From the NCBI RefSeq assembly GCF_947623445.1, contig NC_135243.1:21956479-22020478 (forward strand): DNA of 64,000 nt. The letters run 5' to 3'. Position numbers and translations under genes: made by a program. The first letter of the stretch is position 1. Every line of letters starts with the position of its first letter. Source of the stretch: Clavelina lepadiformis. Its lineage: Eukaryota > Chordata > Ascidiacea > Aplousobranchia > Clavelinidae. Positions 1-64,000 of the stretch are shown piece after piece. Below the pieces are notes generated by a model, which was given only the letters and a program-made list of their open reading frames with translations, was not told where the DNA came from and did not search any database.

Positions 1-183
1 CACATGGGCATAAACTGCTATAAGTAATCTCAGTTTTGGATATTTCGTGGTACTTATAGGATCATTGTAAGTTTTTCGTACTTGAAACTTCGGCTTATGT
101 ACTGCAAGTTGTCACGTTTGATCTTTTAAAAATGCTTGTCAAAACCCTAACTAACTGTTTGCATAAATAATTATAATTAACAG

Positions 184-4122
<3,939 letters not shown>

Positions 4123-4615
4123 ATTATAAAGAATTACCGAACAGATGTTGTTTTTCAGCAAGCTTTGGGCATTTCAATACCTTCTATTAGCGTAAAAGTT
4201 TAACTTGAATCCTACAATTATAACGTTATTACTTTGTGTTCTGTTTTACTCTGGTTTGAGGTTCCCTTTTTGTTTTGGCATTAATATTATAAAAGTATTT
4301 TATACAATTCAATTTTGCGGTTATCATGTGATAATTTATGCAGTTTATTGTCTAGATATTGTTGCTCTCATTTCGTTTTCATTTAATTTATACTTTATTG
4401 ATATATACGTTTAAAATATAAATAAGCACGTCTATTTATTGGTTTTATTATTATGGTTTTACCTTCCATATAACACACACTCAAAGCTCAGGGTTAACAA
4501 AATGGCTAACGCCAAAGTTGCGGGCGTACACGTATAGAAAACATAAAACACTTTATAATAAATGATATAGTGTAGTAGTTAACAAAAAAAACCCATAATC
4601 AACACTGAAATTTCG

Positions 4616-4621
4616 TTTATT
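4616..4621 (-). promoter_or_regulatory. Candidate polyadenylation signal for the 4722-6419 gene
   Basis: TTTATT on the + strand is AATAAA on the - strand, about 100 bases beyond the stop codon of the polyampholyte gene. Confidence 0.4.
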
Positions 4622-4721
4622 AATAGTCTAGTGTTCCGATTAAAAATATTGCTTTAATAAACACTTTACCGCTGTAAAAGTTTGCGCATTGTTTGAATGC
4701 ATGGACAGCTTGCGTCATTTC

Positions 4722-6419
4722 TTATACGCCTTTACAACCCTTGGGTTCAGGAGCATGACAGGGAGAAGGTGGGGCTGGGCAAGGGCCTACTTCGACGACT
4801 TTACATTTATCACTACCGGATCCATCGCTGCAATTCCCGGATCCTCGCCTCTTTCCTCTTCTCTTATGCCTCCCACCCTTCTTGCCTTTTCCTTTTCCGC
4901 CATGAGAACCATCAGAATCATTCCCTGAGCTTTTGCCGTGGCATTTGGAGCCTTTTCTACTTCCGCTTCGACTTCGACTTCGTCCATGACTATGACGTCG
5001 TTTACTGCTGTGTCTTCTCTTGCAGTTTTGTTTTTCTTTGCCTTCATCATCACTTCCATCAGCATTGCTTCCCTTTTCATCGTTAGAACCATCGCCACCA
5101 TCACGATTCTGTGAACTTCGTCGTTTGCTGTGCTTGCGTTTTCTGCCACCACAACTTTTTCTTCTCTCCTTTCGATTCTTCTTTTCTTTGTCATCAGCAC
5201 CGCTTCCAGAGTCATTGTCTGAAGCACCATCTTTGTCGTCGTTCTCTCCGGGAGGAGAGGAGCCGCTTTGCTTCCTCTTGCAACGTCTCCTCCATCGTCG
5301 TCTCCAACGGCGTTTGCATCTACGCTTCCATCCACGTTTTCTGCCACCGCTCTTTCCACCATCTTCGGTGCTGTCAGAATCGTCACTTAAAGATTGATCA
5401 TTCGAGTCACTGTCATCAGAAGACGAATCATTTTCATCATCGCCTTGCTTCCTCTTGCAACGTCTCCTCCATCGTCGTCTCCAACGGCGTTTGCATCTTC
5501 GCTTCCATCCACGTTTTCTGCCACCGCCATTTCCACCGCCATCAGATGAGTCACTGTCATCATCTGACGATTCATCATCCGAGTCACTGTCATCAGAAGA
5601 CGAATCATCATCATCTTGCTTCCTCTTGCAACGTCTCCTCCATCTTCGTCTCCAACGGCGTCTGCATCTTCGCTTCCATCCATGTTTTCTGCCACCGCCA
5701 TTTCCACCGCCATCAGATGAGTCACTGTCATCATCTGACGATTCATCATCCGAGTCACTGTCATCAGAAGACGAATCATCATCACCTTGCTTCTTCTTGC
5801 AACGTCTCCTCCATCTTAGTCTCCAACGGCGTTTGCATCTTCGCCTCCATCGACGTTTTCTTCCGCCACCACGCTTTCCACCGTCATCAGATGAGTCACT
5901 GTCATCATCTGAAGATTCCTCATCCGAGTCACTGTCATTAGAAGACGAATCATCATCATCACCTTGCTTACTCTTGCAACGTCTCCTCCATCGTCTTCTC
6001 CAACGACGTCTGCATCTTCGCTTCCGTCGACGTTTTCCGCCACCACGCTTTCCGCCATCATCGGAAGAGTTAGAGTCATCATCTGACGAGTCGTCCTCGG
6101 AATCATTATCGTCGGAATCATCACTGTCATCACTCGAGGAAGAAGAATCCTCATCATCTCTTCTACACCTTCGCCTCCATCTCCGCCTGAAACGTCGTCT
6201 AAATCGACGCTTCCACTTTCGAATGCTTCTTTTGCTTTTGTCGCAATCTGCTGTCGTTCCTACTGTGCAACTTTTCACTGTATCGTTGCATGGAGCAGAG
6301 CTTTGACATTGAAATTGAAGTTTCAATAAGCTTCCATTGTATGTAATATTTACATCTTTTGCTGGGACCTTTATGCATTTGTTAGGCGCAGCTTTGGGAA
6401 CATTTTCTGGTGGGTCCAT
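4722..6419 (-). CDS. Polyampholyte repeat protein A (W/C/R-rich basic blocks alternating with D/S-rich acidic blocks)
   Basis: Single open frame of 565 codons; ATG at 6417-6419, TAA at 4722-4724. I do not recognise the family. Residues 21-38 (start KDVNITYNG) resemble residues 21-38 of the acidic protein at 15944. A Cys-containing linker follows, then six basic blocks of about 24 residues (type GWKRRCKRRWRRRWRRRC), each followed by 25-35 acidic residues rich in D, S and E. The DNA unit is 171-177 bp. The last third is K/R/S/G/D-rich with RSRSRSGSR, ending in a Cys/Pro-rich tail. Acidic Ser clusters fit casein-kinase-2 type sites (inference). No signal peptide or membrane segment is visible; an in-frame TAG lies just upstream of the ATG. 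The start could instead follow an unseen 5' exon. Function unknown: nucleic-acid compaction, a phase-separating matrix or a cationic-peptide precursor are possible. Confidence 0.7.
   Translation of the reverse strand: MDPPENVPKAAPNKCIKVPAKDVNITYNGSLLKLQFQCQSSAPCNDTVKSCTVGTTADCDKSKRSIRKWKRRFRRRFRRRWRRRCRRDDEDSSSSSDDSDDSDDNDSEDDSSDDDSNSSDDGGKRGGGKRRRKRRCRRRWRRRWRRRCKSKQGDDDDSSSNDSDSDEESSDDDSDSSDDGGKRGGGRKRRWRRRCKRRWRLRWRRRCKKKQGDDDSSSDDSDSDDESSDDDSDSSDGGGNGGGRKHGWKRRCRRRWRRRWRRRCKRKQDDDDSSSDDSDSDDESSDDDSDSSDGGGNGGGRKRGWKRRCKRRWRRRWRRRCKRKQGDDENDSSSDDSDSNDQSLSDDSDSTEDGGKSGGRKRGWKRRCKRRWRRRWRRRCKRKQSGSSPPGENDDKDGASDNDSGSGADDKEKKNRKERRKSCGGRKRKHSKRRSSQNRDGGDGSNDEKGSNADGSDDEGKEKQNCKRRHSSKRRHSHGRSRSRSGSRKGSKCHGKSSGNDSDGSHGGKGKGKKGGRHKRRGKRRGSGNCSDGSGSDKCKVVEVGPCPAPPSPCHAPEPKGCKGV
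5265..6215 (-). repeat. Coding tandem repeat, 171-177 bp unit
   Basis: The start of the basic-block sequence (cttgcttcctcttgcaacg and variants, + strand) recurs near 5267, 5444, 5615, 5786 and 5963, spaced 171-177 bp. All spacings are multiples of three, so the frame is kept. The first, most diverged copy in protein order is near 6170-6215. Confidence 0.8.
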
Positions 6420-9400
6420 AACCCTTTGAATCTAGTGCTTGACTAGAAACTGCAAATGAAACCAAAATTTCATCCTCATAGCTTAATAAACTGTAAGCCT
6501 TAACGCAGAGAAAGGCTGTTCAGGAAAAGGCATACATTCTCTGCCATTCTATGAAAGCAGGAAACCGTCAGAAAGAAAGGAGAACCCTTTACGGTGAAAA
6601 ACATTTCAAATACTGTAATTTAGCCAGCGTTGTGTATTGCATAAGGAACCAAGCCAAATCCTTTATTCTTTTCATTTTTAAACACACCGTTTCTTGCAAA
6701 TCTTCTTTCTAAGGAGGTTCCGTGCATATCTCAAAATAATTGCCAGTGGTTTTCCAATTATCACATTATTTGCTATAGTCATGCTGAGTTAAACAACCAT
6801 TAAACCTCGTGCTCTGTGTTTCTTATTTCATTAGTTACACAACTGCAACTAAGTTACTGTAAGTGTAAGTTATACATGTATAACAAATAAATGCATAAGT
6901 TATATATAACAGTTATAACAGTCTGCCCGTGCTTTGCAACTATAAGGCTTATGACAAAAGAATTCATCTTACACAAAATCACCCGCTCGCTTACCTTGTC
7001 ATGAAAAACAGCTGCGAATGCGGTGACTTATGTGCAAGCGGTATCATGAGGAACATTGACCGTGCTAGAGGGCTCCAGTAGAGGCTCAGACCTAATAACA
7101 AAATTTTCAACGTTCAACTCGCTATCTCGCAGTTATGTAAAGAAATATCACAACAAAGCTGCAATATGAAAGTTGAAAGCGACAACGCTTTATTTATTTT
7201 TGTCTAAAAGGCATAGTCTGGCGTTGTGTGACATCAAACAAAGCATTTCTTCTACACTTGAAAGGTTGTTACTGTATTTCATCTATTAAGCCAATTTTCT
7301 AACACCCGCTTGTTGACCTTGCCATGAAAAACAGCAGTGTACGTGGTGACTGAAGTGTGTGACATCACGTTGTGACGTTGTGTGATATCAATCAAACCAT
7401 TTTTTATTACATTTAAAAGGTTATTACTGTATTTCATCTTTTAAGCCAACTTTCTAACAGCTAAGGATTTGGTGAAGGATGAAGTCTGTGTTCTAGCCCC
7501 AGGCAATCAATCGAAGATGAGTAAAGATCTTTTATGTGCTGCAAAATTTGTTTTCACCGAACTGGTATTCGTGAGATCTCAGTATTTTCATTAGCCCGGT
7601 CCGTGTTGATGGTTTATGCATCATTTCCTCAAAGATTCTCCTGCAAACGACTGCGTCGTATATATTCACAAGAGTTAGATCACAAGCAACGTGTAATCAT
7701 TTAGATCATTTCGTTTATCGTTGTCAGAAATTTGCTGGTTGTCAGCCTTAACGAGTATAGGGTTGGTGACAGACGGAAATGATAATTTCACAGTCATCCT
7801 AGACGTTTAGACCCGGCGGTAATTGCCGATAAGTGAGAAAAATTCGATACGGTAATGAATGCACGTGCGAAAATGCGTTCTCAATATGTTGTCAATGCCA
7901 CCATATGCTATATCCAAAAACCAACTGGTTGGGTAGAAAAGCGCCTAATGTTTCTTAGAAGTTTAATATGTGTATTTGTGTAGTTGTAGGTTATATTTAT
8001 ACGCTATTATCTATAGTTCATTACATAACCGCTTGTACTTTACGCTAACACTATTGACCAAATGTTACACAGTTTTGAATGGATCCATATGAGCTCAAAC
8101 CACATCATGCGGTTTAAATGTTTTGACTTAAAACACAATTTTTAGAGATTGCATTGTTTTAGTTTTGATTCCTTGAATGTTCAAGCGTATACATCTTATA
8201 CATGATTAAAACTCAAACCAATTGTAAACCCATATAAGTTACCGCTGCTTCATTTCGGCTATTTAATGTGTGATAGGACTACAGGTGAGCATTTTCTCTT
8301 GAGTTCTTTATTCGAAAACAGAAATAAAGATTTGTTGTAAAGGTTATGAAGAAATCAAGTTCTTGAGAGACAAGCTCATGCACAACTTAAAGTCTTAAGA
8401 TTTCATTTTCTTCCAAATGACACCGAAATGTTGTTTCTATTTCTTTGAGTTGTATCTCCAGTACACTTAGGATTAGAGACCTGACACTTTGCTGGTATGG
8501 TACAGTATAACAATCTTTATCCTCTGACTGGGGAAAGTGTTTGCACGACCTAAACTCGGTGAAGATTTCTTATCACTCCAATCCGGGTAAGTACCGAGCT
8601 TGTCTTTTGTGCAAATTCCAATAGAAACACACACTTTTGTATTTTGTTTATTGATTTTCTTAAAACCTTAAGAGAATTACATCGATAGCGCAACTAGGGA
8701 TAAAAACTTGACTTGTTTTGATCGAATATTTGGCAGTTTTGTGATATTTCTCTGTTCAGACTCTTCTTCGCAATGGCAGGAAACACAACACAAAACGTCA
8801 CAGCTTCCTATTAAATGGCAGCCTAATATGTAGCAATAATAAAGATGATATAAAATAAGACAAAACATCCAACACCATTTAAATGGCTTAACATGTCCAC
8901 GTTTTTTTGAGCATGTTTAACAGTTCCATACGCATACTTTCGAAGTCTTGTCTCGTGCCTACTGCCTACATGCAAATACTCGTGTATCCTGAGACAAATA
9001 TCAGTTGTGATGAAGTGCTGCAAAGCTTGTGCGTACTTCATTTCAACAAGGAAGCCCTGTTAGCACTTTCGCTGCAAAACAAACGAATGACAAAGTGAAA
9101 AATTACCTCACAGTTAAAACCGCATATTAATGAGCGAATCATTTATTGCACAAACCACATTTTTCCTGCGAACAAACCTTTCTCATACTCTTGCAAAATA
9201 AGCCGATAAATAATTTGAACTAAGCCAGCTATAATCAAAATGGTAACAAATTAAAAGTAATAAAAATACAATAACTAACTTTCAGTTAATTTTTCGAAAA
9301 CAGAGTCGAACCCTTTGTGGTCAAACTGACAACGCTTCTGCGAAAATAAGCACAAATATCTTATTGCACTAAATCATAGTGTCCTTTAGTAATTCCCGTA

Positions 9401-11524
9401 AATCCTTTAGAATTCTCCATATTCCCTGGAATATATATAGCTGGGACGTGTCGCCGAATTTCGTAAGTTAAATAAGTATACTGTTTCGCGAGTGAAAAAT
9501 TTTGTTGGAGAACTGGGTGAAATTTGAAGAACAATTTTGCCACCAAGTGGCCAAACAAGTGCTGGCAAAGTCCAGCGTCCTGTTGTTCGTCGTCGCTTGT
9601 CGGTAAAAATGTGTGCAACGCTGAGCTTCGTCTATAACCACACTAGACATCTTTTTTTTCTATTCCAGACTTTTCTAGAACATTTTAACATTTGTAGGAG
9701 GTTAGCAAAAAAACTTAAAAGCCAGCGCATTGTCAGTCATTGTCGTTTTCTGTCAGTGACTGATATTGCTAGGTGATAAATGCAAACATTTCCGCAAAGG
9801 TAATGATTAAGTGTGCCAACACAAACCTTGTCAATACTAATGTAGATTAATATCGTAATTTGGAACACGTGACTATATTTGCACCGACATAGCAGCATCC
9901 AAGATTTAATGGTGCAAATATTAGAGCTTAATCACAATAATTCTGATATTTGTGGACACTTTAGAGAGTTCGGACATTGGCATTGTATTAATCTGAACAA
10001 AATTTCAAATAAAAAATATGTTTCATTTTACGATGTTTACATCATTTCGGTTTTAGATCATTTCGGTTGAGTTTACGGTAATCGTCGTAATTCTCTGAAT
10101 CCCCCGAAACGACTGAAAAGATGAACACATAAGAGTTGTTTTCTGTCCGAATAAATTAATATCTTAAAATTAAAATGTGGTAAGATATACAAGGATAACC
10201 GAATATAAACGCAGTATCGTCAAAATATTATGTGAAATACTGGTATCGTCATTTTCACGTCGATTCGTGTAGCACTGCTGTTAAGAGCTTCTTCAAGCAA
10301 CAGGGCGTGTTTGGTAGTAGCTGAAAGGTATCTAAGGATGCTGTTCGTCTTACTCTTTTCTGTTCAGGATGTGACGAATTACCGAGAATAACCCTTACAA
10401 AATAGACGTATACGGCCTCTAGGAAGGGGTGGTATGGTTTAATATTGCTTTATGTCTTCAGCAAACACTTCGACTAGAAGGTATCATTTGTTCTGCATTG
10501 GATGCCTGGTTTGATATAATGGGAGACAATTTTCAGGCTTTAAAGCAAAGCTACATGCAAGTTCTCCAAGATAAAAGCACTAATTGCGCGAAAGGCTGTG
10601 TATAGTTAATCGAAACACATCGTTAAAGTTTTCAACAATTGATCGCATTATTTAGCTAGACTTTACCTACAAAATATGATGAAACACAGACTTGCACATC
10701 TGACCCCTATATTGAACAGCAATTACTGTAGACCAGCATTTTTCTTTCAAACTGTTAGCAATCGTTTTATTTTTGGCTTTATCTTTCTGAATGTTTCAGC
10801 AAACCATTTACATAATAATCGATTTGTATAAATTAAGAAAGAGGTACGTACACCCGGGTTTGATATAACAGTTTATTACACTTGCATCCTTCAGTATAGT
10901 TTGTATACACAGCAAAGATGAAACAAATTCTTCTTAAACACAATATTGGTACCGACTGTAAAAGTTTCAGATGAACATCATACGGTATACAATGAACATG
11001 TCAAATAACCAACAATTATTTAATGTATTGGTGTTAACGAAGTAGTTTTTAGTAAATATGTTAATACGGGTAGGGCTACATCTTAGAAAGTTGTGTAAAA
11101 TGCCATCCGCACTTTTATCACAAACTTATGAACAATGTACGATATATTGAAAAGCAAAGCTTAATTGACGTGAAATAAGATGTACACTGAATATACTGAG
11201 CGAAGATTACAGCCGTGCAACATTGTTTGCAGCAATGCAATTATAGGTGAAGATGTGTCTCGCTTTCTATTAACACGAACATAAAAAAAGAACAACAAAA
11301 AGTTTGATAACGATTGAAACCGGCAACGCCCTTTAAAAGCTATGGTTGTTATGTTCTTTGGCTATACTGTGCTATGGTTCATGAAACGAAGTGAATCAAA
11401 CGTGCAGAACTGCATTTCGTATTTGCAGCTTAATTTCGTGTAAACGGTATAGCATTTAAATTCTGAAAATATGCGTAATATTTTGGGAAAAAACGTTCAA
11501 TGTTCTACGAAGAAATGATATTGC
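6420..11524. other. Intergenic region between two divergent polyampholyte genes, no gene recognised
   Basis: About 5.1 kb of AT-rich sequence separates the heads of the two paralogous repeat genes. Short open frames on both strands (for example near 8677-9041 on the - strand) show no recognisable domain or good splice context. It holds a diverged duplicated segment (6980-7460). Regulatory elements for both genes presumably lie here; I can point to a clear TATA box only for the right-hand gene. Confidence 0.5.
6980..7460. repeat. Diverged direct repeats in noncoding DNA
   Basis: Segment 7223-7304 (gttgtgtgacatcaaacaaa onward) is repeated at 7377-7460 with about 80% identity by eye, including ttactgtatttcatct and taagccaa. 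The stretch acccgcttgttgaccttgcc at 7304 has an earlier copy at 6980. Two to three old copies of one roughly 150-bp unit. Confidence 0.55.
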
Positions 11525-11532
11525 TATATAAA
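11525..11532 (+). promoter_or_regulatory. TATA box of polyampholyte gene B
   Basis: TATATAAA, 51 bases upstream of the ATG at 11583, with no other ATG between. This implies a short leader of about 25-30 bases. Confidence 0.6.
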
Positions 11533-11582
11533 CCGTTGTGTTGACTTAGGATTTATAAGAACACTACTTAGTGACAGACGAT

Positions 11583-14270
11583 ATGGAAAAAGGAATCGAA
11601 CCTGTTAGCACAGCAGAAACAAAAGTGGAGAAACATGTAATCATATCATGCAAGGATTCAAGTTCAAAGACCGATAGTAATAACATTGCAGGGTACGATG
11701 CTGATAAACCATGCAAAGGGAGGCGAGTAAGTAAGACTTACAAAGAAAAGAAACGTCGATGGAAGCGAAGATGCAAGCGCCGCTGGAGACGAAAATGGAG
11801 GAGACAATGCGAAAGGAAGCAAGGTGATGATGAAGATGATTCTTCTTCTGATAACAGTGACTCGGATGATGAATCTTCAGATGACGACTTTAAAAACACT
11901 GATGATGGTAGAAGAGGCATTTGCAGAAAACGTGGATGGAAGCGAAGATGCAAGCGCCGCTGGAGACGAAAATGGAGGAGGCGTTGCAAGAGGAAACAAG
12001 GCGATAATGATGATGATTCAAATTCTGATGACAGTGACTCGGATGATGAATCTTCAGATGACGACTCTAAAAACACTGATGATGGTGGAAGAGGCATTTG
12101 CAGAAAACGTGGATGGAAACGAAGATGCAGACGCCGCTGGAGACGAAAATGGAGGAGACGTTGCAAGAGGAAGCAAGGTGATGATGAAGAGGATTCGTCT
12201 TCTGATGACAGTGACTCGGATGATGAATCTTCAGATGACGACTCTAAAAACACTGATGATGGTGGAAAAGGCATTTGCAGAAAACGTGGATGGAAGCGAA
12301 GATGCAAGCGCCGCTGGAGACGAAAATGGAGGAGGCGTTGCAAGAGGAAACAAGGCGATAATGATGATGATTCAAATTCTGATGACAGTGACTCGTATGA
12401 TAATTCTAACTCCTCTGATGACAAAGGAAAGGGCGGCGGAAGAAAGCGTCTATGGAAGCGAAGATGCAGGCGCCACTGGAGACGACGATGGAGGAGACGT
12501 TGCAAAAGAAAACAAGGCGATGATGATGATGATTCGTCTTCTGTTTACAGTGATTCGGATGATGATACTGACTCATCTGATGACAAAGGAAAGGGCGGCG
12601 GAAGAAAGCGTCTATGGAAGCGAAGAGGCAGGCGCCACTGGAGACGACGATGGAGGAGACGTTGCAAAAGGAAACAAGGCGGTGATGATGATGATTCGTC
12701 TTCTGTTTACAGTGATTCGGATGATACTGACTCTTCTGATGACGAAAGAAAGGGTGGCGGCAGAAAACGTGGATGGAAGCGAAGATGCAAACGCCGTTGG
12801 AGGCGACAATGGAAGAGACGTTGCAGGCGAGGTCCAAAGAAATATGTTAAAGGAGGCGATAAATCTAACGGTGAAAAGGAAAGCAATGCGGATGGAGGTG
12901 ATAAACGTGGTGTTGCTGGAAGTGACAGCGGTGGTGGTGGTCAATCAGTGATTCACAAATCAGTCGATGTAACAACTTCTGAAATTATAGAAGGCGAAGG
13001 CACAATCGAACATGGTGCTGCTGGAAGTGACAGCGGTGGGGGTGGTCAATCAATGATTCACAAATCAGTCGAAGTAACAACTTCTGAAATTATCGAAGGC
13101 GAAGGCACAATCGAATATGGTGCTGCTGGAAGTGACAGCGGTGGGGGTGGTCAATCAGTGATTCACAAATCAGTCGAAGTAACAACTTCTGAAATTATCG
13201 AAGGCGAAGGCACAATCGAACATGGTGCTGCTGGAAGTGACAGCGGTGGGGGTGGTCAATCAGTGATTCACAAATCAGTCGAAGTAACAACTTCTGAAAT
13301 TATCGAAGGCGAAGGCACAATCGAATATGGTGCTGCTGGAAGTGACAGCGGTGGTCAATCAGTGATTCACAAATCAGTCGAAGTAACAACTTCTGAAATT
13401 ATCGAAGGCGAAGGCACAATCGAATATGGTGCTGCTGGAAGTGACGGTGGTTGCGGTGGTCAATCAGTGATTCACAAATCAGTCGAAGTAACAACTTCTG
13501 AAATTATCGAAGGCGAAGGCACAATCGAACATGGTGCTGCTGGAAGTGATAGCGGTGGCGGTGGTCAATCAGTGATTCACAAATCAGTCGAAGTAACAAC
13601 TTCTGAAATTATCGAAGGCGAAGGCACAATCGAATATGGTGCTGCTGGAAGTGACGGCGGTTGCGGTGGTCAATCAGTGATTCACAAATCAGTCGAAGTA
13701 ACAACTTCTGAAATTATCGAAGGCGAAGGCACAATCGAATATGGTGCTGCTGGAAGTGACAGCGGTGGTCAATCAGTGATTCACAAATCAGTCGAAGTAA
13801 CAACTTCTGAAATTATCGAAGGCGAAGGCACAATCGAATATGGTGCTGCTGGAAGTGACGGTGGTTGCGGTGGTCAATCAGTGATTCACAAATCAGTCGA
13901 AGTAACAACTTCTGAAATTATCGAAGGCGAAGGCACAATCGAACATGGTGCTGCTGGAAGTGATAGCGGTGGCGGTGGTAAATCAGTGATTCACAAATCA
14001 GTCGATTTAACAACTTCTGAAATTATCGAAGGCGAAGGCACAATCGAATATGGTGCTGCTGGAAGTGACAGCGGTGGGGGTGGTCAATCAGTGATTCACA
14101 AATCAGTCGATGTAACAACTTCTGAAATTATCGAAGGCGAATTAGGCACAATCGAATATGGTGCTGCTGGAAGAGACAGCGGTGGAGGTGGTAAATCAGT
14201 GATTCACAAATCAGTCGAAGTAACAACTTCTGAAATTATCGAAGGCACAATCGAACAATCGAGGTGTTAA
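11583..14270 (+). CDS. Polyampholyte repeat protein B with a 13-copy C-terminal repeat
   Basis: Single open frame of 895 residues from the first ATG after a TATA box to TAA. Residues from about 50 to 420 carry seven basic blocks (type GWKRRCKRRWRRKWRRRC, ending KRKQ) alternating with acidic D/S/E blocks; the DNA unit is close to 177 bp. They are clearly paralogous to the divergent gene at 4722-6419, which also shares the linker SNADG. The C-terminal half is different: thirteen copies of a 33-36-residue unit containing GAAGSDSGGGGQSVIHKSV and TTSEIIEGEGTIE. The N-terminus keeps part of the cluster motif (KHVIISCK, residues 17-24). No signal peptide, membrane segment or known domain. The S/G-rich, low-charge repeat looks like an elastic or adhesive linker (inference). 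Family and function not recognised. Confidence 0.72.
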   Translation: MEKGIEPVSTAETKVEKHVIISCKDSSSKTDSNNIAGYDADKPCKGRRVSKTYKEKKRRWKRRCKRRWRRKWRRQCERKQGDDEDDSSSDNSDSDDESSDDDFKNTDDGRRGICRKRGWKRRCKRRWRRKWRRRCKRKQGDNDDDSNSDDSDSDDESSDDDSKNTDDGGRGICRKRGWKRRCRRRWRRKWRRRCKRKQGDDEEDSSSDDSDSDDESSDDDSKNTDDGGKGICRKRGWKRRCKRRWRRKWRRRCKRKQGDNDDDSNSDDSDSYDNSNSSDDKGKGGGRKRLWKRRCRRHWRRRWRRRCKRKQGDDDDDSSSVYSDSDDDTDSSDDKGKGGGRKRLWKRRGRRHWRRRWRRRCKRKQGGDDDDSSSVYSDSDDTDSSDDERKGGGRKRGWKRRCKRRWRRQWKRRCRRGPKKYVKGGDKSNGEKESNADGGDKRGVAGSDSGGGGQSVIHKSVDVTTSEIIEGEGTIEHGAAGSDSGGGGQSMIHKSVEVTTSEIIEGEGTIEYGAAGSDSGGGGQSVIHKSVEVTTSEIIEGEGTIEHGAAGSDSGGGGQSVIHKSVEVTTSEIIEGEGTIEYGAAGSDSGGQSVIHKSVEVTTSEIIEGEGTIEYGAAGSDGGCGGQSVIHKSVEVTTSEIIEGEGTIEHGAAGSDSGGGGQSVIHKSVEVTTSEIIEGEGTIEYGAAGSDGGCGGQSVIHKSVEVTTSEIIEGEGTIEYGAAGSDSGGQSVIHKSVEVTTSEIIEGEGTIEYGAAGSDGGCGGQSVIHKSVEVTTSEIIEGEGTIEHGAAGSDSGGGGKSVIHKSVDLTTSEIIEGEGTIEYGAAGSDSGGGGQSVIHKSVDVTTSEIIEGELGTIEYGAAGRDSGGGGKSVIHKSVEVTTSEIIEGTIEQSRC
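11749..12837 (+). repeat. Coding tandem repeat of basic/acidic units, about 177 bp
   Basis: Seven basic blocks. The first four CAAG landmarks at block ends lie at 11820, 11997, 12174 and 12351, exactly 177 bp apart. Later units are shorter because their acidic blocks are shorter. Confidence 0.85.
12910..14262 (+). repeat. 13-copy coding repeat, 99-108 bp unit, with a 414-bp higher-order duplication
   Basis: Units start with ggtgctgctggaagtgac and contain caatcagtgattcacaaatc. Copies 5-7 and 9-11 share private variants (a short glycine run, then gacggtggttgcgg, then gatagcggtggcgg). Copies 5 and 9 start 414 bp apart (13329 and 13743), so a block of four units was duplicated recently. Confidence 0.85.
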
Positions 14271-15870
14271 TTCTAAATAGTCAGAAAACCATTGTTTTGA
14301 TGAAGTCTATTTGTATCAATTGCTTTAAAGATTGTAGTTGGAAATATTATTCCGTTTTGTTTTTATTCAGAAATATTACAGTGTAATTATTTCTCTGTTG
14401 GAAGTGGTTAAATCAGTACTTTTGATTTCACATCTGTTTACTGCGTCAAATTTCATTTTGACTATATTGCACACAACTAAATGACGACCTATTCGTTATA
14501 CTGCGACGAATTTCGTTGCTACAGCGTGTACAAATAATAAGATTTTAAACATGCATGACATGTTTTAAGAATATCCGAACGTAAAAGTCGGTTGATATAA
14601 AAAGCAAAAACTTTATTATACATGAACAGAGTAATCTCAGACAATGGAGCCTATATGGGGTAAACAAGGCTGAATGAAAAGGCCTAATAGAAAAAAAAAC
14701 TGTTTCCAAGGCAGAACTACATTAAATAATTGAGTAGCCTATAACAAAAAAACAATGGATCGATACAAAGATAAAAGTCATAAGGAAATTACCGGTCTAC
14801 AATAGAAAACTTGGTCCTTCGATATAAATCAAGTTACAGTATGTGTTTCAACCTAAAATGAACGATGGCGTACCGAACCCTGTTAAACCCAATTCAGGTC
14901 GAGTTGAACCCAACGACATTGAGGTGTTTGAGAACATTAATATTTTCACAGGTTGACAGGAATGCATTTACAATGAAATGAACAATGAAATGAACAATGA
15001 AGAATGAAATGAACAAGACAATAGTGATGATTGACCGGAGATGAGTTGCAAGAATTGGGACAAAGACAAAAAGGCTTGTCAGTAATTAAACACACAATAC
15101 AGTACATGAGTTACCACCACACCACACGACAACAACTTGCAATAAACCAACAAGAACACAGAAACAAGTGGAATAAAGAAACAGAAAACAAAAAAAAGCT
15201 CACTTATTGCACATTCTATGGTAAAAGAAATAGGTTGTATACTGTAGAAGGCAATTATTATAGATCGAAATTTTTGTTTTCAAGCTGATTATAGTTCTTA
15301 CTATATCTATGTTGTTCTATTAACGTATAACTATTTGATACTTTTTAGCGATACCACCCAATTGAGCTGTAACGCAACGAACCTACCGTGTCATTTCCAT
15401 TTGTTTGTGTCAGTAATTGCACAAAAGCCAATTCAAGGCAAAGCAAAACAATGCCTTTTCTTGCAAAACTCTTTTCGTCGTAAAATACATTGGGTAATTT
15501 CATACGTAAAACAAAACAGACTCACATAATATGAACAAAAGCAGAGAAAACAAAAACAAAATTGCGTGTAAAATCGGTGACGGCTGCAGCGTCATTGTGC
15601 ACAGCTTCCGTAACAGATCGTTGAGTAACTTCTGCGTCAGTTATCTTCACAACGATTGCACTCAACAGTTGCTTATCTTTATTTCGAAAGTACTGAACAA
15701 CGCAAACAGTATCCGTGTCGTTTTACCTCAGCGAAGGAACGGGAAATGATCACAAGCAAATCGCGTGATTAGAACGAAAACAAATCGTCAATTTTACAAC
15801 GTTTTCACCAAAACACGTACCGGTAACGGATCTATCAATTCAACTTACGTCAATTAACGTAATAACTCTC
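14271..15870. other. Intergenic, no gene recognised
   Basis: AT-rich sequence. It includes a short 12-bp tandem repeat (aatgaaatgaac) at about 14971-15017. No RNA gene or coding region found. Confidence 0.5.
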
Positions 15871-15874
15871 TGGC

Positions 15875-15882
15875 TATATAAT
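15875..15882 (+). promoter_or_regulatory. TATA box of the acidic-protein gene
   Basis: TATATAAT, about 69 bases upstream of the ATG at 15944. The context ctatata is the same as at the TATA box of gene B (11525). No ATG lies between it and the start. Confidence 0.55.
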
Positions 15883-15943
15883 TTAGGAGTGGTGAGACTC
15901 TCGGTATCAGAGACAATCTTTGAAGCAGTCGGAGCATAGCAAA

Positions 15944-17032
15944 ATGAATCCAGCTAACGATAGCCATAGCCGCAGTTCAAGCGGATCTTTGGAAATCCAG
16001 TCTAAAGATGTCTACATCAGGTTTAAAGGAGCCTGTCGAAAACTGATCTTTCGATTTAAAGACAGCAAAGATGAGACCGATGACGATCTACTCGGGGTCG
16101 AACAACAGAACAACCAGATTTCAGTCGTAGATGATTGTGCAAAGGACACGAAACTTGGTGAAGAAGATCTTCCCAAGGAAACTGAACAGGATGAAACGTC
16201 CGACTGCGAGGACCTCACTGAAGAACATGAACTTCCTTCCGAAGTCGAGACAGAGGTAAAAGAGGAAACTCCTGAAGAACCAATAGAGTGTGAGGAAGTG
16301 GAAGAGCTACCAGCAATCATCAGCGACGACCAGGAGGAAACAAAAACCAGCGACTATGATCCTGAAGAGCAACACGATGATATGAAAGAAGATCTCGATG
16401 ATACTAGCGATCATTTACCTGATGACGAACTCGAACAAGATGAAACCAAGGAAGATGATAACGAAATGACTGTTAAAGCAGAAGAAGAGCAATGTGAAAG
16501 CCAGGAAGATGAGGTGAAGGAAGTTGATGACGGTGAAGATGAGGTAAAAGAAGTCGATGACGGTGAAGATGAGTTAAAAGAAGTCGAATACGTTGAGGAT
16601 GAGGCAATGGCTCAAGATGAAATGCAAGAAGAACTGCAAGAAGACGAAGTCGAAGGTGATGATGACAGCGATGTCGCTGTACAAGATGCCGACGTCATCG
16701 ATGAAGAAAGTGAGCCTGTGGTTGAAGAACCATCAACCACCTCTGATGAAAATCACGAGATAGCACAATCCGACGATTCTGAAGAGCAACTTGAACCCAC
16801 GACAGAGGATGCAGGTCCTTCGACCGACGGCAGTGATCTCGAAGTTGAAGAAGAAATGAGTGAGATCAAAGAAGAGGATGGAGATGAAGAACCAAGCCAA
16901 GAAACTAAAGAAGAAGAAGAACACAAGGATGACGACGATGATCAAATCATTACCATGCTTCAATTGATATTGAAAAAGCAAGACCTTATGCTCACGTTGC
17001 TCACGGGAGGGTTGATGAAACCAGCTATCTAG
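15944..17032 (+). CDS. Acidic protein C, third member of the polyampholyte cluster
   Basis: Single open frame, 362 residues, ATG at 15944 (context gcaaaATG), TAG at 17030-17032. After a Ser-rich start, residues 21-38 (KDVYIRFKGACRKLIFRF) match the same positions of protein A in spacing and 8 of 18 residues. The next 280 residues are strongly acidic (E/D-rich with K, V and S). An imperfect repeat EDEVKEVDDG occurs three times around residues 190-220. The end is a hydrophobic segment (QIITMLQLILKK, then LMLTLLTGGL) that could be an amphipathic helix. No signal peptide. Being acidic and sharing a motif with strongly basic-block proteins, it could be an electrostatic partner for them (inference). 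Not recognised as a known family. Confidence 0.68.
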   Translation: MNPANDSHSRSSSGSLEIQSKDVYIRFKGACRKLIFRFKDSKDETDDDLLGVEQQNNQISVVDDCAKDTKLGEEDLPKETEQDETSDCEDLTEEHELPSEVETEVKEETPEEPIECEEVEELPAIISDDQEETKTSDYDPEEQHDDMKEDLDDTSDHLPDDELEQDETKEDDNEMTVKAEEEQCESQEDEVKEVDDGEDEVKEVDDGEDELKEVEYVEDEAMAQDEMQEELQEDEVEGDDDSDVAVQDADVIDEESEPVVEEPSTTSDENHEIAQSDDSEEQLEPTTEDAGPSTDGSDLEVEEEMSEIKEEDGDEEPSQETKEEEEHKDDDDDQIITMLQLILKKQDLMLTLLTGGLMKPAI

Positions 17033-17683
17033 TTTGTTTAAAAAAATATTCGATATCGTTTTCGTCGTAGTTAGAGCTTCCTTCTGATTTAATTCGTCTT
17101 CATTTGCACAGTACCTTTGCTTGATTATTTTCGAAAACGTTGCAATCTTTTACCTCGTTACTCGGAAAAATAAATTATATATTCGGATGTACATAAAACA
17201 AAGTTTTTTTATTTCGAGAATATTTATTGGAGCCCTGCTCGGGTTTGCCTGCACCGCCCGCCAAAATAATCAAAAAAAACGCAACAGTGATCAAGACAAA
17301 AAGAAAATACTTCTGTGATAAAGAATTGTCACTCGTTGATGATAAAATAGGCTAAGTAATAAAATCACATTTCCAGTTCGAAAGATGGAAACAAAAAACG
17401 TAAAATTGAAATCGAATAAAATTTCTTTCTTTTCATGAATGTACGGCTACCACGGTAGGGATACAGGTAATACAAGAAATTAAACATTTGTTGTACATAG
17501 GTTTGTAAACATTGATACAAGCGTTGCTCTGAAGGGCTATTTACATAAGATTAAAGATCATGTTCCTTACCTTAGCTATACCCCTGTACAACCACAACGA
17601 CATAGAGATGAACAGTTTATGTCATACAGCTGTAGCACTGCCATACGCAAGTCACAGCTGAAAGATTCAGCTTGGAGGTAGCC
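17033..17683. other. 3' UTR and intergenic
   Basis: AATAAA at 17169-17174 is a likely polyadenylation signal for the acidic-protein gene. Nothing else recognised before the next gene. Confidence 0.5.
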
Positions 17684-19414
17684 ATGAAAGTTGTAATATG
17701 TGTCGATGGTAGTGTATCTGCGGAAGAGGCATTTTCATGTAGGTTTACCTCTGCAAAGTTTGTCATATATGATTCATTATTAAATAACAAGAGACGATTT
17801 TGGTACATTCAGCAAAGAGTAATTATGGTGTCGCTTAAAACCGTTACATCCTATATACCTCGTCACAACTTCCTGTATTACCAGTTCATGCAAGGAACTT
17901 TTTAAACGATTATTTTACTTTAGGGTATTTCAGGTCATTCCATACGCAAGGCAATGAGGTGCTCGCTGTGTACGTTGGAAATCAGCCTCATTTACCATCG
18001 TTTGTTTTTTACGGTGAGTGATTATTCACTACTTGGTCGTTGTTTGATTGATTATTTGAAATATATTAGACGATATTGCTAATGGCTGTGTTATTGACGG
18101 CTGTATTTACAAGATACAGTAGAATTCGGTTAATACATCCACCTCAGGCCAACATGTTTTTAGACGTAATAAGCGGTTGTTGTAAAAACAGATTTTAAAT
18201 GCCCATGCTAAACTATGCCCCTGATGACTACAATTACGGCTATTCTAACGCAATCTTTTTGAATGGATAAACTAGTGTCGCATCACAATACTCCATTTAA
18301 CGCATTGCTGCTTAAAATAACCAATTATTATTTGTACACACTAAAGAACAATTGGCTTGTTTGGGAAATCGAAAGTTGACATATTAAACAGTTGCTGGAT
18401 GTATTAACCGAGGTTTTATAATGGGAAAGGTATAGGAAAATTTCGTCCCAAGGAATTTGGATGTAATAAGCGGTTGGTTGTATTAACCGTGTATGTATCA
18501 AGCGGTTTCTACTTGTATTTTTAAAAACAGAATAACCTTTTATTTACTATGAATGTTGTTTTAGAGGAGGCTGTTTTTCCAAAGGAAGAATTCCAACGTG
18601 CGGTTGAAAAATGCAAAAGCAAAATGGAAGAAATGAAAGCGAAGTACCTTAGCAAAGCAAAGGCAATGCAAGTAAGTAATTATACCTCAGCTACCACAAC
18701 TGTCAAAAGATTTGTCGAATAAGGTTACAACTGTTTAAACATATCTAGAAGCTCACTATCTTCAAATCTGTCGCACAACCATATCTGTCGACACTAAAGT
18801 CAAATATTTGCACTAAGTCTTATATGTTTACTACGACCAATTTCATAAAATGTTCTTTGACGACTACAACTGTGCTTATTTGCGACAGCTTGATTGACAG
18901 TTTGTCAGCTTGATTAAAGTAAAGGTAAAAACATTACGTCAACATGCAATATCTGTTTTAGTGAGCAATTTCCGGAAATACAGTGTACTGTGGCTTCATT
19001 TTGTAATCAAAGTCGTTTTTAATTTTTTTGCTGCAGAGATTAAATCCCTGTTGTAGCTTTCAAGCCATGTTGAAGACTTAAATATAAACGGCCAATTTAC
19101 CTCGCGTTTCAACAGTGCAGTAAAGAAGTCGTCATTATGATCTTTGCCGTACATTACCTTACCGATAGTACTCGAAGTTAACAGTTAATACAAAATGTAA
19201 CTTTTTTTAGGTAAACTGCCGATTTCGCGTACTAGTTGGAGATGGTGGTTCACCAGGCGAAACCTTGGCTTCATTTCTGGAAAGTGAGAATGCAGATTTG
19301 GTGATAGTTGGAAGCAGAGGCATGGGAAAGATCCGACGCACTGTGCTTGGTTCAGTCAGTGACTTCCTAGTACACCATGCAAAGGTTCCAGTTGTTGTCT
19401 TCAGGGAGGAATAA
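17684..19414 (+). CDS. Universal stress protein (UspA family), ATP-binding type
   Basis: Exons 17684-17738, 17924-18013, 18565-18671 and 19211-19414 give 151 residues, the usual size of a single-domain USP; phases agree. The N-terminus MKVVICVDGS is the first beta strand and nucleotide-binding loop. A charged helix (KCKSKMEEMKAKYL) follows. The C-terminal part has VLVGDGGSPGE and VIVGSRGMGKIRRTVLGSVS, which fits the G-2x-G-9x-G(S/T) signature of ATP-binding USPs, then VPVVVF as the last strand. Such proteins are probably cytosolic, dimeric and stress-linked. USP genes occur in many invertebrates, including tunicates. The start ATG follows a splice-acceptor-like CAG, which might reflect spliced-leader trans-splicing (inference). 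AATAAA lies at 19592-19597. Confidence 0.88.
18117..18515. mobile_element. Pogo/Tigger-like MITE in a USP intron
   Basis: 399 bp flanked by TA (18115-18116 and 18516-18517). The left end cagtagaattcggttaatac matches the inverted right end (aagtagaaaccgcttgatac). Sub-terminal repeats of the form gtaataagcggttgttgta recur near both ends. No coding capacity. TA duplication and CAGTAGAA-type termini are typical of Tc1/mariner-pogo derivatives. Confidence 0.65.
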
Positions 19415-21353
19415 ACTCAGTATATATATATCATGATTGCTAATCTGTGCAGTATTGTTCCAAATTTATTTCTTAAAACGTGTAAATGCTTAGTGTAAAG
19501 TTGATCTCACAAGTTTCATCATAAATCTTATTATTGCCTTTTTTTATCCTGAAATTATCTGGCAAACGATTCCTGGCGTGAGACGTAAATCAATAAATTA
19601 CTACTATATGTTGTAGACTGTAGAGTCAGAAAACAAATGCAGCAATGAAGTCGTGTAAATTGGATCGGACGTTCTCTGTCAAAGAGACGAACTAATTAGT
19701 AGCAAGTTGACTGACTTTGCAGCCTACACTTTGGATGCACCGGTTTAGAGAGTTCGGCAATTCGAATTGTTTGATACCTCCGGCAAGGCTCCCACCTTTG
19801 CCATTACCATTCATGAAATTTAAGTATTTTTGACACCCCAATGCATCCTTCTTCCCATATTTGCTAATACTTGTAGTAGCCTATTGTATTGGGTTTCCAG
19901 AGCAGAGAGCTCCGTTGGCATTCAATGAGATAAAAAATTTATGCTTAATTACTTGGCTGTTCGTCAGCATGTAAACGTTCAATCAGCGAGTCAGTTTGTT
20001 TGAACACAGGTACTGTATAATAGACCTAGCATATCATGTGCACGTAGGCCTATACCAATTTCGTGGAGCTGAAAAGGGGTCGAATTCTTCCCTTAAGCCA
20101 TTTCCAAAAATAAATTCCAATTAAGAGAAGAAGCCATACGAGTGTCTCGTGTTATGTTTAAAGGTTTCCGATTTCGATAGCTATGTATAGTAGCAGAGTA
20201 GTCTACATGCACGTAGTGAATATTTTCAAAAAATATGCTTTACAACGTATTAATTTTTTATGTTTGATATTTAGTAGACGCAAGTTATAAAGGTGTGAAT
20301 TGGTTTATTTTTGAAGTCAAGTGTCCTCAGACAATGACAGTCAATTGTGTAAATGAAAATGAGTAACTGGAGTAGGAAAAAAAACTTTGATAGTAGTTAA
20401 ACTACGCAATGAGCAATGTAGGACATATGGTTTTGCGCTGATATTTAAAAAAAACCTAATTCCTACGGATTTCCTCAGCAGATATGAAAACATTAGCGAT
20501 ATATTTTGTTTATTTACTATCGAACGCTGCATGTCCTACATTTCGGCCATACCATACGCACAAGTAATGCATTCAGCTTCAGGATCATTACGTCTTCTTC
20601 TGAAACAAGGATACTTATACCGCAGTTCATTAGAAAACACGGTGTTCTTCTTTGGCATTATGGCTTAGCTTTTATGGTTTTCTAAATCAAAACAATGACA
20701 AGAAAATGATTAGGCCTCATGCCAAAAAGTCACATAAAAATATAGTTCTGTTGAAAATACTGTATAAGCAAGAAAACGCAAATTGCAAAAAGGGAGGACA
20801 TTTGGGCGTTTTTCAGTGTCCTCGAAGGATCATTAATTTTTCTTCAAAGAAGAGGACAAATCCTCCTAAAATAAGACATATGGTAACCCTAGATAAGGTA
20901 TAGGACAAGTGAAAAGAACGGGAACAAAACCTATAATTTAACTGATTGCTGTTGTCACAGAATGCGATAAGCGACATTTGCGACGAAAAAGCAAGTTTCT
21001 TTGGTATACAGCATTATCGTTTGTGCTATTTCCAGAAACACATGCTGATAAATTGAGTGTCAAATTACGTCCTGCAAAATGTTTAACTACTAACGCGATG
21101 CTCGATATGTAGGGAGCTTAAATTTGTTCTGCACATGCTGTAGAGTTAGTGAGCGCGTTTCGATATAGAAGTGAGAGATTAAATAGATTGAATAAGAACA
21201 TTCCCATAATTATTCTAAAAGAACGCAAATACAACGAATAGAACTATTGTGAATATTTTTTTGTAAACCGTTGATTTATTTTGTAAAATGTAACGTTTAG
21301 ATTACAGGCGTATGTCGACAAAAAGGCGAAAAGAATATCACTCTGGTAATTGA
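19415..21353. other. Intergenic, transposon debris
   Basis: No gene recognised. Contains a perfect 12-bp inverted repeat (aatgtaggacat at 20415-20426, reversed at 20531-20542). At about 20780-20892 there is a segment whose right end reads, inverted, ctagggttaccatatgtc with aggacaaatcctcct inside. This resembles the end of a hAT-type element; its other end was not found. Confidence 0.45.
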
Positions 21354-21756
21354 TAATTAAGGCTGTGAAGCGAGGACAATTATTCGGGTTCGTGCAAATT
21401 TGAATATGTTAAAGTTAACCAGAACGAATCCCGAATCTATTCGTGTCGGCATCCAATGATAAAATTTATCAAAAAGTTGCCAAATCTTGCTGTAACATGA
21501 CTTAATTACTGAAGACTAATGATTAAATGGCAATTTGAAAAGCAAAATCCTCAAGTAAATGATTTTCTATAAGAAATGCTGATCCTAGTTTAGCTTAGCC
21601 AGGAAAATAAATCATTATTTCATACGACAGTTGATAAATTTGTAAGTAGTATAGTATCCGGGTTCCTCATTGCTAGTATTCGTGTTCGCCCGAATCTACC
21701 GCACAGGCAATATTCGGCGAATCTATTCGGGTTTGGGTCCGTGTTGACCCATCCCT
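21354..21756. mobile_element. Probable hAT-like non-autonomous element
   Basis: The right end reads, inverted, cagggatgggtcaacacgg. The flanks share ctggtaattga (21343-21353 and 21755-21765), which covers a possible 8-bp target duplication gtaattga. Internal attcgggttcg and cgaatctattcg motifs occur near both ends. The left terminus does not match the right one well, so limits are uncertain. Confidence 0.45.
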
Positions 21757-21806
21757 GGTAATTGACTTCATGTTATTTGCTCAGTTTAGAACGTAGGCAA
21801 GGCAGG

Positions 21807-22799
21807 ATGAAAGTGATACTGGCTGGTTATTGCAAAACTGGGACCAAGTCAATGGCAGCCGCACTGGAAACTTTGGGCTACAACGTCTATGATTACTTGG
21901 AGCATTTTTGGTATCATTACGATGAATGGCAAGAAATAATATGCAGCCAGGGTGCCACGAAAGAACGCTTTCAACGAATGTACAAAGATGTAGATGTAGT
22001 CGCGGATATGGTACCGCTAAAATTTTGGAAAGAAATCCACGATGCTTTCCCTGATGCTAAAGTATGTTATAAACGTCTTGCTATCTGAAAAACCTTCATG
22101 AAAACCACGTTTTTACGCTATTGGCAGATCATACTAACAACAAGAGATGAAGACGATTGGCTCCCGAGTTATATTGCCCAGTGGAAATCAATGGATGATT
22201 ATTTTTTGTTTAAAATGATGATGCTAATCACTCCAACAGGAAGACGGTTGTTTAAATACTATCAGTTAGGGGGTAAGCCAACAACATTGAAATTTACATC
22301 TAAATGAACTGATGATAAATTACTTTGCAGTAAGAATATTCGAAGGTGCAGTTATGAGACATCCTTTTGACTACAAATTTCTTCAAAACGAAACAATGAT
22401 GAGATTGGCCTACCGTACACACCAAACAGGATGTATCGCGGTAAGCTTTGACAGCGGACATGGCGAAAATGTCTTACAACTTTGCAAAATTATTTTTACA
22501 AGAAAGCTTTCTTTCTACAGAACGCACCAAAAGACAAACTGCTTGTGTACAGTGTAAGAGATGGCTGGGAGCCTCTGTGCAAATTTCTGGGAAAAGAAAT
22601 CCCTAACAAAGCGTTTCCACGTTTAAACAGCAGGAAAGCAATGTTTGACAAACTCAAGATAGATTCCCCAGCTATTCGCCGCATGAAACAAGAATTTGTA
22701 GTTTCTGTCTTTATTATCAGTAGCCTTGGAGTGTTGGGAGTGTACAAACTCTACCGAAGTGGACTTACGATTCCGTATCTTTATCCAGGTTTTGTCTAA
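21807..22799 (+). CDS. Sulfotransferase-like P-loop protein (Sulfotransfer_4 type) with a C-terminal membrane segment
   Basis: Exons 21807-22061, 22128-22272, 22331-22440 and 22521-22799 (TAA) give 262 residues with consistent phases. The N-terminal strand-loop MKVILAGYCKTGTKSM has the position and form of a 5'-phosphosulfate (PAPS) binding loop. ADMVPLKFWKEI, then IILTTRDEDDWLPSY (the 3'-phosphate-binding strand and helix) and NAPKDKLLVYSVRDGWEPLC with KFLGKEIP follow, all typical of this animal family, often misnamed NAD-dependent epimerase. The end carries FVVSVFIISSLGVLGVYKLYR, a single hydrophobic anchor. Substrate unknown. AATAAA at 22804-22809 lies only a few bases past the stop, so the 3' UTR is very short. 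The ATG at 21807 is preferred because it puts the P-loop right at the N-terminus. Confidence 0.82.
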
Positions 22800-24140
22800 T
22801 TCAAATAAAAGCATTAATGTGGTTAGGCATTGACAGAGTTAGTACTTTACAATGATTAGAGCTGGGAAACCGTTCTCCTAAAAAGAGCGTCGTTCTTGCT
22901 CGTGATTGGAAAAAATGCTAGTGATTTCGGTGTTCTTTGAAGAAAAGAGCCAGCTCGTTTTGCCGCTTATGCTCCCGTTCTTTTTGGAAATTCAAAATGT
23001 TTTCACTCTGGCGCATTTTCCAAAACCAATTGCATTCGTATGTTGCAAATTTGCATTTTACTCCAACCTTTAATTACTTATCATTATTTGCTGTAAATGT
23101 TAGGAATTTTCATGGAATCCCAAGTTGAAAATTTTGTTTTGGTCACACCTGTTACAAATGTTTAATAGACGTGTGGAGTGTTTAGAACATTCCAGAATTG
23201 CACATGCCTAAGTTTAATATAACCTTCAATGTTTAACTTCCAAAATTGAAAACTTTCAAAGGATGAATCTTTTAAGTTATAAAAATAACGGCAACGTGAA
23301 ACAAAGTACGTCAGCATGATGACGATTCGGCTCATTTGTGTGAGTCTATCTATCATCCCATTTGTAATCAGCCTCATTGACCATTGTAATCAGCTTAAAA
23401 AGCAAAGCGTTTATACTGATCCGCCATGACATAGTTCTGATGGGCTTAGTGTTGCGTATTGTCTTGATGTTTTTTCGTGGATAACGACGATTTTTCAGGA
23501 CAACGAAAAATGTGAGTAAAAGTAGTCTCAAAGCAGTCATTTTTTATTCACTGTTTAAAGCCTTATAGTCTTATACTTTACGGCAGTCTAAAATCATAAT
23601 ATTTTTAAATCCAATAATTTGTGTCCATTTTGTGTGTTTGCAGCGTTATTTGCGCAAAAAAGGAGCCTTTAAAAAAGTGCACACTCACGGTTCCGTTTAC
23701 ATTTTGCAAAAAGAATGTCGCTGTTGAGATCGCTCATAACAAAAGGGTGCCCAGATTTGACAATGCTTGGAGTAAAACAGAGAAACAAACATTAATTACA
23801 TAAATCAACAAATTACAAAACGTTCGAGTGAAAATTCAGAAAGCAACTTTATCGAAATTTCTAGATTTAGAAAATTTTCTTTTCCTTAAATCAATTTTCA
23901 TGCACTGGTTCTGGGGTCTATAGTCAAGTCCGATCCCCAATTTAAGATCACCACTTCTTCATCAAAGTTTTCTTTAATGATATTTGATTTGTTTTATCGT
24001 AAACCTTAAACTGGAATCCACTTCACAGTCTAAGTACAAACAGAAGAATGTGGCAAAATCATACCTGAGATAGTGTATTTCATTAACAGTGCACCTGTGC
24101 CACTGGGTATGGAGTTTTAGCGTCAAGAAAGATAGTTCAC

Positions 24141-24323
24141 TGTAGCGTCTTTTTTGCCGCTGCCACTTTAAGAAGGCACCACAAACGTAAAGGCTACACA
24201 GCTTATTAGGGTTTTTACTCGATCAGTGGTACTAACTACTGAGGTTTGAGTCGGCTGCATCACTTTGGATTTGATCAAATTGCGAGCGAGTCCAGTCGCT
24301 ACAAATGGTGACCCCGAATCGAC
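24141..24323 (+). mobile_element. LTR retrotransposon fossil: one LTR plus primer-binding-site remnant
   Basis: A roughly 163-bp LTR (24141-24303) begins TGTAGC and ends GCTACA, a matching 6-bp inverted terminus. It is followed after two bases by a TGGTGACCCC primer-binding-site-like sequence (24306 onward). No recognisable internal genes or second LTR lie nearby, so this is a broken, fairly old copy. Exact LTR family not determined. Confidence 0.5.
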
Positions 24324-24954
24324 TAAATGAAGCGTCAAACACTAAGCGCTAAGATTTCTATGATTTTGTTGGACGTCTTACGTAGGGTTTTAAACCTGTG
24401 TAGACCAATCAGAAGGCAGCATGGTTGGTGTCGTTTTCTTGCCTGAGAATTAACGTAGCAGTCTGTGTGCTTCAATGTCCCATGTCGCGTGCAGAATTAA
24501 GCTAAAACTTAGCATGAAAGTAGTTTACATTGTTTTTAGGCCAGCAATTCTTGTGTTTATTTATACAGCGCCTCTATTAAGTTTGAATCATGTTTTTTTG
24601 ATGGCAGTTTATGGAATGGTAGTCCATAGCGTACTAAATTGACATGCAAAATTTCAGAGAGCCCCATGCAGGATTTTTTAAGTAATCAGTCTTTTAGTAA
24701 ATTCACTGCATAATAAAACAAACAAAGATTTTATGACACTTTTTGGTGTGTGAAGCCTCCTAAACACCCTACTTCTGTTTGTTATCACCCACTATGTGTT
24801 TGCCTGCACCATAACAACGATTTGAATGGCTAATTAAAGGTAACTTAGCCAATTTGATTTAATGAAAAATTAAACCACATTTTCTCTGACATAACTAAAG
24901 AAATCATTAACATGCGTGTATTATGGTGATTTTTTTTTAAATAGTAGCTATTGT

Positions 24955-25013
24955 TGCTCAGTGGCGGAACATTTGGTGTTTATGGACCGTAAACATGCGA
25001 GACGGAATCGATC
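24955..25013 (+). mobile_element. Possible tRNA-derived SINE head
   Basis: tgctcagtggcgg resembles a Pol III A box. About 32 bases on, gagacggaatcgatcgc resembles a degraded B box. No clear tail or target duplication was found. Confidence 0.25.
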
Positions 25014-25770
25014 GCCAGTTGCACTACAAATGGGATCCTCTTGAGCAAAGTATGTATGACCCCTGCTACTGCATGTTCAGTGGTCCCAGACAGTTCCAAA
25101 TTACGCCAATATATCAACAAAAAGACAAGTTTCCTTTGGGACTTACACAAAAATATAAACTCGATCGGTAAGTGGAGGTCAAGCTGAGAGGAGTTATCGC
25201 CGATTTTAAGTCGGGCAAAAACTTTCCTCAGTTCAAGGATAAATAGTGCGATACCATACCATGCAGGGATAGTAGCTACGGCCTGAAAATGTTAGCCAAA
25301 TAAATTGCTTCCGCCATCAAGGATGAATTGGAATGCTTGGAATAGGTTGCCGAATTTACCGGTAAGAAGTTTTTAGATGTAGTGGTAATCACATAGGCTA
25401 TGGCTATGTGTAAACTAAACTGCTTAAACCTAATCATATACGAATCAGCTTGCCGAAAAGAAAGTGCGCCGGTACCGAAGGTGGTAGGCATTGCCTAAAC
25501 TACTTTTACCGGTAACTGCCTTTGACCAATGAAAGTGATTTCGTGTGAGCGGTAACATCTACGCTTTAAGAGCTTTGTTACTTTTCAGCTCGAATAGACT
25601 CGAGTCAAAAATGACATGGTTACAACCTTGGGCTTAGTTGGCTAGGACCTAGTCAATGAACTTAGAAAACTTACCGTCCTGCTTGATTGTTGATAGCATA
25701 CATAATACAGTTCATAGTTGTATATTTGCTATTCCCACACTGTCTAGACTCTAGACTCTAGACTCTAGGA

Positions 25771-25965
25771 CAGGGATGTCCAACCTGCGGCCCGCGGGCC
25801 ACAGTGCGGCCCACCTGAGATTTTTGTGCGGCCCGCTAGTCATTTTCACTCCAAAAGTATGTACTTCATGTACCCATTTTTCTTGAAATTTAATAGGTTT
25901 TGCGGCCCATTCAATTATTTCAAGTGACAATGCGGCCCACCATAATAAAAGGTTGGACATCCTTG
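25771..25965. mobile_element. hAT MITE with perfect 8-bp target duplication
   Basis: 195 bp. Ends are cagggatgtccaacct and, inverted, caaggatgtccaacct. It is flanked by ctctagga on both sides (25763-25770 and 25966-25973), an exact 8-bp duplication as made by hAT transposases. Internal tgcggccca-type motifs repeat. The target lies in a short ctctaga tandem repeat. Likely fairly young. Confidence 0.85.
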
Positions 25966-27294
25966 CTCTAGGACAATACATCGACCTATAAGTCTGCAGA
26001 GACTAACTTATCATATGTTAACTTAATTTACCTGTCCAATTATCTGACTCTATTGTTGTGTGCGGTTAAAATACTCTAACTTCTTGTCAGCCGAAAGGTT
26101 TTAATATTATAACAGAAATAGTTTACCAGAAAAGCTTTTATTGTAGGTGCTCTACACTTTCTCAATATTACGCATAATCAAGAGCATATAGCAATACTAC
26201 TAATTATAAGATGTCTATTGAGTTGCAATCACCATGACTAGCGTAGAAAGCTCATCTGTCTCTCTCTGCTCGCTGGTAGAATTGCGAGCTTATAAAACAT
26301 GAAGCAATGGGAATAAAAATGTTCGACAAAAAAAAGGAGCATTTCAGAACATGTAAAGCGCGGAAAACAATGTGTTGGCAATGGGAGTTACATGCAGTTG
26401 AAGTTGACACGTAGATAAATTAATTATCAGTATAAAGTTAAGAAACGGGCATTTGCAATAAAGATTTCTTATCAGCACAGGTGCCGGAAACAACCTGGGA
26501 ACGTACTAAAGGGAGTGTTCACACGAATTTATTCAGAGCAAGTTTCCAAATATCAAACGACAGTTAAAGTGTTATCAAAAAACAAGTTCATAAACTTCAA
26601 TCAGTAACTAGAAAATAATTTTTCAATAAATGATGTAAGGGTATTAAAAATTCGACACAGGCCGCTACAAGTCAACAAAAACACAATTTAACAACGGCAT
26701 CGGGACTCGGTACAGCTTTACAAGGTGCATGTCTTGTAAAGTTGTTAATTACCTAACCTAGGCTACCTCGGTGGAAATATGAAAGGTTACATGATCTTCA
26801 GCAACATTCCAGCGTACACCTGCAAATCTTTTCGCCGCTAGTAGACTATATTGGTTTGCTGCAAGCATCACAAAGTTAAAGTTCACCGATCTCTATAAAC
26901 ACAAATCGGTGAAAGTCGCTCTAACATCAAAACTTCTTGATTTCTTCGCTATAATGATGACGCTTACAAAATTTTGAATGACAATCTCGGATCAGTTGAT
27001 CCGAGTTTCTGTTGCACAATTAAATTTAGTTATTATTCGAAATCTAATCCAATCTGCAATCGAGATCAATTTTGTTCCGACTTTCTGCCTACCGCCCTTA
27101 GTTTTTTAAAAACAAGAAAATTACTTTAAATTTACATATAACATAAAGATTCGGAAGAATTGAAAAAACTTGTTACTTTATAAAAAATCCGAAATAGCTT
27201 AACTTTACGACCGGCTTATTTCATCTATGTATGTCATGCGAAGAGGGTTTTTTAAACAATCAATCCTACCGTTCTTCTCTCGTATTGCATTTAA

Positions 27295-27801
<507 letters not shown>

Positions 27802-29798
27802 AAGGACTCAAATGCTTACACCGAAATGCTAGGCCTACATATTGTTCTGCAATTGTCAGTGATAATACGTTGCTGATTTGTTTCGGATCATAATACAAGC
27901 ACTGGAAGGATTTACATGTCTGAATTTGTTCTGGTAGGCCTGTTACAGGTGTAGGGTAGTTTTTTAATTCAGTTAAGTTAGAGATTATAATAGGGTTTAA
28001 AAAACTGTGCACTAAATCTAAGGTAAACTTATATGACCAGCTCTTAGTTGACAGATAATGACCCTGAAGCCCATTAAAAAAGCTCATTGTGGCTAAGCAT
28101 TTAGCATACTGCGTTTTGATAAAATGTTCAACGAAAGCTTATGCGATCAATGAAACAAATTTTGCTTTGAAGTTAGCATTCTTCGTTTATTTGTTATAAA
28201 TTTTCGTTCTTAGGCCAACCCACCTGTCCTTTGTCATATATTTGAAGGTTTCGAAATGTCATATATTCTACGGTACTTTTAAGAGAGCTCGTTAATTTTG
28301 CAAGAAATAAGAGGTATTGTAGCAAATTTTGGCAATTCTCAAACAATTTTTTTTAAATAAGACAAAATTCTAAGCATTCAGTATATTCTGAAATTTTACT
28401 TCAAAGCTTGCCCCTGGAACTGCCTACAATAAATTGCTGCATCTTCTGTGGTTTCAATTATATACAATTATCTTCACATAACATTGATTGACGATGGCAG
28501 TCTCCACTGAGCAGAAAAATTTCCATCTAACCGATTAATATGTAACAAGTTTGTAAACTTATAGTAGGTATTAAGATAGTTTATAAAGTCAAGTTATTAT
28601 TACCCTTGCTATCAACCACCCTTGGTTTTAGTATTTTATAAGTTGTGTAAAAATGAAAAAAGTTGGTGTGCCTGTTGATGAGTCTCAAAAGTGCATAAAC
28701 CACACTTATCATGGCATGGCGCTTAGGAAGTAAAACTTCTTTAGAAACCGGTACTGATATATGACCATGTGGACTTTCAGGGTGCAATTTCTTAGGTTGC
28801 AGTAAGCAAAGCTTTAAAGATACTTATGCTGTGTAATATGCTTTGATCTTTGTTGTACGAGAGATTTTTCTCCCAGAGAACAGCAAATACATTGATGTAT
28901 TATAACTGCTAACAACAAATAAAACCTAATGCATAAATCAACTAGAATAAGAAGCTTAAAACACTTTGATAAACAATCGTTTTAAGTTTGACAACAATTA
29001 TGTATTAGTTAAGGCCAACTATTAAAAAATGTGGATTTCAGTAAAATGCAAAACCTTGTCCTCTGGAAAATTTCACACAATTCTTCCAACAACAACTTTC
29101 TGGCTACGTTCACCACGGATGCGCTGATGCGGAACAACACAAGTTCGTTGAGACAAGTTTTTAATGAACATGAATAAAAATGTGTGTTTTAATGATTTTA
29201 ATAATGTTTATATGTTTTTCGATAATGTTTTTTAAGTTTAACAAGTTTTTAATGATGTTTGGACATTATGTATCCAGTTTATAGCATGTACGTTACCGAG
29301 TTAAGTTTTCGTGAAGCTTTGAGTTTTTTGTTTGCGACTTACTTTAGTATGATAAAAATTTACTTTGCTTTAGTTTTTACTTCACTTACTTTAGTTTTTA
29401 CTTTTCCCATTTACCCATTTACTTTAGTATGATAAAAATTGATATATAACTTTGGAATTAATTTTAAAGGATTTTGTTGTGTGAGTTTTGAAAAAGTTTG
29501 TACTCACTCATTATTTTACTTTGTCTTGTCTTAATATGCACTACATTGCATTTTCACAAATATGTTATTCAGAAATAGAACTGCTTTAATTGTCTTTTCT
29601 TGCATGTGTCATGGTACTTAAGATTTACCGTAAAACTGCAATGTGTTAATATGTTTATGAGCAATGTACAACGCTTACGTTAATAACTTCATTTGTGTGT
29701 TCGGGTTGTAAGTAATCTCATTTTATGTTTATATTCAGATGTTGTAAGGTGTGGTAATATATAACACAGGCAAAATGTGGTCATAAATACGCTTGGCA
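27802..29798. other. Intergenic, no gene recognised
   Basis: AT-rich. An exact 22-bp direct repeat (ttactttagtatgataaaaatt) occurs at 29339-29360 and 29419-29440 in a T-rich stretch. A three-codon upstream frame (ATG at 29775) precedes the next gene. Confidence 0.45.
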
Positions 29799-32700
29799 AT
29801 GTGGTTTAAAATCCTAGCAGGCACGGTAGTATGCCTTACTCTGCTTCTATTCGAAGCTTATGTTTTTACCTCACTACCATCCGGCACAAAGTATAAGGTT
29901 TATCGCTTTCAGTTTGCGATTGTTCTTAATCTGGTGTTCTATGCTGGCTCTAAGCACCTTTGGCAGCGCGTAGTTAAAGATGTTCTGGAAGACAGTACTC
30001 CTAACATTGTGAAGTGCACGTGGAAAAGCATAGTCATGTTCTTTTTGGTTCTTGCTCACATATCCCCTTTTACGACAAACTTTGTCACCCGAGAACCAAC
30101 ATGGCTAAATATGGCGGCTTGGACCTGCTTTGGTGCTTACATACTGTTATTTGCCATGTTAGTGCCCTTAGATTATTTCTTCAAGTTTCTAAGAAAGACA
30201 TCTCGCATAAAGTTCTTCAGTTCTCGGAAGATATCGCTTTTTGTGGTTGTTACTATCACTTTATGTTCTGTGATGGCATTTCAAACAGCTGTTCAAGCTC
30301 CTCGAATTATTAGGTATTTATGAATGGGGTTGCAACCATTTTTGTTATCTTTATGACCGCAATAGCTATGAAATCATGATACTATAAATCTAGAAGAGAT
30401 TATGTATGCAAGTTTTCAGCTGTGATTTATTTTTGTATATATACAAACGGTTTCAGTGTTGAAGTTCCTATAGCTAAACTAGCTCCATCAATGGACAAAA
30501 TGAGAATTGGTTTGATCAGTGACATTCATCTCGGTCCCACAGTTGGCTACACTCAGCTGAAGCGAGTAGTGGATATGACCAATGCTTTAAATCCAGGTAC
30601 TTCATTTCACGATGTTTTCGTAGTACGGCAATTGTCAGACTAGTAATTTCTACTTCAAATGCGAGGTGGTGTGGTGCGGTATTTTTTTCCTTCAAACTGA
30701 GAAAATTCTTTGCACGACTCTCACTGGCGATTCCTCGTCACTTAAACCCTGGTTATCGAGCTGTCTTTGTGCAATTTTCGATGGACAGGCGTTGTTTTTT
30801 ATTGCCCGAATGTGGAAGTGTTCATCTGGACCACTGAACAGAAGCAAGCATTCTTATTGCTTCGACTAAGGGCATTGCAACAGTAGTGTCACTTTATTTT
30901 AAACACTGGCCGCATTTTTGCTAGTTGATAGTGGGTTTGAAATATGGCAGTGCTATGTTATGTTGCTCTTTGGCAAGACACATGCAACACTTGCTCCTGT
31001 TTTCTGATCCTCATGGTCAAAACCACAAAAATCTAAAATGCGCGCAGACAAGCATGTTCAAGCGGAGAGAATTCTACGCTTAATTTAACTTGTGCAAAGT
31101 CTTTTCACAGCCAGAGAAAAATGTATCCCAGTAGTAAAATCACATTAAGCTCCTCGAGAAATACAAGATTAGAATTGTAATGATATATTGACTTCACTTG
31201 AATTGGAGTTGAAACAGATTTATTGACTATGCTAATTACTGAAAATGGTGCCATTATATTCTTGTCTTTAAAGTACAGGCCCTTTTTCTAGCCAGAGTCG
31301 AAAAAAACGCAGCTGAAACAAGACTTAGTTTCATTTGATTTGCAGTTCTGTGGCTCATACTGCAGGTAAAAATGTTAGCCGGTAACAATGCAGAGCTTTA
31401 TATTTTTCAGATATTGTTGTATTTTCCGGGGACCTGATGGATGCCACACTGGCTGATGTTGATGGGGCAGCAACTCCACTGGCTGAATTAAAGGCTCCAT
31501 ACGGAAAGTATTTTGCAACAGGTAACTTGTTTTTTTATTTGAAAATAGATCAGTTGATTCTGGAATTAACATTAACATTCTTTGTTAAAACACATTTTAT
31601 GGTTGTTTAAGGTTATACATATCTCTTTTCTGACTTTAGGAAATCATGAATATTACACTGGAGACATTGAAAACTGGTTTAAGGCTTTGGAATCATATGG
31701 TAAGCATACTTTTGGGCACAACTTAATTCACATAGTTATACTGTATTTAGTTTTAAGTCGTATTACTTTTAACTGTAGAAGGTTTGTTAATTACCTGAAA
31801 ATAATTGCATATCTCTGTTCAGGTTTTGTAGTGCTGCATAATTCCAACAGAAAAATTCTAAGCAAAAGCAATCCAAATGATTGGATTTGTATTCTCGGCA
31901 CCGATGACATACAAGCAGATCAGATACGGTAATTTTAACTGTTACACTATCTTCTTCAACGCTGGTTCCCAACTTTTTCCTATTTGTGGACCCCTAACTG
32001 CAATAATTATTTTCTCACGGACCTCCAATTCCAAAATTGTTACTTGATAGACTATTCATGAAGAATTAAAGTGTAATTCGAAGGCCCCCTGCTCCGCTTT
32101 AGCAGACCCAGGCTGGGAAACTTTTCATTTCAACATTAGGTTTAATAGGTATCGAATATGACAGACATTGGTAAGAATATTCAGATTTAAATACCACTTG
32201 CCATTTAAAGTGGTTTTTTAAGCTACTTGACTGAGTCAATATAAAATTAAGAGCAGTTTGTCCAGCAGAAAAAGTTGAAAACCACTGTTTTAAATCAACG
32301 CAGTCATCACCAATTTGTGGTAACGTTTCCGTCTTTCGTCCAATTTTGACGGAATGAAGCACAAAAGGCACTACAGTAGACCCTGCTGATTATGACCACT
32401 TTGGAACTAAACCATTTTTGTCGTAATATCCAAATGGTCACAATAACCGAAGCTGCTATGATGCTGTGTAACCACACCACAATCGATAAAGTTTCGTGCA
32501 AAATGACAAAAAACATCGAATTCATCATTTATTCGATTAATTAATATCAGTAGAAAGCAACATCAAAGTGAACGTCAGTAGATGAATCGATAGTACGTGT
32601 GACACCGTTGTCATTGTCACGTTGCATAATTCACACAAAAAAAAATGATAAAAAAAAGAAAGAAGTGGTCATAATGTTTGATAACTGGTCATAATAAACG

Positions 32701-33450
32701 GAAAATTTTGTATGAAAAAACTTGTGACCATACCAAATCGGTTATATAAAGTGGGAGGTCATATTAAGCAGATTCTACCGAATAAGCTATAGTTACAATG
32801 GCCAGCAATAATTTCTTAAACTTACCATAAATTCAAGAATAGAAAGTATGCATTTCACTAAAGAAATGATCTATTTCAGCTACGAAGGTCACGGTATGGA
32901 CTTGAGCAAAGCTTACAGAGGATGCGACCTTTCACATCCTGCCATTTTGATCGCTCATCAACCAAAAGCGGCTCAAATTGCTCTCGACTCCGAATTTAGT
33001 ATTCAACTAATCCTCTCTGGTAAGTTAATTAGCATTATCTGCAACTGATGGTAACCTATGATGCAAAGCCATTTTACCAACACACGGTATTTGGTTAACT
33101 TAACTATCAGACATTCTTAGAACATATTCAGTTACAAAACAATCATTAAACCTCAGAATCAAACCATCCTATAAGAGTATTCCAAAGATTGTTCTATTAA
33201 GATTCACATTATGTAACTATAACACAACATATTCTGTAAGTTAAACAATAATTTTTCAGGGCATACTCACGGTGGCCAGATGTACCCCATCATATGGCTT
33301 TGTTACCTCGTCAACCCCTTTATGAGTGGCCTGTATCGTCCAAAGGAGGATAGTTATGTCTATGTGTCCCAAGGTAGCGTCTATTACGGTTTCCCATTAC
33401 GTTGGGGAACTTATCCCGAAATAACTAACATCACATTACGAGCAACATAG
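29799..33450 (+). CDS. TMPPE: TMPPE-like membrane protein with metallophosphoesterase domain
   Basis: Seven exons: 29799-30313, 30457-30596, 31411-31521, 31640-31699, 31823-31928, 32880-33019 and 33260-33450 (TAG); 420 residues, phases consistent. The first exon encodes about five hydrophobic membrane segments, e.g. ILAGTVVCLTLLLFEAYVF, then IVMFFLVLAHI, WTCFGAYILLFAMLVPL and ISLFVVVTITLCSVMAF. The phosphoesterase part carries all metal-site motifs in order: ISDIHLG, SGDLMDA, GNHEYY, IAHQPK and SGHTHGGQ. The order matches vertebrate TMPPE and bacterial YkuE-like enzymes. The substrate is not known; hydrolysis of a phosphoester at a membrane face is expected. The fifth intron (31929-32879) is swollen by two transposon remnants. 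The start ATG at 29799 follows a short upstream frame. Confidence 0.88.
31960..32287. mobile_element. hAT-like element remnant in a TMPPE-like gene intron
   Basis: Left end cgctggttcccaacttttt, inverted right end cagtggttttcaacttttt. The cagtggttcccaac start and a following tggacccct motif are typical of non-autonomous hAT elements. No clear target duplication, so it is probably old. Confidence 0.55.
32374..32780. mobile_element. Pogo/Tigger-like MITE in a TMPPE-like gene intron
   Basis: Left end cagtagaccctgctgattat, inverted right end cggtagaatctgcttaatat. A TA precedes the left end. Sub-terminal repeats of the form tggtcataata occur. Same general class as the element at 18117. Confidence 0.55.
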
Positions 33451-34217
33451 TATGCTTAAATTTTTCTGTTAGATTGTTTTTGTTTTAGTGAATTAATATT
33501 AAAACTTTTTTTATCTGAAATGGAGTATTACGTATTTTAACCATCTTCAATTAAGTTTGTTATATACGCGCTAGAAAACTTTTCCACAAAATTGCGTTTG
33601 TTCATTAATTTATTGTGGTACTGTAATTGTTTTACCTTGCTTTAAAAATACTTTAAGTTTGTTTTGCCTTTTCAAATTGTGATTTCAAGATGTTGTCTGG
33701 ACATATTGTTTGTTATGCGAATTAGTTGGTTGTTCCTGTGATTAAATTTGTGTCAAATCTATTTTTTGTTGCTTGTTGTCACCACGCTTGGTGTAAATTT
33801 TTCTGTAAGCTTTCATATGTTTCACGTTTAGTATTCATAGTTGAACGAATATTATATTATTTAATATTGAGTTATGTTAGAGCTGATTTTTTGACATATC
33901 GCTTGTACACAACTTTTTGCATTGTTGACAAAACTGTTGCAAATGCTTTTAGTTTAGACTAAACTACTAAAGGAAGTTGAAGATTTGATGGAGGCATTTT
34001 GAATAAGTTTTTGTTTAAATTTTCATTATTTGCTATCTTTTTCAGGCTTTTTTGAGTGGTGAAACAACTAGACAATGTGTACCTACGGTTTTGAATTTAT
34101 AAAATGTTATTTTATGGCAAATATTTTACTATACTTTACATTCTACAATGTACTGCTGTAGGAATCTCAAGTATGACGATAAAATGGCGACTGTTTTGTC
34201 ATAATAAGCTTTATAAC
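33451..34217. other. 3' flank, no gene recognised
   Basis: T-rich sequence following the TMPPE-like gene; nothing specific found. Confidence 0.4.
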
Positions 34218-34219
34218 TA

Positions 34220-35150
34220 GGGCGATTATTTTTTGACCTAAAAAACGAAAATTTTTGACCTAAAAATTGAAAATTTTGACATTAAAAAACTTTTTTTTGA
34301 CAAATTTTGACGTATGAAGAACTCAAAACGCAAAACGGACGGACAGGACGCAAAACAGTTCGCCATTCGGGTTCCTGCAAAACTCTTTTGGAAACTCTGG
34401 CATGTAAATCCAAGTTTTGTTGTCGCGCGTATTTGATGTTTTCGGCATTTCGAAAAATCACAAACAGCTATGAAAATTTAGCAGCTTTTTAAGAAAAAAT
34501 AAGACCCTGGTTATTCTCGAATAAAGTTGCTGACTAAATAGTTAAGCTGAAAAACAAAGTAAGGAAGTAGACACACATAGAAATAGGACAGAATACAAAA
34601 TAAGTGGCAACGTTGGAGCCAAATATAGCTAATCTAACTAAAACGAAAGTATGTGCATAAGTCTAACAGAAAGGCAAAAATCTGAACACAGACCTAGCCT
34701 ATTCTGAGAAGGGAAATGAGCTAATTACAAATCACTACCAAAAAACTGCAGCTAAGACACAACAAAAACTGTTCAACACACTAAACTAAAGATACATGAA
34801 GTATCTAAAGCAAGAGCTGCACCTAACCTACAGCTGCCGCAAAATGACTTAGGACCTACCAAAAATTTTACACGTTTTGAGGTGTGTTGAGCATCACACC
34901 ATATCAACCTAATTATTTAACTTAATGGTTTATGATTCACAATACGTAGACAATGGGCCATTTACAACAGTATAAAGTAGGCTACAATGTGTAAAATGAA
35001 GAGTTCACTGACAGTGCAACCTCGACGACACCACGACAATGCAGTTTGTAAACAATTTTGACTGTGTAAAAAATTTTGACAATTTTTGACCTAACGCTAT
35101 AAATTTGACAAATTTTTGACTTTTTTTGACAAGTCAAAAAATAATCGCCC
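34220..35150. mobile_element. Non-autonomous inverted-repeat DNA transposon with sub-terminal TTTTTGAC arrays
   Basis: 931 bp, flanked by TA on both sides. An exact 18-bp terminal inverted repeat gggcgattattttttgac is present at each end. Each end is followed inward by a run of five or six ttttgac motifs. The centre has no recognisable transposase. The intact termini suggest a fairly recent insertion. Superfamily not settled; the TA target fits Tc1/mariner-like elements. Confidence 0.75.
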
Positions 35151-35680
35151 TATTTATGACAAATGAGATTTATTTCATTCAACTAAGAGTCACGCCTTAT
35201 TTAACTAGGACTCTGTTGACATGCCAATGGTCTACTCTATACGCTATCTATAATTAATATGCGAAGTGACTATTTCCCCGCATGTAGGTCACGCAGCCTG
35301 TTGTTTAAGATCGGCGGTTAGATTAGGAGAATGGGTATGCAAAAAGTTGACTTTAAGTATTTAGGGTTTTATTGGAGTTACATTTGGATTACAAATAAAT
35401 TTAGTTTAAGTTACTATGTTATAGTAAATGTAAATTTAGATTACTATGTTATAACATTTAAGTTATGTTAACAAGAACCTGTCAAAAATAGCTTCTAACG
35501 CACAAATTTTTCCCGTTGAAATAGTGGCAGCTAATAATATAGCATCCAACATATTCCATTCTGGGCGTAAACAACCTATTACGTATGAATCAACGCAAAA
35601 GACCTCCGGTAAGACTTCCGATACATTGTTTTTCGATTTGCATTGGGCGCATTCATTTTGACGACTGTTTACTACAGGTG

Positions 35681-35686
35681 TATATA
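35681..35686 (+). promoter_or_regulatory. TATA box of the CTLD-ZP gene on the + strand
   Basis: TATATA about 90 bases upstream of the ATG at 35772. Confidence 0.45.
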
Positions 35687-35771
35687 GGTTAGTGTTAGAC
35701 AGAGAATAAATACGCACTGTCTTAAACATTCCGCGTTCAGTCTCCCGCAAGTTGGAGGCTTTATAAAGAAT

Positions 35772-38700
35772 ATGACAACTTTCAATGTGATCGCTACTGT
35801 TCTGGTCTGTTTAACATTTCTGCCAAAAGCACAGCTGTTACCACGTAAGTAAATGAAGCGTTTTGTTCGAAGGCAGGGGCGGATTGTACAATATGTTTCC
35901 CGGTCGGTTCAATCCAGGTTGATCCCCATTCAATATCTGTGGGTTGAATTGCTCTGGGGTTTGATCGAACGTTGGTCGAACTGAACGACAACCGTAAAAA
36001 ATACAGCACGTTTGTGCATTTGGCGTGTAGGTTTAAAACAAACTACCACAGTTAAAAAGCAGAGCTTTTATGCCACAAACAACAGAATAATTTCTGAAAT
36101 GTTTGTTGGCTGATTGCCTTCTAACTTATTGTGCAGTAGGCCTATTCCCGAATGACGCTTCAAAACAGTTTCACACGAAGATTCCTAATCAAAAATAAAT
36201 AATCCTATACAGTATACACGAAATTGTTGCCGGCTAAACGTTTGTAGGAAGTTTTAAGGTAGCCTAACGATGTTTGGTTTGTGTCAGAAATCCTCATTTC
36301 TCAACATCTTGGTCTTGGTGATCTTACTTTGTCTTTCCCCGAAGCAATTGCCCATCTTTTTTTGATTTTTGACATCGCTTTTTGTGATCGATTAGCGCCC
36401 GAATAGTGTTTTCCAACCCGTGACACCACACAATCTGTAGGCTATATCGCCAGGTACACTGTCCCCTTCGCGTGAAAAATTACGGATGAGTTTTTATTTT
36501 GTGTCATAACTTAAATACGAGTGTTTAGAACTTTATGAGGCTACGCGCTGGAATCTTTAAGTGACACTCGATTACAAAAAGATCAGGAAACAGTGTTCTA
36601 TAGATGTTTGAACAGCTTCGGAGTTTACGACAAAACCATGGAAATAAGCAAGACATTAGGCCAGGACAATAATACACGACAAAATAATCTTACAATGTAG
36701 GATGGGTCTTGAAACCTGGAATTAAAAAATTTCCCATTCAAGATACTTAAAGGACCTAAAGTTGAGGTATTCTGGTGCAATAACTTTTGTAGCCTACTGA
36801 TGCTGATCTCTCTCACTAATGAGCACGTCATTGAGCTTGCCTTACAACAATGAGGAAATATGCAAAAGGATGACAATGTAGCTGATACATTTGACTCGCG
36901 CATGAACTTGCAATTGTTTATTTGTCAGTAAACATTTACTTATACGGGCTATGGCGATGCGCAACTCCCTTATACCTTGGACAAACGGTCTTTACTAAAA
37001 TAAATAAAACAAAAACGAACAAAGTAAGCTGCTTGGATCTACGCACTTGGTTGGATTTCACTGGACCCGGGCGCCATGTACAGCTGCTGCCATGACATGT
37101 CGTGTTTGAAACAGAATTGTCGTTACAGTTGCACAGCAGTGTGCCGCCGGATTCTTGCGGTATATATATTGATATATACATATACATATTTGTGCGACCT
37201 AAATTATCAGCAAAAAGCCCATGGGTTGTAGCCCAACTTACCTATTCTTACGGCTTTGTTATCGCACTATATAGCGCTTTTATAAGACAATATTAACATT
37301 TACTCCCTAAATCGATTTCCTACATCCGTCCCCGCATAAATCTATCTCATGCTTTGCGTACATCATTGTGTAAAAATGATGGGTGTTTTACAGCAGATAA
37401 ATAAACTTAATAAGTGGAAAATTGTTCTTGCTTTTTCAGATCCATCCACAGGTCAGCTTGGTGGAACGGGTAAGGAAAGTTATTTTCGTTTACGGCAAGG
37501 AAGCGAATGTATTTTCAGTGACAAATAAGTTATTTTAATTGGAAACAGTCGATTTTGCGATTAAAAAACAGGTCGATCACCGATGGTTGCAAAACGAACC
37601 TTTATAAAGTTTATGCGAAATTGTATTCCAGAGTTCTTCACCAATGATAAAATCTATCTCGTCAGTAACTTCCAAGACAATTTTGTCGCGTCTCACCTAC
37701 ACTGTGTAAGATACGGAGGATCATTGGTCAAACTTATGTCCGAAGATGTTGACGATTTCCTGAGGTGGGCCGTACCGTCAGTCACAGGACGTCGTTTCTG
37801 GATAGGGATAGTTGGTGACATTGGTCTGAGCGAGCTAGGAACGTTTGAAAATCTGACTGAAGCCTATGTTGACTGCCAAAACTCAACCAACGATGACTTC
37901 TGTCAAAGCAACGTGGAAGGACCGCATCCAGTAACCGATGCAATTGCCGGCTCTTGTTTTGATGACGACAGTTGCTTGAACGAGAGTCGTTTCTTTGTCG
38001 ATGGTTCATCACTGGCAAGCTACAACAATTGGGCATCGGGCGAGCCCAGCAATGATACCAGCACAGATGATTGCGTCGTGAACGTGTTTGAGGATTGTCA
38101 CGACCCGGTAGGCTGCGTGACGTCGTATTGGATGACGTCACGATGTTTAGCTTCCAATAGTTTCATTTGTGAGAAAGACGGTAAGATTTTTTTCGTAGAA
38201 AATCATTTAAAATTGCGCCACGTCAATGCAATTTACGTCTTAACAATCTCAAAATTAATTTTTCAGCATGTCCAGACGTTATGGATCTAACTCCCTTCTT
38301 ATCCCCCGAAGTTGACGTCAATTTGGAGGAATTTTTGGGTCTTCAGACAGTTTGTAGTGATATTTTCGTCAGAACCACGTGAGTCTGTATGCCTATTGCT
38401 TATTGTGTCGGGTCTACGTAAGCCTTGTTAGGTGGGTTTCAAAGCTTGAAACATTTTATTTGATACAGTTAGGGGAGTAGCGGCAAAAAAAACTAAAAAA
38501 CAACACCAAGCTTTCACGGAAATTGCAGTAAAAGTTGACAATTGACAGAGTTATTACGATTTATTACCCAGGTTAAACTACTGTGCTCGCACATATTTGG
38601 ATCTAATTGACATCCAGTTTGGTGATCCACCGGATAATATTTGCGCCCCTGTCCACAACGGATCTCTTATTGCTCTTATTCAAAACAGCTCTTGCGTTGC

Positions 38701-41068
38701 AGATCTGTCGGTAAAGTTTTGCGAATGCTTTTGATTAAATTCAGTGACAAGGTTTCCATTGAACTCTAAGACGAAACGATTGCAAAGTTTAAAGTTAACT
38801 GTGAAATTGTAAAGCTGTTTCATTGCGAAATAAAATTAGACGTTTTTTGGTTTGTTTAGTTTCATGTCTTGCAGGTTTCTGATTTGGAACAAACGGAATT
38901 TACATATCGACTACTCGCTCAAATAAGTACGACTGGAAGAAAAGTAGAGGACGCTCACATATCAAGACCAAGCTGCCTTAATTTAACGTTCCAATGCACT
39001 TACAACAACTCTGTTCTTTCGAGTTCTGATGCTGTTAACTCCTTTGCAAAGTATGTGCAGTGAACCAATTACTGAGATAGCTTGAGTTAAGTGTCTGCAG
39101 CCGAACAATACGCACATTAATTATGCTGTAGAATATATGTCTTTGCAAACTGAACCATAGTAGCCGTGCAGTTTACCTTTGCAAGTAGGCCTACAGCTTC
39201 ATACCGATAAAACGGCAAGTTGGAATATAAACCCAAAATTTGTTTCTGTCTTCCTAGTTCGCTCACATTCACGCTGGATGAACACGATGGTCATTTCCAC
39301 GCTGTCATGTCTTTATTTCCAAACGACAACTTCATAGAGCCATTGAACGGACCATTCAATGTGACTGTCCCTGATGACGTATACGTTGGTGTCGAGCTCT
39401 TTGAGGTGCCTGAAAATGGTTTTGTCGTCCAGGTAATTACACTTTAGATCTAATGTTATTTTGAGAAATAGGTGTAACTTTGTTTTTTGCAAGACTTTTG
39501 CATTGCATACGGTACCGTAGTTGAATGGTGAATTATTATTTACACTGCATATATACTATACAAACGGCATGTTATTGTGCATTATCAGTATCTGACTTCT
39601 GTATTTGGCACTGTACAGTAAAACCGATCATTTCCCGGCCTTTTTCGCATACACCGAAACATTCTTAAGATAGTTTTTGCCGGCTCGTTGTTTCAAAACG
39701 TATTTAAACTTCCAGGTACATACTTGCATTGCCTGTCCGTTTTTACTTCAAAAGTTTTGGTATTATCTGGTTCAGGACAGGTAAGAAAAATCTATGTTAA
39801 ACGCTTGCCCAATCCTGGATCAAATTCTAGAAGAAAAACAAACTAGTTGATTAACTTTCAATCTCTGACACGTTTGTTTTTTAAGCTGCCCGGTTGACCC
39901 AAAAACGACGATTTTAAGCAACTATAACGGCACAAAATTCTCTATGAAGTTTGCGTCATTTCATTGGACCTTGCCTGTACCAAATGTAATTCTCCTTGAA
40001 TGTGCATTAACAGTTTGCGACCCTAGGGTATCTGACGATTGCTATGATAATCCCGTAAGTGTATCACTTGGCATGTGTTAGTAGTAGCATTAACAGTCAA
40101 AAAATTGTTATAAATTAACAAAACTCTTAACTGATAACTTATGAATAAGTATAGCTGTATTTAAGGTAAATCATTAATTAATCCCTCGGTTTCCAGACTT
40201 TAACTTTTCCATCTCCATGTTTGCAGTCCTGCCTTCCGACAGGAAACACAACTAGACGGAGATCAATCAGAAATCCTCAGTCTTTGATGAAGATTCGTGT
40301 CGGTCCCATCGCCTTCCTTGATTCGGGTTCTTGCTCCAAGGTGAGTTTTCATTGATTGATTGGTTGAAACTTAAATTGTGAAGCAATTGTTGCCGAACAA
40401 CAGAGAATTATATGATTTTGTCATCACTCATGGTTGATTAATTAATCAATATAACCCTCTTAAATAATTAATTAACAGATTCATCTGATGCCCAATAGTG
40501 TCCTTTTGCTTCCCTATCGCTTAAAGTCAGCTAGTTCTCTGCTGTCAGATACTGACAATTCCATATTCCCTGGCAAATAGATTTGCAACAAATCTACTAA
40601 TTGGTAGTAGACTTCAGTACTTTTTCTTAATAACTTAGATATTTCCAATAACTTTTATTACTCCAACTAAGGATAACGGCGGATGTTCGCATCAATGCTC
40701 TTCTGCTGAAGATGGAGGAGTAGAATGTTTGTGTCCGGATTCGATGACCCTCGGAAGCGACGGGAAAACGTGTGAAGTTGAAAATCCAGGTTCGCATGTA
40801 ACTTCCGTCATATCGTATTATATCATATCACTTCCACTTACTCAAGCGGAACGTTGTTAATTCACTCAAGTGTTTAAAAACCTTTGCAGGTCTGTATAAA
40901 GTTGATGACGTCATGTACGAAGATCTTGATTTTTCTGATGACGTAAGCATAATGACCAAATTCTTTTTGGTTGGGTCATTCTGTCTAACTGCTCTATCCG
41001 TTGCTTTCGTGGCAAAATATCGCTCTAATGTGAAAAAGCAGGCCAAGTCAACCTCAGAAAGCATTTAA
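35772..41068 (+). CDS. C-type lectin / zona pellucida / EGF transmembrane protein, copy 1
   Basis: Twelve exons: 35772-35844, 37440-37469, 37572-38180, 38267-38378, 38572-38710, 38875-39050, 39258-39432, 39716-39780, 39886-40054, 40227-40340, 40672-40789 and 40890-41068 (TAA); 652 residues. In order: signal peptide ([16 protein letters not shown]); C-type lectin domain in one exon ([24 protein letters not shown], then FICEKD at its end); ZP domain ([14 protein letters not shown] to [13 protein letters not shown]) with the usual paired cysteines; RRRS, a furin-like site where ZP proteins are normally cut; one EGF-like module ([15 protein letters not shown]); membrane segment [18 protein letters not shown]; short cytoplasmic tail. 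It is probably a polymerising extracellular coat or receptor protein, for example of the egg vitelline coat or an epithelial surface (inference). Intron 1 is long (about 1.6 kb). Tail-to-tail with a paralogue. Confidence 0.85.
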
Positions 41069-41234
41069 AAATTATCATCAATGACTCACAACGCCTGCTA
41101 GCGTGTTATAATTATTGGTGTTAAATCGCCCGCTGTCGCTAGCAGTGAAGCTTGTTATATTATAGAAATGATGCCTTTGTCCTCGGGTTTGTTCTGATCA
41201 AACGTATTAAACAAGAGAGATTTTTATGATTACT

Positions 41235-41251
41235 TTTATTTTGATAATAAA
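41235..41251. promoter_or_regulatory. Back-to-back polyadenylation signals for the convergent CTLD-ZP genes
   Basis: TTTATT (AATAAA on the - strand) at 41235-41240 and AATAAA at 41246-41251 lie five bases apart, in the 382-bp gap between the two stop codons. The two 3' UTRs probably overlap. Confidence 0.55.
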
Positions 41252-41450
41252 GTGTATAAGCAAGCATAAGTGCAAACGTTTAGTAAATGGGTATAGCGAC
41301 ATTGAGCAATAGAATTAGTTGGAGAAAAAAATCCATACACAGCGAAGCAAATAAAGTTAATCTACTGGTTACCACAGTACTGAGTACAAATTTCAATTAA
41401 AAGCACTTAAGATTTAGTGGATTTAAATCACAGCTGCTTCAATGCGACAT

Positions 41451-44400
41451 TTAATACACAACAACCTTTTTCGAGAACCTGTCTTTGAATACCCGGTAGC
41501 TGGCGCAAGCGAGCAGCAAAGAAAGAGCAAAAGCGGCCAGTGCAAAATAGAAAAGTACCTCCGCTGAATCCGCTTCAAAATTTTCATTATCGATCTTGCT
41601 GGACTCTGAAATCGAGTATAAAAGAAAAATAAATATAATGGTTAGTTAAATGATGGCCTGTGAGTTGTGACTAAATCTGCCACAGAAAAGTGCAAAAGTA
41701 GACCATCGTTAAGTGAACCTACATGGGGTACTTCGTAACTTGAATTTTTTCTTCTCTTACATATGATGTCGTAAGTTAAGTCAAGATACAAACAATTTCC
41801 AAAGGCGTATAGTCTGACCTGAACAAGTGCGTTTGTCTTTCCCCAATACCATTTCAAGTGGACAAAGACACGTGACACCGAGTTTGTCGTCAGCTGAGCA
41901 CTCATGCGTGCAGCCTCCGTTGTTCTAGGAAAATGGTGTTACTTTGTGCGTGGTGTGGGCTTATGCGTAAAAATAGGTGACTTTCATACCATAGTTGGAC
42001 TGTTAATTCTCTAAACGTGCTCGCTAAACAGGAATATAATTCTTGGGATCTTGGATTACAGAAGAATGAAATTTGACAATTTTAATGTTCACCTTTTCAC
42101 AGGAAGATCCCCTAACTACGTCATGTCCGACGTCATCGTGGGTAGTGTCATCGATGGCGACCTGTTGGGCCTGCTTTGCTTCCTTCGCGTTCATGACGAG
42201 TTTAAATGGAATAGTCATTTGCTTAGATGCGATTGCTTCCGCATTTCGCCTCCTTCTGTCGCTGACACCATCGCAGTCCTTATGACGACATAGAACAAGT
42301 GTTAACCACTTATATAAGTTTCAGAAACTGACAAGGAAATGAAATGTTTTTAATGTCACAAATTAATCGACAAAAATAATGAGGAACTCACGTTGTCAAT
42401 TCCGTGATCAGTCGGAAGTGCGCGTACCAGACAATGGATGTAAACAAGCGACTCCGGTTTTTGAGTAAAAAGAAAAGATTCGAACGAAAACGAGGCTTCC
42501 GAAGAAACTGAGTTCTCATAAACGGCGGTGTCGTTCACTGGGCACCTAAGCGAACAACACGCAGGTTACAACTTAACATAACAGACAGGACGAACTACAA
42601 ACCAAAATACGTCACCCGCTTAAAATGAGATCAAAGTGAACAACCCCGTCGTCTCTAATAAATCTGTCAGAGTCTGACGCCCAGCATTCATCAGCCTAAC
42701 AAAATTTGCAACAATGATGAGTGACTGCGCAGCTAGTGAGTTAGTTAGTTAACTAGCTAGCTAGTTAAGCTAGCTCTTAACCAAGCACGTTGCATATTTG
42801 AAAAGATAAAAAGTCAAAAAAGTTGACTAAGAAAAAAAATTGACTTGCAAGTAACGTTCTGCAATCACCTGCAACACAACACCGTCACGTGACACCGATG
42901 CGACGACATACACCGTTTCAGGTACCAAAACTTCGGGGGGATCACCGGAAAAGTGCTGGGTAAAATTGCGGTCGCTAAAAATTTCCATATTGATGTCAAA
43001 GGCCCCATTTCCGGAAACAGCGTCCACACGGTTGGGTTCTCTGAACATAAAATTGGTATATCAGCCATGACGTAATTAAGACGTCATGGTTGACATTATC
43101 TAATAACCTATTAATTTAAGATGATCCAACTATTTATAAAACAGTGAAGCAGCGTTAATCTGCACCCGAACTCGGTAATGATTCTATCACTCGGGTGTAG
43201 GTGAGCGTATATGTCGACAGGAGTAAAACATTCTGACGTCAGAGTTATGGGTTGATAACGTTGAATCACAGCACCATCTTGCGGATGTCTCCCACTCCCA
43301 AACTCGGCATGAATCGTGAAGTTATAGCGAAGAAAGCGAATCGGATTCAGAAAACGTTTTTTGCGCCCGCAACGTCCGCAAAACGGAAACTACGGCAAAA
43401 ATAACATCTGGTTAAGATATTGTGGTGTTGGAACCGGTAATAATATTGTAATATTTCATTGCGAAATTTGATTTAGAACATTCTCAATAAAGTTGCTTGC
43501 CACACTATGCACGACTTTCCTTCGTAGTCGCATAAGTCGCACTTGTGATCAGTGAGAAATGCAAACGTCGCCAACTAGAGCAAATAGCAGTTAAATGAAT
43601 GCTACTTCTCTGTCTCACCGTCACCATATCGCCAACGACTCCGCATGTTCCCGTTCCCAGTTCTGCTTGAAGAACGTTGCCATTTGTCGCTGGACAACTG
43701 TCGTTAGATGTTGCTGTTGAGCCCAGACGAATGTTTTGAATGTCGACGTATTCCTTTGCGCACGTGTTGATGCTATGTGATAAACGTGGATTAAACCTGT
43801 TAAATCTGGTTGATAGATGATAGCTACAGTAGAAGTTCCAATGTAATTTAAAAACCTGCGCACTGTGCAGGTTGGAGACAGACACAAGCATTGCCACGAT
43901 CATCACAAATGCTTTGTTTAATTACGTCAAGTAATAATGAATAGATCATACACTTAGTTTTTTTTCTTCAGTGGTTTGTAAGAGTCTTAAATTAAAATTT
44001 ATATAAAATTAGCCAATTAAAACAGTTTAAAAATAAAATTGTTTAGCACTTACACAACCCTATAAAATCTCGGACCACAATAAACTTGAAGATTAAGAAA
44101 TGTCTCCCATGGTTCTTCGTCCTGAGTAACTGCGGGATCTGGAGCTTCCATTTCCGCCGGACATTCTTAAAACAAGTCGAGGTTGTGCGATACAGTGTAT
44201 GGATTGCTAAGTCGCTCCATGAATATAGATAGGATACAATAAAAAATGTTCACTAAAATGTTGCAAATAATAATTTAATCGTTTAAGAGGACTAATGATT
44301 CTGTAGACGAGGAAAAACCCGCAGTAAGTTTTACAAAAAAATAAACAGCTGCGCCTCACCCTCCTTTTCGCAAATCGCTCCAAATGCACCACCATGACAT

Positions 44401-45557
44401 GACCAGCACCATGACTGCCAGCACTTCTCAACAACGAGTGCGGATTCATTGCACCCGTCAAAGTGCTGACAGTCATTGATGACGAACAGACCGCATTGAA
44501 CGCCAGGCTCGGGAAACCCGTTTTTCCACGGTAGGTAGGTGACGTTGTTACCATTCGCATCCACCCATCTTTCTTCGGAGCAGGACGCGTCTCCAATACA
44601 CGTCTCACTCACAATATCATTATCAAAAAACGGTCCCGGGGTGTCGAAAAGACAATCCTCCGGATTTTCTGTACAATTTGTGTAGAGTCTACTGTCGTTG
44701 AGGAGCCCTTGAGTTGCCTCCTGTACTCCATCTTTCATCACTCCTAACCAGAAGCCACCAAAGTCGTGGAAATCGATGCCTGTAGCGAAGTTGAAGAATT
44801 CCTGAGTTTCCCGATCGGGCATCGTCGCTAATCGTCCTCCCCAACGCCGACAGAAAAATTCTGCTTCCGGTTGATAGAGATCTCTCCGGACAACTGCGTA
44901 GATCTTGCCGCGAAATCGAAACTCTAAATATAATTAAGCGATTTTTTGATGCTAGCTATAGGGCAGGAAATTTGCACACTAATTCTATTATAGCTACTGT
45001 AAGTGTAAGCTAAGTGTTAGTTAAGGTAAGTTGAGCTAAATTTATTACTTGCACACTTTACTTATTACGTTAGTTAGGCCTATAACTAACTGCCTGACTT
45101 AATACTAATTGACATAACATAATAACTGGAAAAAAATGAAATGCCACCACTTGTATTACAACTTCTACTTTCGGCTGCTTTAAGTAACGTGGCTATTTTT
45201 TATTACAGTGATACGAGTTATCTTGATTGACAGTTATAAATACATTGCTGCTTTTAACCTACCATTTGCACCAAGGTCTCCAGCATAAGGATCTGAAACA
45301 AAATAGCTTTTTTAAATCACGTCCAATTTGACATTTCAGTGAATATCACAACATAGCCCTCAATATCGCCTGGTCAAAACCTTTTAATAAAAGACCAAGG
45401 ACTCGCCCAAACTACCAGTTTAGACCAGCGCTTATCACAAAAATAATAAGAATGTAGAATGTAACTAAAACAAACTTCAATACTTACGTGGATGGGACGT
45501 CCCCTCTTGTGCGAATGAAAGTAAAAATAGAAGGCCAGAGGTCAACGTGATGTCCAT
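41451..45557 (-). CDS. C-type lectin / zona pellucida / EGF transmembrane protein, copy 2
   Basis: Twelve exons in transcript order: 45488-45557, 45263-45292, 44360-44923, 44054-44165, 43625-43796, 43166-43389, 42869-43040, 42616-42695, 42392-42545, 42093-42278, 41819-41924 and 41451-41605; 674 residues. Same plan and same intron phases as the neighbour: signal peptide (LTSGLLFLLSFAQEG); lectin domain (KIYAVV, FWLGVMKDG, FPEPGVQCGLF, FGAICEKE); ZP domain (NTCAKEYVDI, then CWASDSD and ILSGCPVNDT, YIHCLVRALP); furin-like site RRRR; EGF module (NNGGCTHEC, TCLCPLE); membrane segment VLFYFALAAFAL, then LLLACA. Least certain are the start of exon 6, which gives a basic stretch (GRCGRKKRF), and its donor gtgcag. 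The two lectin domains are far more diverged than the exon plan. Confidence 0.82.
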
Positions 45558-46993
45558 GTTACGAAAGCAAGGTGACGCTCTTCAGACGAAAAGATCAGCT
45601 AGGCAAACAGTCCGAGAAAGCTGGACCACAAAAGCGATTTATCTTAAGTTGTATAAATATACTGTATTCTAGCTCGACTGGTTACATACGAAATAATACA
45701 AAGCCATCACCTAAATCTTTCCTGATAAATTGGATACAATTTGTACAAACCGAACCTGACTTGCTGCAGCAGAAATGCTAGCTATAGGCTTATGTCATCT
45801 GCTATATTACCAAAACATTTCGATAACTGATTACCCTATTAGTTGCACGGTAACGATTGGTAACTGCGTCGTGGTTAGGTTTTAGGAAAACAATCGCCGA
45901 TAACAAGCTGCTTAGCGGAAATAACATTCAATGAGTCATAATTCATTCAACGAATGACATCACACACGCGATAATATATACTGCTATGGAATCTAATCTG
46001 AAAAAAAAACTGAAAAATTTTGAACTACATTACATAAAAATATTTAATTTTTATCTGGCTCATTCTGTTGATGTGAAACTGAGTATACTTGGTCGTTCTA
46101 AAGACAATGTTGCAGTGACTCGAAATATTGAATCTATGGCTGGACCCAAGTCAACTCGGGTCTCAGTTTGCAATGATTTGACTTGAGTTAGTTATGACTC
46201 GACGTAACTTGTATACTTTATGGTAAATGTGACAAATAATTGCCAAACAATTAGGAGTTTTATGAAACAAAAAGAATGTTTCCATAACAATCACACTTAT
46301 GTAAAAGAAACAACTTAAATTTGAGACGGCTCTGACAATGATAAAACAACGCGTAGTATGACTTCAAAAAACTTTATAAAGTTTACCGCGTGTCAGAAAA
46401 CAATCAATTAGTTATCTTTGCTATGAGACTTGGAAGGGACGAACTCTTCGTAGCGGTTCTATCAGAAGTTTGAAACAAATCTGCTATTTTATATTTCAAT
46501 TCTACCTTCTGTAACGTGCTGCATTACGGCAGTTGTTCCGAAATATAAAATTTTGGCTTTCCCTATTTTTTGCAACTGACTTAAGTGACTATTTATGCAC
46601 CTAGGCATATGCTGTTGGTGTAAAGTAGACGTGGTAAACTGGCCCTGTAAGTCCTACTCTTCAGAGACACTGCAAGAGAGATCATTTCATTTGCGGGGTT
46701 GCTTTAATAACTTTGTGAAAAGCGACGACGACAAGAAAAGATACGAATTGGAACGATGTGAAAAATGAAAATTCTGCCCCGTGCGTAAGTGCAGGCGACA
46801 AAAATGAAGTAAATGAAATGACATTATGATGCCACCAACAATAAAAATCCTTCGAAACCGCGAAGCTCATGTAGAGACTTCGCAACACAAGTTGTGTACA
46901 AACGCAAATAAAACCACAACAGACGACTCTCTCGTACTTAGCGACTGAGTTGAATAGACGGCGAGATTTTTTCTTGATTTTTTACGAAAACTC
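45558..46993. other. Intergenic, no gene recognised
   Basis: Promoter side of the - strand CTLD-ZP gene. A TATA-like tataaata (45652-45659, + strand view) lies about 100 bases upstream of its ATG. The rest is AT-rich with no supported gene, and includes the 3' flank of the myosin gene. Confidence 0.45.
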
Positions 46994-47338
46994 TCATGAT
47001 GACGATGCAGTGCGAGATGACATCACGTCGACGTCATCATGAATGACGTCACTATTTAATGAGGCGTGCTCATGGGTGCCGTTAGCGAAGTTTAGTTCCG
47101 CATTGATTGACGTATTTCTTCGTGAAGTCATTACGTGAGCAGACTTTAAGTCATTAGGTTGTGACGCAATATCTGAAGTCACAGACTTTCTCGTTGACGC
47201 GAAACGAACAGCGGCCGAGAGCAGGTGATGAGGAGATGGAGAGATCGGCTTGGCCGGAGACAACATCGGAAGAGTGGATGAGTTTTCTGACGTCATTTCC
47301 TGCGTTTCATGCATGACTGACTCCGATATCAGACTGGT
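46994..47338 (-). CDS. Alternative C-terminal exon of the myosin gene
   Basis: An open frame of 114 codons plus TGA begins right after the acceptor cctttcag. It is in phase 0 with the last common rod exon (48127-48252, ending SRYM). It would replace the 33-residue tail with a Ser/Thr-rich, non-helical one ([15 protein letters not shown] onward). No known domain. Because it lies downstream of the complete short-tail exon, it needs alternative splicing or alternative polyadenylation. Confidence 0.45.
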   Translation of the reverse strand, partial: TSLISESVMHETQEMTSENSSTLPMLSPAKPISPSPHHLLSAAVRFASTRKSVTSDIASQPNDLKSAHVMTSRRNTSINAELNFANGTHEHASLNSDVIHDDVDVMSSRTASSS

Positions 47339-50300
47339 CTGAAAGGAAAGGATGTTGCGTCATTTCCGGCCAGCCTTGGCGAGCGTGAAAGAAGAAGATG
47401 GAAGAGAAAGAGAATAATGAGAGCTGGAAAGAAAAGACGGAGTTAAGAGAAATGTAGAAGAACAACTCCGGAATCAAGCGGACAGATTGATTAGAACCTT
47501 GGTCATTCCCCGGTTGCTAAATATTCTCTTGTAATAATTACTGACACCAATCACTTACATGGAAATGAAGAAAAAGAAGAGAGAAGAGGAGGTGGAGGTT
47601 TATCGGGAGGAGCTGCTTTCTCCCTTGGTGGTAACCACCTTACGGCTGATGCTGTAGGAGTAGCTTCCACCGCCACCACCAGCATTACCTCCAGTGGCAG
47701 ACTAGGAAGAGGAAGAAGATCGAGATGAATCAAAAGTGTAGGAGACGAGGCGTTGCGTTTAAAAGTATCGATTTAACGAATTTTACGATTTCTACTTCAA
47801 AAATTGCCGCATTATTGTCACTCAAATATCATGATTGTTTAATTACTAGTGTGATTGTTATTATCATTGGTTTGAAATGATAGCAATTGCGTTTATGCAA
47901 CGATATACAATGTCCTTCCTAACCGAAGTAACTCTGATTCAATTACCAAATCACAATAAACACTGAATTATTTAACTATTCAACCAACAAATTAAAAGAA
48001 ATCAGGAGATTTTAAAGATTCATGAAATATACATGCAAGGTACGCTTGGAGCTGTTTCATAAATTACAGCAGACTATTTTAAATCAGGATGATTAAACCA
48101 GGCCAGGCCCAACATCTATCACTCACCATGTATCTGGATTTTGTGCGGACTTTGTTGAGAGCGGACTCACTCAATTCTGCTCTCTCTTCGGCTTCCTCCA
48201 ATTCATGTGTCGCCTTTCTGTATTTTGCCAAGTTCTGGTTCGCTTGTTCTTCCTGCAGAACAAAAACAGCGATCGTTCAAATGGATGACGTATGTAAGTA
48301 AATTACCTATGCCTTGACGTCATAAGTGACGGATACGTACAGCTTCTTCAGCCATCTTTTTGTATTGTTTCAGTTTAAGCTGGAGTTTTTCAACGAGCTC
48401 CTGCATGCGAAGTTGATTCTTCTGATCTTCATCGGCCTAAAAAGAGAGACACATGGAGATTGGTTGGATTAAATGACGACGAAAACGTCATAATGACCTC
48501 GGTAAGTTTGAATCATTGATTTGATTAAACTGTGGAGATTTAACTTAGATAGAAATAAGTGGAGGATAAGTTCAATGCAGCTTAAGTGAGATTGAAAAAT
48601 TCAACACGAATAATGGAAACAACGACACTTTAAATGCGTCAAAAATTAACACAACGCAGAAAAGGAAGCTACGTCACATCAAAGGTTATAACATACTTGG
48701 AAGGAAAGCTCCTTGAGGCGACGATCCATCTTCCTGTAGTTCTTGAGAGTGTCAGCGTGACGTTTCTGTTCAGCGTTTAACTCGGACTCTATCTCCTTGA
48801 TGCGAGCCTGGAGAGCGGCCAGAGCCTTGCGTCCTCCTTTGAGAGCGTAAGCCTCAGCATCATCTAGTTTGATCTGCGGTGAAGAGATAACTTATTGCAG
48901 CCTGTTCTCAATTTTCATTTTTCTTTTTAACTTGTAAAGAGTTGAAAGCGACTTGTTGTACCAAGTTGCAATAATCAACAATTACAATTTTCTTTTTTTT
49001 CAGTGAATTTAATTTTCCAAAAACAAAAGATACGAAAAAATGCTTTGTCGGTTTTTGTCCTTATTGTACTGCTGTTGTGGTACTTTGTATCATAACGTGT
49101 TTCCATACCGACATCTCGTGGACTTGAGTCTCAAGAGTCTTCTTCACTCGTTGCAATGACATCAGCAGTTGTTGCTCGCTACGGAGTTCCTCCGACATAC
49201 GAGATGCCTTCGGGAAGAATAATCGAGTTAAGCATACAAACTAGTTAAGTTGAACTTCGACTAAACGCCTAAAAACTTGAAACTTGATATAATTTTACAC
49301 GGATATATGCTTAGCATGTGATAAAAAGCAAGATGGAGATAACTAAACAGTTGTTTACAAGCGCGATTAAATTTAAACACGAATAATTGATAAACCAATA
49401 TTAGTTAATTCTAAAATCAAAAGGGGCTATGAAACATGGAAATCAGTCTGTCAGGGAAGTTTTTTTCTATCTTACATCAGATGTTGCCTTCTTGGCTCTT
49501 TCGTCAGCATCCTTGGCGATCATAAGAGCCTCCTCCAATTCAGCTCGGAGCTGTTCGTTCTCAGTCTCCAGCTTTCTGCGAGCTCCAGACAAAGCGGAGT
49601 TCTGAGCAGAGAGACCGTTGATTCTGTCGCTGATGTCGAGCAGTTCGTTTTCGGCGTGCTTGCCTACGCATCAGTGACGTCATTACGATTAAATAGAAAC
49701 TAATTGACAAATAATTAATGTGGCAGATACTTCAAAATGATAAGATAAATCTACACAACTAAAAGCCTAAAATAAATAATAATAAAAAAGATTTGATGGT
49801 AGAACTTTAAGATTAACCTATAAACTCCACTTCAATTTTAGCCTGGTCATAACGAAAAGCACTCAACACTGAGGATACTCAGAAACTCCAAAGCCAACTT
49901 GAGTGAAAAATAAATTACTTACGAGCGCGCTCGTTCGATTCAAGAGCAGATTTTGTTTCTTCATATTCGGACTGAATGATGGTGATCTTTCTCTCTTGGA
50001 TGCTGTACTGCTCCCGGAGTTCCTCGTGGATGCGCTGATCTTCGTCCATCTGGTCTTGGATTTCCTACATCAAAAGGTCGTTAAAACCGCTTAACTCTGC
50101 TTAAAAAGTAGGTTTTGAATTTCTGTTTTCAAAATTATAGAGACACGAATAATCGTGTCAGCTGCTTTATGAAAGGAAAGCTTTAATACAAAAATTAAAA
50201 TATTGAATTTTATTGCTTAAAGTTTGTTTAAACAACTCTGCCAGGCCAGAAAAAAATTAACAAGAAATCAAAAGAAATGAAACCTTGATGGTGACTTGGA

Positions 50301-53300
50301 GTTTCCTCACAAGCTTAGTCTGTTCACCCAAGTTACGGTTCGCATGGTCGAGTTGCATCTCGGTGTCATTGAGCTGACTCTCAAACTTCTTCTTCGCGCG
50401 TACGGCATCGGCTCGACTCTTGATCTCAACATCCAGACTCGCTTGCATGGATTCGATCGCACGAGCATGGTTCTTCCTGCAGGAGGATAAAGTTAGAATT
50501 CGTTTTCAGTTAAGGTTTTGTTTGTTTTTATTTAAACGCGTAGTATCTAGCCCTGACGTTTTAACAGCAGTTCAAGCATAGGCCTGTTTAGTGGGAAGTA
50601 TTATTCTTCCTGCGGGAGGTTAAAGGTTCTTACAAGGTTAGGTCTAGGTCTAGGTCTAGGTTCTATAAAAACACCGTTTCACTTAATTTCTATTTGGAGT
50701 TATGTTTTAGTAAACTTTTTGCATAAACGTAAGCTATGTCTTGTCAAAGTCGACCTTGTGCTGTCGAATTCCTCTTCTTTCTCCTGCAACTTGCGATCAA
50801 TGTCGGCCTTAACTTGGGTCAACTCAAGCTGAAGGCGAAGGACTCGGCTCTGGAAACAAAACACCAATTTTTGTGACAAAATGGATTTTCTAAAACAGAA
50901 ACTACAGTTTTTGCAGTTGCTGATAAAAATGAATTACTCCGATAAAGGTTGTTACCTCTTCGAGCTCAAGGGCGCCTTCAGCTTCCTCAAGGGCGGCTCT
51001 CAGTTCCTCACACTCAAGCTCAGCCTTCTTTCTGGCTTTGTCGAGCTCGTGGAGTGACTTTCCTCCGGTTGTAAGTTGATCGGTGAGGTCGCTAATCTCC
51101 TCTGTAAGCAAAAGTGTTTGGGAAACATTTGAAAAACTTTCCACTTAACACAGAGCAAGTTAGCAAGCATTAAGCACTAAGTAGGCTAACTAGTAAGATG
51201 CGAAGCAAAGTTGAATGCAGTTTTCTCATCCGTAACATTAGTTTCATTGTCTATGAAAAATAGGCCAACACAACACTAAAAAGCTAATGAGCTAACGCAA
51301 AATTTCAAAACATTGCGTAGATTTACCAGTCAGGTTCTTGTTTTCTCTGCGAATGATGTCAAGCTGCTCAATACTTTCCTCATAAGAAGCCTTGAGTTTG
51401 TATATCTCAGTTGAGTAGGTGCGGACCTCACGTTGAGAGGCTTCAAGTTCAGCTTGGAGTTCCTCAACTCTTTGGCTCCAAGTTGCAATCTCTTTGTCGA
51501 AGTTGCGCTGTTTCTTATCCAAGGCAGAGATGGTAGCGTTTGCCTGGAATGATAACGGTTTTATCAATTTCCTGTTGTTGTTTTTATGTGTTTGGACGCT
51601 CATAACTCAATGCTTGAATAGTGCTTTGTTATCATTCTTTTATGAAGCCGTTTTCTTCTGAAATTGATAGCTTTGAAAATGAGTTTACAAAAAATATTCT
51701 TTCAAAATTAATAATACGAATTTGTCACCATTGCAATTTTTTGTGATTTTTATTTTTCTATGTTATTTGTTTGGTTTTATATTGTTTGGTTTTAATTATT
51801 ATCGTTTGGTTTGTTATTTGCAACTTACTCTTTCGAGATCAATAGTCAGGTCTTCTACTTCATTCTGAAGACGGATTTTGGTCTTCTCCAAGCTGGCGCA
51901 CTTGGCAAGAGCATTCTCAGTTTGCTCTTCAGCTTCCTGAAGACGAATGGCAAGCTTCTTCCTGATGAGGAAGAATTGAACAAGGTAAAAAATCAGTGTT
52001 GAAGCGCGGGATTATCAAGCTTTATCAGGATGATAAGACAGATGAGGATAAGAGAGATAAGGATGAGAGAGATGAGGATAAGAGAGATGAGGCTAAGAAA
52101 GATGAGGATAAGAGAGATGAGGATAAAAGAGATGAAGATAACAGAGAGAGTGATAAGAGAGATGAGGATAAGAGAGATGAGGATAAGAGAGATGAGGATA
52201 AGAGAGATGAGGATAAGAGAGATAGGGATAAAAAAGATGAGAATAAGAGAGATGAGGATAAAAGAGATGAAGATAAGAGAGTGCTGTACTTGGCTTCCTC
52301 GAGCTCTTCCATCCTTTGAATAGCGTCTGTCTCATATTTGTGCCTCCAGTTGGCAACTTCGGCGTTCGCCCTGGAGAGTGCTCTTTGAAGTTCACTCTTG
52401 CCTTCCTGTTCTTCTTCCACCTGCTCCCGGAGGAGGTCCAAGTCGTGGCGTGCAGCTTGGAGAGCGTGAGCTAGAGAGTGCTTGCTCTGGAATAAAGATT
52501 ACAAGACGATATAAACACTTTTCCATAAACCAAAAATCTATGAAGTTGCGAACGTTTTTACCAGTTATAGAGCGTTGTACAAATGCTTATTACTGTAATT
52601 ATTATTTTTAAGCAGCTGAACAGAAGTGGCTACCAATAATACCTTCGATTCTTCCTCGAGCTGACGTTTGAGGTCTTCAATATGTGACGTCATTTGAGAC
52701 TTAGCACGGGACAAGGCACTGACCTAAACGTATCAAAAGTTTGGTAAAAACATTCGACTTTTCACAAACGGACGTTCTCGGGAATTTCTTCACCCACTTT
52801 GCTCTCAGCATCCTCAAGTAGGTGAGAACTATCAGCTGATTCACTGGTGAGCTTGTTCTTGATAATGGTGAGCTCGTTGATGCTGCGGAAGTTCTCCTCA
52901 ACCCTGATTTTGAAGTCGGTCACTTGCTCCTCCATGACACGAACGTTAGCTTCCGCACGGGACTGAAATGAGAGGAAAAGACAAGGGAACGTGAAGAATT
53001 ACGACATCGGGCTTCTAAGACTTGTGGCTTGTGGCAGTAATTTCTGAAGTGGTGTGTCCCGCTTCTGACGTCACAAATTACCTTCATCTTGCTGATTTCC
53101 TCAAGCTGGCTAGTGACGTCATCAAGTTCAAGTTGAAGTTGAACTCTCTCCTTGTCGACCTTGTTCTTAACACGGGTCAAGCTCTCGACCTGAAGAGAAA
53201 AGAAAATGATAACGAAGAGCGGTTCAGGCTGGTTTCGAACCAGGTTACGATTCGACGACACCTACCGTTTCAACTAGGTCGTTGATCTGGTCTTGTTGTC

Positions 53301-56300
53301 TCTTCTTCATTTGGCTCAAGGCAGCGTCATTTTGCATGACAGCCTCTTCGAACTCGCGACGAAGTTTAAGGTAGTCGGCTTCGCGACGTTTAATCAGTTC
53401 GATCTGGTTTATGATAGACAACAAAATATTTTAGACGAATGGAAAAAAACGTGACGCCGTATGGCTATTGAATAAACTGATAGTTAATTTTACTTCACTG
53501 AAATTTTACTCCTGCATACCAAGAGAAACCAAATCATCATCAGTCAAAATGAACAACAGTCACCTTATCCATAAGCTCAGCGTTCAAACACTTGTTACAT
53601 TTGACACCGCCTCACCTGAGCCGCTGTTGCACCACCAGCTTCTTCCAGTTGCTCTGTGAGATGGTCCATTTCACGCACAAGATCGTTCCTGTTTCTCTCA
53701 ATCTTGTTGCGGGCGGTCCTCTCAATCTCCAACTCGCTTTCTGTGTCTTCAACGCGCGCCTAGTGAAGGAAGCAAGCGGATTTTAAGGTTCGTAATACTA
53801 TTGTTAGTGGTTATTGCTGTTATGTTCATTGTTAGTCGTCACCGCTGTTAAAAGTTATTAAAGTTATTACTATCAAAAGTTCAGCAATAACTATTATTTC
53901 AATATTAAAATATTTCGTAACAGTTTTTATTGATAAGACAGATCAGTCTTTCTGTATTATTTTTTACAGGTAGTATTTAGACAGATATTTTTTCTCTCAC
54001 CTGGAGTTCCTTAATCTTCCTCTGGAGCTGGATAACCATATTCTGCTCGTCTTCAAAGCGTCCAATGAGCTGGTTGATTTCGAAGTCTTTCCTAATATGA
54101 AAAAGGTTGCAATAAATCTTTATTATGACAAATTTTACCGTTAATTGTCACGTCACGATACATACTTGCGATTAACTTCTTCCAGAGAAGATTTATCCTT
54201 CTCGAGATCCATGATGTTGTCGTTCGCGTTCCTTAAGTCGTTCTCGAGTTTCCTCTTTGCTTTTTCAAGATCGGACTTCTGCTTGCGTTCTTGTTCCAGG
54301 GAATCCTCCACCTAGTTCATTGATACTTTTACCATTTTGTAGGTTGAGTCATTTTGTAATTCAACGTAAACTTAGGCTGGCTCAATGGAAACAGTTCACA
54401 CGTTTTGCTCAAAATTAGAAAGCATTTACCGATGAACACAAAACACAGTGATGACGTAGCAACCAAGTAAACTTTTAAAACGCTCCAACTGTTTTATTGG
54501 AAAGGTTAATGCGCCATCAACTATAGTTAATGTTGGGTAGAGTTAATAGTTAATTCAACCAGGTTGTCACTAGTTTATTACAAAGGCGAGTATTTAACTC
54601 ACGTCTTCAATCTGCTGCTCAAGCTTGGTCTTAAGTTTTCCGAGGTGGTTGGCCTTATCCTCCATAGCTTGGAGGTCCTCCAGAGTCTGCTGGTTGACTT
54701 GATCCAGCTGTTTCTTCTCTTTGTTGAGGCGGCTGATGGATTCTTCACGCTGCTCCAAGTCGGATTGCAATCCACGGAGTTTGAGATCAAGACCCTGAAG
54801 AAGGAGAATAAGTTACCAACCATTTGAGAGTGTAACTTCAGTATTTCGTTACTGCTACGAGCTACCGTTTGTTTGACGTTTGTAATATCAATGATATTAA
54901 TTGTCTTATTAGTCGAGTGATTGTCAATTAATTAAATCCACTTGTTGATTACTTCCTTCCGTTTAAGACAAAAGCCATACTTTGCAAGTTGTCAAGTATG
55001 GAAGAGATAAAATTATTGAAATAAAATTATTCAATTATTAACTGGTAATATTAATCGATTACCACTTTATCGATTACGTCATCTACTATTTATCTATTAA
55101 ATAATCGATTATTAAACAACCAACCTGCTTGTCCTTCTCGAGGCGATTGATGTTGCTCTCGGCTTCTTCAACGTCATGAGTAAGATCTTCGACTTGTCTG
55201 TCAAGCTTCCTCTTCGCGGCGCTCAATTGTTCATTGGTCGCCTCTTCCTCCTCCAAGCGCTCTTGCATCTCGGCATTCTATTGTGACATCACAATTACTA
55301 GATCGTATCAAACGAAAACTCAATGATATTTGCTGACTGAGCAGTCTTGATTATGTTAACTGAAGATTTTTTATCAACCTGGTTTTCGAGATCCTGCTTG
55401 ACTTTGACCAGTTGCTCGTTTCTCTCCTCCGCATCTGCAAGATTCTCTTGCTCCTGTAAGAGAATGATCATTTTAATGATATCGTTTGAAATAACTGGAA
55501 CTAACACTGTAAAAAATAACAACGATTAAATACTAAATATTATTTATCGGACGTAAATAATTTTTTGCATGGTGTATAAGTGCTTTGGTGTCAAAACTGG
55601 CTCCAGGTTTGTCATCTGAATTACCTCAAAGCATATTTTATATCGCAAAGAAGGCGGCACCCTGGAGTTGATATTTTCATTCACAAACACCGGTTCCGTC
55701 TGAGGTTCGGCTGTCTGCTGAAGATTCTCTTTACCGCTTTCGTTTAGCTCGGGCGTGCTTTGACCTTTCTGCGAGCTTTTGCACGCCATAAACAGGCCGC
55801 TTTCGCTAGAAGTTTCTGTTCTACGTCGACCAAGGCCTTCGCTTTCAGTATCTCTGTTATCAACGTCCAATAACCAGTTTGTTACCCTGTCATGCCCGTC
55901 ACTGTAAGAACCTACATCATTGTTTATATCAGGGGTTTTATCATTGACGTAACCTAAACTGGTTGTTACTTGGTCATAGTTAGATGGGTCAAATTCCTCG
56001 GAACTGGCAACGCTAGGTATTGGATCGTCGAATAGGTTATGGCTGACGTAACGATTACGTAACTCGACCAATTTCGAGCTCATTTTACCACTCATGAGAG
56101 AGCACCGTCTGTGTGTGACTTCATCAATTTCATCATCAGCGTCAGAATACCTTGGGGCGTGAACCAGGCCGTAGTTGACGACATCATCAGACGTACCAAT
56201 GACGTCATAGCTGACACCAACAACGGCTTTGTCGTTCTTGGGGTGACAAAAATTCTCTTCGTGAGATGGCGCTTTGCAAGAACTGCGTAAAACTCGATTT

Positions 56301-59300
56301 TCATTTTGCGATGGAGATTTTCGTAAATCCAAAGCTCCATTGCTGTTGCTTGGACGAGTTTTATGGGCGATTTCGTCATCACTGTCAGAGGGAAAGTTAA
56401 TCTGCGTCACTGGCTTTCTCCTATTCCGGGAGCGTCGATGGACGACAACTTCGCTACCATCAAGATTTGACATATTTAATCTTTTATATGGTACTTTTTT
56501 GTAACTTGTTCTCCGAAAACTTGTCTCAGAACGAAAACGTATCGTGACGCAAAATCACCACAAAATTCGAAATCGGTTTTCCTCTGAACTAGCTCGAGCA
56601 ATCATTTAAAATACCCTTGAACGTAGCTGACTAATACGGGTGTAAACGGACAAATTCTCACTAAGTTATGTCCAGCTCAAACAGGGCCGAAAGTAAAAAT
56701 AGGAATTGATTGAAGAGACAGCATCGTAAAGATTGTTAACAAATGACAGTTTATCGTCATCTCTGACGTCAAACAATGGGAGACTATGAACAAACAATCG
56801 AACGAGAGAGACTGACAGCTAAGACAATAGATGAATTGTTTGACAAATATTAAACCCAAACTTCGCTCGTGCCGTCTTCAGGAAAGAAAAATAAACCAGT
56901 TTTAGTCGTTCTAAAGAGACATTTATGCAAAAAATGCTTTAAGAGAAAGTTTGGACAACTTTGGTTGCAAATAACGAATAAAATTACCGCAACATTGCGA
57001 ATAAATTTAAGTCACATTTTGTTCCATGTAAACTAAACCTGAAATTGGGGACACTTGGACGAAAATTGTAAAACTTGCCCAAGTCATTCACGTTAAAATA
57101 TTTCTTGTTCAAGAAAATTTCTTTAAGCTACGTTAGCGTCTGCAACTTGCTTTAAACCACCGCTCGTCCCTCAAATTTAAATGTAATATACTAATGTCAT
57201 TTGTTAATGTTAATTTACCGTTGGTTCGTCTGGCACTGTCCAACGCTACGTCATAAATTAGCTCACAAAAAAAACGAATGAATCAAACTGCAAATAATGA
57301 AGTCAGAAGCGTAAAGAATGAGTCACTCGATTAGCACACAGACTTTGCAAAAAATGAAATGACTTTGCTTGTTTTAGAAAACATTTAGTAATATGTAATT
57401 TCGGAACACAAAGCAATAAGCCGTAAAAGAAGATTAAATAGTTTGATCAATCGATGTGAAGACAAGACCGAATTCACAAAAACAGGCAACAATGATACGA
57501 AACAAGTGTTTGTTCTATCATTATAGTTATATCCTCAACCCGACCTCTCTCCTGACCTTTAATGATACCCATAGATCAACCTAAAGCTAAGGTCATTGAC
57601 CTCTTGATCAATACGTCAGTAAATAAATGGAATTCAAATACGAGCGGGCAGCGCAATCAGCGAAACGCTTTGCTTGTCGTAATGCGTCTGTTTGTTCTAT
57701 ATAAGACCGCGGTTTCAAAAGGCAAACAGCGAGATAACGACTTGAGATTGAACAGTGTTTGTATAAGATAGTTTCTAGATTTGCTTTTTTTGCTATTTGC
57801 TTATTCTTATCGATCCCTATAACTGAAATTATTCGTTTTATGCTTTTAAACATCAGTCAGCGGTTAACTGTGACCTGGGCTCCAGATCTGGTTAGCAAAG
57901 TAAACGCCACCGCAGACTAATCGTGTTAATGTTATCTGGTATTTTAGTCAACTTAAGTTGAGTTTTCTGATGCTTTAGGACACATTTCACTCACGGCTTG
58001 AAGTTGAAGGGTGAGGTTGTTCTTGTCGGCGAGGAGGGTGACGCATCTTTCCTCATACTCCTTCCTCAGCTTTTCTTCCTTCTCATGCTTCTCCTTGAGC
58101 TCAGCAATCTCCTCATCCTTCGCCTTCAACTCATCCTCGACTCGGACCACGTTGAGCAGGGGTTTCACCTAAATGGAGAACAAATAAGTTACACTCTGGA
58201 TAGTGATAATGAGGCAGATGAAGTCTCATGGGTAAGCGGAGGTGACAGCATCCGAGATTTTTACCTTGGTGTACAACTTCCACCACTGCCAGTCGCGGAA
58301 CTGGAGGAATTTTCTGATGTTCCTCTGGATGGCACGGGCTGCACGTCTGTGATGTAATAATGAAATAATTAATGACGTCATAATATCAGCTTTATGATGT
58401 CATACAGGTAGGTGTCTTCTTAAACACGCGTCACTCACTGTCGCTCGAGCATCTTCTGAAATTCGATCCTCATCAGTTTTCCTCTTGATCGCGATTGCAT
58501 CTTAGTCACGATTACGGCCAGAATGTCATCTCTCCTGTCTTCAAGATCGGCAAGGACTCCAGCTTTGAAGAAGATCTAGAACGTGAGGACATTCTTTCAA
58601 TTAAACAGGAAAATAAGAAGTATTTAGACTGTGTAAGTTGAGTTAAAACGTCTGCTGCGATGTTTCAGCTGCAGTAAACATTCTTACGTTAGAGCGCGTG
58701 CAAGCGCATTGCAAACTTAACAGATTAATTATTGAGTTAGTCGTAACTTAAGGTCAAATAACGAAAAATGATAACTGTTCGAACTGTTACATGAGTACTG
58801 CAATAATAAATTACCTAAAGACCTTCAGGAACTAGTACATTGTACCTTATTACTGTATCAACTTATTACGAAATAAAGTTCAGCGGTTTCGTATTCAAGT
58901 AAAAAGCAACAAAGCAACAAGGGAATAACAAGAAGCGGATCATCTCTACTTGCCTTTGTGTGACCAATTTTGTAGAGGGCAAGGTCCAGTTCAATTGCAC
59001 TCAAGATAGTCTCGGTGGCCTTTTTGCTGTCCACTATGTTGGCTACTTGCTTTGCGGCCAGGATTTGGTATCTATAGGAGGATATAATGTCTTTTAGTTG
59101 AATTATGTTCTGTGCAGGTTACGATAAGATGAGGAGTCCCTAAGTTGTGACGTGTGTTTTATTCGATTACAAGACCTCGTGTGTATGGCGGTGAAATATA
59201 AAAAGACTAAAAAATAGAAATGTAAGACAACAAACGAAGTACATTAACGTTATGCAAACGTTGTAGTTTTGATTCAGTTACAAAGTTTGTCATTGCATAA

Positions 59301-62300
59301 ATTTCACCTTTGTTTGAACTCAGGATACTGCAGCCTGTTAGGAAATCCCTTTCTGCAGATCCTAATACCTTCAAGTACACCGTTGCATTTCAACTGGCCA
59401 AGAACCAACGCTAAAATATTGAAGCTCGTCATATATACACGCGATTAAATGGAAAACAGAACAATCAGGATGACGTCTGATTTCGTCATAATGACGTACC
59501 TGCATCCATGACGCCGGATTGCTTCATCTCGTTGGGGATGAGGCAACGCACGAAATGGGGTTTGGTGTTACGCAAGTTGGTCATCAACTTATTCAGTTGT
59601 TCCTGGTTGACGAAAAATTTGACCAGAGTTATTTCTACGAATAACACAACGCGAATACAGCCTCATTTTGCAATAACTTGAGGGTAAACCCACTGACCCT
59701 GTAAAGCGCAGAGACAGTCTGGAAGCTTCCACCGCCCTTTCTTCTCTTGGATCCGCCAGCTACGTCACAAAGTTGCGTTATTACGTCACAATAAGTTATA
59801 GAATAACTAAGATAAAATAAACTGATGTATGATATTGAGTTTGCGTTCAACTCGTGCATAATCAAGCTTGTGGTTGATTAGTTTTTCCGAAACATTTTGT
59901 TTTCGTTCTAAAGTATTCTTACTGTCTTCTGGGACTTCCGGGAAAAGATTCGCCATCAATTTGTTGGTAGATTTACGGAAGAGCCCGACCACGGTTTGGT
60001 TGAGCGGATCCTTATTCTTGTCCAACCAACCTCCGACGTTGTATCCGACCTGATTGTTACAGAACAGTGGATTTAGCCCCTTCTGGTTGAAATATTCTTA
60101 AACGTTAAGAGTTTAGCTGGCTGACGGGTTTAGAGAAAAATGGATTCAGGAAGAATTATGAGCGGACGTGACGTCATTTACCATGATACGAACAATTACT
60201 TCAAATCAACAAACATTTCACTCAAGATACGGTTTCAGCTCGATTTAACCCACAAACGATTCAAGCCCGGACGACCCAAACAACATCCGTGGGTTGAAAA
60301 TGTCCTGGGTTTAATCGCCGTGGATTAAATTGACCGACCACTGTTATATACCACTGCACTATTGTGTACCAGTAACAAGTTTCAAGTTCACGTTACAACT
60401 GTGTTCTTCCAAACCAGATGACAACTCACAATTCCGGCGTAGTGGATGACAGAGAAGTGGGCGTTGCTCTTCACTTTTCCTCCGACTTTTGGCTTCATGA
60501 AGGCCGAAGACTTCTTCTCATGGCGTTCGTAGAGCTTGTTTTTGAACGTTTCGTCCGTTGCCTTGGGAACGATAGACTCCTCCTCAAGGATGGAGAACAC
60601 TCCCATGGGCTTCGATAAAAGATAACAAAACCTTTAAGGCTTGCTCTCATATGATAAGAAAGAGTAAGCAATCAAAATGTTTGGACGGGTTCAGTTATAC
60701 CTCCGCTGTAGTTATGTTAATCAGGAAGAACTTAAAGTTAAACTTTTATTTAAGCTCTAAATTGCATCTTACCGTTCGACTTGGGCTAAAGATAATTTCA
60801 AACTAGTTTTAACCTTCACGTGAGAATAGCATTTGATCCAAAACGCAGCTTCTAGCGTACGATTATTTCGAGAAAAAAGATCACTATTGTCTATCAAACT
60901 CTGGATTTTAGCCAATATTATGGGGTGTCTTTGGCCTTAGGTTTGTGTTTGGTAATAAGGTTAAAAGAAACTCCAGAAAACTCTGAAAATTTTTCGGATT
61001 TCGGTTACCTTCTCCAGGAGCTCGATGCAAGCCTGAAGATCCATTCCGAAATCGATAAACTCCCATTCGATTCCTTCCTTCTTGTATTCCTCCTGCTCCA
61101 GAACGAACATGTGATGGTTGAAGAACTGCTGCAGTTTCTCGTTGGTGAAGTTGATGCAAAGCTGCTCGAAGGTGTTGAACTGCGCAGGAGAGGAAAAATC
61201 GAAGAGTGAGTTAACAACAGTATTAGAGATTAATAACTAATAAAACTAATAAAAGGAAATTCATAAACATAAATCAAGAAGGAAACTGCTTCGAAAATGT
61301 TAATGACTATAACTGCAAGACGAATTGGCAATACTTTCCTGGGCTTGAAACTATTATAACGTCAAATCGCGAAAGTGTTAGGTATATATTTGAAGTGCTA
61401 TACTCACTTCAAAGATTTCAAAACCAGCGATGTCCAAGACACCGACAAAGTAGTTTTTGGGCAGCTTTGTGTCCAGGGTAACGTTGAGGCGATAAACGAT
61501 CCACTTGAAAAGATTGTCGTACACGGCTTTACCAAGAGCACCGGTGGAATTTTTGCACTAAAGAGCAGAAACGAATGCACAGTCACAGTAAAAAGACAGT
61601 AAAGAAAACATGGAAATAAAACAATCTTTTGCGTAGACCGAATGCAAGAACCAATACAGCGGAAGGTATTATGTTAGTCAGACGTTTCGGTCGATACTAC
61701 AACCATGTCTAATGTACTGCAAAACAATCTTTATTGCTGTTTGAATATCCTCGCTTACCTGGGCGATATTCTGGCCCTTCTGTACGTATTCGGTACCGAC
61801 TTTTACACGAGGGCGAGTGATGCTCTTGCAGAACTCAGGCGAGCTGATACCGAAGAGGTAGGAGACTTTATCAGATACTGAAAGTGAAATATTGGAAATT
61901 AGATCAGGATTTGATGCGGTGAATTAAGTTTCAGTCTAGACGAAAACGACTTAAGAGAATACAATTGAACGATTCTATCTTAAGTTTGAGATTCCGCTGG
62001 TGCCGCTATCGTCATATTATGGCAATTAATATAAAAATGGAAAATATGATCATCAATAAATTATTTCCCGGCTAACTGACTGATCCAAGGTATCGTCAAT
62101 TAAGTTGTTTTAAAATACAACCGGATCGAGTTATTGCGTTGTCCGTTACAAGAAGAGCCTATGCAATTTATTTTGCTGCCTATTTTCATCTCGCATAGAA
62201 ATAAAAACACGAAAGTAAGGCTGAAAGTAAGGATTCAGTTACACAAGTTAACAGTCAGTTAACAGTTAACAGTTAGCAGTTAGCAGTTAGCAGTTAGCAG

Positions 62301-63959
62301 TTAGCAGTTAGCAGTTAGCAGTTAGCAGTTAACAGTTAGCAGTTACACAAGTTACAGTTAACAGTTACACAGTCACCCACCGTCAACGGAGTCGACCTCA
62401 GCTTGTTCTTCTCTTGGCTTTTGTTTGTACGCCATGTTACCAAACACCATGACGCCACAAGTCAAGCGATAAGCATTCAGTTTCTCTTCATCACTAAAGC
62501 CCAGGACTCGGAAAGCTTCCTGTTACAGAAGTAATCACGTTCCATATTAGTCAATTAATAGGTTAATTGATAATTACTTAAATAGGCATGCGAGTGTCAG
62601 TCAATTCTTAAAACAAACATCAATAGGACACCGCTGGTACTGAATAAGTTGAGAAAGCTTTTGCGTAGGATAATACGACTTTCTCGTCGTATAGCATAAA
62701 AGCATTAAAAGATATTTGTCACTCACGTCGGTGAATTCGTATTCCTGTTTGTCGTCCATGTTGTCGACAGTGGTAACGCCCTGGCTAACCCAGAAATAGT
62801 CACGTGGATTATTGGTAATCTGGAGCGTATCCAGAAGACCCTGGTCACCAGAGGTCATTAGCTGGAAAAAAAGAGCACAAGACAACTTGATTACTCATTA
62901 CTGTCATCTCATTGTCCAGCGAACCGACAAACTGAAGATTTAAGATTAAACGGAAGGAAAAAATCGAAAACGTTTTGCACTTACCTGGTAGAAGATGTGG
63001 TAGCCACGTTCAGCCGGCAGTTGGAAGATGACTCGAGATTTCTCCAGAAGATAGGACTCGATGTCGCCTCCAGAGAGCTTTCCGCTGGTGCCGAAGTGAA
63101 TTCGAATGAACTTGCCCTGGAAGTTGAAGGAAAAAACAAATAAATTCTACTTCCGACAAAATAAGTGAAGCTTGACCGCATGATATTATTCTAGAATACA
63201 ATACAAGCGGAGTGAAACTTTTGCGTTAATTGTTCGCGTGCGTTTGTTATTTTTTGTCATTCTTGTTATTATTATCAATAACTTTGCATTTTAACTGTGA
63301 CGGAATAAATCAAACGAATATAGAATTGCAAACAACTATGCTGACCATCTGACGATCATTATCAGAAATTCTTTTAAAATAACTTAAACTAGCCAAGCAT
63401 TTAAGGCTTAAGCATCTTTCTGCTCTCCTGTTCACTCACAAAGCGAGAAGAGTTGTTGTTGCGGATTGTCTTGGCGTTACCCCAGGCTTCAAGCACAGGA
63501 TTAGTCTGGACAATCTGGTCCTCAAGATTCTGTTTCTTCGTCTCTCCTCCATCTTTCGGCACAGCGGCAGCGATGTTGGCGAAGTACTGGATGACCTTCT
63601 TTGTATTCTCAGTCTTACCGGCACCGGACTCTCCGCTGGAAAACAGATTTTTATTTGGGGTGAGATAACGGACAACCATTCATGAGGGTGAAACTTTTCT
63701 CTCTAGTTTTCTTTCTAATGCCGGACTCGGACTCTGTAGGGATGTTTACTATTGCAAGTTTGTCATGTACTTACGTAATCAAAATAGATTGGTTTTCACG
63801 ATCAGTCAACATGTCATGATAGGCGTTATCGGCCACCGAGAAGAGATGCGGCGGCATCTCGGAGCGCTTTTTCCCGCGAAACATGCTAACGACCTTAACA
63901 CCGTACACTGGCAACCACTTGTAAGGGTTGACGCAGACGCAGAATAGACCAGAATAGGT
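46994..63959 (-). CDS. MYH: Muscle-type myosin heavy chain (class II), 5' end outside window
   Basis: Forty exons, all in phase, give 1838 residues to the short tail; about 100 N-terminal residues lie beyond the right edge. In transcript order: 63775-63959, 63440-63635, 62985-63116, 62727-62861, 62381-62519, 61759-61877, 61408-61557, 61009-61179, 60430-60609, 59923-60049, 59698-59759, 59500-59602, 59308-59410, 58954-59071, 58439-58575, 58265-58346, 57995-58168, 55379-55453, 55125-55277, 54603-54794, 54166-54311, 54001-54091, 53616-53759, 53266-53403, 53082-53189, 52798-52962, 52643-52723, 52290-52486, 51829-51961, 51327-51543, 50956-51101, 50755-50849, 50284-50476, 49923-50064, 49476-49663, 49109-49207, 48697-48873, 48341-48436, 48127-48252, 47600-47701. 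Visible: [10 protein letters not shown]-loop [13 protein letters not shown], switch I NNNSSRF, switch [11 protein letters not shown], loop 2 [10 protein letters not shown], actin-binding/SH1 region ([11 protein letters not shown]), converter [14 protein letters not shown] segment, then the coiled-coil rod. Actin-based motor of muscle thick filaments. Confidence 0.93.
47600..47701 (-). CDS. Short C-terminal tail exon of the myosin gene
   Basis: Acceptor cctcttcctag; the frame continues from the last rod exon: [16 protein letters not shown] and ending KGESSSSR, then TAA. A glycine/serine-rich, non-helical tailpiece of 33 residues, as expected for the end of a myosin II rod. Confidence 0.75.
   Translation of the reverse strand, partial: SATGGNAGGGGGSYSYSISRKVVTTKGESSSSR
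52026..52281. repeat. 15-bp minisatellite in a myosin rod intron
   Basis: About 17 copies of gagatgaggataaga and close variants fill most of the 328-bp intron 51962-52289. The unit is a multiple of three without stop codons, so spurious long open frames appear on both strands. On the gene's sense strand it is pyrimidine-rich (cttatcctcatctct). Confidence 0.9.
55625..56473 (-). CDS. Internal alternative first exon: headless myosin-rod protein (catchin/myorod/MRP-like)
   Basis: In the 2.5-kb intron after the first S2 exon, an ATG at 56473 opens 283 in-frame codons. They end at a good donor (ttt gag, then gtaatt) in phase 0, which joins [14 protein letters not shown], the next rod exon at 55453. 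The product would be this unique N-terminus plus the remaining rod, about 1350 residues, with no motor. The unique part looks disordered: basic start ([11 protein letters not shown]), acidic runs ([14 protein letters not shown]) and kinase-like sites ([18 protein letters not shown]). The known parallels, from internal promoters of Mhc genes, are Drosophila myosin rod protein and molluscan catchin/myorod. A TATA-like ccatataaaag at 56481-56491 is too close to the first ATG; if used, Met127 would be the start. A nested unrelated gene is the alternative reading. Confidence 0.65.
56474..57994. other. Myosin intron segment upstream of the internal first exon; possible internal promoter
   Basis: About 1.5 kb without coding signal. 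It would hold the promoter of the rod-only transcript. A TATA-like element at 56481-56491 and a tattttaaa-type AT box near 56604-56612 (- strand) are visible, but neither is decisive. Confidence 0.4.
60200..60350. repeat. Dispersed repeat remnant in a myosin intron
   Basis: Inverted, it reads ggtcggtcaatttaatccac and then aacccacggatg. This resembles the segment at about 35885-35985 (ggtcggttcaatccaggttg, gtgggttgaa) in intron 1 of the + strand CTLD-ZP gene. Likely two old copies of one mobile element; ends not defined. Confidence 0.3.
62242..62365. repeat. 7-bp microsatellite (cagttag)n in a myosin intron
   Basis: About a dozen copies of cagttag, with cagttaa variants at the edges, in the intron between exons 62381-62519 and 61759-61877. 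Confidence 0.8.
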
Positions 63960-64000
63960 CTATATAGAAAACAATGCTCACATAAATAATTAAGTAATGA

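What the first reader, a model, noticed from the sequence alone, without database searches (positions are those of the whole stretch)
55379..58168. A headless myosin-rod protein encoded from inside a chordate myosin gene
The intron between rod exons 57995-58168 and 55379-55453 holds a 283-codon exon with its own ATG. Its donor (gag, then gtaatt) is in phase with the next rod exon. Seen directly: open frame, donor, phase match, and a much longer intron than elsewhere in the gene. Established: Drosophila myosin rod protein and molluscan catchin/myorod arise this way. I do not know of such a product from a tunicate or vertebrate Mhc gene. If real, it is either a very old bilaterian arrangement kept in tunicates or a repeated invention.
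Basis: partly seen in the sequence, partly recalled or inferred. Interest (0 to 1): 0.9.

Follow-up and report, generated by a model that had tools for sequence, protein, structure and literature searches.

The report
Possible headless myosin in sea squirt
Inside one intron of a sea-squirt muscle myosin gene lies a long open exon that looks built to make a motorless form of myosin (the rod with a new front end), a trick known from flies and clams; whether the animal really makes it could not be checked here.

Summary
A complete sarcomeric myosin heavy chain gene (1962 aa, 43 coding exons) lies on the minus strand. Its intron after residue 895 is 2541 nt; the other 41 are 74-503 nt. It holds a 336-codon open frame, an ATG at 56473 and a donor (GAG|GTAATT, 55625/55624) in phase with the next rod exon. 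Predicted product: 283 unique, probably disordered residues plus 1067 rod residues, 155 kDa, no motor. The frame is not chance (0 of 2000 shuffles reach it; strong 3-base periodicity), but splicing to the rod is inferred: the donor alone would arise in 11% of codon shuffles, codon-usage tests were inconclusive, and no muscle promoter motif was found. The assembly fits Clavelina lepadiformis. Three sarcomeric paralogs have the same intron at 72-78 nt without the exon. The gene branches outside C1, C3 and MYH7, suggesting the tunicate Mhc3 (body-wall muscle) type. The junction differs from both published rod-only products (fly MRP, molluscan catchin), which favours separate invention over an ancient arrangement. 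Best reading: a catchin/MRP-like headless rod isoform, a new variant of a known kind, about 0.6 likely. Public RNA-seq (ERR10908613) would decide it.

The parts
47600..64000 (-). Host gene: sarcomeric myosin heavy chain, 43 coding exons, 1962 aa; stop codon at 47600-47602, start codon beyond the window (position 64893 in extended window coordinates, in L014)
   Evidence: Exon model read by eye and checked by script: consistent phases, GT/GC-AG introns, one stop at the end
57995..58168 (-). First rod exon (58 codons), skipped by the predicted rod-only mRNA
   Evidence: equals MYH7 836-893 by the gapless alignment
55454..57994 (-). Long intron (2541 nt) that holds the alternative first exon
   Evidence: Next longest of the 42 introns is 503 nt; single-copy in the genome
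55625..56473 (-). Predicted coding part of the alternative first exon, 283 codons from ATG to GAG
   Evidence: Open frame, shuffles, periodicity
55619..55624 (-). Donor GTAATT, phase 0
   Evidence: Score 7.10; 41 other donors of the gene: median 7.52, first quartile 6.24
55454..55473 (-). Acceptor of the second rod exon, usable by both transcripts
   Evidence: Best-scoring AG of the intron, 9.22
55379..55453 (-). Second rod exon, first shared exon of the predicted rod-only product
   Evidence: starts at the equivalent of MYH7 residue 894
47600..55453 (-). Shared rod exons, 1067 residues
56482..56488 (-). TATAAAA, the only TATA-like match in 57994-56440; sits too near the ATG at 56473 for the usual spacing (spacing recalled)
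   Evidence: functional meaning unknown
55472..55477 (-). ATTAAA, possible poly(A) signal for the nested-gene rival

Best explanation
The intron holds an alternative promoter and first exon. Transcription starting inside the gene would give an mRNA whose 283-codon first exon splices in phase onto the rod exon at 55453, giving a headless myosin of 1350 aa (155 kDa): an unfolded, serine-rich, acidic N-terminal arm (net charge -12, two RRxS/T sites) on the whole rod except its first 58 residues. The rod would dimerise as a coiled coil and co-assemble with ordinary myosin into thick filaments, presenting the arm where two motor heads would be; this would dilute motors and offer a phosphorylation-controlled contact to other filament proteins, as described for molluscan myorod. 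Shown: frame, donor, phase, intact shared rod, absence of the exon from three paralogs. Inferred: promoter, splicing, assembly, regulation. By tree position the gene is probably the tunicate Mhc3 type, so the likely place is non-striated body-wall and siphon muscle (inferred). If the TATA match is the real one, translation might start at Met127 or Met131, leaving 157 or 153 unique residues.
For: Open frame beyond chance; periodicity in both halves, stronger in codons 1-126; donor, phase and an ordinary 171-nt intron to the strongest acceptor of the region; intron five times the gene's next longest; no in-frame usable acceptor upstream, so a first exon rather than a cassette; rod complete and gapless against MYH7 828-1242; precedents in flies and molluscs (PMC3912159 passages) and evidence that headless rods assemble into thick filaments in Drosophila (PMC13322953 passages) and that phosphorylated myorod raises myosin ATPase in co-filaments (PMC4410989 abstract and passages).
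Against: No RNA or protein evidence was available. No relative of the unique part was found. Codon usage is not frame-specific: other frames and the antisense score as high or higher. The donor could be chance (10.8% of codon shuffles). No CAGCTG-type E-box, MEF2 or CArG match in 57994-56440, and the one TATA match is badly placed for the ATG at 56473. PMC3912159 warns that rod-protein isoforms cannot reliably be predicted without mRNA data.
Confidence: 0.6

Rival explanations
1. An independent single-exon gene nested in the intron on the same strand: 309 codons from ATG 56473 to the stop at 55544-55546, perhaps using the ATTAAA at 55477, with no link to the rod.
For: The frame runs 26 codons past the donor before its stop, and an ATTAAA lies at 55477. 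The donor is not beyond chance.
Against: The donor is among the three best of 262 sites, in the right phase, close to the end of the frame. ATTAAA is common in AT-rich DNA. No homolog as a separate gene was found. Periodicity after the donor is not above shuffles (532 of 2000 as high), though that stretch is short.
Confidence: 0.17
2. A frame that was once used or is only leakily transcribed: an exon relic or an open reading frame without a protein product.
For: No conservation could be shown; no relative found; codon-usage tests inconclusive.
Against: 336 codons without a stop and periodicity above all 1000 controls suggest present or recent selection.
Confidence: 0.14
3. A cassette exon included in full-length myosin between 57995 and 55453.
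For: Both flanking exons are phase 0, and an AG at 56525 is in frame with the open frame.
Against: That AG scores -1.72; the weakest of the gene's 41 other acceptors scores 3.94. An insert of some 300 unfolded residues in the S2 coiled coil is hard to reconcile with function (inference).
Confidence: 0.03

Closest known systems
Catchin / myorod of molluscs (known here from passages of PMC3912159, PMC12040844, PMC4410989)
   [quoted passage not shown] arm with candidate phosphorylation sites.
   Different: Catchin has 156 unique residues and the last 830 rod residues; here 283 unique and 1067 rod residues, a junction well upstream. Relatedness of the unique arms could not be tested. Transcript not shown here.
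Drosophila myosin rod protein, MRP (passages of PMC3912159)
   Same: Rod-only product keeping nearly the whole rod; unique N-terminus reported as unconserved between close relatives.
   [quoted passage not shown] here a separate exon splices to the second rod exon, 58 residues into the rod.
Lottia Mhc8 (passages of PMC3912159)
   Same: Encodes only the coiled-coil tail of a myosin.
   Different: A separate gene, not an isoform, and without the long unique catchin exon.
Telokin (recalled, no call)
   Same: Product of an internal promoter in a muscle gene, lacking the catalytic part of the parent protein.
   Different: Derived from the MLCK gene, not a myosin.

Membership tests
Rod-only products of sarcomeric Mhc genes (general kind) | Lies inside a full sarcomeric Mhc gene and shares its rod exons | tested here: met
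   Complete gene model; in-phase junction
Rod-only products of sarcomeric Mhc genes (general kind) | A transcript and protein lacking the motor exist | not testable with these tools
   No RNA or protein data; ERR10908613 is named in PMC10884593
Catchin / myorod | Junction leaving the C-terminal 830 rod residues | tested here: not met
   1067 rod residues remain; catchin figures from PMC12040844
Catchin / myorod | Unique N-terminal domain related to that of molluscan catchin | not tested
   No catchin sequence was on hand
Catchin / myorod | Phosphorylatable N-terminal arm | tested here: inconclusive
   RRCS at 122 and RRRT at 216 of the unique part; motif matches only
Drosophila MRP | Start as an extension of the first rod exon | tested here: not met
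   Separate exon with its own donor, joined to the second rod exon
Tunicate Mhc3 / vertebrate MYH16 type (host gene) | Branches outside the other chordate sarcomeric Mhc genes | tested here: inconclusive
   Outside C1, C3a and MYH7 with support 94/97 in a five-row tree with a very long outgroup branch; no MYH16 or Ciona Mhc3 sequence on hand

The most novel reading that the evidence does not exclude
Tunicates independently evolved a catchin-like headless myosin from their body-wall (Mhc3-type) gene: a motorless rod with an unfolded, phosphorylatable arm that helps build the thick filaments of non-striated chordate muscle, perhaps in the place of paramyosin, for which the rod-family search listed no locus.
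Probability: 0.25. Interest if true: 0.78.

Novelty: new variant of a known kind. Interest (0 to 1): 0.55.

Why it matters
If transcribed, this would be, as far as the searches here went (open-licence papers, and only the listed part of long result lists), the first rod-only product reported from a chordate muscle myosin gene. It would be a further origin at a different place in the rod, showing that motorless myosin is a repeated solution. It would also let the still unclear role of such rods be tested in ascidians, whose adult body-wall muscle is non-striated but built from striated-type proteins (PMC7397655 passages).

Tried and rejected
Relatives of the unique exon: only itself in the own genome; Pfam gave two sub-threshold matches, E 0.07 and 0.28; PDB best E 0.24; GTDB contigs, 76 pattern matches, none confirmed; IMG/VR contigs, 8 pattern matches, none confirmed. 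A second GTDB scan with the neighbouring rod, hoping for stray tunicate contigs: 46 pattern matches, none confirmed. Repeat or transposon origin: the DNA search found the intron only once, with the limits that tool states. Chance open frame rejected. Cassette exon judged unlikely. Codon-usage tests gave no usable frame-specific support; I read the high scores of all frames as an effect of the frame's higher G+C (0.457 against 0.343 in the other introns). Muscle promoter motifs in the intron: none of MEF2, CArG or CAGCTG/CACCTG/CAGGTG. Single-sequence structure prediction was uninformative (pLDDT 35.5), so no fold search was run. The 300 to 15 papers listed of long search results were not all read: one search listed 30 of 30,432 (the word start also matched 'catching'), one search listed 15 of 75, one search listed 12 of 156.

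Full report
What is there. The window lies on contig C4 of a 209-Mb assembly with 95 contigs. The contig lengths held (C1 28.78, C3 25.73, C4 25.07, C6 20.77 Mb) fit the chromosome table of Clavelina lepadiformis (28.79, 25.74, 25.07, 20.77 Mb; total 210.1 Mb in 102 scaffolds) in PMC10884593 (passages read). The species is therefore inferred, not stated by the tools. On the minus strand I built a complete sarcomeric myosin heavy chain gene of 43 coding exons and 1962 residues with a single stop, at its end; its first three coding exons lie beyond the window.

The intron. After residue 895 the gene has an intron of 2541 nt. The other 41 introns are 74-503 nt. The same intron, same phase, exists in three sarcomeric paralogs of the genome: C1 78 nt, C3a 72 nt, C3b 72 nt. 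A fourth rod gene, C6, has no intron at that place in the spliced alignment. So only this gene has room for the exon.

The frame. Between in-frame stops there are 336 open codons (55544-56554), an ATG at 56473, and at 55625/55624 the donor GAG|GTAATT, phase 0, matching the next rod exon at 55453. In 2000 dinucleotide shuffles of the intron, both strands, the longest open run was 240 codons (mean 103); the extrapolated P is about 3e-7. Periodicity of base composition is 0.0436, against a mean of 0.0089 and a maximum of 0.0315 in 1000 stop-free random sequences of the same composition. Split in two, codons 1-126 exceed all 1000 and codons 127-283 are reached by 23 of 1000. Among 161 windows of the gene's other introns the largest value was 0.032. 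The 27 codons before the ATG show no periodicity (943 of 2000 shuffles as high), nor does the stretch of 26 codons and stop after the donor (532 of 2000); both are short.

Results that do not help. A codon log-odds model gave the frame the best mean of the six frames under two training sets, by small margins. A synonymous-codon test was not frame-specific: depending on the training set the frame scored z 2.9 to 3.5, frames +1 and +2 2.9 to 6.8, and one antisense frame 6.1 to 8.1. I therefore do not count codon usage as evidence. The donor scores 7.10, within the gene's own range (median 7.52, first quartile 6.24), third of 262 GT/GC sites in the intron. But codon-shuffled copies of the frame carry a phase-0 donor of that strength in their last 120 nt in 10.8% of 5000 trials; the gene's real exons hold 3 such internal sites in 5889 nt. 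The intron upstream of the ATG has no MEF2, CArG or myogenic E-box match, one CRE (TGACGTCA at 56771) and one TATAAAA at 56488, which lies only 15 nt before the ATG. The link to the rod is thus likely, not proven, and the promoter is a guess.

First exon, cassette or nested gene. The only phase-0 AG inside the open frame before the ATG, at 56525, scores -1.72; the weakest of the 41 real acceptors scores 3.94. A cassette exon in full-length myosin is therefore improbable. A nested gene of 309 codons ending at 55544-55546 remains possible, with an ATTAAA at 55477. A first exon spliced to the rod leaves an ordinary 171-nt intron and uses the best acceptor of the region (9.22).

Predicted product. 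283 unique plus 1067 rod residues make 1350 aa and 155.4 kDa. Over the region tested the myosin aligns without a gap to MYH7 828-1242, which puts the junction after MYH7 residue 893. The unique arm is rich in Ser, Asp, Val and Asn, net charge -12, with RRCS at 122 and RRRT at 216. It lies on the disordered side of a charge-hydropathy boundary (formula recalled) and gave no confident structure from a single sequence. It has no relative in this genome, Pfam, PDB, GTDB contigs or IMG/VR contigs; no other tunicate genome was available to search.

Which myosin. Rod identity is 52% to C1 and C3, which are 77% identical to each other. C1 matches PDB Myosin-4 and Myosin-7 with about 570 bits over 417 residues and a striated-muscle myosin of another animal (3jbh, tarantula as recalled) with 408; the window gene matches them with 352, 384 and 354 over a similar stretch. 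In a five-row tree MYH7 groups with C1 and C3a, leaving the window gene outside (94/97), with the caveat of a very long outgroup branch. The review PMC6589888 (passages) says that Ciona Mhc3 forms, with vertebrate MYH16, the sister clade of all other chordate Mhc genes and is expressed exclusively in body-wall muscles. By that pattern this is probably the Mhc3 type. PMC7397655 (passages) says that tunicate adult body-wall muscle is non-striated but uses striated-type effectors. No MYH16 or Ciona sequence was on hand, so this stays an inference.

How it would work. Motorless rods assemble into thick filaments in Drosophila transgenes (PMC13322953, passages). Molluscan myorod lies on thick filaments and, when its N-terminal arm is phosphorylated and it is co-polymerised with myosin, raises the actin-activated ATPase of myosin (PMC4410989, abstract and passages). 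By analogy the tunicate product would dilute motors in the filament and present an unfolded arm whose phosphorylation sets contacts with neighbours. Nothing here tests this.

Comparison with the known. [quoted passage not shown] that the long unique catchin exon is present in several molluscan genes; and that without mRNA data homologs of the fly isoform cannot reliably be predicted. That warning applies here. The present exon joins the second rod exon, 58 residues into the rod: neither the MRP nor the catchin place. With its absence from the paralogs this favours an independent origin.

Verdict. Observation confirmed. A headless-rod isoform is the best explanation (0.6), a new variant of a known kind; a nested gene is the main rival. 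Mapping existing RNA-seq would settle it.

Noticed in passing
window 4722-6431 (-) and 11559-14270 (+): Two long frames with repeats that alternate Arg/Trp/Cys-rich blocks (such as KRRCKRRWRRRWRRRCKRKQ) with Asp/Ser-rich blocks; no Pfam family at E 0.001. Nature unknown.
   Followed up: partly
window 1-64000: The octamer TGACGTCA (CRE-like palindrome) occurs 16 times against 1.0 expected from a first-order Markov model; it is rare in most other loci fetched (0 to 3 each).
   Followed up: partly
C3:6845069-6852977 (+, in L009) and C3:6855366-6863400 (-, in L010): Two nearly identical sarcomeric Mhc genes (99.7% rod identity) lie tail to tail about 2.4 kb apart: recent inverted duplication or ongoing gene conversion.
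   Followed up: no
whole genome G000: The Myosin_tail_1 search listed 42 matches in five loci (C6, two on C3, C1, C4), each with motor-domain matches nearby; no separate paramyosin locus appears, though only 43 of 54 candidates were scored.
   Followed up: partly
L014 6950-7680 (-): A forkhead-type transcription factor exon upstream of the myosin gene, recognised by eye from its translation; no family search run.
   Followed up: no
window 37565-38290 (+): A C-type lectin domain frame (Pfam PF00059, E 2e-9).
   Followed up: no
window 15896-17032 (+): A 378-codon, extremely acidic (Glu/Asp-rich) frame without a Pfam family.
   Followed up: no
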